Source: Labilithrix sp.
GTDB lineage: Bacteria > Myxococcota_A > Polyangia > Polyangiales > Polyangiaceae
NCBI GenBank assembly: GCA_019637105.1
Contig: JAHBWF010000053.1
Span: 1 to 44,623, forward strand
DNA: 44,623 nucleotides
Reading direction: 5' to 3'
Shown here: positions 1-44,623 of the stretch, in pieces
How positions within the stretch are numbered: position 1 is the first letter of the stretch
Layout of the letters: every line of letters begins with the position of its first letter
The notes under the pieces: model-generated
What the model saw: the letters and a program-made list of their open reading frames with translations, nothing else
What the model was told of the DNA's origin: nothing
The model's database searches: none
Program-made: the position numbers and the translations under genes

Positions 1-2
1 AG

Positions 3-779
3 GTTCCGGCGGCAGCGCCCGCCGATCCGCACGCGGCCCCGGCCGATCCGCACGCGGCCGCCGGTCACGCGGCCGCTCCCGCGGCGGACCACGGCGCGCA
101 CGCCGCGGCTCCGGCCGGTCACGGCGACCACGCGGGCGAGCACGGCGACCACGCGGGCGAGCACGACGCCCACGGCGGCGGACACGACGCCCACGGCGAC
201 GGTCACCACGGGCCCGCGCCGATCAACTGGACGGACCTCTCCGACAAGAGCCGCCCGGCGTTCATCGCGCTCCTCGTGAACTTCGGCCTGCTCGCCGCGC
301 TCTACTACACGCTCGGCAAGAAGCCGGTGACCGAGGGCCTCAAGCAGCGCCGCGTCAACATCGGCAAGGACATCGACGACGCGCGCAAGATGCTCGCGGA
401 GGCGAAGGAGCGCGCGAAGAAGTACCAGGCGGACCTCAAGAACGCCGACGCCGACGCCGCCACGGCGAAGACCTCGCTCGTCGCCGCCGGCAAGGGCGAG
501 ACCGAGCGCGTGCTCGCCGAGGCCGAAGAGCGCGCCGAGCGCATGAAGCGCGACGCGGAGCGCCTGGTCGCGCAGGAGCAGAAGCAGCTCGAGCACGACC
601 TGCTCCTCGAGACCATCGAGCTCGCCGTCACGCAGGCGCAGGCCGTCCTCGAGCGCAGCGCGACCCCCGAGGATCACGCCCGCCTCGCCGACGAGCTGCT
701 CGCCGAGCTCGCCAAGAAGCCCGCCGCCCCCCGGGTGGCGACCCCGTCGACCGCGCCGCAAGCCGGAGGTGCCTCGTGA
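3..779 (+). CDS. atpF: ATP synthase F0 subunit b (5' partial) with His-rich N-terminal region
   Basis: Peripheral-stalk b subunit of F1F0 ATP synthase, membrane-anchored. The reading frame is open to the left edge, so the true start lies outside the window; the internal GTG at 276 sits inside the membrane helix and is not a credible start. Seen: about 73 residues rich in Ala, His, Asp and Gly (15 His), then one hydrophobic helix ([19 protein letters not shown]), then a long charged coiled coil with [12 protein letters not shown] near the membrane, typical of AtpF. A Pro/Ala tail ends the protein. The stop overlaps the atpH start (GTGA). The identity is well supported by the helix plus coiled coil and by the atpHAG genes that follow. 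The His-rich segment is not part of the usual family. In some relatives AtpF begins with a signal-like segment, which cannot be checked here. Confidence 0.9.
120..161 (+). repeat. 21-base direct repeat, two exact copies
   Basis: Copies at 120-140 and 141-161 encode HGDHAGE twice inside the His-rich part of AtpF. A related pair at 21-38 and 42-59 also has a 21-base period and encodes ADPHA. The repeats suggest the His-rich region grew by tandem duplication. Confidence 0.85.
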
Positions 780-1318
780 TCCCCGGCGTCATCGCCCGCC
801 GCTACGCCACCGCGCTCCTCGAGCTCGGGAGCGAGACCCAGCAGCTCGACGCGCTCGTCGACGAGCTCCAGCGCGCCGCGCAAGCGTACGACCTGAGCGC
901 CGAGCTCCGCAGCGCGCTCGCCGATCCGCTCGTCTCGGTGCAGGCGAAGCACGAGATCGTCAAGGAGGTCGCCGCGCGCCTCGGCCTCGGTCAGGTGACG
1001 AAGAACGCCCTCGCGCTCCTCGTCGACCGTCGTCGCATCAAGGCCCTGCCCGCCATCGCGCAGCGCCTCCGCGAGATGGCCGACGACAAACGCGGCATCC
1101 TCCGCGCCGAGATCCTCACGGCCATGCCGCTGCCCGAGGAGTACTTCACCCAGCTCCAGCAGCAGCTCGAGCGCGTGACCGGCCGCCGGATCGCGCTCGA
1201 CCGCAAGCTCGACCCCTCGCTCATCTGCGGGGTCGTCGCCCGCGTCGGCGACACCGTCTACGACGGCTCGCTCGTCGCCCGCCTCCGCAAGATGAAAGAG
1301 ACGATGCTCCCGAACTAG
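776..1318 (+). CDS. atpH: ATP synthase F1 subunit delta
   Basis: Delta (OSCP) subunit that joins the peripheral stalk to the top of F1. 180 residues, the usual family length. The N-terminal [13 protein letters not shown] matches the family start motif (RYAxALxxLA), and the C-terminal half carries the typical GGxVxRVGDxVYDGSLxxRL-like ending ([19 protein letters not shown]). The GTG start at 776 overlaps the atpF stop by four bases (GTGA), which indicates translational coupling. The next gene, atpA, begins 75 bases downstream on the same strand, so the four atp genes read as one operon. No unusual residue was seen. Confidence 0.95.
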
Positions 1319-1393
1319 CCGGGGAGCCGATCCAGCCTTTCGCACGTTTCGTTTCGCCGCTCGATCGAGCGGCAATCAGAGGAAGACACGACC

Positions 1394-3070
<1,677 letters not shown>

Positions 3071-3076
3071 TCGGCG

Positions 3077-3991
3077 ATGCCGTCTCTCAAGACGATTCGT
3101 AAGCGGATCACGAGCGTCAAGGCGACGCAGAAGATCACGCGCGCGATGAAGATGGTCGCGGGCGCCCGCCTCAACCGCGCCCAGTCGCGGATCACGGCGC
3201 TCCGCCCGTACGCCTTGAAGGTCCACGAGGTGCTCGAGGACGTCGCGGCGGCGATGAAGGAGCGGCAAGCCGACGCCGAGTTCAGCGCGCAGGAGAGCGT
3301 CGACGCGCTCCACCCGCTGCTCACGCGCCGCGCCGAGAAGAACGTCCTCTTCATCGTCATGTCCGGCGACCGCGGGCTCTGCGGCGCGTTCAACACGAAC
3401 GTGAACAAGGCCGCCGAGCGCGCGTGGAAGGAGAAGCAGGCGGAGGGCGCCGAGGTGACCTTCGCCACCGCGGGCCGCAAGGGCCGCGAGTACCTCGCGC
3501 GCCGCAAGGGCGTCATCGCGAAGGACTTCCCTCGCCTGATGGACGGCCTCGACATCTCCAAGGCGCGCACGGTCGGCAACTACGTCACCGCGAAGTTCAA
3601 GCGCGGGGAGGTCGACGCGGTCTACATCGTCTACAACGAGTTCAAGAGCGCGATGACGCAGAAGACGACGGTGGAGCCCCTCCTCCCGCCGCCGGAGCGC
3701 CCCGCGCCGGTGAAGGAGACGGGCCTCGCCCCGACGTTCGGCTTCGAGCCGAACGAGCGCGTCGTGCTCGAGCGCCTCGTCCCGATGTACGTCGAGATCT
3801 CGATCTACCGCGCGCTCCTCGAGACGCAGGCGGGCTTCTTCGGCGCGCAGATGACGGCGATGGACTCCGCCACGCGCAACGCGAAGGACATGATCGCGCG
3901 CCTCTCGCTCCAGTACAACCGAGCGCGGCAGGCGGCGATCACCAAGGAGCTGATGGAGATCATCGGCGGCGCCGAGGCGCTCAAGGACTGA
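3077..3991 (+). CDS. atpG: ATP synthase F1 subunit gamma
   Basis: Central rotor shaft of F1. The N-terminus ([27 protein letters not shown]) and C-terminus ([39 protein letters not shown]) are near-consensus for AtpG, as is the [13 protein letters not shown] motif. At 304 residues it is slightly longer than typical because of a Pro-rich insertion ([13 protein letters not shown]) in the middle. It starts six bases after atpA. It is the last gene of the operon here: the next gene, 18 bases away, is on the opposite strand, so atpD (beta) and atpC (epsilon) are not in their usual place. Confidence 0.97.
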
Positions 3992-4009
3992 TCGCACCTT
4001 CGGGCGCGC

Positions 4010-6664
4010 TCACGCGGCCGAGCGCGCCGACGGCGCTCGCGGTAGGTGCTCGACGCGGAGCGGGGCGCCTCGCGCGCGCCGAGGCGCCCCGAGACGTCGC
4101 AAGACGAGGTCGACGACGACCAGCGCGGCGGCGACGACGAGCGCGTAGGGCCAGGTCACGGCGAGCTCCGGCGCGGGTCGAAGCGTCCGCGCGAGGACCT
4201 CCGTGGGTGACGGCGCGACGCGGCCGTCGGCGAGGTTCGCGATCTCCGCGGCCAGCCGTCGGTCGGCCGGGGCGCCCGTGACCTCGGGCGAGTGGTCCTG
4301 GCGGCCGACCGCCTCCGCCATGAGCCCGCCGCGGGCGTCGCGGGCCCGCGCGATGACGATGGGCTCGCCCGCGACGCGCCCGCGGGCGACCCAGCGGCCG
4401 GGCCCGCGCTGCTCGAGCCGCGCGGCGATCTTGCGCGACGCGCCGGCGCCGTCGACGGCGAGGACCTCGATCGTGCTCGGCGCCGCGCTCTCCGGCGCGT
4501 CGGGGGAGAGCTCGACGTCGACCTCGACGACGCGCCCGTCGAGGCGCACCGCGGCGTCGGCGCGGCGCGCCTCGCTCAACCGGAGGAGGAAGCGCACCGT
4601 CTGGCGGAGGACCTTCGACGCCTCCGCCGAGGCCGCCCACGCTTCGCCCCACCCCTCGGAGAAGTCCGTCGCGATCACGCCCACCTTGCCGAGGCCGTAG
4701 CGCCACGTCGCGAGCAGCGGGCGTCCGTCGGGCCGCGCGCCGGCGAGGACGAGCGCGTTGTCCGCGCCGGAGCGGCGGCTCGTCTCGACGTACGCGGCGA
4801 GCGTCGGGAGCGCGCGCGCGTCGACGCCCTCGAGCGCGGGGTGCGCGCCCGCCGAGGACACCGCCGTCCTCTCCTCGCGGAGGTTCGACTGCGCGAGGAC
4901 GCGGGTCTCCGAGAGGAAGATGCTGCGGAGATCGGCGCCCTCGCTCGTGAGGTAGAAGCGCCCGCCCGCGGCGGCGGCGACCCGCCGGAGGAACGCCGTG
5001 TCCTGCGCTTCTTCCGCGCCGATCCCGACCACCGTGGTCGTGATCCCCTTCGCGCGCGCCTCCTTCGCCAGCGCCTCGGCGGGCTTCTTGCCGCCGGCGC
5101 ACTCTCCCGCGAACGGGCAGTGCTCGAACTGCTCTTCGCTGTCGCTCGTGTCGCTGAAGAGGATCAAATGGCGGATCGGGAAGTCGACGCGCTCGAGCGC
5201 CGCGTAGGCGTCGCGCATCGCCGTGTAGACGTAGATGCCGCCGCCCGCGGCCGTCACGCGCCGGACCTGCGGTCGGAGCGCCGCGAGGCGCTCCTGCGGA
5301 CCGAGCGGCACGTCCCAGTGCGTCTGGGTGTCGACGCTCGCGATCGCGACCTGATCGGTCGGGCGGAGCACCTCGGCCGCGGCGAGCGACGCCTCGATCG
5401 CCAGCTCGATCTTGGTGTGGGCGCCGACCGGCGCGGCCATCGACCCCGAGCGATCGAGCATGATCGCGAGCGCCACCGGCGGATCCTCCACGTGTCCGCG
5501 GTCCTCAATCTCGACCGGGAGCGCCCGGGCGAGCGGCGTCCCGGCGTACTCGGGCGCGAGGCCGAAGACGCCGCCCGTGACGAGGAGACCTCCGCCCTGC
5601 TGCACGAACTCCACGAGCGACGACTGCGCGGCGCGGGTGAGCCCCGCGTCGTCCGTCGCGGCTCCGCTCACGCGCACGTCCGCGAGGACGACGAGGTCGG
5701 CGCCGGCGTACGACGCCGGATCGCCCGCGCGCTCCAGCGGCAGCGCGCGCGCCTCGAGGCCGCCCTCGGCCAGCGCCGCCTTCAGCACCGGCGGGATGTC
5801 CCCCGACGAGGAGAAGACGACGGCGTAGGCCCTCCCCTCGACGCTGACCGCCGCGAGCGAGGTGGCGTCGCCGTTCGGCTCGTCGCCGGCGGCGCTCCAC
5901 GCCCAGCCGGACCAGGGCGCGGCCTTGACCTCGTAGACGTGAACGCCGGGCGGCGGGTCCGGATCCGTGAGCTCGACGCTGCGCGCCGGCTCGTCCGCTC
6001 GCGCGTGCTCCGTCCGCGGGGGGAGCGCGACCCCGTCGCGCGTCCAGCGGACGATGAACGGCCCCGCGTAGCGGAGATCGACGTCCAGCGTCACGGGCTG
6101 GCGCTCCGCCACGTGCGACGCGCGCGGCCTGACGGCCGTGATGACGGGCGCGGACGGCGTCACGCCGTCGAGCGGGACGACGTCGATCCGGATCCCCGCC
6201 GCCGCCGCGCGCCGGACCTCGGAGACGGCGTCGCCGCGCGTCGGGCGCGCGTCCGTGAGCAGCACGATCGCGCGGTGCCCTTCGCTCGGGAGCGACGCGC
6301 GCGCGAGGCGGATCGCGCCCGCGAGATCGCTCGCGGACGGGTCCTCCCCCGCGCTCACGAACGGCACGTCGCCGGCCTCCTTTGCCGGCGCCTCGCCGTC
6401 GTCGAGCGGCGTGACGATCTCGGCCCGCCCGTCGAACGCGACGACGCCGAGGCGAACGCCCTCGCGCTCCGCGGCCCACGCGCGCGCCAAGAACGCGTTC
6501 GCCTCGTCGAGGCCCGACTCCCCGACGCTCGCCGAGCGGTCGACGACGAACACGACGGCGCGCGCGTCGCTCGGGCGCTTCTTCGGCTTCTGCCACGGCG
6601 ACGACACGACGAGCGCGATCGCCAGGACGCGGACGACGAGGCTCGCCACGCGGAGCGGCGTCAC
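4010..6664 (-). CDS. Membrane protein with two VWA domains and a GATase-like domain
   Basis: 884 residues. Start chosen at GTG 6664, whose GTGA overlaps the stop of the upstream gene; longer in-frame versions only translate that gene out of frame. Order seen: N-terminal membrane helix (LRVASLVVRVLAIALVV); VWA domain 1 with MIDAS motif DRSAS at 42-46; a beta-rich segment; a class I glutamine-amidotransferase-like segment (about 255-350, ending FVQQGGGLLVTGG); VWA domain 2 with DRSGSM at about 402; a beta-rich region; and a C-terminal helix (YALVVAAALVVVDLVL). VWA domains bind partners through Mg2+ at the MIDAS site and often work with MoxR ATPases, one of which is in this operon. The client is unknown. 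Last gene of the operon, convergent with atpG. Confidence 0.85.
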   Translation of the reverse strand: MTPLRVASLVVRVLAIALVVSSPWQKPKKRPSDARAVVFVVDRSASVGESGLDEANAFLARAWAAEREGVRLGVVAFDGRAEIVTPLDDGEAPAKEAGDVPFVSAGEDPSASDLAGAIRLARASLPSEGHRAIVLLTDARPTRGDAVSEVRRAAAAGIRIDVVPLDGVTPSAPVITAVRPRASHVAERQPVTLDVDLRYAGPFIVRWTRDGVALPPRTEHARADEPARSVELTDPDPPPGVHVYEVKAAPWSGWAWSAAGDEPNGDATSLAAVSVEGRAYAVVFSSSGDIPPVLKAALAEGGLEARALPLERAGDPASYAGADLVVLADVRVSGAATDDAGLTRAAQSSLVEFVQQGGGLLVTGGVFGLAPEYAGTPLARALPVEIEDRGHVEDPPVALAIMLDRSGSMAAPVGAHTKIELAIEASLAAAEVLRPTDQVAIASVDTQTHWDVPLGPQERLAALRPQVRRVTAAGGGIYVYTAMRDAYAALERVDFPIRHLILFSDTSDSEEQFEHCPFAGECAGGKKPAEALAKEARAKGITTTVVGIGAEEAQDTAFLRRVAAAAGGRFYLTSEGADLRSIFLSETRVLAQSNLREERTAVSSAGAHPALEGVDARALPTLAAYVETSRRSGADNALVLAGARPDGRPLLATWRYGLGKVGVIATDFSEGWGEAWAASAEASKVLRQTVRFLLRLSEARRADAAVRLDGRVVEVDVELSPDAPESAAPSTIEVLAVDGAGASRKIAARLEQRGPGRWVARGRVAGEPIVIARARDARGGLMAEAVGRQDHSPEVTGAPADRRLAAEIANLADGRVAPSPTEVLARTLRPAPELAVTWPYALVVAAALVVVDLVLRRLGAPRRARGAPLRVEHLPRAPSARSAA

Positions 6665-8304
6665 GTCGCCCACCTCCGGCGAAACGTCAGCCAGGCCTCG
6701 AGCGCGAGGAGGAGCGCGCCGAGGAACGCGACCGCGATCGGCGGCGCGACGGGCAAACGCCAGCGCGGGTCGGACGCCGCCGGGAGCGCCTCGAGGACCT
6801 CCGGCGGATCGAGCATCACCTCGGCGCGAGGCGCCGTCTCGGCGGCGACGACCTGCGCGGCGCCCCCGAGGTGGCCGAGCACGTTGCCGACGAGCACCGG
6901 GAACGCGACGCGCAGGACGAGATCGCTCGCCTCCGGATCGATCCCGAGCCACACCCAGGAGCTCGTCCCCGCGCCGCCCGCGATGAGCGCCGGGCCGGCG
7001 TCGAGCTCGACCAGCGCGCGCGAGCCTCGGGGCGCCGCGGCGACCTTCGCGCGCAGCGCCGTGAGCTCGTCGAGCGCGACCCCTCGCAGGAGCGGGTCCT
7101 CGGACGCGACGGATCGGAGGCGCGTCTCGCCCCTGCCGACGACCCGCGCGTCGAGCCCCAGCTCCTTCGGCTCGACGCCGATGAGGAACGCGGGCACGCC
7201 GGGGAGACGAGCGTCGCCGTCCCGCAGGACGACCGCGAGCTCGGCGTCGGCGGGCGCATCGGCCCCGCCGGCGACCTCGGCGATCTCGGTGACGCCGGCG
7301 GCGCGGAGCGCCTTCTCGACGAAGTACCTCGCCGAGCCTCCGCCGCCGTCGTGGATCAGCGCCACGCGCGGCGGGCGGCGAGCCGCCTCCTCGAGCGAGG
7401 CCTCGTCGTCGACGTCGAGCGCGTCGGAGCGGCCGTCGGCGGGCTCGACGCGAGCGACGAGCCGGCCGGCTCCGCGGACGCCGACGCGCTCGATCGCCGC
7501 GCCGCGCGCCGGCAGATCGAGGTGACGCTCCGCGACCACGCTCCCCGCGAGCGTGACGACGAGGCGAGCCCGCCGCGGCGCGGTCGACGAGGTCACGACG
7601 GTGATCGACGCCTCGCGCTCCTCGTCGTCGCGCGCGTCCGCCGGCGTCCGCGTGAAGAGGCCGACGACCCCGAGGTTGTCGCGCCCCGCCGGGGGCCGCC
7701 CGAAGACGCGCTGCTCGGGCTTCGCCGCGGACCGGCTCACCTCGGCCGCGAGCGCCTCGTCCGTCAAGACGACGACGCGCGCGTCGCTCGCGCTCGCCAT
7801 CCCCTCGGCGAGCGCCACGGCCTCATCCATCGACGCGCCCGCCTTCTCGGCGGAGATCGCGCGGATCGCCTCGTCGACGCGCGGCCCCGGCGCGGACTCC
7901 GAGAGCGCGACGCGCGGCTCCGCCCCGGCGAGCACGATCGCGACGCGTGCGTTCGGGCCCCGCCCCGCGACGTCGCGCGCGAGCCAGGCGCGCGCCTCGC
8001 GGAGCGGCGCTCCGGACATCGACGCGGAGACGTCGACGACGTAGACGACGGCGTCGCGGCGCCCGCCGGTCGGCCGCGCGGCGGCGACGACGAGCGCGGC
8101 GACGCCGCCGAGGCACGCGAGCAGCGCGAGCAGGCGGCGCGCGTCGCGGATCCGGCGGCTCTTCGCGACGCTGCGCGCGCCGAGGCGCCACACCATCGTC
8201 GAGGGCACGCGGACGACCTGGCGCGGCCGGCGGACGAGGAACGCGATCAGGACCGGGACGAGCAGCCCGAGCGCGGCGAGGAAGACGGGCGCGACGAGGC
8301 TCAC
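6661..8304 (-). CDS. BatA-like aerotolerance-type VWA membrane protein
   Basis: 547 residues from GTG 8304, which overlaps the DUF58 gene stop (GTGA). The N-terminus shows the BatA domain pattern: one membrane helix, then RRPRQVVRVPSTMVWR, then a second helix (residues 58-76), followed by a VWA domain with MIDAS DVSAS at 91-95 (VVYVVDVSASMSG). A long beta/alpha region follows and the protein ends with a membrane helix (PIAVAFLGALLLALEAWL) and a short basic tail. Bat proteins in Bacteroidetes and related families lie next to moxR and DUF58 genes, as here. The role is probably to assemble or remodel envelope complexes together with MoxR; the substrate is not known. Confidence 0.85.
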   Translation of the reverse strand: MSLVAPVFLAALGLLVPVLIAFLVRRPRQVVRVPSTMVWRLGARSVAKSRRIRDARRLLALLACLGGVAALVVAAARPTGGRRDAVVYVVDVSASMSGAPLREARAWLARDVAGRGPNARVAIVLAGAEPRVALSESAPGPRVDEAIRAISAEKAGASMDEAVALAEGMASASDARVVVLTDEALAAEVSRSAAKPEQRVFGRPPAGRDNLGVVGLFTRTPADARDDEEREASITVVTSSTAPRRARLVVTLAGSVVAERHLDLPARGAAIERVGVRGAGRLVARVEPADGRSDALDVDDEASLEEAARRPPRVALIHDGGGGSARYFVEKALRAAGVTEIAEVAGGADAPADAELAVVLRDGDARLPGVPAFLIGVEPKELGLDARVVGRGETRLRSVASEDPLLRGVALDELTALRAKVAAAPRGSRALVELDAGPALIAGGAGTSSWVWLGIDPEASDLVLRVAFPVLVGNVLGHLGGAAQVVAAETAPRAEVMLDPPEVLEALPAASDPRWRLPVAPPIAVAFLGALLLALEAWLTFRRRWAT

Positions 8305-9239
8305 CTCACGCCTCCCGCGAGGACGCCGGCGCCGAGCGCGCGCGAGACGATCGCCTCGAACGGCTCGTCGGTGCTCGTGCGGACCACGACGGCCTCGAGC
8401 GCGCGCGCCGCCTCGTCGACCTGCCAGCGGTGCATCGCGAGCGTCTCGTGGAACCGCTCGCGCGCGCCGCGCTCGGGCAGCTCGATCAGCTCGCCGGTCT
8501 CCTCGTCCTCGAGATCGAAGCCCGAGAGATCCGGCGGATCGATCTCGAACGGCGCCAGCACCTCGACGAGGGCGACCTCGTGGCCGCGCCGGCGAGCCTC
8601 GCGCGCGCCGGCGAGGATCCCCTGCGGCTCGAACAGATCGCTGAGGATCACGCAGACGCCGCGCCCGGGCGCGGCGTCGAGGCCCCGCTGCACCGCCGCG
8701 CGGAGGTCGGTCTCGCCGGACGCGGCGACGCCGTCGAGCGTCGCGAGCACGCGCGCGAGGCCGGCGCGCCCGCTCACGGGTCGCTGGACGCGCGCGTCGC
8801 CGCCCGACCCGACCGCGAGCGCTACGCGGTCCTCCCCGGCGAGCGCCACGGCGGCGAAGCCGGCGGCGATCCGCGACGCCTGCCGGAGCTTCGTCGGCCG
8901 CCCGTGAGACATCGACGCGCTCTCGTCGACGACGAGCGTGAGCCGGAGCGGGGCCTCGTCGGCGACCAGGCGCACGAGGAGGCGCTCGAGGCGCGCGTAC
9001 GCGTGCCAGGCGATGCGACGCGGATCGTCGCCCGCGCCGTACGCGCGGAGGTCGACCGTCTCGCTGCCGCCGCCGGCGCGGCGCGCGCGACGACGGCCGC
9101 GCGCCCTCGCGGTCGCCGCCCTGCGCGCGACGATCGCGAGGCGGCCGAGCCGGCCGGCGATCTCGGGCGAGAGCAGCGACGCGTCGGCGGCGGCGGCGCG
9201 CGTCGGGCCCGGCGGGGTGTCCTGGAGGGCGACGGACAT
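8301..9239 (-). CDS. DUF58 domain protein
   Basis: 312 residues. The DUF58 signature YGAGDDPRRIAWHAYAR is at 67-83, followed by a VWA-like fold with a MIDAS-type DESAS at 105-109 and later acidic loops (ILSDLFEPQG). DUF58 proteins are the usual middle partner between MoxR ATPases and BatA/VWA proteins. It starts three bases after the moxR stop and its own stop overlaps the BatA-like start, so the products are probably made together. No membrane helix was seen, so it is likely cytoplasmic. Confidence 0.88.
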   Translation of the reverse strand: MSVALQDTPPGPTRAAAADASLLSPEIAGRLGRLAIVARRAATARARGRRRARRAGGGSETVDLRAYGAGDDPRRIAWHAYARLERLLVRLVADEAPLRLTLVVDESASMSHGRPTKLRQASRIAAGFAAVALAGEDRVALAVGSGGDARVQRPVSGRAGLARVLATLDGVAASGETDLRAAVQRGLDAAPGRGVCVILSDLFEPQGILAGAREARRRGHEVALVEVLAPFEIDPPDLSGFDLEDEETGELIELPERGARERFHETLAMHRWQVDEAARALEAVVVRTSTDEPFEAIVSRALGAGVLAGGVR

Positions 9240-9242
9240 CGA

Positions 9243-10264
<1,022 letters not shown>

Positions 10265-10268
<4 letters not shown>

Positions 10269-12154
10269 GGTCCCTGCCTGTCTCCGTCGTCGCCGGGGCG
10301 AATCGAGCTGAAGTAACGCCGCACCGTCGGCCGCCGCGCGGCCGGCACCGTGTCCTCGCGGAGCCCGTCCTCCACGATCGTGTCGTACGAAGGGAAGAGC
10401 TCGCGGTACGCGCGCGGGTCTCCGCCGCGCCCCATCCCCTCGATGACGCCCGCGGCGCGCTCGCCTTCGCGCACCTCCGCGCGCGCCTGGAGTCCTCCGC
10501 CCGTTCGCACGCGACGGGCCTCGGAGCCGGCGCGGCGCTCCGATCCGCCGGGCCCCGCGCCCGCCGCGCCGCTCGGATCGCCGCTCGCCTTCGACGTCGA
10601 TCTCGACGTCCCCGCGCCCGGCGCGTCCTCCGCGCCCGCGGCCCGGAGATCGCCGGCGTCGTCGCCTCGCGCCCTGCCGCCCGACGGATCGCCGCGGAGC
10701 GCAGCGTGCATCGACCGATCGAGCTCCGAGGCGCCGTCGGCCAGCCGCGCCAGGGCGTCGCGCGCCGACGCGCCGCGGCTCGCCTCCTCGAGCTTCGAGA
10801 GCTCGCGCTCGGCGCGCTCCATCGCGCGCTTCGCCGCGTCGCCGTCGCCGCGCGCCTTCGCCTCGCGCGCCTCCGCGAGCGCCGCGGCCACGCGAGACCA
10901 CGCCTCGCGACGCGCGGCGCCGGCGGACGGAGCGCGCGCGCCGTCCTCGCCGGCGGGCGTCCTCCGACCTGCGCCGTCCTCGCCGGAGCGCTCCCTCCGG
11001 CCGGCGCCGTCCGCGCGCGCGGACCTCTCCGCGGCCGCCCGCGCCGCGGCCTCGGCGCGCTCGAGGCGCTCGAGCATCCCGCGGACCGCCTCGCCGTCCG
11101 TCCCCGCCGCGGCGAGGTCCCGCCTCAGCCCGGCGAGCGCCTCGGCGGCCGTCGCGCTCGGACGCGTGGGCCCGCGTGCGCCTTCGGCGCCCGCGCGATC
11201 TCCGGCGCCCCTCGGCCTCGCGGAGCCCTCGAGCTCGTCGCGCAGCGACCGGAGCGCGCGCGCCTGAGCCCGCTCGTCGGCCTCGAGCGCCCGGGACGCC
11301 GCGCGCATGTCGTCGAGCGCGGAGAGCGCGCCTCGACGATCGCCGCGGCGCGCGGCGTCGGAGGCGCGGCGCGCCGCGGCGACGACGTCCGCGCCCTTCT
11401 CGTCCTTCGCGTCGTCTCGGGCCACGTTCGCGGCCGCCTCGTCGGCCGCCTTCTTCAGCTCCGCGGCGGCGCTCGCCTCGCGGGTCGTCACGGGGCGGAG
11501 CGCGCGCTCGACGACGACGCGATCGAGCGCGCCGACGCCGATCCCGAGGACGGCCGCGGCCGCCGCCGCGAAGAGCCAGCGCGACTCCGCGGTGGTGCGC
11601 GCGCGCGGCGCCGAGACGAGCACGCGCTCGACCGACACCCCGACGACCGCGCGGCGCGCCCGCTCGACGGCGAAGCGGGCCATCTCGTCGTCGCGGCCGT
11701 CGCGCTCGAAGGCGTAGCCGCTCGCGACGACCTCCGCGAGGCCGAGCGCTCCGTCGAGCCGGCGCGCGGAAGCGAGCGTCGACGGCCGGCTCCTCCACGC
11801 CCGCGCGATCACGATGGCGAGCGCCGCGCTCGCGCCCGCCGCCCCGAGGACGAGCGCGCGCGCGAGCGCCTCCCACGGCTCTCCGTCGCGGAGCGGCCAG
11901 ACCAGCGGCCTCGCGACCCCGAAGGCCGCCGCGGCGGCGCAGAGGAGCGCGGCGTGGCGACCGGTCTCCGCGCGGACCGCCAGCCTCCCCAATCGAGCGC
12001 GCGCCGACGCGACGACGCCGGCGAGCGGCGCGGCGGACGCGATGCCCGTCGGCGCGCTCCCTGGCGCCTCGTCCCCTCGATCTCGACGTGTCGAGGGACG
12101 CCCCGGATCTCCGGACGCGAGATCGTCGGCCGCCGCGTCTGCTTCTCCGCGCAT
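10265..12154 (-). CDS. Membrane protein with long charged coiled-coil region (DUF4175-like position)
   Basis: 629 residues. The ATG at 12154 has a good ribosome site (GGAGAG, seven bases upstream on the minus strand). Three membrane helices are seen at about 66-84, 98-118 and 192-210, then a very Ala/Arg/Glu-rich region (220-500) likely to form coiled coils, with a 33-base repeat, and a more globular C-terminus ending YFSSIRPGDDGDRQGP. It begins the moxR operon. Large helical membrane proteins of DUF4175 type are often found just ahead of moxR in Myxococcota-like operons, but I cannot confirm family membership by eye. Function unknown; a scaffold for the MoxR/VWA machinery is an inference. 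Confidence 0.75.
10938..11015 (-). repeat. 33-base degenerate tandem repeat
   Basis: Starts at 10938, 10971 and 11004 share gcgccgtcc..., giving an 11-residue repeat (DGAGRRxxxGE) in the low-complexity part of the membrane coiled-coil protein. Confidence 0.75.
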
Positions 12155-12443
12155 GAGGGGACTCTCCGAGATCGTGAGCGCGACGTCGCCGCCCGAGCTC
12201 GCCTGCTGCCCGGTGAACGCTCCGTCGTTCCGTCGGCTTCCGCGCAGACATCCGCCGCGCGCGATGGTTCCTTCGCGCGTCCGGCGAGGAGTGTGACGGC
12301 GTGGGTCATGACGCCGCGGCGGCCGCGCGCGGCGACTTCATTTTCATGAATCAAGACGAATTGTTGGGCGAGATCCTACGGCGCCGCCCTCGACCGAACG
12401 CCCTGCTTGTCCGCGCTCGGAGCCGCGATTAGCGTGCCGGTCC
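12155..12443. promoter_or_regulatory. Divergent promoter region
   Basis: 289 bases without a gene between the moxR operon (-) and a lipoprotein gene (+). It holds the only clearly AT-rich patch nearby (12337-12365, including TTCATGAA at 12343-12350), a likely place for promoter or regulator binding. For the + gene, a -35-like TTGTCC (12407-12412), a 17-base spacer and a -10-like TAGCGT (12430-12435) are seen. The -10 ends eight bases before the ATG at 12444, which would put the transcription start on or next to the start codon. Confidence 0.5.
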
Positions 12444-13073
12444 ATGAAGACCCGTCTTTTCCTCGCGTCCGCCCTCGTCCTCTCCCTCGCGGCCACCGCC
12501 TGCGGCGGAGAGAAGAAGCCCGCCGAGTCGCCGGAGAGCACCGCCGGCATCACCGAGACCTCGGCGCAGGAGGACATGCCTCCGCCCCCGGCGAAGGAGG
12601 GTGACGCGCCCGCGACCCCCGCGGCCGAAGGCGAGGCCGCCGGAGCCGCCGGCGGCGTGATCAAGCTCGCGGCGATGAAGATCGTCCCCGTCAAGAAGGG
12701 CGGCAAGGACAAGCCGATCGAGCTCAAGGAGGACGGCACGGTCTCGATCGACGGCAAGCCCGCCGCCACCATCAAGGGCGACTCCGTCGACTCGTCGGGC
12801 GGCACCTCGATGGTCACCGTCGGCGTCGACGGCAGCCTCGTCGGCAACGGCGTGAGCCCCGGCTACAAGTTCGAGGGCGACGAGCTCGTGCACGAGAACG
12901 GCACGAAGCTCTCCGTCGACGACGAGGGGACGATCTCGCTGACCAAGGACGGAAAGACCGAGCCCTTCGCGAAGGCCGAGGGCGGCGCGTCCGCCAAGCG
13001 CGCCGCGCTGATCGCCGCCGTCCTGTGGATGACGGTGCCCGCGAAGACGACGGCGGCGAAGCCGAAGAAGTAA
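12444..13073 (+). CDS. Small secreted lipoprotein of unknown function
   Basis: 209 residues. A signal peptide with lipobox LAATAC (Cys at 20) predicts lipid anchoring. Next comes an acidic, Pro/Ala-rich linker (about 22-72), then a beta-rich region with repeated short strands (ELKEDGTVSIDGKPAATIKG, VGVDGSLVGNG, ISLTKDGKTEPF) and a Lys/Ala tail (PAKTTAAKPKK). The strand-turn repeats resemble a small beta-sheet domain, but I do not recognise the family. There is no clear Shine-Dalgarno sequence and a promoter -10 lies right against the start, so the mRNA may be leaderless. It stands alone, convergent with the complex I-like operon. Confidence 0.85.
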   Translation: MKTRLFLASALVLSLAATACGGEKKPAESPESTAGITETSAQEDMPPPPAKEGDAPATPAAEGEAAGAAGGVIKLAAMKIVPVKKGGKDKPIELKEDGTVSIDGKPAATIKGDSVDSSGGTSMVTVGVDGSLVGNGVSPGYKFEGDELVHENGTKLSVDDEGTISLTKDGKTEPFAKAEGGASAKRAALIAAVLWMTVPAKTTAAKPKK

Positions 13074-13105
13074 CGCGCGCCGAATCCGCGGGCGGGCGCG
13101 CTCGC

Positions 13106-15250
13106 TCAATCCTCGGCGAGCCACGCGAGCTCCGCGTGGGGCCCCGAGAGACCGCGCTGCGCGACCTGGTCGGGGCCCGGCGGGCTCACGGCGTTGGCCA
13201 GGTCGCGCACGGTGCCGGTCGTCGCCGCGAGGATCGGCGCCGGCCAGAGGCCGAGGATCACGACGAGGAGGACGAGCGGCGCGATGCTCGTCCACTCGCG
13301 CCCCGTGAGGTCGGGGAACCTCCCGCCGAACGGCTCGAGGAGCTGGTCCCTCTCCCACTCGGGATCGAGCCGGCCGAACGCGACGCGAGAGATCACGGAG
13401 AGGTGCGCCGCCGCGACGACGACGAGCGCGATCGCGGCGACGACCGCGAGCGGCGCGTAGCTCGAGAGCACGCCGAGCAACGCGAGGACGGGGCCCCACG
13501 CGCCGGCGAGCCCGAGGACGCCGGCCTGCGCGAGGCCGGCCACCGCGAGCGCCGTCGCCCAGCCGGGGATCTGCGAGGCGACGCCGCCGAGCCGCGTCAC
13601 GTCGGTCGTGCGCGCGCGCTCGTGGACGGCGGACGCGACGAGGAGGAAGGCGCCGCACGCGAGCGCGCGCGTCGCGCCGACGACGATCGCGCCGGAGAGC
13701 CCTTGCGGCGTGAGCGAGCCCGCGCCGAGCAGGACGAAGCCCGCCTGGGTCGTGGTCGCGCACGCCGCCATGCGCCGGAGGTCCGGCTCGCCCAGCGCGG
13801 AGAGCGCACCGTACGCCGCGGCGATCGCCCCGAGCGCGACGACCACCCCCGAGGCCCAGCGCATCCCCTCCGGCAGCACCGCGCACCCCACGCGGAGGAA
13901 CGCGCAGACGCCTATCGTGGGGAGCGCCGACGCGACGAGGATCCCCGCCGCCGGCGGCGCCTCGACGAGCACGTCGGAGAGCCACCCGTGCGCCGGGAAC
14001 GCCGCGAGGAAAAACAGCGACGCAGCGAGGACCAACACGAAGCACACCTTCACGTGCGCTCCGCCGAGCAAGGTCGCGTCCTTCGCGGTCAAGGCCACGC
14101 GCGAGAGCTCCGGCAGGCTGAACGTCGTCGTCACCCGCGTGCCGTCGACGAGGAAGGTCGGATCCGCCTGCCGCGCCGTCGCGAAGATCGCGATCGCGAG
14201 GACGCCGAGCGCGAGGAGCCCCGGCACGGTGAGGCGGAGCGCGGCCGGACGCCGACCCGCGCCGCCCCACGCGCCGACGAGCAGCCCGGCGGCGACGACG
14301 GCGATCGACGAGAAGAAGAGGAAGAGCAGGCCGTCCATCGCCGTGACGGCGCCGATCACCGCGGCGTCGAGCACGAGCAGCCCCGCGTGGTAGCCGGACG
14401 CCCCGCGCGGGACGGTCCGCTCGGGCAGCATCGCCAGGAAGGCGACCGCGCTCGTCACGAACAGCGACGTCGCGGCGATCCCGTCGACGCCGAGGAACAG
14501 CTCCGCCGACAGGCCGCGGATCCACACGACGTGATCGATGAACTGCAAGCCGTCGTTGCCGTCCGCGCGCGAGACGTCCGGAGTGAAGCCCCGGTAGACG
14601 TAGGCCGCGAGCAGCGACTGGATCCCCAGCGCGACGACCGCGACGCGATGAGGCGTACGCTCGTCGCGCCTCCCCGCCGCGCGGGCGACGAACGTCGCCA
14701 GCGCGCCGAGCAGCGGCACGCCGATCATGAGCGACAGGACGTGAGACTCGAACCGCCCGAGGAGCCCCCCGGGCTGGGCGCGCACGCCCATGGCGACCTC
14801 GCCGGATCGTTCGTCCGAGCTCGTGACCACGACGTGGCCGAAGAGCTGGCGCTGGCGAGCCGCGCGCTCGGGGTTCCACGCGACGGTCGCTCGGCGCGAC
14901 GCGCCGGGCGCGATCGTGATCGGCAGGCTCCCGTCGACGACGCGCGCGGAGAGGCTGGGGGGAGCGCGCGGGTCGGACGCGTCGCCGCGCACCGCGATGC
15001 GCGAGACGACGAGCGGCTCCTTGCCGTCGTTGACGATCACGAGCTCGCCGGTGTGGCTCGGAGCCCCGGGCGCCCGCCCCGCGGGGTCGGGCGAGAGCTC
15101 GATCGGGCCGCGCCCGCCCGACTTGGTCTCCAGGCGCACGGTGCCGGCGCGCCTCGCGTCGTCGGCGCGCGCGCCGCCGGCCGCCGTCACGACGAACGCG
15201 ACGGCCAGGAACAGACAGCGGAGCGCGCGCCACGGGGGGCCGAAGGACAT
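13106..15250 (-). CDS. NuoM-like membrane protein with N-terminal extracytoplasmic domain
   Basis: 714 residues. Signal-like helix at 10-27, then a beta-rich domain (about 35-155; SHTGELVIVNDGKEPLVVSR, resembling HYDIN/DUF1573-type Ig folds), then about 14 membrane helices. NuoM landmarks: DGLLFLFFSS at 306-315, FPAHGWLSDVLVEAPPA at 418-434, LRRMAACATTTQAGFVLLG. Aligned by eye with E. coli NuoM as I remember it, the pumping residues Glu144, Lys234 and Lys265 correspond to Ser315, Phe414 and Thr445. It therefore keeps the antiporter-like fold but probably not ion pumping. It starts four bases after the NuoL-like stop. It could instead be a structural or sensory paralogue. The family call is good; the function is unknown. 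Confidence 0.8.
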   Translation of the reverse strand: MSFGPPWRALRCLFLAVAFVVTAAGGARADDARRAGTVRLETKSGGRGPIELSPDPAGRAPGAPSHTGELVIVNDGKEPLVVSRIAVRGDASDPRAPPSLSARVVDGSLPITIAPGASRRATVAWNPERAARQRQLFGHVVVTSSDERSGEVAMGVRAQPGGLLGRFESHVLSLMIGVPLLGALATFVARAAGRRDERTPHRVAVVALGIQSLLAAYVYRGFTPDVSRADGNDGLQFIDHVVWIRGLSAELFLGVDGIAATSLFVTSAVAFLAMLPERTVPRGASGYHAGLLVLDAAVIGAVTAMDGLLFLFFSSIAVVAAGLLVGAWGGAGRRPAALRLTVPGLLALGVLAIAIFATARQADPTFLVDGTRVTTTFSLPELSRVALTAKDATLLGGAHVKVCFVLVLAASLFFLAAFPAHGWLSDVLVEAPPAAGILVASALPTIGVCAFLRVGCAVLPEGMRWASGVVVALGAIAAAYGALSALGEPDLRRMAACATTTQAGFVLLGAGSLTPQGLSGAIVVGATRALACGAFLLVASAVHERARTTDVTRLGGVASQIPGWATALAVAGLAQAGVLGLAGAWGPVLALLGVLSSYAPLAVVAAIALVVVAAAHLSVISRVAFGRLDPEWERDQLLEPFGGRFPDLTGREWTSIAPLVLLVVILGLWPAPILAATTGTVRDLANAVSPPGPDQVAQRGLSGPHAELAWLAED

Positions 15251-15254
15251 GGGG

Positions 15255-17519
15255 TCAGCCGAGGACCAAGGAGGAGAGCACGACCAGGCCGAGCAGGGCC
15301 ACCATCACGAGGAGAGCCACCGTGCGGACGCGCTCGGCCGTCCGCGGCCCATCCAGGTCCAGCTCGACGGCGACGCCGCCGGCCGCGCGCTCGAGCGACG
15401 GATCGATCTTCCCGGAGACGCCGCGCGACAGGCGGCGGATCGCGCGGCCGGCGCGGAGCAGCGCGTCACCGAGAGCCCGAGGGACGTCCTCGATGACGTC
15501 GCGATCCATCGCGCCCACCGAGCGGTGGAGGAAGAGCGCGGCGCGGCCGAGGCCGCTCGCGGTCGCGCGGAGGACGCCGTAGGGGAGCCCGAGCGCGACG
15601 AGCCAGCGCGGCGGCGTGCCCACCGCGCTCGCGCGACGGGCCAGCGCCACGCCCCCCGCCGCCGCCAGGAGCGAGAGGACCACCGCCGCCCCCGCCATCA
15701 GCCGGTGCGCCGGGAGCGCGACAGGACCGACGAGCCGCCGGGCCAGCGGCGCGACGTGACCGCCGAACATCGTCGTCCCGGCGCCGAGCGCGACGCCCCC
15801 GACGAGGGCGATCGCCGTGAGCGCGATGACGAGGATCCCCTGCGCGCGCGACGATCCCGGATCGCGCGCCGTCACGCGAATGAGCGCGTCGTACACCCGG
15901 AACCCCGCCAGCGCGACGAGCACGCACGTGACGACGAGGCTCGCGGCGACGCCCCCGGCGAACACCGCCCACGCGACGCTGCCGGTCGCGGCGGAGCCGA
16001 GCGCCGCGGCGATCGCGAGGATGTACCCGGCCGACGCGCCCGCGCCCGGCAGGAGGCCGGCCGCGCCGGCGCACGCCATCCCGAGCCAGCGCGCGTCGCG
16101 CCTCGCCTCGATCGCGGCGAGGGCGGCGCTCGTCGAGACGATCGCCGACGACGCGAGGACGAGCGAGGCCGCCGGATCGCCCAGCCCCGCCGCGGCGACC
16201 GCCAGCGACGCGAGCGCGGCGAGCACGCCGCGGAGCGCCTGGTGGGCGTCGTCGACGGAGGCCGCGCGCGCCGCGAGGACGACCGCGGAGCCCGCGCCGA
16301 GGAGGACGACGAGCGCGCCGTCCGCCGCCGAAGGATCCACCAGCGGGCCGAGGCGGATCGCGAGGTAGGGCGCCGGGACGGCTTCGAGGACGGACGCGAG
16401 CGCGAGGAGGCCGCGCCGGGTCGCGCTCGCGTGGAGGTGCGACAGCGCCCCGCCGAGCGCGAGGAGGAGGACGACCGCGGACGCGCGGAGGCCGCTGATC
16501 GTGCGCCCCGCCAGCGCCGCGCGCACCGTCGCGGCGCCACCGGTGGGCGCGAGCCGCGGGACCGCGATCTGATCGTCGAGCGCGCGCAGGCTCGCCGTCG
16601 GACCGTACGGGGTGAGCACGTGCGTGCGGCCCGGGACGAGCGCCACGCGCGGCACGATCACGTCGCCCGACGCCGCGCCGCGGTGGACGCGCAGCGTGTA
16701 GACCCCGGGCTCGACCGCGATCGACATCGGTGAGAGCACCCGATCGCCAGGGAGGTCGGCGTCGTCGGACGACACCAGGGCGCCCGCGTGCGTCGTCATC
16801 ACGAGCGTGGCCTTCTCCGGATCCGAGCCGGGCGACGGCGTCGTCACGAGCACGAAGCGCGGAGCTCCGTCGGGATCGTACCCCTCCACGCCGAACGCAC
16901 CGCCGAGCGACCAGAAGAGGAACACGAACCCGACGAGGACGGCGACGTTGCCGGCGAGCGCGGCGACGTTCGGCCCCGCCGCGCCGCCGCGCGAGAGGCC
17001 CCACGTCCCGAGCGAGAGGAGCCCGAGCCCGACGAGGATCGGCGCCAGTCCGTCGCCCACGCAGAGGAGCATGGCGCCGCCGGAGACGAGGCCGGACCAC
17101 GCGAGCCGCGCGTCGGCGTCCGGACGCGACGACCACGACGTCTGGAGCGTGGACGCGCACGCGACGAGGGCGATCACGACCGCGAAGGCGGCGCTCCGCG
17201 GATCGAGCGTGAGGTCGAAGGCGAGATCGAGCTGACCGAGGCGCGCGAGCTCCGCGACGTGCTGGACGAAGACGTGGCCGCGCGGGGCGAGCGCGAGGCG
17301 AACCGCGAGGACCGTCGCGAGCCCGAAGGTCCCGACGGCGCACGCCACGGCGGCGGCGGGGGCGATCGCGTCGCGCGCGCCTCGGCCGGCGCGCCTGTCC
17401 GTCCGCGCCGGACGCGCGAGCAGCGCGGCGATCAGCGCCCAGACGAGCGGGAGGGCGACGAGCCCGACCAGCGTCAGGACCGGTTGGACGATCGCGAGCG
17501 ATCCGGACGCCTCGAACAT
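15255..17519 (-). CDS. NuoL-like membrane protein with inserted beta domain
   Basis: 754 residues from ATG 17519; an in-frame TTG just before it is a less likely start. Features of NuoL: FDLTLDPRSAAFAVVIALVA (101-120, matching the VDGLS region), an AxxGNVAVLVGFVFLFWSLG segment, and a C-terminal amphipathic stretch (DRDVIEDVPRALGDALLRAG) followed by a last membrane helix, like the lateral helix and final helix of NuoL. A beta-rich domain of about 130 residues (207-340; YTLRVHRGAASGDVIVPRV) is inserted between helices, probably outside the cytoplasm. The Glu of the WEGVG motif aligns with Gly166, and the Lys-Asp pair near SKDE is absent. Probably not a proton pump. Middle gene of the H-L-M group. 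Confidence 0.72.
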   Translation of the reverse strand: MFEASGSLAIVQPVLTLVGLVALPLVWALIAALLARPARTDRRAGRGARDAIAPAAAVACAVGTFGLATVLAVRLALAPRGHVFVQHVAELARLGQLDLAFDLTLDPRSAAFAVVIALVACASTLQTSWSSRPDADARLAWSGLVSGGAMLLCVGDGLAPILVGLGLLSLGTWGLSRGGAAGPNVAALAGNVAVLVGFVFLFWSLGGAFGVEGYDPDGAPRFVLVTTPSPGSDPEKATLVMTTHAGALVSSDDADLPGDRVLSPMSIAVEPGVYTLRVHRGAASGDVIVPRVALVPGRTHVLTPYGPTASLRALDDQIAVPRLAPTGGAATVRAALAGRTISGLRASAVVLLLALGGALSHLHASATRRGLLALASVLEAVPAPYLAIRLGPLVDPSAADGALVVLLGAGSAVVLAARAASVDDAHQALRGVLAALASLAVAAAGLGDPAASLVLASSAIVSTSAALAAIEARRDARWLGMACAGAAGLLPGAGASAGYILAIAAALGSAATGSVAWAVFAGGVAASLVVTCVLVALAGFRVYDALIRVTARDPGSSRAQGILVIALTAIALVGGVALGAGTTMFGGHVAPLARRLVGPVALPAHRLMAGAAVVLSLLAAAGGVALARRASAVGTPPRWLVALGLPYGVLRATASGLGRAALFLHRSVGAMDRDVIEDVPRALGDALLRAGRAIRRLSRGVSGKIDPSLERAAGGVAVELDLDGPRTAERVRTVALLVMVALLGLVVLSSLVLG

Positions 17520-17522
17520 CAA

Positions 17523-17757
17523 CCCTCGGACGCGTTCGAGCCGACCGCGCGACGACCGCTCGACAGTCCACCCACGGCAGCGCTGATCGCAAGACGGTAG
17601 GCGGCCATTCGCGTGCGGGGGATGATCCTATCGACGCGGGAGCAAGGCAAGCGACCTCTCGCGACGCCGGGAGCGCCTGGCTCGACCGCCGAGGGCGATC
17701 GCGCGCTCCGGAGCGCGACCGCCGGCGGGGCGCGGGCTCGCGCGCCGGCGGACGACG
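17523..17757. other. Intergenic region of the H-L-M group, with 16-base palindrome
   Basis: 235 bases between the NuoH-like stop and the NuoL-like start. No credible gene was seen. A perfect palindrome CGCGCTCCGGAGCGCG at 17702-17717 lies about 40 bases downstream of the NuoH-like stop and could form a hairpin that reduces read-through or protects the mRNA end. There is no T-run after it. Confidence 0.5.
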
Positions 17758-19602
17758 TCAGAGGAACGGGCTGGCGTGAGGCTCGGGACGGCCGACGGCC
17801 GAGCGGACGCGCGCGGCCATCCGGACGGCGAACAGCGTCCCGAGGGCGACCAGCGTCCCCCCGAACGCCGTCTCGAGCGCGACGCTCGGGACCAGCCGCC
17901 GCGACGCGGCGACGAGCGCGGCGCCGACGAGGAGGGCGGGGACGAGCTTCTTCAGCGCGAGCGTCAGGACCTCACGCGGAGCCAGGCTCGGCGTCACGCG
18001 ACTCGCGCCGAGGAGCGTCGCCGCCGAGAGCCACGTCTTCGCGAGGAACACCGTCGCCGAGAGGAGCAAGAGGCCGCGACCGCGCGCTTCGAGCGCCCCG
18101 GGGAGCTGCCACCCTCCGAGGAACACCGTCACGCCGAGCGCGGCCGCGAGGAGCAGCCCCGCCCGCTCGAGCAACGCGGCGTGCGGGGCTGTCGCCGCGC
18201 GCGCGTCCGCGTCGGGCGCTCTGCCCTCCCCGCCGGGGCGCGCGCGGAGGACGGCGACGACCGCCACGGCGTAGGCCGTCCCGAGCACGGCGCACGACGG
18301 ATGGCGCGCCGCCGCGAACTGCCACGGCGCGCCGCCCTGCAGGCGGACGATCTCCGCGAGCTCGAGCGCGCCCACCTGCCCCACGGCGAGCGCGAGCGCG
18401 CCGCCCATCACGAGGACGGCCGGGAGGAGCCGCGCGAGCGTACGCAAGCTCGACAGCGCCCCGCGCTCCAGCGCCGAGCGCGACCACAGGAGCGCCGACG
18501 CCGAAGCCGCGAGGAGCACCACGCCGTCGGTCTCGCGGCCGACGACGTAGGGCGTGAGGGCGAACGCCGCGACGACCGCGGAGGCGATCGCCGAGAGCGC
18601 GGCGAGGCGCCCGCTCCCGAAGAGCGCGCGCGCGAGCGCCCGCGCCGTCGTCCGCCGAACGAGCGAGGCGATCCGCAGCTCGAGCGCCGCGAGCGACGGC
18701 GGCCCCGGGAGGACGAGGAGGACGAGGAGCGCGAGCGCGAGCCCGACCACGAGGAGCGCCGGCGCGTACTCGGTCGGCACCCGCTCGCCGGCGTACGCGA
18801 TGAGCGAGACGGTCTTCGTCTCCTCCACGCCCGAGTCGGCGTGGCGGATCGTCAGCTCGACGGCGCGCGCGGACGCCGCCAGCACGTCGCCGACGGACAG
18901 GACGTGGACGCCGTCGACGCTCACCAGGACGTCTCCCACCTGGATCCCCGCGCGCTCGGCGAGCGATCCCGCGCTCACCGCCTCGATCGGCAGCCCGCGC
19001 GGCGAGGGCGAGCCCGGCACGATGCCCAAGAACGCGAGGACGCGCCCGCCCTCCGCGGCGCGCGCGTCGAGGACGCTGGCGCGCGCGGACGAGGGGATGA
19101 CGTCGAGCTCGACGCCGCGCATCACGCCGACGAGCGGCGGAGCGCCCTGGTTGTTGGAGGCGAACGCCACCTCGACGTCGCCGCGAAACGTCGCGTGGAC
19201 GGCGTGGTCGCCGCGCCCGCAGACGCGCTCGGCGAGCTCCTCGCGCACGACGAGCTCGAGGCGATCGGGCGCGCTCACCGTGCCCTCGACGTCGATGCTC
19301 ACGCCGCGCACCGGCGGCTCGCCCGCGCGGAAGACCGTGCCCTCGAGCGTGACCTTGCCGGCGCGCCCTTGCGGGAAGCCCGCCCCGTGGACCTCGAGGC
19401 GATCCCCCGGCTCGATCTCACGCGGCGCGAGCTCCGTCACCTCGACGAGCGGCGGGGCGACCTGACGCTCGCAGCCGGCGAGGACGAAGAGGAGCGCCGG
19501 GGCAAGAAGGAACGCGGGGGCACGAAGGCCCCGGGCGGCGAACGCGTGACGAAGGCTCGAGATCGCGCGTACGAACGGTGACAGCACGAGACCTTCGTAC
19601 AT
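17758..19602 (-). CDS. NuoH-like membrane protein fused to lipoprotein signal, IPT-like and PDZ domains
   Basis: 614 residues from ATG 19602 (a GTG at 19587 is a possible alternative). Seen in order: long signal sequence with lipobox LAGC (Cys44); IPT/TIG-like beta domain (about 48-150; EIEPGDRLEVHGAGF); PDZ domain (about 188-266; GSLAERAGIQVGDVLVSVDG); then about eight helices that align with NuoH. The region 385-419 matches Thermus Nqo8 as I remember it without gaps, and FLGGWQLP (494-501) and the PREVLTLALKKLVPALL segment match late NuoH. The conserved Glu of NuoH helix 4 is Val396, and the PFDLPEAE loop is replaced by a Pro/Ala-rich stretch, so quinone chemistry is unlikely. First gene of H-L-M. 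Function unknown. Confidence 0.75.
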   Translation of the reverse strand: MYEGLVLSPFVRAISSLRHAFAARGLRAPAFLLAPALLFVLAGCERQVAPPLVEVTELAPREIEPGDRLEVHGAGFPQGRAGKVTLEGTVFRAGEPPVRGVSIDVEGTVSAPDRLELVVREELAERVCGRGDHAVHATFRGDVEVAFASNNQGAPPLVGVMRGVELDVIPSSARASVLDARAAEGGRVLAFLGIVPGSPSPRGLPIEAVSAGSLAERAGIQVGDVLVSVDGVHVLSVGDVLAASARAVELTIRHADSGVEETKTVSLIAYAGERVPTEYAPALLVVGLALALLVLLVLPGPPSLAALELRIASLVRRTTARALARALFGSGRLAALSAIASAVVAAFALTPYVVGRETDGVVLLAASASALLWSRSALERGALSSLRTLARLLPAVLVMGGALALAVGQVGALELAEIVRLQGGAPWQFAAARHPSCAVLGTAYAVAVVAVLRARPGGEGRAPDADARAATAPHAALLERAGLLLAAALGVTVFLGGWQLPGALEARGRGLLLLSATVFLAKTWLSAATLLGASRVTPSLAPREVLTLALKKLVPALLVGAALVAASRRLVPSVALETAFGGTLVALGTLFAVRMAARVRSAVGRPEPHASPFL

Positions 19603-19733
19603 AGAGGAGGGCCTGCGGCTGCGCGACTTTTCGGCGATCCGTCGGCGCCGGCCTCGGACGAGAGCGCGGGCGCGGCCCGACGGCGCATCGCGGCGGGCTC
19701 GGCCGACGTCCGCCACGGCGGAGGCACGACGGG

Positions 19734-19742
19734 TGCTAGCAT
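19734..19742 (+). promoter_or_regulatory. Possible extended -10 for manC
   Basis: TGCTAGCAT fits a TGn-TAnnnT extended -10 about 50 bases before the manC start. No good -35 is seen at the usual distance. The 189-base region (19603-19791) is divergent from the NuoH-like gene. Confidence 0.3.
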
Positions 19743-19791
19743 CGCCCCCGGCGGCGCGCCGGCCGGGGCGTCGACGCCAGGAGCTCTACGA

Positions 19792-20877
19792 ATGTCGAAC
19801 GTGTATGCGGTGATCATGGCCGGCGGAGCCGGCACTCGCTTCTGGCCCGCCTCCCGCGCCCTGCGTCCGAAGCAGCTCTTGCCGCTCGCGGGCGCCGAGA
19901 ACGAGACGCTCCTCGCGGCCACCGTCCGCCGGCTCTCTCCGCTCGTCGGCGAGGACCGCGTCGTCATCGTCACCGGTGAGCACCTCGCCGAAGCCACGGC
20001 GCGCGCCGTCCCGGGCGTCCCCGCGTCGCAGATCCTCCGCGAGCCGGCGCCGCGCAACACGGCCCCGTGCATCGCCTGGGCGAACGCGACGATCGCGGCG
20101 CTCGACCCCGACGCCGTCGTGATGGTGCTCCCGAGCGATCACTTCATCGGCGACGAGCCCGGCTTCCAGCGCGTGCTCGCGCGCGCCGTCGCGACCGCCG
20201 AGCGCGGGCGCGTCACCACGATCGGCGTCGTCCCGTCGCGGCCCGAGACGGGCTACGGCTACATCGAGGTCGGCGACCCGCTCGATCCGGCGGACGCCGC
20301 CGGCGGGGCGCCGCGAGCGGTGAGACGCTTCGTCGAGAAGCCCGATCGCGCGCGCGCCGAGTCGTTCGTCGCGGCGGGCCCCGCTCGGTACCTGTGGAAC
20401 GCCGGGATGTTCTTCTTCCGCGTACGCGACATGGCGGCGCTGCTCGAGCGCCACCTCCCCGGCGTCGCGAGCGGCGTCGCGCGGATGGGCGACGATCCCG
20501 CGCGCGTGCGCGAGGTCTTCCCGACGCTCGAGAGCGTCTCGATCGATCACGGCGTGATGGAGAAGGCCGAGGGCCTCGCGGTGGTGCCCGGCGACTTCGG
20601 GTGGAACGACGTCGGGAGCTGGCAGTCGGCGTGGGAGCTGGCCGCGCGCGATCCCTCGGGCAACGCCGCCGGCGCGGACGACGTCGTCATCGACGCGAAG
20701 AACAACCTCGTGCGCTCGCTCGGCTCGACCAAGAAGACCGTCGCGCTCGTCGGCGTGAACGACCTCGTCGTCGTCGAGACCGACGACGCGATCCTCGTCA
20801 TCCCCCGCGAGCGCGCCCAGGACGTGCGCCTCGTCGTCGACGCCCTCAAGGAGCGCGGGCGGACGACGTTGATCTGA
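19792..20877 (+). CDS. manC: Mannose-1-phosphate guanylyltransferase
   Basis: Makes GDP-mannose from mannose-1-phosphate and GTP, for polysaccharide and glycan synthesis in the cytoplasm. 361 residues. The nucleotidyltransferase signature GGAGTRFWPASR is at about 11-22, followed by RPKQLLPL, the EPAPRNTAPCIAWA motif, the PSDHFIGDE motif, and the RFVEKPDRARAE and YLWNAGMFFFR motifs, all typical of this family. It lacks the C-terminal phosphomannose isomerase domain found in the bifunctional forms. AGGAG eight bases upstream of the ATG supports the start. No other sugar-nucleotide gene is nearby, so the product pathway cannot be named. Confidence 0.93.
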   Translation: MSNVYAVIMAGGAGTRFWPASRALRPKQLLPLAGAENETLLAATVRRLSPLVGEDRVVIVTGEHLAEATARAVPGVPASQILREPAPRNTAPCIAWANATIAALDPDAVVMVLPSDHFIGDEPGFQRVLARAVATAERGRVTTIGVVPSRPETGYGYIEVGDPLDPADAAGGAPRAVRRFVEKPDRARAESFVAAGPARYLWNAGMFFFRVRDMAALLERHLPGVASGVARMGDDPARVREVFPTLESVSIDHGVMEKAEGLAVVPGDFGWNDVGSWQSAWELAARDPSGNAAGADDVVIDAKNNLVRSLGSTKKTVALVGVNDLVVVETDDAILVIPRERAQDVRLVVDALKERGRTTLI

Positions 20878-20956
20878 GCCGCGCGTCCCGGCGACGCCGC
20901 AGGCGGGCCGCGCGCCCGGCCGAGCCGCGCGCGCGGAGCCGTGGTAGGACCGGCGG

Positions 20957-21886
20957 ATGCCGATCCAGTGGTACCCCGGCCACATGACGAAGGCTCGGCG
21001 CCTCATCGCCGACTCGATGCCGTCGCAGGACGTGATCATCGAGGTGCTCGACGCGCGCATGCCTCGATCGAGCGAGAACCCGGTGGTCACCGAGCTCCGG
21101 AGGCACAAACCGGTCATCAAGGTGCTCGGCAAGAGCGACCTCGCGGATCCCGACGTCACCAGGGCGTGGATCCGCTTCTTCGAGGCCGAGGTCCATCCGA
21201 GCCCGGGCGACGGGCTCGCGCCCGGCAAGGTCGTCGCCGTCGCGCTCACGACCACGCGCCCCGGCGAGGCGAAGGCCAAGCTCCCCGAGCTGTGCAAGAA
21301 GCTCGCGCGGAGCCCGCGCGGCCCCGGCAAGACGCCCCGCGTGATGGTCGTCGGCATCCCCAACGTCGGGAAGTCGACGCTCATCAACGCGCTGACGGAT
21401 CGCAAGGTGGCGAAGACCGGCGACGAGCCGGCGGTCACCAAGGGGCAGCAGGTCGTGACGCTGAAGAGCGGCATGACGATCTCCGACAACCCCGGCATCA
21501 TGTGGCCGAAGATCGAGGACGAGGTCGCGTCGCTCCGGCTCGCCTTCGGCGGCGCGATCCCGGACTCGGCGATCGACTACGAGACCGTGGCGTCCTGGGG
21601 AGCGGGCTACCTGCTCGAGCGCTACCCCGCCCTCCTGGCCGCGCGCTACAAGCTGAAGTCGCTCCCGGCGACGCCGGCGGCCCTCCTCGAGGAGATCGGC
21701 AAGCGACGCGGCGGCCTCCGCGCCGGCGGCGTGGTCGACCTGCACAAGGCCGCCGACGTGTTGATCCACGACTTCCGCCACGGCGCGATCGGCCGCATCA
21801 GCCTGGAGTCGCCGCCCGAGCCCGCGCCGCCGCCCTCGCGGCCCGAGCCCGCGCCCGCGCCCGACGGACCGCCCGAGACGGCCTGA
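20957..21886 (+). CDS. ylqF: YlqF/RbgA-type ribosome assembly GTPase
   Basis: Circularly permuted GTPase acting in large-subunit ribosome assembly. 309 residues. IQWYPGHMTKARR at the N-terminus is diagnostic. The G4-type motif (LGKSDLAD, about 57) comes before G1 (GIPNVGKST, 133-141), the permuted order of this family; DNPGIMWP is the G3 region. The C-terminal helical domain is present, followed by a Pro-rich tail (PAPPPSRPEPAPAPDGPPE) that is not part of the usual protein. No ribosome site is obvious and TAGGAC lies six bases before the ATG. It lies 79 bases downstream of manC with an unrelated function, and converges with the TlpA-like gene. Confidence 0.93.
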   Translation: MPIQWYPGHMTKARRLIADSMPSQDVIIEVLDARMPRSSENPVVTELRRHKPVIKVLGKSDLADPDVTRAWIRFFEAEVHPSPGDGLAPGKVVAVALTTTRPGEAKAKLPELCKKLARSPRGPGKTPRVMVVGIPNVGKSTLINALTDRKVAKTGDEPAVTKGQQVVTLKSGMTISDNPGIMWPKIEDEVASLRLAFGGAIPDSAIDYETVASWGAGYLLERYPALLAARYKLKSLPATPAALLEEIGKRRGGLRAGGVVDLHKAADVLIHDFRHGAIGRISLESPPEPAPPPSRPEPAPAPDGPPETA

Positions 21887-21896
21887 CGTCGGACCG

Positions 21897-22460
21897 TCAA
21901 GGCGCCGGCTCGCGGAGGAGCTCGACGACCTCGGCCTCGATCCGCTCGGCCTCCCCCTCGCGGTAGCCGCAGTGCTCGAAGCGGACGACCCCGCGCCGAT
22001 CGATGACGAAGTACGTCGGCTCGCACCGGACCGCGTAGAGCTCCGCGACGCGGCGCTCCTGGTCCCACGCGACGGGGTAGCTCCCGCCGTACGTCCGCAC
22101 GAACGCCGCGACGTCCCGCGGCTCGTCGTCGACCGAGAGGCCGAGGAGCGCGAGGCCGGAGGGGCCGTGCCGCAGGAAGATCTCCTGGAGTCGAGGGACC
22201 GCCTTCTTGTCCGGCTCGGACCACGTCGCCCAGAAGAAGACGAGGTTCACGCGGCCCGGCGCCAGCCCCACCTCGCGCCCGTCGAGATCGCGGACCGTGA
22301 AGGGCGGCGCGTCTCGCCCCGGACGGGCGAGCGGCCTCGACCCGTCCGCCGGAGGCGCCGCGCGCCGCGCGCCCTCCCGCGCGCCGCCGTCCGTCGAGGC
22401 GCCGGCGCACGCCGCGAGGATCGAGAGGAGCGACGCGAGCGAACCGAAACGCCTGGTCAC
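21897..22460 (-). CDS. TlpA-like thioredoxin-fold lipoprotein lacking the CxxC motif
   Basis: 187 residues from GTG 22460, preceded by GGGAGG. Lipobox LAAC (Cys18) predicts a lipoprotein. The fold is a TlpA/ResA-like thioredoxin: DLDGREVGLAPGRVNLVFFWATW, then the cis-Pro segment CEPTYFVIDRRG (Pro148) and a C-terminal helix. The active site WCxxC reads W80-S81-E82-P83-D84, so both cysteines are gone and disulfide exchange is unlikely; the only other cysteines are C146 and C164. It starts 11 bases after the tssG stop and reads the same way, so it is likely co-transcribed with tssE-tssF-tssG. A structural or binding role in the T6SS is an inference. Confidence 0.85.
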   Translation of the reverse strand: MTRRFGSLASLLSILAACAGASTDGGAREGARRAAPPADGSRPLARPGRDAPPFTVRDLDGREVGLAPGRVNLVFFWATWSEPDKKAVPRLQEIFLRHGPSGLALLGLSVDDEPRDVAAFVRTYGGSYPVAWDQERRVAELYAVRCEPTYFVIDRRGVVRFEHCGYREGEAERIEAEVVELLREPAP

Positions 22461-22471
22461 GGCCCTCCCGC

Positions 22472-23503
22472 CTACGCGCCGGCGCCCGTCGGGCGGGCGA
22501 TGAAGCTCGCGCGGAGCGGCTCCGCGTCGCGCGTCGAGAGGCGCGTCGTCCGGCCGAGCTGCGTGCGCGGGGCCCCGAGCTGGAAGCGCGGCACGTGCTC
22601 CGGCGCGGTCACGAGCTCCACCTCGGCCTCGAGCACGCCGCCCGACGCGTGATCGAGCACGGCCGCGAGCGTGGGGTAGAGCGCGCCGCCGGGCGAGAGC
22701 GCGTCGGCCTGCTCTTGCGTCAGCGGCCCGAGCGTGACCCGGAAGCGCCCGCTCCGGTCGGCGACGCTCCGGCCGATCGCCATGTCGACGCCGAGGGTCG
22801 TGTTGCGGACGCCGAGCGTCGCGCGCTGGTCGTGACGCAGCTCGGTGCGGCGGAGGACGAAGCACTCGACGTCGAGCGGGATCCCCGGCAGGAGCCGCGC
22901 GGCGAGCCGCTTGACCGACGCCGTCGTGCGCGCGCGGCGGGAGAGGATGGGCGCGAGGCCGAGGCGCACCAGCGGCGCCAGGGCGCCTTCGTCGGCGACG
23001 CCGCGGGCGTCGACGCCGACGAAGGCGAGCGCGCGCGAGGTGAACGCGTCGGCCGCGTCCGCGCGATGCCCGGCGTGGAGGCGGTTACGCTGCCACGCGC
23101 GAAAGAAGAGGCCGAGCACGCGATGATGGAAGATGTCGTAGAACTCGCGGAGCCCGGGCGTGTCGCTCTGCTCGGACGCGATCACGTCCTCGGTCATGCC
23201 CACGGGCAACGGCGACACGACGCCGAAGAGGCCGAGGAACGTCGTCCGGATGGTCGTGAACGGCGGGTCTTGCGTGGGGAACGGCGGCTTCACCCACTTC
23301 ACGTCGCTCGTGTGGAAGACGAGCTCGGGGTCGTGCTCGAAGCGGATCGCCTCGCTGCGCGCCGGCCCGCCGTGGCCGACGGGGACGGCGTCCGGCCGCA
23401 TGCGCTCGACGAGGTCGACCACCTGGAAGAACTCGAAGCGCTTGCCCTCGCGCTCGAGGAGCCTCCTCAGATGAGCGTCAACGATCCGTTTCGTGCCGGC
23501 CAT
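22472..23503 (-). CDS. tssG: T6SS baseplate protein TssG
   Basis: Baseplate wedge component of the type VI secretion machine, partner of TssF. 343 residues from ATG 23503, near the family norm. It shows the typical N-terminal [15 protein letters not shown] segment, the [18 protein letters not shown] region, [12 protein letters not shown] and the [17 protein letters not shown] motif. Its start lies 37 bases inside tssF. It is followed closely by the TlpA-like gene. No missing segment was noted. Confidence 0.95.
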
Positions 23504-25230
23504 GTGAACCGCTGCCTCGACGGCGAGCCCTCCAGCGTGACGCGCGAGAACGAGTTGATCGAAGCGTACGACGCGAAGAAGCGGTCGAGGACCGCCCCGA
23601 AGAGGAACATGTCGCCGGGACCGACGAAGCCGCTGTCGGCGACGCCCACGTCGATGGCGACGCCGCGGACCGGGGCCCCCCGGTGGAGCTGCTCGGCGGG
23701 CGAGACGCGGACGCTCTGCAGCGCGGCGAGGCGGAGCTCGTTCGCGCGCGCGGCCTGGGCGTCGATGCGCGCGTGGAAGTTGTAGACGTCGAGCGCGGCG
23801 CGGAGGACCCGCACGTCGGTGATCGCGGAGAGGTTCATCGCGGCGTGCGCGACGACGCGCCACTGCTGATCGCGCCCGAACGGGGGCGGGACGTAGGGCG
23901 TCGGCGGCGCGAGGTTCTTGAAGGTGGCCACCGCGGGGGACGACGCCGTCGGGACGCAGATCTCGCCGACGCGGAGCCCGCGCGTGAGCGCGCGGTTCGT
24001 CGCGAGGACGTCGATCGACGCGGCGACGGCGTCCGGCAGCGCGCCGGAGTCGCGCGCGGTGCCGAACGAGACGACGGTGTCCGCGCCGTCTCCCGTGACG
24101 CTCGGGCGGACGTGCGCCGCGTAGAAGGGCCGCTGCGCGGCGCTCCCGACGTACGCGAAATCGTAGAACGACGGCACCTCGCTCCGCGCCCCGCCTTCGC
24201 CGAGCGCCTCGACCCGCGTGATCGTGTAGACCTCGCCGTGCGCGGGCGAGAGCCCGGAGGGGCGCACGAGGTACTCGTTCTTCATCGGGCTGAGCGCGAG
24301 CGGCTCCGCCGTGGTCGAGAAGACGTTCACGACGGGCACGCAGTGGAGCCGGATCGACTCGCGGCCGATGCGGAGGTCGCTCGGCGGGCCGGCGTCCAGG
24401 CGGATCACCACCGAGAAGCGCGTCGCCGCGGGCGCGACCTCGTTGATCCGCCCCAGCCCGACGACGTCGACGAACGCGAACTTCGCCGGCAGCGCGTAGT
24501 ACTCCTCGATGAGCCGCGGCCCCGCGAACGCCGTGGGCGACGCCGGCAGGAGCGCCTCGTCCTCGCCGAAGCCGACGCTCTCGACGGCGCGCCGGCCGAG
24601 CACGATCTCGCGCTCCCCGCCGCCGGCGGCGGGGACGACCAGCGAGACCGACTCCGCGCTCTGGTGGATCCACATCAACGTGCCGAGGCTCGTCCGCGCC
24701 TCGCCGGCGAAATGCAGGCGGACGCGCTCCGCGCCGAGCGGACCGAGCGGCATCGCGAGCGGCATCTTGATGTCGACGCGGAGCTCGTGCTTGCCGCCCG
24801 GGAGCGGCGCGACGCGCACGTCGTCGATCACCCACGGCATCAGCTCGCAGTCCGTCGACGATCGGAAGAGGCACGGCGTGCCGTCGACCTTCACGCTCGC
24901 GAACTCGGTCCCCGCGGGGACGACGAGGCGCTCGCGGAGGACGGTGGGCAGCGGCGTGAGCTCGAGGATCGCGGCCGACGGCATCGGGCGCACCAGATCC
25001 GGGAAGAGCAGCTGCGCGATCCCCTGGATCGCCTGCGGGAGCTCGTCGTCGAGCTTCTGGCGGACGCGCCCGGTGAGGAACGCGACGCCCTCGAGCAGCC
25101 GCTCGACGTCGGGATCGCCGCTGCGCTCCGCGAGCATCGGGGCGAGCGCGGGGTGCGCCTCGGCGAACTCGCGCCCCATCTCGCGGAGGAACGCGAGCTC
25201 GTCCTGGTAGTAGCCGGCGAAATCGCTCAT
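23467..25230 (-). CDS. tssF: T6SS baseplate protein TssF
   Basis: Baseplate wedge component (VasA/ImpG family), forming the TssF2-TssG core. 587 residues, a normal family length. The N-terminus [21 protein letters not shown] is diagnostic, followed by [28 protein letters not shown] and the [13 protein letters not shown] motif. It begins 11 bases after tssE and overlaps tssG, so tssE-F-G are one transcription unit. Confidence 0.96.
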
Positions 25231-25241
25231 CGCGTGCGCGA

Positions 25242-25652
25242 TTACTGTACGCGGACGTTCCGCGCGGAGTCGATGATCGTCTCGAACTTCACCCGCGCGC
25301 GCCGCGCGCCGTTGAGGAGGTCAGCCGTGATCTCGAAGCGGATGGTCAGGTCGCGGCCCGCCTCGGTCGGCAGGTGGACGACGCTCACGTTCAGGAGACG
25401 GGGCTCGTACTTCTTGATGGTGTGGCGGATGCTCTTCAGGACGTCGTCGATCGCGTCCGGACAGGAGTGCACGATGTCGGTCACGCTCACGATCCCGTAG
25501 TCGGACGCGCTCGGCGCCGAGCCCGCGCGCGTCAGGAACATCGCCTGGAGGTGATCGAGGACGGCGGCCTTGGCCTCGTCGTCCGAGACGACGCGGCGCG
25601 GCGCGGCGAGCGCCGGCTCACGGATTCGACGAAGAAGCGAGTGGCCGGCCAC
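25242..25652 (-). CDS. tssE: T6SS baseplate protein TssE (gp25-like)
   Basis: Baseplate component homologous to phage gp25. The C-terminal half is typical: [23 protein letters not shown] and [14 protein letters not shown] chose GTG 25652 (136 residues, beginning [13 protein letters not shown]) because gp25-like proteins usually begin just before the SLLxRI segment. Longer starts at ATG 25694 or 25700 are possible, but the latter would overlap the start codon of the divergent gene. The EPR motif of the gp25 core is present (KYEPRL). Confidence 0.9.
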
Positions 25653-25698
25653 GAAATGAGCGTACCCGGTTCGCGCGCGCTCTGTATGGTGCATTAAC

Positions 25699-26487
25699 AT
25701 GACGCGACATGTGACCAATCCGCAGGATGCGCTCGCGCGCGCGATCGACGCCACGAAGAAGGTCTCCTCCCTCGTGAGGCCCGGCGTCGCGCGAGACGCC
25801 TACGAGGCCGGCGCGTCGGCCGCCAAGACCGCAGGAAACCTGGCCAAGACGGGGGTCCAGCTGGCCGCCACGGCGGCGAACATCGGCGCGGGCAGCTACG
25901 CCGCGTTCGGCGTCCCCGCGGTGCAGATCGTCGGCCAGACGATGGGCGTCGTGGGCGCCACGCTCACCGCGACGCCCGTGGGCATCGGGCTCGCGGTCGT
26001 CAACGCGGCCCACCACCTCAAGGCCGTCTATTCGACGGCTTGGCACATCAAGGCGCTGACGGCGATGCGCGACCACGCGGGCACGTTCCACGGGCGCGTC
26101 GACTGGCGGACGCGCGAGGCGACCCTCCGCACGCTCGACTACACCATCCGGCAGAAGCAGGAGAAGACAGTCCGCCGCAGCGCCTCGGCGACGCCCGGCG
26201 TGGGCGTCCTCGCGACGCTCTACAGCACCGGTCGGGGCGTCTACAAGTCCGCGCGAGGCACCAAGGGCAAGGACCGCACGGAGCACGCCGTCACGCTGGT
26301 CGCGGGCCTGAAGGGGATACCGCTCCAGCTCGGCGGGAGGACGGTCCTGCGCTTCGACTACCTCGCGTTCGGCATCTGCATCGAGCTGCTCGGCGAGGAC
26401 GACTTCTGGTACGCGATGGCCACGGCGGCCCAGAAGGACTGGGACCTGATGGTGCCGGCGCTCCTGCCCAAGCTCAAGTCCACCTGA
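25699..26487 (+). CDS. Unknown protein with Ala/Gly-rich hydrophobic core, inside T6SS cluster
   Basis: 262 residues. The N-terminal part is helical and charged (DALARAIDATKKVSSLVRP), then a long Ala/Gly-rich weakly hydrophobic stretch (about 55-112; VGATLTATPVGIGLAVVNAAHHL) that could insert in membranes, then a basic middle and a C-terminal globular part ending DFWYAMATAAQKDWDLMVP. I do not recognise the family. It is divergent from tssE and convergent with an hcp gene. TATGGT (25685-25690) ends eight bases before the ATG and no ribosome site is seen. An orphan gene next to hcp with a membrane-active-looking region is a candidate effector or effector-associated protein, but this is only inference. 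Confidence 0.75.
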   Translation: MTRHVTNPQDALARAIDATKKVSSLVRPGVARDAYEAGASAAKTAGNLAKTGVQLAATAANIGAGSYAAFGVPAVQIVGQTMGVVGATLTATPVGIGLAVVNAAHHLKAVYSTAWHIKALTAMRDHAGTFHGRVDWRTREATLRTLDYTIRQKQEKTVRRSASATPGVGVLATLYSTGRGVYKSARGTKGKDRTEHAVTLVAGLKGIPLQLGGRTVLRFDYLAFGICIELLGEDDFWYAMATAAQKDWDLMVPALLPKLKST

Positions 26488-26495
26488 GACGACGA

Positions 26496-26527
26496 GGCCG
26501 TCGGAGAGCTTCCGCTCCGCGACGGCC
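26496..26527. terminator. Hairpin between convergent genes
   Basis: GGCCGTCGGAG (26496-26506) pairs with CTCCGCGACGGCC (26515-26527) around an eight-base loop, with a two-base bulge. It sits between the convergent unknown gene and hcp. There is no T-run, but the position and strength suggest a two-way terminator. Confidence 0.5.
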
Positions 26528-26587
26528 GCTTCACTCGTCTGTCCCCGTCGCGCCCGGCTGCTCGCGGCGCGGCCCCTCGCGCGCGCT

Positions 26588-27049
26588 CTACTTCTGCGCG
26601 GCGTCCGTTCGGCTGAAGTGGGCGATCTTGTCGGCCGTCGCGAAGGTCATGTCCGTGTACTGGATGCTCATCTGGATCGACGCCGAGATGCCGCTCCACG
26701 CGTGGCTCATGCTCTCGATCCAGCCGTCCATCAGGTGGACCTCACGGACCTTCTTCCACGACTTCTTGTTCGCCGCGTCGACCTTCTGCTCCAGCTCCGT
26801 GATCTCGACGTCGCCGAGCATCGTGCCGTGATAGAGCCGCTGCTGGAGCTCGGCGACCCACGGCCCGAACGGGAGCGAGATCATCATCGAGCTCTGGTGC
26901 ACCGTGCCCGTCGCGCTGTCCGCCTGCGTGTACGCGGTCGCGGCGAACGCGACGGACTCGAGCCGGAGGAAGTCCTTGTAGCCCTCGGCCTCGACGTCGC
27001 CCTTGACGGTCTGAACTTCGTTCTTGAAGACGATCAACCTGCCTGCCAT
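26588..27049 (-). CDS. hcp: Divergent Hcp-family T6SS tube protein
   Basis: 153 residues from ATG 27049, with GAGGAG eight bases upstream. The layout matches Hcp: an N-terminal strand (GRLIVFKNEVQTVKGDVEAEGYKDFLRLES), a middle PFGPWVAELQQRLYHG helix shared with its neighbour, and a C-terminal strand block (HAWSGISASIQMSIQYTDMTF). It is clearly different from the upstream Hcp but shares the WVAELQQ motif and length. Hcp forms the hexameric tube that carries effectors. It may be a second tube subunit or an effector-specific carrier. Confidence 0.82.
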   Translation of the reverse strand: MAGRLIVFKNEVQTVKGDVEAEGYKDFLRLESVAFAATAYTQADSATGTVHQSSMMISLPFGPWVAELQQRLYHGTMLGDVEITELEQKVDAANKKSWKKVREVHLMDGWIESMSHAWSGISASIQMSIQYTDMTFATADKIAHFSRTDAAQK

Positions 27050-27063
27050 GTGCCTATCTCCTC

Positions 27064-27540
27064 TCAGACCGCGCCGGCGGTGAAGTTGCGGACGGTGAAG
27101 TCTGCAGGTTTCTTGTCGATCTCGAACAGGATCTTCTCGAACATGAAGGTGATGCCCACGAGGCGCGGACCGTCGAAGGTCGACCACGCCTGATCGACGG
27201 AGACGATCACGGGGTTCGTCAGCGTGACCTTCTGCACGACCGTCGGCTCCGCCGTCGACTTCTTGTCGACGGCCTGCGCGAGCTGCGTGAGCACGGCCTG
27301 CTTCAAGTTCTTGCTGATGTAGCAAGCTTGCTGGAGCTCGGCGACCCACGAACCGGCCGAGATCGTCGCCGTCACGGGCGTCTGATCGATGGAGAGACGG
27401 CGGTCCTTGATGCCATAGCCCGTCCTCATGCTCATCGAGCCGAAACTCACCGATTCCACGAGAATGTTGTTCTCGTACCCCTTGAGGGCGCAGTTGCCCT
27501 TGATGCCCTCGATCCCGAGGACGATGCCGTACTCAGCCAT
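27064..27540 (-). CDS. hcp: Hcp-family T6SS tube protein
   Basis: 158 residues. Typical Hcp N-terminus (GIVLGIEGIKGNCALKGYENNILVESVSFG), the WVAELQQACYISKNL segment, and the C-terminal VTLTNPVIVSVDQAW and ITFMFEKILFEID strands. A strong ribosome site (GGGAGAG) precedes the ATG. It lies 14 bases upstream of the second hcp gene, so both are made together. Hcp hexamers stack into the inner tube and bind small effectors. Confidence 0.9.
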   Translation of the reverse strand: MAEYGIVLGIEGIKGNCALKGYENNILVESVSFGSMSMRTGYGIKDRRLSIDQTPVTATISAGSWVAELQQACYISKNLKQAVLTQLAQAVDKKSTAEPTVVQKVTLTNPVIVSVDQAWSTFDGPRLVGITFMFEKILFEIDKKPADFTVRNFTAGAV

Positions 27541-27621
27541 GGACTCTCCCTACCTCTCTCGCAACGGACGACGAATACGAACGCTCATCGTCACTCCAGC
27601 GCGCCTTCCGGTCAATGCGGA

Positions 27622-27639
27622 ACCCCACGATCTTGGGGT
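27622..27639. promoter_or_regulatory. 18-base dyad, candidate operator
   Basis: ACCCCACGATCTTGGGGT is a near-perfect inverted repeat (two mismatched positions). It lies in the 135-base divergent region between hcp (-) and a lipoprotein gene (+). It overlaps a possible -35 (TTGGGG, 27633-27638) of the lipoprotein promoter, whose -10 would be TATCAT at 27657-27662. Confidence 0.45.
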
Positions 27640-27675
27640 CGACGACGCCGCGCCGCTATCATCCAAACCGCGTAC

Positions 27676-28611
27676 ATGGTGCATCGAACGCGGATATCGA
27701 ACGTCGCCGTCCTCGTGCTCGCCGGCGCCGGGCTCTCTCCCCTCACGGCAGGCTGCGCGGCGACCGAGGAGCGCCCGCGCACGGAAGACGACGCGCGGCA
27801 GCTCGCTCCGCTCCCGGCGTGCCTGATCGAGCTCGGCTCCCGGGGGGCGCGCACCGAGGGCGTGATCAAGTCGCTGAGCGAGGAGCAGCTCTGGCGCGCG
27901 GTCTACCCGGCCTATGACGCACGCCGCCGTGCCCTGCCGGCCGACCCGCTGGCCTGCACCGGACGTCCGGTGCTCCGCGACGCCGCGCTGGCGGGCGGCA
28001 CGGCGTCGGCGGCGATCCAGGAGGGTGACACCTCGCTGGGCTCGGGCGGCGATCGCCTCAAGATCGCGTGGCTCCGCTCGCTGACCTTCGAGGACGGCAC
28101 CGCCGGAGGGGCGCTCGCCCTGGTCCGCGCCTACGAGTCGACCGCCGAGGTCTACGCGGTCGGCGCGTTTCGCGGGCGCCCGAGGACGCTCTTCGGCATC
28201 GAGCGGATCGGCCCCGAGGTCGTCGTCGCCGCGCAGGACGACGGCTGCGCGGGGAGGAAGGCCGGGGCGCCCTGCGAGGCGATGGTGACCGTCTTCCGCC
28301 CCCGCTTCGGCGCGCTCGACCCGGTCGCCACCATCGCGCAGGAGCGCGTCTCCTACACGGTCGACGGCGAGCCGGGCGTCCGCGGGCGGACCGAGTACCG
28401 CCTCGCGAGCTCGATCCAGTACCTCGACGGCGGCATCCGGGTGCTCGAGCAGGTGACCGTACGCGACGACCTCGGTCGCGAGGTCCGGCGCGCCGAGCTC
28501 GAACGCGCCTACACGTTCGCGCCCGACGGCAAGATGGTCGTCGACGAGGACTCGCTCTGGTCGCGCGTCGCCGTCGCCGCGCCGAAGACGAAGCCGCCGC
28601 CGTCGAACTGA
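27676..28611 (+). CDS. Lipoprotein of unknown function between hcp and tssC
   Basis: 311 residues from ATG 27676. Signal peptide with lipobox LTAGC (Cys27). The mature part has several Cys (LPACLIELG, PLACTGRP, DDGCAGRKAGAPCE) and a repeating strand pattern that suggests a beta-rich globular domain. I do not recognise the family. It is on the opposite strand to its T6SS neighbours and convergent with tssC. TATCAT (27657-27662) is a good -10 that would give a leader of only a few bases. It could be a T6SS accessory, an immunity protein, or unrelated. Confidence 0.8.
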   Translation: MVHRTRISNVAVLVLAGAGLSPLTAGCAATEERPRTEDDARQLAPLPACLIELGSRGARTEGVIKSLSEEQLWRAVYPAYDARRRALPADPLACTGRPVLRDAALAGGTASAAIQEGDTSLGSGGDRLKIAWLRSLTFEDGTAGGALALVRAYESTAEVYAVGAFRGRPRTLFGIERIGPEVVVAAQDDGCAGRKAGAPCEAMVTVFRPRFGALDPVATIAQERVSYTVDGEPGVRGRTEYRLASSIQYLDGGIRVLEQVTVRDDLGREVRRAELERAYTFAPDGKMVVDEDSLWSRVAVAAPKTKPPPSN

Positions 28612-28650
28612 CGACGCGCGGCGGCCGGTCTCGCGCGGAGCGCGCGTCGC

Positions 28651-30135
28651 TCAGCCCTTGTCGAGCTTCCCGACGAGGCTCAAGGTGAAGCTCGCGCCCA
28701 TGTACTTGAAGTGCGGGCGCACCTTCATGTCGACCTTGTAGAAGCCCGCGTTGCCGGGCACCTCGCTGACGGAGATCTGCGCCTGCCGGAGCGGGCGGAT
28801 CCCGCGGAGGTACGGCGAGACGCCGTCCTGGTCGACCACGTACTGGCCGATCCACTGATTGAGCTCGCTCTCGAGCTCCGCGGCCTCCTTGCTGGTGCCG
28901 ATCTGCTCGCGCTGAATGACCTTGAGGTAGTGCGCGATGCGGCAGGCCACGAAGATGTATGGCAGCTGCGTGCCGAGGCGGTAGTTGAGCTCGGCGGCCT
29001 TGCCCTCCGGCGAGTTGCCGAAGGTCTTCGGACGCTGCGCGCTGTTGGCCGAGAAGAACGCGGCGTTGTCCGAGTCCTTGCGGAACGTGAGGGCGATGAA
29101 GCCCTGCTCCGAGAGCTCGAACTCGCGGCGCTCCGAGAGCATGATCTCGGTCGGCGTCTTGGTCTGGATCTCGCCCATCGCCTGGTACTGGTGGAGCGGG
29201 AGGTTCTCGACCGTGCCGCCCGCCTGCGGGCCGATGATGTTCGGGCACCAGCGGTACTTGGCGAAGCTGTCGGCGAGGCGCGTCGCCATCGCGTACGACG
29301 CGTTGCCCCAGAGGTACTCCTCGTGCTTGTCGACGCAGTCCTCGGCGTAGTTGAAGCGCTTCACCGGGACGGTGTTCTCGCCGTACGGGAGGCGGAGCAA
29401 GAACCGCGGCATGAGGAGGCCGACGTAGCGGGCGTCCTCGGTGTCGCGGAAGCTGTTCCACTTCGTGTACTGCGGGCCCTCGAACAGGGACGCCAGGTCC
29501 TTGAGGTTCGGGAGCGACAGCATGTCCTTCTGGCCGAAGAACGACGCGCCCGCGGCCGCGAAGAACGGCGCGTGCGCCATCGCCGCGACCGACGCGCAGT
29601 TGCGGAGCAGCTCCACGTCCTGCGCGCCCGGACCGAACTCGTAGTTGGAGAACATCGCGCCGTACGGCTTGCCGCCGAACGTGCCGTACTCCGCGGTGTA
29701 CGCGATCTTGTAGAGGCCGCTCTTCGTCACCTCGGGGGCGTCCTCGAAGTCGGCCTGGAGGTCCTCCTTCGAGACGTTGAGCAGCTCGACCTTGATGTTC
29801 TCGCGGAAGTTCGTGCGATCGACGACGAACTTGAGGCCGCGCCACGCCGACTCGAGCTTCTGGAACGCGGGCTGATGGAGGATGGCGTCGAGCTGCTTCG
29901 AGAGCTTCTTGTCGATCTCGACGATCATCCCGTCGACGATCGCCTTGTCGATCTTCGCGCCCTGGTGCGTGGGCGCGAGCAGCTCGGCGATGAACGCGTG
30001 GACGCCCTTGCGAGCGACGTCGTAGCCGTCGTCCGACGGCTTCATCTGCGTCGCGCCGAGGATCTCCTCGAGCAGCGAGCCTTCGGTCGTCTCCGTCGCG
30101 GCGGCGCCGGCCGCCGCCTGGGTCTCTTCGGACAT
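28651..30135 (-). CDS. tssC: T6SS contractile sheath large subunit TssC
   Basis: Forms the contractile sheath with TssB; recycled by ClpV. 494 residues, the usual length. SLLEEILGATQ at the N-terminus, then FQKLESAWRGLKFVVDRT, VSKEDLQADFED, and EYGTFGGKPYGAMFSNYEFG are family hallmarks, as is the RFLLRLPYGENTVPVKRFNYAE segment. It starts one base after tssB ends. No missing segment was noted. Confidence 0.97.
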   Translation of the reverse strand: MSEETQAAAGAAATETTEGSLLEEILGATQMKPSDDGYDVARKGVHAFIAELLAPTHQGAKIDKAIVDGMIVEIDKKLSKQLDAILHQPAFQKLESAWRGLKFVVDRTNFRENIKVELLNVSKEDLQADFEDAPEVTKSGLYKIAYTAEYGTFGGKPYGAMFSNYEFGPGAQDVELLRNCASVAAMAHAPFFAAAGASFFGQKDMLSLPNLKDLASLFEGPQYTKWNSFRDTEDARYVGLLMPRFLLRLPYGENTVPVKRFNYAEDCVDKHEEYLWGNASYAMATRLADSFAKYRWCPNIIGPQAGGTVENLPLHQYQAMGEIQTKTPTEIMLSERREFELSEQGFIALTFRKDSDNAAFFSANSAQRPKTFGNSPEGKAAELNYRLGTQLPYIFVACRIAHYLKVIQREQIGTSKEAAELESELNQWIGQYVVDQDGVSPYLRGIRPLRQAQISVSEVPGNAGFYKVDMKVRPHFKYMGASFTLSLVGKLDKG

Positions 30136-30136
30136 G

Positions 30137-30637
30137 TCAGCCTCCCGCCTTGTCGTCGCCGAGCCCGAGCTCCTTCATGAGCTGCTCGCGCTTCGCGTTG
30201 TCGCCCAAAAGCTCCTGGATCTTCTTGCGGAACGCCGGCGTGTTGCCGAGCGGTCCCTTGAGCGCCACGAGGGTCTCGCGGAGCTCGATCATCTTGCGAA
30301 GCTCGGGCACCTGCATGGCGACCGCCTCGGGGCCGAAGTCGGCCAGCTTCTTGAACTTGAGCGACACGTTCATCGACGCGCCCTCGGTCCCCGACATCAC
30401 CTCGGGGACCGACATGTTCACCTCGAGGTTCTGCTCGGCGAGGACCTGATCGAAGTTGTCCTTGTCCACGTTGATCGGCTTGCGATCCTCGAGCGGACGC
30501 GGATCCGGGCGGCCGGTGTAGTCCCCGAGGAAGAGCATCTTGAGCGGGAGCTCGATCTCCTCCTTCGCGTCGCCCGTCGACGGCTTGTACTTGATGTTGA
30601 TGCGCTCCGGCGGTGCGACGGATCCTTCGTTGGCCAT
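30137..30637 (-). CDS. tssB: T6SS contractile sheath small subunit TssB
   Basis: Sheath partner of TssC. 166 residues, normal length. INIKYKPSTGDAKEEIELPLKMLFLGDYTGR and the C-terminal NVSLKFKKLADFGPEAVAMQVPELRKM are diagnostic. GAGGTG precedes the ATG. It lies 108 bases downstream of tssA, a gap large enough for its own promoter or a regulatory element. Confidence 0.97.
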   Translation of the reverse strand: MANEGSVAPPERINIKYKPSTGDAKEEIELPLKMLFLGDYTGRPDPRPLEDRKPINVDKDNFDQVLAEQNLEVNMSVPEVMSGTEGASMNVSLKFKKLADFGPEAVAMQVPELRKMIELRETLVALKGPLGNTPAFRKKIQELLGDNAKREQLMKELGLGDDKAGG

Positions 30638-30710
30638 GAAAACACCTCGGCTGTCAGCTCAGCGTCGTTCGGGACTGGCTCGCGTGAGATCGAATCCCAC
30701 GAGAGCACGC

Positions 30711-30726
30711 GATTGAACCTTCAATC
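30711..30726. promoter_or_regulatory. Perfect 16-base inverted repeat between tssA and tssB
   Basis: GATTGAACCTTCAATC is two seven-base arms around CC. It is AT-rich in a very GC-rich setting and lies in the 108-base gap (30638-30745) upstream of tssB. A regulator binding site for sheath genes, or a short hairpin after tssA, are both possible. Confidence 0.5.
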
Positions 30727-30745
30727 TCCAGGTCAAGCAAGCCTC

Positions 30746-32479
30746 TCAGTCGTCGTCCGCCCATTCGCTCTCGCTTGTGGTCTGGCTCGCCGCGGAGGCC
30801 TCGGGGGCGACGACCGGGTGGGGCGCGCCGCTCGCGGCGGACGCCGCGAACGAGGAGACCGGGACGGGGCTCGGCGCGCCCGTGACCACGCGCGTCGTGG
30901 GACCGTTCGAGCCGTTCCCGCGGGCGCGCAGGGCCGCGCCCGGGTCGAGCCGGCAGAGCACCTCGAAGACCTTCGCGCGATCGGGCGCGTCCGCCGGGAG
31001 ACATCGGTAAAGGCCCGCGTAGAGCCGGGCGCAGAGGCTCGGATCCCACGTCTCCAGCGCGTGCGCCGCGGCGATCGCCACCAGGCCCTCGAGGATCGGC
31101 CGCGCGACCTCGTGGGCGCCGGCGTTCATCGCGAGCCGCGCCACGTCGAGGCTCGAGCGGAAGCGCTCGCGGGTGTCCGAGCCGCGGCGGGCGAGCTGCA
31201 CGGCGATCGCGAGCCCCTCGGCGTGACGCCCCGCGGCAACGAGATCTCGTGCCTCGGCGAAGCGCGCGGCGAGATCGCGATCCTCGTCGCGCCCGACGTC
31301 GTTCGCCCGCGAGCCGAGCTGCCACCGCCTGGCCTCGACCTCGAGCCAGTCCGCCGTCTCCGGGCTCGCGACGGGGACGCCGTCCTCGAAGCGCGCCCCG
31401 AGGAGGAACGCGCTCCTCCGAGCGAAGTCCGTCGCCTCGCGGCCGACGGCCTCGCGCGCGCTCGTGAACGGCGTGCCCATGCGCTCGAGCGCGACGGCGA
31501 CGAACCGCTGCGCGTCGAGCCAGAGGGGGAACCTGGCCGAGGCCTCCTCCCCCACGACCACGAGCTCGTGCCACCGCGCGGACGCGAGGAGATCGCGGAG
31601 CTGCTCGACCGTGGCCGCGTCGGGACCGGGGAGCGGGACGACGCCGCCCTCGACCACGACGTGCTCGAACGGCAGCCAGATCCCCTTGCGATGCAGGCGG
31701 TACGCCCACGCGCGCGAGAGGTCGGCGAGGAGGAGCGAGCGCGCCAGCGCCACGAGCGCCTCACCGCACGTACGTGTGGTCGTGTCGGCGTCGGCCGCCG
31801 ATGTCGAGAGCTGGACGCCGCCGGCTGGCGGCGGCGGAGGCGGCGGCTCGTCGTCGTCGTCGGCCCAGTCGGAGGCGGCGGCCTCGGCGGCGGGGGCGGC
31901 GACCGGCTCCGGCGGCGGCTCGGGGATGTCGCGGACGCGCGCCTTCGTCGCCGAGACGAGGCCGCGGATGCCCGGGAACGAGTCCCCGAGCTTGTCGGCG
32001 AGGAGCCGATCGATGTCCTCGACCAGCGTGAGCGCGGCGCGGACGTCGTCGCCGTCGGCGAGCGAGACCGAGAGCTCCTCGAGCTTCGGCGCCACGCGCT
32101 CGCCGAGCCAGAGGACGATGTTCGTCCGCGCCTTGGGGCGCGCGGGGAGGAGCGGGTCCCAGAGGTCGGCGACCAGGCCGCGGCAGACCGCGAGGCCGCG
32201 CACGAAGCCGCGCCAGCCCGAGCGCTCGACGCCGCCCGCGGTGAGCCACACCGCGAGGCGGAGGTCCTTCGTTCGGTTCGCGAGCAGGTCCTCGGCGCGG
32301 TCGACGACGAGGCGCCAGTCGACGTCGCCGCCTTCGAGGCTCGAGAGCTTCTCGAGCTCGGCCTTCACCTGCTCGAACTCGGGCTCGAGCGACAGATCGG
32401 CGCCCGCCGGAGAGTCTCCCGCGAGCGCTGCGCGCAGCGCCGCGGTCTGCTCGAGGATCGTCTCGAGGTGATCGCTCAT
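30746..32479 (-). CDS. tssA: T6SS TssA-family protein
   Basis: 577 residues. N-terminal ImpA-type domain (DVDWRLVVDRAEDLLANRTKDLRLAVWL, WDPLLPARPKARTN), a linker with Pro and acidic residues, and a C-terminal VasJ-like helical domain. TssA organises the baseplate, tail tube and sheath assembly. An acidic tag SDWADDDDE lies at the linker and a similar SEWADDD ends the protein. The ATG at 32479 has no clear ribosome site; TAGCGT on the minus strand (32497-32492) ends 12 bases before it. The gene group continues with tssB-tssC. Confidence 0.92.
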   Translation of the reverse strand: MSDHLETILEQTAALRAALAGDSPAGADLSLEPEFEQVKAELEKLSSLEGGDVDWRLVVDRAEDLLANRTKDLRLAVWLTAGGVERSGWRGFVRGLAVCRGLVADLWDPLLPARPKARTNIVLWLGERVAPKLEELSVSLADGDDVRAALTLVEDIDRLLADKLGDSFPGIRGLVSATKARVRDIPEPPPEPVAAPAAEAAASDWADDDDEPPPPPPPAGGVQLSTSAADADTTTRTCGEALVALARSLLLADLSRAWAYRLHRKGIWLPFEHVVVEGGVVPLPGPDAATVEQLRDLLASARWHELVVVGEEASARFPLWLDAQRFVAVALERMGTPFTSAREAVGREATDFARRSAFLLGARFEDGVPVASPETADWLEVEARRWQLGSRANDVGRDEDRDLAARFAEARDLVAAGRHAEGLAIAVQLARRGSDTRERFRSSLDVARLAMNAGAHEVARPILEGLVAIAAAHALETWDPSLCARLYAGLYRCLPADAPDRAKVFEVLCRLDPGAALRARGNGSNGPTTRVVTGAPSPVPVSSFAASAASGAPHPVVAPEASAASQTTSESEWADDD

Positions 32480-32517
32480 GGACAGCGCGAGACGCTACAC
32501 GCCTTCGACGGCGTTTC

Positions 32518-33006
32518 CTAGAGACGCTCGGCGAGGGACGCGCGTCGGCGCTCGTAGCGCTCGCGGAGGGCGGCGTCCGAGGCGAGCGCCTTCGCCCAGT
32601 GGCGCACCAGCCGCGAGTGATCGGCCATCCGGAGGCCGCGCTTCGCCAGCGCGCGCGCCAGGCTCTCCTCCTCGGCGTCGTGGACCAGCTCGGCCCAGGC
32701 GTCGGCCGTGAGCGGCGAAAGCGGCCTCTTCTGATCCTGCGCCCGCGCGAACGCGTCGGAGAAGAGCAGCGCCACGCGGGGCGTGACGTTGCCGGCGGCG
32801 TCCGGCCGCGCGTCGTCCGCCATGCGCTGGCTCCAGAACGTCGTGACCTCGGTCCACTGCTCGACCGTCAGCCCGCGGTCCCGGAGCACGTCGGCGAGCG
32901 CGCGATCCCCCTCGGCGATGTCCGCCGACACGGCCGCGTAGAGGAACAGGTCGATCCCGTGGGGCGCGCCGTGCGCCGACAGCGGAGGAGCGTTCGCGAT
33001 CGCCAC
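32518..33006 (-). CDS. Unknown helical repeat protein upstream of tssA
   Basis: 162 residues from GTG 33006; a longer frame to 33372 is only the shadow of the TPR gene on the other strand. It contains two copies of a helical unit (about 34-67 and 118-155): aLAxvLxxRGL...W..v...W...la.D (DRALADVLRDRGLTVEQW; ESLARALAKRGLRMADHS). I do not recognise the family. It lies 38 bases upstream of tssA on the same strand, so it is likely part of that operon and a T6SS accessory. The protein appears cytoplasmic, with no signal peptide. Confidence 0.75.
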   Translation of the reverse strand: MAIANAPPLSAHGAPHGIDLFLYAAVSADIAEGDRALADVLRDRGLTVEQWTEVTTFWSQRMADDARPDAAGNVTPRVALLFSDAFARAQDQKRPLSPLTADAWAELVHDAEEESLARALAKRGLRMADHSRLVRHWAKALASDAALRERYERRRASLAERL

Positions 33007-33055
33007 GACGCTACGGCTACCACAACACGCCACCCGCGCGCTCGCCCGAGAGCTC

Positions 33056-33084
33056 GCGACAGCCTCGCTCCGGTCGGCTACCTT
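33056..33084 (+). promoter_or_regulatory. Possible promoter of the TPR gene
   Basis: GCGACA (33056-33061), a 17-base spacer and TACCTT (33079-33084). The -10 ends seven bases before the ATG at 33092, which fits a leaderless transcript. No ribosome site is seen. Confidence 0.35.
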
Positions 33085-33091
33085 CGGGATC

Positions 33092-34570
33092 ATGAGCGAC
33101 GCTGGCGAGTGGATGCTGATCTCTCTCGACGACAAGCTGGCCCGGCGCCAGGGCGTGCCGACGCGCGTCCCGGTGCCTCGCGCCGAGATGGACGGGCTCG
33201 CGTCGGGCGGCATGGGGATCGACGCGATGCGGCGCTGGGCCGGGCAGTTCATCGCGAGCGCGCCGAAGGACGGCGGCTGGCGCACCGAGAACGCCGCGCT
33301 CCTCGCGAGCCTCGAGGCGTTCATCGGCAAGACGGAGCTCTGGTCGAAGGCGCAGCAAGCGTTCGCCGCCAACGACTACAAGAAGGCCATCTCGACGCTG
33401 AAGATGATCTCCGCGGTCGATCCGAACGACCACGCGGCCAAGATGAACCTGGGCAACGCCCTCGCCAACGTCGGCGACCACGCCGGCGCGCTCAAGCACT
33501 TCGACGCCGTCCGGGAGACGTTCGGGGGCGACGCCGACTACCACGTCTCCGTCGGCCAGCTCCGCCTGGCCCTGGGCGAGCCGCAGGAGGCCGCGGACGA
33601 GATGGCGCTCGCGCTCGAGGCGAACCCCGAGTGCAAGCCCGCGATGGACGCCCTCGTGAAGCTGGGCGTCCTCGTCGCGATCTACGAGGATCCGCGCGAC
33701 GCGGCGTCGCTGACGTACGTGCGGAGCGACCGGGTCCTCGAGGCGCTCGAGGAGGAGTGGAGCCGCGAGGGCCGGACGGCCGCCTATTTCCTCGAGCAGC
33801 TCGCCTACCACGAGGCCGAGGGCCGCCACGCCGTCGCGCTCGCCGCCGCGGAGCGCGCGCTCGCCGCCGGTCCGAACGAGCTCGAGGCGGAGCGCGCGCG
33901 CATGGGCCGCGTCGCGGCGCTGCTCGCGACCGGCGAGCGCGACGAAGCGCGCGCCGCGGCGACGAGCGAGCTCGCGCGGCGACCGGCGCCCGCCTGGGCC
34001 CACGTCGAGCTCGCGCGCTGCCTCTTCGACGAAGGCAAGGCCGACGAGGGCAGGGCCGAGCTCGATCGCGCGCTCGCGCTGGATCCGAGCGATCAGACCG
34101 CGCTCCTGCTCCGCTACTGGCCGCGCGAGGTGAAGGACATCGCAGCGGTGCAGGCGTGCATCCCCGCGCTCGCGAGCTTCGCGGAGGCGCACCCGCAGGC
34201 CGCCGGCGCCTGGCGCTCGCTCGCGCGCGCCAAGGCGGCCGTCGGCGCCGACGACGAGGCGTGCGCCCTGTTCGCCCGGGCCGTCGCGACCGCCCCCGAG
34301 GACGACGAGCTCCGCGCCGAGTGCTGGGCGCAGCTTTCGCACGCGAAGAAGTTCGACGAGGTGCTCCGCGACGCCGCGTCCCTCGACGACATCGCGAAGC
34401 GCGACTGGAAGCTCCGCTGGAACGAAGCGGAGGCCCAGCGCGGCCTCGGCAAGGCGAGCGAGGCGCGCGCCGCGTTCGCGGCGATCAACGCCGACGAATC
34501 GCTGCACGTCGAGGTCCGGCGACGCGCGAAGCGCGCGGTCCGCGCCATCGAGGAGCGCGCCGGCGGCTGA
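33092..34570 (+). CDS. TPR-repeat protein in T6SS cluster
   Basis: 492 residues. An N-terminal segment (WMLISLDDKLARRQGVPTR) is followed by tetratricopeptide-like helical pairs at about 80-190 (AFAANDYKKAISTLKMISAVDPNDHAAKMNLGNAL) and 230-480 (ALAAAERALAAGPNELEA, ELDRALALDPSD). No signal peptide or membrane helix was seen. TPR proteins bind partner proteins, so a chaperone or assembly role for T6SS components or the two toxins downstream is plausible but not shown. It is divergent from the tssA operon. Confidence 0.85.
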   Translation: MSDAGEWMLISLDDKLARRQGVPTRVPVPRAEMDGLASGGMGIDAMRRWAGQFIASAPKDGGWRTENAALLASLEAFIGKTELWSKAQQAFAANDYKKAISTLKMISAVDPNDHAAKMNLGNALANVGDHAGALKHFDAVRETFGGDADYHVSVGQLRLALGEPQEAADEMALALEANPECKPAMDALVKLGVLVAIYEDPRDAASLTYVRSDRVLEALEEEWSREGRTAAYFLEQLAYHEAEGRHAVALAAAERALAAGPNELEAERARMGRVAALLATGERDEARAAATSELARRPAPAWAHVELARCLFDEGKADEGRAELDRALALDPSDQTALLLRYWPREVKDIAAVQACIPALASFAEAHPQAAGAWRSLARAKAAVGADDEACALFARAVATAPEDDELRAECWAQLSHAKKFDEVLRDAASLDDIAKRDWKLRWNEAEAQRGLGKASEARAAFAAINADESLHVEVRRRAKRAVRAIEERAGG

Positions 34571-34710
34571 GCGCGCGGCGGCCCGACCCGCCGCGGACGA
34601 CGGGCGCGAGCTCGCGACGGACGACGGGGATGGGCGCGATCGCGGCGGCGGCGCGCTGTCCTCCTTTCATGCGACGCGCGCCGGCGCGCGCACACGCTAT
34701 CGTTCTCACG

Positions 34711-35526
34711 ATGCCCGTCACGCCCGCCTTCATCGCCGACCCTACGGGGTTCACCTCACGACTCGCCGTGCTCGTCGACGAGGCGCTCATCGCCGGAACG
34801 AGCAACGCCGCGCTCGCCGGGCTCGCGGGAGGACCGCACGCGCTCACCACGGCGACCTTCCTGGTCGACTTCGACTTCGAGCTGTATGGCAACAACTGCG
34901 CGCGGCTCGTCGTCAAGCCGGCGGGCACCGCGGGGGCGACGCCCTGTTACTTCCTCCCCTACAAGCCCGACTGCGGCATCTCGATGACGCTCGGCGCGGG
35001 CGCCGATTACTTCTTCACGTCCACGCTGACCGGCTGCTCGGTCCAGGCGCTCGGCGCGCGAGCGACGCCGACCGTGACCCACTCCAACGGCCGCGCGACG
35101 TACGGCACCAACTTGACCGCGCAGACCGCGGCGGCCGACGTCGTCGCGTCGACGGCGGCGCAGGCGGTCATCGACGCCATGTTCCCTCCCGCGGCCGGCG
35201 CGCCGCACGTGGGCTACGTCCGCAAGGCCGACTACCTCGCGCGGCTCACGCCGGTGAACGTCCAGGCCGCGAGAAACCGGTTCCGCACGGCGAAGCGGCA
35301 CCACCGGGTGACGAACCTCGCGCCGGCGATGTACAACAACTTCAAGCCGGAGATCGGCGCCTTCGTCTTCGGCGTCCGCACCGGCGCCGACTGGACCTTC
35401 TACTACCAGTCGACCGTCGCCGTGACCGGGACGCGACACACCGGCTTCCTCGGCTTCGCCGTGAAGCACAAGCCGCTCATCTCCGAGGAGATCGTCCTCG
35501 GCCCCGCCGCGCAGTTCTATCCCTGA
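34711..35526 (+). CDS. Candidate Cys-His deamidase-type effector (CNF/BLF1-like motif)
   Basis: 271 residues. The key sequence is FFTSTLTGCSVQALG...VTHSNG: LTGC with Cys109 and His124. CNF1-type glutamine deamidases use a Cys-His pair 15 residues apart (Cys866, His881) and BLF1 shares an LSGC motif; the spacing here is exactly 15. The surrounding strand pattern (ARLVVKPAG, CYFLPYKPD, GISMTLGAGADYFF) suits that beta-rich fold. No signal peptide. TATCGT (34698-34703) ends seven bases before the ATG and no ribosome site is seen; an in-frame upstream ATG at 34669 or 34630 cannot be excluded. It lies inside the T6SS cluster and is followed 29 bases later by another toxin-like gene. The motif match is by eye only. 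Confidence 0.6.
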   Translation: MPVTPAFIADPTGFTSRLAVLVDEALIAGTSNAALAGLAGGPHALTTATFLVDFDFELYGNNCARLVVKPAGTAGATPCYFLPYKPDCGISMTLGAGADYFFTSTLTGCSVQALGARATPTVTHSNGRATYGTNLTAQTAAADVVASTAAQAVIDAMFPPAAGAPHVGYVRKADYLARLTPVNVQAARNRFRTAKRHHRVTNLAPAMYNNFKPEIGAFVFGVRTGADWTFYYQSTVAVTGTRHTGFLGFAVKHKPLISEEIVLGPAAQFYP

Positions 35527-35555
35527 CACCATCGCCGAACCGAATCGAGGAACCC

Positions 35556-36266
35556 ATGCCGGCCACACGCGGAAACCTGCAGCTCCTTCGCCTCCAGGGC
35601 ATCTCGGACACCGCCCCGTCGACGTTCCAGCTCCCGAGCCACCTCGGCGCGTACCTGCCCATGCCCGCGACGATGACGCTCGCCGAGCGCAAGCGGATGA
35701 ACCGGCGCGGCTTCGGACGCGGCGAGCTCCGGGCGATGGGCAAGGTGGTGGCCAGCTACTCGAGCGATTTCGAGCTCCAGACCTTGCTCGGCACCGACGA
35801 TCACATGACCGACGAGCACGTCTTCACGGACGCCGAGTACCTCTTCCACGGCTCGCCGACCGACTGGGACACGCTCCACGCCTCGGGAGGCCTGAAGTCC
35901 GCCGGCGACAACGAGAACCTCTCGCAGCACGTCCACTCGTCCGCGACGTACCAGACGCTCTACGTCTCCGGGACGCGCGTGCTGTCCGTCGCGAAGTGCT
36001 TCGCCAAGGGGCAAGACGGCTGGGTGTACATGTTCCTCTCGCGCCACGGCGTCGGCATCGCGCACGCCACGCACAAGCAGGCCGAGGTCGCCGTGCTCAA
36101 CGAGGTGCCGGTGGAGGACATCGTCCTCTTCAAGCAGCTCTCGAGCCCCGACGACGTCTACCTGAACCTCGACTTCCGCTGGGGCCCGCTCCCGCAGGCG
36201 CAGCTGGCGACGTGCCTCCGCGCCATCGGCGGGGGGCAGTACGGTCAGGGGATCTTCTGGACCTGA
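35556..36266 (+). CDS. Candidate ADP-ribosyltransferase toxin (pertussis S1-like)
   Basis: 236 residues with GAGGAA before the ATG. Residues 94-190 follow the pertussis toxin S1 pattern: EYLFHGSPTDW (cf. VYRYDSR), GGLKSAGDNENLSQHV (cf. the GFTAWGNNDNVLDHL segment), TLYVSGTRVLSVAKCFA (cf. FVSTS), GWVYMF, then QAEVAVLNEVPVEDIV with Glu177. His125 and Ser138 match the His and Ser sites. The usual Arg of the R-S-E class is His98, as in the HGS of H-Y-E enzymes, so the catalytic set is mixed. These enzymes use NAD+ to modify proteins. About 90 N-terminal residues may be a delivery or binding region. It is the second gene of the cassette; no immunity gene follows. Confidence 0.65.
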   Translation: MPATRGNLQLLRLQGISDTAPSTFQLPSHLGAYLPMPATMTLAERKRMNRRGFGRGELRAMGKVVASYSSDFELQTLLGTDDHMTDEHVFTDAEYLFHGSPTDWDTLHASGGLKSAGDNENLSQHVHSSATYQTLYVSGTRVLSVAKCFAKGQDGWVYMFLSRHGVGIAHATHKQAEVAVLNEVPVEDIVLFKQLSSPDDVYLNLDFRWGPLPQAQLATCLRAIGGGQYGQGIFWT

Positions 36267-36280
36267 GCGACGCCGTCGTT

Positions 36281-36294
36281 CCGGCGATCGCCGG
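36281..36294. repeat. 14-base palindrome between convergent genes
   Basis: CCGGCGATCGCCGG is a perfect palindrome in the 42-base convergent gap after the ADP-ribosyltransferase candidate. It could form part of a terminator hairpin, but there is no loop or T-run. Confidence 0.35.
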
Positions 36295-36308
36295 CCCGGC
36301 GCGGGCGT

Positions 36309-37793
36309 TCAGCCGAGCGGCACGCCGAGCGTTGCCTCTTCGAGCCGGACGCCGAAGAAGCCGCGCGGGCGCACCGTGACCTCGAGGCACCGCGGCGCGC
36401 CGGTGAGCGCGATCTCGAGCTCCGGCCTCCGCGGCGCGTCCCCGAAGAGGTCCGCCAGCGCCACGCGGGCGACGTCCCGCGCGGCGTCGTCCGGCGTATC
36501 GGAGGGGATCGCGGCGGCGAGCTGGACGATCGCCTTGGCGAGGCGCGCGACGAAGAGCTGATCGGCGAGCCCGTGCGCCGCCGCCGGGCTCGCGCCGCCG
36601 GCGGTCGACGCGCCGCGGTAGAGCGTCCGCGCGTGGGAGACGACGGCGACGTCACGGTCGACCGCGGACGCGAGCAGGATGAGCCCCGCGGCGGCGGCCT
36701 CCGCGGCCGCCTCCTCCGACGCAAGCGCTTCGAGCGGCGTCGCCACGCGCGTCCCGCGATCGTCCACGTCGTGGACCGGGAGCGACCCGACGACGCCGCG
36801 GGTCGGGCCGCTGATCGCGCACGGCCAGCCCGTCTCCTGGAAGCTCGCGACGACGCGCGACGCGACGAGGTAGGCCGGGCCGAGGAAGAGATCCTCGGCC
36901 TCGTCGAGGCGGACGTCCGCGGCGCGCGCGACGGGCCCCGCGTGGCGCGGGCGCGCGACCGCCCCGTTGAGCGCGAGCGCGATCCAGCGGGTGACGTCGC
37001 GCGCGGCGACGCTCCGTACGGCCGACGCGCGCGGGTCGTCCGAGCTCTGGAGGCGGCGCTGCGTGCGGCCGAGCGCGCCGAGGTCGTCGAGCCCGACGAG
37101 CTCCGCCAGCCCGTTGGCCACGAGCGGCGCGCCGATCCCCTCCGCGCGGGTCGCCCAGCTCTCGAGGCGATCGAGGTCGCGACGCGCGCTGCCGATCGCG
37201 TGGTCGACGACGATGAGATCGATCTCCGCCGCGTCGGGCCGACGAGCGACCCGCTCGAGCGCGGCGTCGACCTCGCCGGCGGACGCGGCGAGCGCCGAGA
37301 CGATCACCGCGTCGCGATCGGCGCGCGACGCGAGGAAGTGGAGGCCGCGCCACGCGCGCTCGAGGCTCCTCACCTCGGGGTGACCGAGGAGGGCGGCGAG
37401 CGCCGCGCCGGCCGAGGGCGTCGCGCCTCCGCCGACCTCGGCCGGCGAGCCCATCGACGCGAGGATGTCGTCGACGAGCGAGCCGCCGGCCGGCGCGGGC
37501 GGCGGCGCCGGCGCGCGCGCGGCGAGCCCCTTCAAGAAGGGCACGTCCGAGAGCAGGACGTCCGGCCGGAACGCGCGCATCGCCGGGAACGCGAGCTCGA
37601 TCCTCAGCGGCTTGCCGCGCGGCGACGCGGGATCCGCCACGTCGATCGCGACGGCGGGCGCGACCGACGCCATGGCCTCGTCGAACGTCGCGCGCTCGAA
37701 GCGAACGGGCTCCGTCCAGGGCGCGCACCGCGCGTGGTCTTCGCCTGCGCGCAGCGGCGCCACGACGAGGACGTGAAAGGTCCGTTCATTCAT
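36309..37793 (-). CDS. Fused TssB-TssC-like sheath paralogue
   Basis: 494 residues from ATG 37793, with GGAGAGGAG six bases upstream. Residues 1-90 resemble the TssB C-terminal half (RIELAFPAMRAFRPDVLLSD vs the NVSLKFKKLADFGPEAV type), joined by a Pro/Ala linker to a TssC-like part: SLVDDILASMGSP (105-117), then LERAWRGLHFLASRADRD (144-161) and VIVSALAASAGEVDAALE, matching TssC. The TssC conserved loops (GAMFSNYEFG) are absent. Gene order within the fusion is the same as tssB-tssC. It follows tagH on the same strand, 78 bases downstream. It may cap, seed or regulate the sheath; this role is an inference. Confidence 0.75.
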   Translation of the reverse strand: MNERTFHVLVVAPLRAGEDHARCAPWTEPVRFERATFDEAMASVAPAVAIDVADPASPRGKPLRIELAFPAMRAFRPDVLLSDVPFLKGLAARAPAPPPAPAGGSLVDDILASMGSPAEVGGGATPSAGAALAALLGHPEVRSLERAWRGLHFLASRADRDAVIVSALAASAGEVDAALERVARRPDAAEIDLIVVDHAIGSARRDLDRLESWATRAEGIGAPLVANGLAELVGLDDLGALGRTQRRLQSSDDPRASAVRSVAARDVTRWIALALNGAVARPRHAGPVARAADVRLDEAEDLFLGPAYLVASRVVASFQETGWPCAISGPTRGVVGSLPVHDVDDRGTRVATPLEALASEEAAAEAAAAGLILLASAVDRDVAVVSHARTLYRGASTAGGASPAAAHGLADQLFVARLAKAIVQLAAAIPSDTPDDAARDVARVALADLFGDAPRRPELEIALTGAPRCLEVTVRPRGFFGVRLEEATLGVPLG

Positions 37794-37871
37794 CGACCGC
37801 TCCTCTCCGTTCGGGGCGCCGCGCGCCGGATGCACCACCCGGCTCAGCGCCGCCGCCGAGCCGGCTCGACG

Positions 37872-39131
37872 TCACGACTCGGGGGCGTCGACCGTACTGC
37901 GGTACTGCTTGTACGACTCGGCGAAGTCCGGCCCGAAGAGCGCCGCGAACATCCGCTTGTCGCCGTCGTCGATGTCGCCGTGCTTCGCGCTGTAGACGCG
38001 CCACAGCTCCTTGAAGCGCCACGGCCCCCAGCTGAAGTTCGTCTTGCCCTGCTTCGCGAGCGCCTCGAAGCTCGCGTCGAGCGCCCGCGGGGAGAGCTCG
38101 TCGAGCAGCGATTTGACCCCGCGCATGATGGCGTGGAGGAGCGCGAGCTGGTGGATCATGAGGTCCGCGAACGTGCCCTCGACCGCCTTGTGCGCCTCCG
38201 GCCCCTTCGCGTTCCAGTCGAGCAGCTGCTGGGCGAGCTCGCGCTCGTTCTGCGCGGCGTCGATCCGCGCGCGCGTGTCCCCCGCGCCGCGCTGCTGGAT
38301 GTGCATCTGCGAGGCGAACTGGCGATACCCGTCGCGCAGCGGCAAGAAGCAGCGGAGGAAGACCTCGATCGTGTCGCGCAGCTTGGAGAGGAAGCGGATC
38401 AGGTCCTCGGGCTCCTCGAGCGCGCCGGCGTTCGGCAAGAGCGCCCGCGCGATCTCGCGCACGCCCTGGAGCGCGATCTGCTCGAGCCTGCGCTGCTTGG
38501 CCTCCTGCGCCGCGCCCTGCTGCTGCGCCTGCGCGCGCGCCAGCGCCGCCTGCCGCGACTGGTTCACGGCCTCCTGATCGAGGAGCAGCGTGCCCGTCAG
38601 CGCCGCCCGCGCCGCGGCGGCGTTCGGCGGGGCCTCCGACGGCGACGTCCCCGCCGCTTCGGCCGCCGCGAACTTCGCGCGCGCCGCCAGGAGCGCGGGG
38701 TTGTCGAACGCGAGCGTCTCGTTGATGTTCGTGATGAACGAGTCCTCGAGGACGGCGTCGTCGTCGCGCAGCGCCGCCGGGCCGAGGCTCTGCGGCGCGC
38801 GATCGGCGTACGCCTCGACCTCGGTGAGCCGGGCCTCGAAGACGAGCGGCCCGATCGAGAAGGCGTTGCGGTGGGCCGCGAGGCCCATCGGCTCGTGCGC
38901 CGGAGCGCGCTGCCCGCCGATCTTGGTGCCGTTGCTGCTCCCGAGATCGCGCAGCATGAGCTCGCCGTTGTGCAGCTCGACGACGGCGTGGAACTGCGAG
39001 ACGAAGCGGTCGACGATGTTGAGGTCGTTGAGGGTGTTCCGCCCCACGCGCACGGGGAATTGCGGGAACGTGCGGTCGACGCACGTGTTGTTCACCGTGT
39101 TCGTGATCCGCAGGTGTAGACCGGTCGTCAA
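37872..39131 (-). CDS. tagH: FHA-domain T6SS protein TagH
   Basis: 419 residues. N-terminal FHA domain (RVGRNTLNDLNIVDRFVSQ, LRDLGSSNGTKI), which reads phosphothreonine signals, then an Ala/Gln-rich coiled linker, then the TagH/VasC C-terminal domain (DLIRFLSKLRDTIEVFLRCFLPLRDG, GTFADLMIHQLALLHA). T6SS FHA proteins control assembly by phosphorylation. The first codon is TTG at 39131; no ATG or GTG gives a better start. TAAGCT on the minus strand (39145-39140) ends eight bases before it, so the transcript may be leaderless. No matching kinase gene is in the window. Confidence 0.9.
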   Translation of the reverse strand: MTTGLHLRITNTVNNTCVDRTFPQFPVRVGRNTLNDLNIVDRFVSQFHAVVELHNGELMLRDLGSSNGTKIGGQRAPAHEPMGLAAHRNAFSIGPLVFEARLTEVEAYADRAPQSLGPAALRDDDAVLEDSFITNINETLAFDNPALLAARAKFAAAEAAGTSPSEAPPNAAAARAALTGTLLLDQEAVNQSRQAALARAQAQQQGAAQEAKQRRLEQIALQGVREIARALLPNAGALEEPEDLIRFLSKLRDTIEVFLRCFLPLRDGYRQFASQMHIQQRGAGDTRARIDAAQNERELAQQLLDWNAKGPEAHKAVEGTFADLMIHQLALLHAIMRGVKSLLDELSPRALDASFEALAKQGKTNFSWGPWRFKELWRVYSAKHGDIDDGDKRMFAALFGPDFAESYKQYRSTVDAPES

Positions 39132-39489
39132 GGTGCGGGAGCTTACCGGAAAAGGATCGACGCGAGAAGCGGCGCCGACCGGCGCGCCCCGCCGCCGGAG
39201 GCCTTCGCTTTCGCCTTCGAGCGCCTTCGAGCGCCCTGCCGGGCCGGCGGGAGCCGCGCGGCGCCCCCACGCTGAACCCCACGGTGAACGAGGCGCCCGC
39301 GTCCGTCGGCGAGCGCGACGGACGAAGCACGGACGAAGACGGACGAAAAGGAAATCCCCCGGGTAGCGTCGTTGAGGCTGAGGCCGAAGTCGGGTATTCC
39401 CGATGCGGGAGCTTGCGTGAAGCGCGCGGGAACCTCGCCGGAGGATCCCGATGGTCGCGTGACTCAGCCGCTCTCGTCAGGAGTCCCTC
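39132..39489. promoter_or_regulatory. Divergent control region with phased repeats between tagH and clpV
   Basis: 358 bases with no credible gene. It contains three copies of ACGGACGAA(G/A) at 39318-39327, 39329-39338 and 39339-39348, spaced 11 and 10 bases, so they face one side of the helix. The first copy overlaps a perfect inverted repeat, CGTCCGTCG (39300-39308) and CGACGGACG (39316-39324). TAGCGT at 39364-39369, 15 bases after the last copy, is a possible -10 for clpV. This layout suits an activator or repressor binding several sites. Confidence 0.5.
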
Positions 39490-42114
39490 ATGCTGGTCGC
39501 CGAACCGCGCGCGCTCTTCAAGAAGCTGACCCCCACCTGCACCCGCGCGCTCGAAGCGGCGGCCGGCGCCTGCGTCACGGGGCAGCACTACGAGGTCACC
39601 GTCGAGCATTTGCTGGGCGCGTTGCTCGACGATCGCGAGAGCGACGTCGCGGTCGTCCTCGATCACTTCCGCGTCGACCGCGCGGGCGTCCGGGCCACGG
39701 TCCAGCGGTACCTCGGCGATCTCCGGAGCGGCAACGCCGGCAAGCCGGTCTTCAGCCAGCTCTTGCTCGAGCTCTTCCAGGACGCGTGGGTCTACGCGTC
39801 GACCGAGCTGGGCGAGGCGCAGGTGCGCTCCGGGGCGATGCTCGTCCGCATCCTCCAGGCGCCGAACAGGTACCTCCCCTTCGAGCTCCCGGCCCTCGAG
39901 GCCGTCCCGCGCGACGAGCTCCGGAAGAACCTCGGCGCCCTCGCGGCGCCGAGCGCCGAGGCCGCGCGCCTCGCCGAGACCCAGGGCGCGGGCGGCGCGC
40001 CCGCCGCCCGAAAGTCCGGCGCGGTCGGCGCCGATCCCGAGGGGCCGCTGGCGCGCTTCACCACCGACCTCACGCAGAAGGCGAAGGACGGCCTCATCGA
40101 TCCGGTCTTCGGCCGCGAGCCGGAGATCCGGCAGGTGGTCGACATCCTCGTGCGCCGGCGGAAGAACAACCCGATCATCGTCGGCGACGCCGGCGTCGGG
40201 AAGACCGCGCTCGTCGAGGGCCTCGCGCTCCGGATCGCGGAGGGCACCGTGCCCGAGCAGCTCCAGAACGTCGCCCTCCTCTCGCTCGACATGGGCGCGC
40301 TCCAGGCGGGCGCGAGCATGAAGGGCGAGTTCGAGAAGCGCCTCAAGGGCGTCATCGACGAGGTGAAGGCGTCGACGCGGCCGATCATCCTGTTCATCGA
40401 CGAGGCGCACACGCTCGTCGGCGCCGGCGGGGCCGCGGGCACGGGCGACGCCGCGAACCTCCTCAAGCCCGCGCTCGCGCGCGGCGAGCTCCGCACCGTC
40501 GGCGCGACGACCTGGGCCGAGTTCAAAAAATACTTCGAGAAGGACCCCGCGCTCGAGCGCCGCTTCCAGCCGGTGAAGGTCGACGAGCCGTCGGTCGAGG
40601 TCGCGACCCTGATGATGCGCGGCGTCGCCCGCAAGTTCGAGGAGGCGCACGGCGTCGTCATCCTGGACGAGGCCGTGAAGGCCGCGGCCGAGCTCTCGAG
40701 CCGCTACATCTCGGGCCGCCAGCTCCCCGACAAGGCGGTCGACCTCCTCGACACCAGCGCCGCGCGCGTGAAGGTCACGCGCGCGGCCCCGCCCGCCGCC
40801 CTCGAGGACACCCGCGCGCAGCTCGCCGCGCTGAGGCGCCAGCTCGAGGCCGTCGGCCGCGACTTCGCCGCCGGCCTGGCGATCGACGAGGACGCCAAGA
40901 AGAAGGCCGAGGAGCTCGAGGCGACGCTCACCCAGCGCGCCGCCGACCTCGAGGCCAAGCTCGCCGAGCAGAAGGCGATCGTCGCCAAGATCGACGAGCA
41001 CCGCGCCGCGGCCAACGGCGGCGACGCCGGCGCGCGCGACGAGCTGCGCGCCGAGATCGAGCGCCTCCGCGCGATCCCGGCCGAGGAGCTGCTCGTCCAC
41101 GCCGACGTGAGCGAGGCCGTCGTGGCGTCGGTCATCGGCGACTGGACCGGCATCCCCGTCGGCAAGATGGTCAAGGACGACGTCGCGGCGATCCAGTCCC
41201 TCGAGGCGAACCTGAAGAAGCGCGTGCGCGGCCAGGACCAGGGCCTCGAGCTCGTCGCGCGCGAGCTCCGCGCGGCGCGCTCCGGCCTGAAGCCGCCGCA
41301 GACGCCGCTCGGCGTCTTCCTCCTCGTCGGCCCGAGCGGCGTCGGGAAGACCGAGAGCGCGATCGCGATCGCCGATCTCCTCTTCGGCGGCGAGCGCTTC
41401 ATGGTCACGATCAACATGAGCGAGTTCCAGGAGCGGCACACGGTGTCGAAGCTCGTGGGCTCGCCGCCGGGCTACGTCGGCTACGGCGAGGGCGGCATCC
41501 TCACCGAGGCCGTTCGGCAGCGGCCGTTCTCGGTCGTCCTGCTCGACGAGGTGGAGAAGGCGGACAAGGAGGTCCTCAACGTCTTCTACCAGGTGTTCGA
41601 CAAGGGCATGCTCGCCGACGGCGAGGGCCGCCTCGTCGACTTCAAGAACACCGTCATCATCCTCACGTCGAACCTCGCCACCGACCTCATCACCAACGCG
41701 GCGCCGCCGGGCGAGGATCCGCCCGCGCTCGAGGACCTCGTCTCGCTCGCGAAGCCGACGCTCACCGCGCACTTCAAGCCCGCGCTCCTCGCGCGCATGA
41801 CCGTGGTGCCGTACGTCCCGATCAGCCCGGACGCGCTCCTCGGGATCGCGAAGATGAAGCTCGGCGCGGTGGTCAAGCGCGCCAAGGACACCCACGGCAT
41901 CGATCTGCGGATCGACGAGGCGGTGTTCAAGGCCGTCGCCGATCGCTGCAAGGAGGTGCAGAGCGGCGCGCGCAACGTCGATCACATCATCCGCGGATCG
42001 ATCCTCCCGATCGTCTCGAACGAGATCCTCCGCGGCATCGCCGACGGCGGGGCGGTCACCGCCCTCGAGCTCGGGCTCGACGGATCGGGCGAGCTGGTCT
42101 GCACGCGCCCCTGA
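39490..42114 (+). CDS. tssH: T6SS sheath-recycling ATPase ClpV (TssH)
   Basis: Unfolds contracted sheath for reuse. 874 residues. N-terminal ClpN-type domain (HYEVTVEHLLGALLDD), first AAA+ domain with GDAGVGKT (about 231-238) and ILFIDEAH, a middle coiled coil, and second AAA+ domain with GPSGVGKT (about 615-622), LLDEVEKAD and the SPPGYVGYGEGG pore loop. AGGAG precedes the ATG at 39490. The stop is nine bases before the tssJ start. All catalytic motifs are intact. Confidence 0.97.
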   Translation: MLVAEPRALFKKLTPTCTRALEAAAGACVTGQHYEVTVEHLLGALLDDRESDVAVVLDHFRVDRAGVRATVQRYLGDLRSGNAGKPVFSQLLLELFQDAWVYASTELGEAQVRSGAMLVRILQAPNRYLPFELPALEAVPRDELRKNLGALAAPSAEAARLAETQGAGGAPAARKSGAVGADPEGPLARFTTDLTQKAKDGLIDPVFGREPEIRQVVDILVRRRKNNPIIVGDAGVGKTALVEGLALRIAEGTVPEQLQNVALLSLDMGALQAGASMKGEFEKRLKGVIDEVKASTRPIILFIDEAHTLVGAGGAAGTGDAANLLKPALARGELRTVGATTWAEFKKYFEKDPALERRFQPVKVDEPSVEVATLMMRGVARKFEEAHGVVILDEAVKAAAELSSRYISGRQLPDKAVDLLDTSAARVKVTRAAPPAALEDTRAQLAALRRQLEAVGRDFAAGLAIDEDAKKKAEELEATLTQRAADLEAKLAEQKAIVAKIDEHRAAANGGDAGARDELRAEIERLRAIPAEELLVHADVSEAVVASVIGDWTGIPVGKMVKDDVAAIQSLEANLKKRVRGQDQGLELVARELRAARSGLKPPQTPLGVFLLVGPSGVGKTESAIAIADLLFGGERFMVTINMSEFQERHTVSKLVGSPPGYVGYGEGGILTEAVRQRPFSVVLLDEVEKADKEVLNVFYQVFDKGMLADGEGRLVDFKNTVIILTSNLATDLITNAAPPGEDPPALEDLVSLAKPTLTAHFKPALLARMTVVPYVPISPDALLGIAKMKLGAVVKRAKDTHGIDLRIDEAVFKAVADRCKEVQSGARNVDHIIRGSILPIVSNEILRGIADGGAVTALELGLDGSGELVCTRP

Positions 42115-42122
42115 GGACGACG

Positions 42123-42806
42123 TTGCGACGGGACGCGAGCATCACCACGGGACGACGGGCCGGCGCGGCGCTCGCCGTCGCGGTCCTGGCCTCGGCCGGA
42201 TGCGGCGGCCCGACGATCCTCCCGGTGAAGGAGAGCAAGCCGTGCGAGGTGCAGGTGGTGTCGCTCACGGTCGTCGCCTCGCCGCTCATCAACCCGACGC
42301 TCGACGGCGAGCCGCGGCCGGTGCAGATGCGCATCTATCAGCTGAAGGACGACATCAAGCTCCAGGCGGCGTCGTTCGAACAGATCTGGAAGGAGGACGC
42401 CGCCGTCCTCGGCCCCGACATCGTGAAGCGCGACGACGTGTTCGTGTACCCGAACACGCGGACGGACGTGAAGTTCGACCGCGACGCCAGCGCCTCGCAC
42501 ATCGTCGGCGCCGCGCTCTTCCGCAACCCGAAGGGCCGCAGCTGGTTCATGGCGTTCGAGCTCCCGCCGGCGCCCGGCAAGGGCGACTGCCGCGTGCCCG
42601 GCTGCGAGGACGGCCAATGCGGCCCCAACCTCAACCCGAAGTTCTCCTTGTGGGTCGACGCCACGCGGGTCGACGATGGAGCCGATCACCTCGGCGACGT
42701 CACCGACGGCCGCCGCATCCGCGTCGTGACCTTGAGCAAGCCGGCGCCCGCCCCCGCCGCCTCTGCTCCTCCCGCTTCCGGAGCCCCCAGCGAGGCAAAG
42801 CACTGA
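42123..42806 (+). CDS. tssJ: T6SS outer-membrane lipoprotein TssJ
   Basis: 227 residues with a TTG start at 42123, chosen because GAGGA (42113-42117) is five bases upstream and no ATG gives the signal sequence. Lipobox ASAGC (Cys28) marks a lipoprotein. The TssJ beta fold is seen: VQVVSLTVVASPLINPTLDGEPRPVQMRIYQLK and the EQIWKEDAAVLGPDIVKRDDVFVYPN segment. An uncommon Cys-rich loop (CRVPGCEDGQC) is present. TssJ anchors the membrane complex with TssL and TssM. The ORF stop overlaps the tssK start by one base. Confidence 0.9.
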   Translation: MRRDASITTGRRAGAALAVAVLASAGCGGPTILPVKESKPCEVQVVSLTVVASPLINPTLDGEPRPVQMRIYQLKDDIKLQAASFEQIWKEDAAVLGPDIVKRDDVFVYPNTRTDVKFDRDASASHIVGAALFRNPKGRSWFMAFELPPAPGKGDCRVPGCEDGQCGPNLNPKFSLWVDATRVDDGADHLGDVTDGRRIRVVTLSKPAPAPAASAPPASGAPSEAKH

Positions 42807-44161
42807 TGAGTCACAAGCTCGTTTGGACCGAAGGTCTCTTCGTCACGCAACACCACTTCCAGCGGATCGACCGCTACCATGAGCGGCTCCTCGCGGACCG
42901 CATGCGCCTGGCGCACGCGCACGACTGGGGCGTCGCGGACCTCGAGATCGACGAGCGCGCCCTCGCGGCCGGTCAGCTGCGCGTCGCGCGGCTCACCGCG
43001 GTCATGCCGGGCGGCGGCGTCCTCCGCGCCGGAGAGGGTCAAGCCGACGCGATCCCGCCGCGCCCATTCGACAGCGAGTTCACCCCGCAGATGGCGTCGC
43101 TCGACGTCCACGTCGCGATCCCGCAGGAGATCGACGGCGTGCCCGCGGTCGCGCTCGAGCCCGCGCACGCCGCCGTCACCCGCTACACCCGCGCGCAGGA
43201 GACCCTCGCCGACGTCAACTCGGGCGCCGCGCCCCAGCCGGTCGACGTCGCTCGTTTGAACGTTCGCCTCCTCTTCGGCGACGAGCGACGCGACGGCTTC
43301 GACACCGTCCGGATCGCGCAGCTCGTGCGCTCCGCGAGCGGCGCGGTCGTCCTCAAGGACACCTACGTGCCGCCGGTGCTCCGCGTCGCGGCGTCGACCT
43401 ACCTCGTCCGCGGCTTCCGCGGCCTCTTGACCGCCATGACGTCGCGCCAGCGCGCGCTGGCGGAGTCGCGGCGCCAGCGCTCGGCGGGCTCGGTCGAGTT
43501 CGACAGCGGCGACCTGTCGAAGCTCTGGCTGCTGTCCACGCTCAACGCGTTCATCCCGACGATCGCGCACGTCGTCGACTCGCCCGCGATCCACCCCGAG
43601 CAGGCCTACCTCACGCTCGGGCAGCTCATCGGGCAGCTGTGCACGATGGCGGCCGACGCCGACCCGACGACGATCCCGAAGTTCGTCTACACCGACCTCG
43701 GCGCGGTCTTCGAGCCGATGTTCGCGCGGGCGTCGGCGCTGATCGGCTCGGCGATCCAGGAGCGCTGCGTCGAGATCCCGCTGACGCGCCGGCAGGACGG
43801 CGTCTACCTCGGGCAGGCGAGCGGCCCCGACATCATGCGGTCCGACTTCTTCGTCGCCGTCTCGACGTCGCTGCCGGATCAGCAGGTCCGCGACCGCCTC
43901 CCCCGCCTGATGAAGATCGCCTCGTCGAACCAGATCGGCGCGATCATGCACTCCGCCGTGACCGGCACGCCCGTCGAGCTCGAGTACCGCCCGCCGAGCG
44001 CCCTGCCGATCCAGCCCGGGATCCACTGGTTCCGGCTCGGCCGGGCCCCCGAGTTCTGGGCCGACATCGTCGCGACGGGTACCTTTGCGCTCTACCATCC
44101 GTTCGACCCGACCTCGATGAACGTCGCCCTCTACGCCGTGGAGTCCCAGAGCCCTCGATGA
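42806..44161 (+). CDS. tssK: T6SS baseplate adaptor TssK
   Basis: 451 residues, usual length. LVWTEGLFVTQHHFQRIDRYHE at the N-terminus is diagnostic. The C-terminal LPIQPGIHWFRLGRAPEFWADIVATGTFALYHP is also typical. TssK links the baseplate (TssF/G) to the membrane complex through TssL. It begins at TGATG overlapping tssJ and ends with an ATGA overlap with tssL, so tssH-J-K-L are one operon. Confidence 0.97.
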   Translation: MSHKLVWTEGLFVTQHHFQRIDRYHERLLADRMRLAHAHDWGVADLEIDERALAAGQLRVARLTAVMPGGGVLRAGEGQADAIPPRPFDSEFTPQMASLDVHVAIPQEIDGVPAVALEPAHAAVTRYTRAQETLADVNSGAAPQPVDVARLNVRLLFGDERRDGFDTVRIAQLVRSASGAVVLKDTYVPPVLRVAASTYLVRGFRGLLTAMTSRQRALAESRRQRSAGSVEFDSGDLSKLWLLSTLNAFIPTIAHVVDSPAIHPEQAYLTLGQLIGQLCTMAADADPTTIPKFVYTDLGAVFEPMFARASALIGSAIQERCVEIPLTRRQDGVYLGQASGPDIMRSDFFVAVSTSLPDQQVRDRLPRLMKIASSNQIGAIMHSAVTGTPVELEYRPPSALPIQPGIHWFRLGRAPEFWADIVATGTFALYHPFDPTSMNVALYAVESQSPR

Positions 44162-44623
44162 TCGATCGGATGTACTGGGCGTGCGGGGAAGTGCTGTCGG
44201 TCGGAGCGCAGCTCGCCGAGGCTCCGGGCCTCCCCTCGCCCGACATCCTGAAGCGGCGCATCGGCACGCTCCTCGAGGACATGGACCGGCGCGGCCTCGA
44301 GCTCGGGATCCCGAAGCGCGACCTCGACGACGCCAAGTACGCCGTCGTCGCGTTCATCGACGAGCAGCTCTTCCGCGCGCCGTGGGCCGGGCGTCAGGAG
44401 TGGATGCTCGAGCCGCTCCAGCTCGTCTATTTCAACGAGAACACCGCGGGCGAGGGCTTCTTCGAGCGGCTCGACGCGCTCGAGCGCGAGCCCGCGCGCC
44501 TCCACGTCCTCGAGGTCTACTACCTCTGCCTGGCGCTCGGCTTCCAGGGGAAGTTCGCCGTGCGCGGCGGCGACGGGCTCGGCGCGACGGTCGACCGGCT
44601 CGTCGGCACGCTCGCCCGCGCCA
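44158..44623 (+). CDS. tssL: T6SS membrane-complex protein TssL (3' partial)
   Basis: Cytoplasmic DotU/IcmH-type domain of TssL, cut by the right edge after about 155 residues. ATG 44158 overlaps the tssK stop (ATGA). Seen: MYWACGEVLSVGAQLAEA, AFIDEQLFRAPW (the family DEAxxxxxW region), LEPLQLVYFNENTAGEGFFERLD, and VLEVYYLCLALGFQGKF, which matches the DotU domain. The membrane helix and any peptidoglycan-binding domain lie beyond the window. TssM is expected next. Confidence 0.93.
   Translation, partial: MIDRMYWACGEVLSVGAQLAEAPGLPSPDILKRRIGTLLEDMDRRGLELGIPKRDLDDAKYAVVAFIDEQLFRAPWAGRQEWMLEPLQLVYFNENTAGEGFFERLDALEREPARLHVLEVYYLCLALGFQGKFAVRGGDGLGATVDRLVGTLARA

Follow-up and report, generated by a model that had tools for sequence, protein, structure and literature searches.

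Three adjoining open reading frames on the minus strand of a Labilithrix sp. contig, in the order H, L, M, encode proteins that look like the NuoH, NuoL and NuoM membrane subunits of complex I and seem unfit to work as such (Table 1). They raise the question of what these proteins descend from and what they are kept for. The window, as we call the whole stretch of DNA analysed, is 44,623 nucleotides long. The original prediction listed NuoI, NuoJ and NuoK as absent from the cluster; they are absent, but the list was incomplete, NuoN being missing as well.

Table 1. Features of the window, in nucleotide positions of the whole stretch; residue substitutions follow E. coli numbering.
Feature	Position	Strand	Description
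H	17758..19602	-	614 aa, NuoH-derived; LAG|C lipoprotein-type signal, N-terminal domain, PDZ, membrane part
H N-terminal domain with PDZ	18778..19473	-	residues 44-275; binding loop FLGI
L	15255..17519	-	754 aa, NuoL-derived; hydrophobic segments retained, catalytic residues gone
L insert	16473..16916	-	residues about 202-349; at NuoL TM6-TM7 loop position; common to intact enzyme
M	13106..15250	-	714 aa, NuoM-derived; E144/K234/K265/E407 positions are S/F/T/P
M N-terminal domain	14747..15151	-	residues 34-168; weakly Ig-like; common to intact enzyme
Mannose-1-phosphate guanylyltransferase-like gene	19792..20877	+	divergent neighbour; beside or near H in 28/111 loci
atpA + atpG (ATP synthase alpha, gamma)	1394..3991	+	in several relatives just past the M end of the trio

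Scored as single sequences, the three proteins fall below the curated cut-offs for NuoH, NuoL and NuoM, apart from the PF00361 match of M. M just misses the NuoM model TIGR01972 (E 3.7e-77, 260 bits; cut-off 263.8), H matches PF00146 at E 4.4e-5 over residues 478-564, and L gives a weak match to the NuoL model NF005141 (E 4.6e-4); a PDB search with L alone returned no NuoL chain. The low scores of H and L would fit unrelated transporters that merely resemble NuoH, NuoL and NuoM. Profiles of the degenerate proteins, however, matched the sequences of solved structures: NuoH chains were matched with E 2.5e-11 when 11 H proteins (ten from the genus and the less degenerate one of G021) were combined, and NuoL/NdhF with E 3.5e-34 when 14 degenerate L proteins were. 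Intermediates also connect degenerate H and L proteins to intact subunits. These matches demonstrate the homology to complex I that had been predicted and, unless the folds should differ, rule out unrelated transporters, a reading whose probability is negligible. The trio has its NuoL/M/N-like family in common with Mrp antiporters, DabAB and hydrogenase-4 type subunits. M, however, scores 74 bits as Mrp D, far under its NuoM score, and unlike those modules the trio includes a NuoH-type subunit and lacks catalytic residues.

Like E. coli NDH-1, the trio has homologous membrane parts in the same relative gene order, with the C-terminal hydrophobic segment of L retained and the count of hydrophobic segments preserved; in contrast to that enzyme, it lacks the catalytic Glu/Lys residues and the quinone-site loop and carries added domains. 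Alignment to E. coli positions bore out the predicted loss of catalytic residues in H, L and M alike. Residues E144, K234, K265 and E407 of NuoM and E144, K229 and K399 of NuoL, which we take to be the essential Glu/Lys of antiporter-like subunits, are all replaced; in L, the positions of E144, K229, K399 and D400 hold G, H, Y and I. H has lost the DxPEAExE loop together with E157 and E228, presumably the quinone site; most quinone-site acids are gone, and the acid aligned with E36 remains. When H was read in 110 genomes, the NuoH motifs were kept in 16 and lost in 94 (7 of the 94 being cut). Among degenerate M proteins K234 is retained in 0/24 and E144 in 1/24; the corresponding counts in L are 0/24 for K229 and 1/24 for E144. 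The retained number of hydrophobic segments, and an arginine at the L positions of K229 (9/24) and K399 (8/24), could suit a membrane part that still moves ions through other residues, as an antiporter or a leak. We consider this improbable in view of the near absence of K234 and E144 from M, where the replacements are mostly small or hydrophobic, and of a membrane identity that, at matched divergence, drops to 0.26-0.36 in degenerate proteins.

The genome that contains the window (91.5% complete) has a single NuoD, an ordinary NuoK and a further NuoK next to an Mrp-type set; neither a second NuoD nor an extended-type NuoK was found in it. The trio is not encoded with other core subunits of its own enzyme type, as searched with NuoD and NuoK. 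Sister genera have an intact complex I whose H and M carry the N-terminal domains of the trio and whose L carries its insert. The original prediction held that the trio had gained these domains; because the intact subunits carry them, they were inherited, and the gained-domain reading is ruled out. The intact extended enzymes retain the tested catalytic residues (M 8/8, L 9/9). In intact operons NuoN (505-513 aa, three operons) and J and K (169 and 102 aa, one operon) are of ordinary length; the retained subunits are therefore those with extra domains. At least two NuoD genes occur in 15/16 genomes with an intact H versus 15/90 with a degenerate H, or 12/83 when cut proteins are left out. Several genera thus far possess an intact complex I whose NuoH is of lipoprotein type and bears a PDZ.

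Complex I-like enzymes of 11 subunits, without NuoEFG, are said to exist, for example in Desulfitobacterium. The B-C-D genes of the intact relatives are similar, no E, F or G having been found beside them in 10-14 kb stretches (5/5). E, F and G were likewise not seen with the B-CD-H-I-J-K-L-M-N operons of other groups (L131, L134 and L136), which are the nearest non-extended rows to the extended enzymes by branch length. The extended type differs from the 11-subunit enzymes in its domains on H, L and M and in its scattered gene clusters, and the window's lineage differs further in retaining only H, L and M. The best explanation of these comparisons is orthology of H, L and M to the NuoH, NuoL and NuoM of an extended complex I with extra domains on these three subunits.

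The PDZ domain of H proved well supported (E 8.1e-12), and a Pfam PDZ match is present in 18/18 H members. Its binding-loop glycine is found in 15/15 intact rows and 87/93 degenerate rows, the remaining 6 being gaps and the degenerate set including one locus (L231) that is intact by motif. The IPT-like domain also predicted for H was not confirmed: none of 18 N-terminal domains matched an IPT/TIG family at E<=0.1. In M a domain is present as claimed, but its likeness to Ig-type families is weak, and the insert claimed for L is real but matches no family above cut-off. A PEGA-like pattern, our guess by eye for this insert, was not confirmed, with 2/17 members matching DUF4397 and the window's insert matching nothing better than E 0.1. 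The lipobox Cys is invariant in 18/18 H members and the lipoprotein signal pattern occurs in 95/111 rows, suggesting that H is lipidated. The membrane topology of NuoH, NuoL and NuoM would place the extra domains of all three proteins in the periplasm. The PDZ of H is closest to bacterial periplasmic PDZ domains (DegP/DegQ, RseP-type) and would be expected to bind peptides; unlike those proteins, H shows no protease domain and has its PDZ fused to a NuoH-type membrane part.

Periplasmic and membrane identities in intact pairs are 0.42 and 0.77 for H, 0.37 and 0.69 for L, and 0.43 and 0.75 for M, as against 0.45 and 0.33, 0.38 and 0.30, and 0.44 and 0.42 in degenerate pairs, the pairs not being independent and degenerate membrane parts being less surely aligned. 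The periplasmic part is the higher in no intact pair (H 0/36, L 0/36, M 0/28) and in 228/231, 114/120 and 65/120 degenerate pairs, the intact pattern being turned around in degenerate H and L and evened out in degenerate M. The extra domains of the degenerate proteins are about as conserved as those of the intact enzyme. Whole-gene dN/dS is 0.20-0.50 (0.15-0.64 for single segments), which shows that the trio is under purifying selection, as expected of the retained role that had been proposed in place of decay. Values are lower in the extra domains of H and L; in M they are lower in the membrane part in 4/5 pairs, that part being as constrained as the extra domain. A slowly decaying relic without function would account for the vanished catalytic residues, for the fast evolution of L and for the seeming deletion in place of L and M in G009, G031 and G165. 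Such a relic is nonetheless hard to credit alongside the open reading frames of H in 94 degenerate genomes, the dN/dS values, the conservation of the extra domains and the presence of H across the order.

Synteny is conserved among relatives, 20 genomes having H, L and M in this order on a single strand, and the trio has not been lost from all close relatives, L being found in 9/13 genomes of the genus, the window's included. H and M lie on separate contigs in G001; H is retained without L and M nearby in G009 and G011 and without L and M in G031 and G165; and in G005 (72% complete) the H domain alone was matched, and weakly. The N-terminal domain of H was matched in 178/184 genomes of the order at E<=1e-6, although some of the weakest hits could reflect the PDZ alone. 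In a sample of the phylum, 63/63 matching genomes had exactly one such match (E<=1e-18), and an old paralogue beside an intact copy is accordingly not supported. No Ig-bearing M was found in families f3, f5, f6 and f10 among the matches listed (down to about 345 bits).

With NuoD present in 174/184 genomes of the order, ordinary complex I is nearly always at hand, and the dead subunits might attach to an active enzyme and tether it to the envelope, as an accessory or regulatory part of complex I, another respiratory complex or ATP synthase. The location of atpG within the DNA read on either side of the trio or H at 12/111 loci, the window included, would agree with this. The gene is absent, however, from most of the 111 loci, many stretches being short, and ordinary M and L can be reasoned to occupy the places in complex I already; we regard an accessory part as unlikely. 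The guanylyltransferase-like gene and atpA/atpG are treated here as context of the trio, with putative membership at most.

Comparison of trees points to a probable repeated origin of the dead state. A single origin is rejected by the H tree (AU p 0.0124), in which the second NuoH of G024 was entered as a non-extended row, and is not rejected by the M tree (p 0.322). A Dollo count on the N-terminal tree, a quick tree with SH-aLRT only and many weak forks, gave six losses, or five after removal of L231, which reads as intact.

Our preferred reading, to which we assign a probability of about 60%, is that H, L and M make up a membrane platform with a lipid anchor, on which a PDZ-bearing assembly is held in the periplasm. 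An ancestral extended complex I would have lost its other subunits in the window's lineage, while H, L and M shed proton-transfer and quinone-site residues and retained hydrophobic segments and extra domains. The three membrane parts would now serve as anchors, held together as a complex by contacts inherited from complex I, with H contributing the lipid anchor. The PDZ of H, the L insert and the Ig-like M domain would form one periplasmic platform, in which the PDZ, its binding-loop glycine retained, may capture C-terminal peptides of envelope proteins. The three-part platform is not required everywhere, because several genomes retain H without L and M. More tentatively, the platform could have begun as an accessory to an unusual complex I and proved useful enough to outlive the pump, the dead anchor being retained repeatedly across the order once the electron-transfer and coupling subunits had gone.

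No description of such a dead H-L-M system was found in the literature, which is weak evidence given poor coverage of subscription papers. Annotation by NuoM similarity alone would credit these genomes with one extra proton pump. The trio amounts to a separation-of-function variant of complex I that arose naturally: the pump was lost, probably more than once, and the outer side of three subunits was kept. It makes two questions testable: whether complex I can serve the envelope in a way that does not depend on proton pumping, and by what steps a large membrane enzyme becomes a scaffold. If the preferred reading is true, our results suggest that, in this order of myxobacteria, a respiratory enzyme has become a scaffold or receptor of the envelope, anchored in the membrane.

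In sequence searches, M was a clear NuoM relative (TIGR01972, E 3.7e-77). H and L gave weak matches as single sequences (PF00146, E 4.4e-5, and a NuoL model, E 4.6e-4, respectively). A profile of H, built from 11 proteins (ten of the genus of the window and the less degenerate one of genome G021), matched solved NuoH chains at E 2.5e-11, and the profile of L, from 14 degenerate proteins that have lost their catalytic motifs, matched NuoL/NdhF chains at E 3.5e-34. The relationship of the trio to NuoH, NuoL and NuoM that had been proposed was thereby borne out. Its membrane character was kept, because a crude hydropathy count gave no fewer hydrophobic segments than in an intact relative, one with its catalytic motifs.

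Features of the window
Feature	Coordinates	Strand	Remark
H	17758-19602	minus	NuoH-derived
L	15255-17519	minus	NuoL-derived
M	13106-15250	minus	NuoM relative (TIGR01972)
ATP synthase alpha and gamma genes	1394-3991		just past the M end of the trio in several relatives
small lipoprotein-like gene	12444-13073		convergent with M; no Pfam match; several relatives have it near the trio or H
type VI secretion genes	23467-30637		TssF and VipB (Pfam)
small gene	30137-30637		resembles small sheath protein (by eye)

Residues of the trio were compared with those of E. coli (L097) and of the ordinary complex I of the window's own genome; the E. coli numbering and the importance of these residues follow the literature. 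M carries S, F, T and P at the positions of E144, K234, K265 and E407, and L carries G, H, Y and I at those of E144, K229, K399 and D400. Missing from H are the DxPEAExE loop, E157 and E228, but an acid remains at the E36 position. These positions confirm that essential complex I residues were lost from all three subunits. Among 24 degenerate M proteins, K234 was never kept, E144 and K265 were each kept once and E407 five times; in the 24 degenerate L proteins, two of them partial, neither K229 nor K399 was kept, E144 was kept once, D400 seven times and D178 ten times. Judged from sequence, descent places the trio in the complex I family, but its catalytic residues do not.

The original prediction that each subunit had gained its extra domain in a new role did not hold, as the same domains are present on H, L and M of an intact enzyme of sister genera, the extended complex I. 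In genomes of the same family the operon I-J-K-L-M-N is intact (in some, the stretch read covers L-M-N); its NuoM shares the N-terminal domain of the trio's M, and its NuoL the insert of L. A separate locus of these genomes encodes an intact NuoH that shares the lipobox, N-terminal domain and PDZ of H. All tested catalytic positions were kept in these enzymes (M, 8/8; L, 9/9). The extra domains are thus older than the death of the pump, because intact relatives carry them with catalytic positions kept. Ordinary lengths were found for NuoN in three extended operons and for J and K in one; what the window retains are the three subunits that bear extra domains.

E, F and G were not found in the B-C-D gene clusters of the extended enzyme at any of five loci. 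Its genes lie in scattered clusters in G034 (loci L053, L099 and L147) and in G050 (L051, L106, L148 and L149), the latter a single contig of 16,040,666 bases. Intact lipoprotein-type PDZ NuoH was additionally seen in L258-L260. Ordinary NuoH of the window's family likewise has insertions between NuoH segments (L098:7952-9400, L100:3218-5146 and L107:8767-10713). Among the listings and starts of abstracts returned by full-text searches, no description was found of an intact extended complex I (PDZ NuoH, NuoL insert, Ig-like NuoM, E/F/G not beside B-C-D) nor of a dead H-L-M system; passage searches of PMC11238625 and PMC4859585 matched none of the terms asked.

In the window's myxobacterial order, 178 of 184 genomes gave a match to the H N-terminal domain (E<=1e-6, where weak matches may rest on PDZ alone). 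At E<=1e-18 a sample of the phylum gave 63 of 377 genomes, with one match per genome throughout, 60 within the order and 3 in one other family of the class; 11 genomes of the order among those listed had no match at this threshold. H was read at 111 loci from 110 genomes (L127 and L254 share a contig), picked at about one per genus from matches to the N-terminal domain, plus loci already collected. All three NuoH motifs were kept in 16 H proteins and not in 95 (94 genomes), seven of which end at a contig edge with fewer than 300 residues of membrane part and are incompletely judged. Intermediate forms occur, for example in G043, G017 and G021. The membrane part of an H homologue of family f3 (L291:9425-11074) weakly matches NrsF, of anti-sigma factor type (E 8.8e-4, below the cut-off).

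At least two NuoD were present in 15 of 16 genomes with intact H versus 15 of 90 with degenerate H (Fisher p 3e-9, the genomes not being independent), or 12 of 83 when the seven cut H proteins were left out; some of the additional NuoD are parts of different enzymes, for example of a non-extended second complex I in G024. As to a full nuo operon elsewhere in the window's genome, an ordinary complex I is present, split across contigs C269 and C293, and there is one NuoD; neither a second NuoD nor an extended-type NuoK was found in this 91.5% complete genome. Contig C327 holds an Mrp-type set, and the edge of C190 (C190:1-1411, L066) carries the C-terminal stretch of a NuoM-like gene, which is not close to extended NuoN.

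In the M tree, 15 degenerate proteins formed one clade within the extended enzymes (100/100), and the Polyangium-type M of G025 grouped with other extended ones at weak support (86/84); forcing all degenerate M together was not rejected (p 0.322). In the H tree, Polyangium H fell among intact ones (98/91), G024 likewise stood apart, on a long branch, and a single degenerate clade was rejected (p 0.0124). Polyangium, G043 and two other groups were also apart in an N-terminal tree, from a short search with many weak forks. The pump probably died in two or more independent events.

M with its N-terminal domain was found in at least 55 of the 184 genomes. The H-L-M order on one strand is seen in 20 genomes (two of them with M or H partial), in agreement with the conserved synteny that had been anticipated. 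L and M of the degenerate module are fused in one open frame in G059, G073 and G025 (L055, L059 and L063), and in four more Polyangium genomes (G097-G100) the M frames span 1305-1341 aa, enough room for candidate L-M fusions. H is kept without L and M nearby in G009, G011, G031 and G165 (L104, L105, L252 and L297), where no Ig-bearing M was found in the genome at E<=1e-60 among the matches listed. L and M seem to have been lost in place in G009, G031 and G165, because manC (mannose-1-phosphate guanylyltransferase-like, divergent from H) and atpG-atpA persist on both sides of H.

A serious rival is that the trio docks to a working enzyme, either ordinary complex I or ATP synthase. In its favour, atpG lay within the stretch at 12 of the 111 loci read, including the window, where it is about 9 kb from M. 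manC was beside or near H at 28 of the 111, and neither gene was found at any intact H or L-M locus read.

Selection was compared by NG86 dN/dS in within-genus pairs, which are few and have GC-rich codons. Over one and the same set of pairs, the N-terminal part of H gave 0.16-0.39 and its membrane part 0.32-0.56. The L insert gave 0.15-0.20 versus 0.28-0.46 for the two membrane halves, with 0.42-0.64 for the C-terminal stretch. In M, the membrane part was lower in 4 of 5 pairs. Across all pairs of intact enzymes the membrane part was the more conserved (periplasmic/membrane identity 0.42/0.77 in H, 0.37/0.69 in L and 0.43/0.75 in M). At matched periplasmic identity of 0.30-0.50, membrane identity in degenerate enzymes went down to 0.27 (H), 0.26 (L) and 0.36 (M). 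It is therefore the outer side of H and L that stayed constrained; in M, both parts did. The PDZ binding-loop glycine was kept in every protein aligned there (15/15 intact and 87/93 degenerate, with 6 gaps, L231 being scored as degenerate).

These sequences show the homology to complex I, the loss of residues, the inheritance of the extra domains and the selection. From them we infer that the dead subunits form a complex, how they lie in the membrane, that H is lipidated and that its PDZ captures peptides: most likely, the trio acts as a periplasmic platform. The three would form one membrane-embedded periplasmic assembly with a lipid anchor, whose PDZ would capture C-terminal peptides of envelope proteins.
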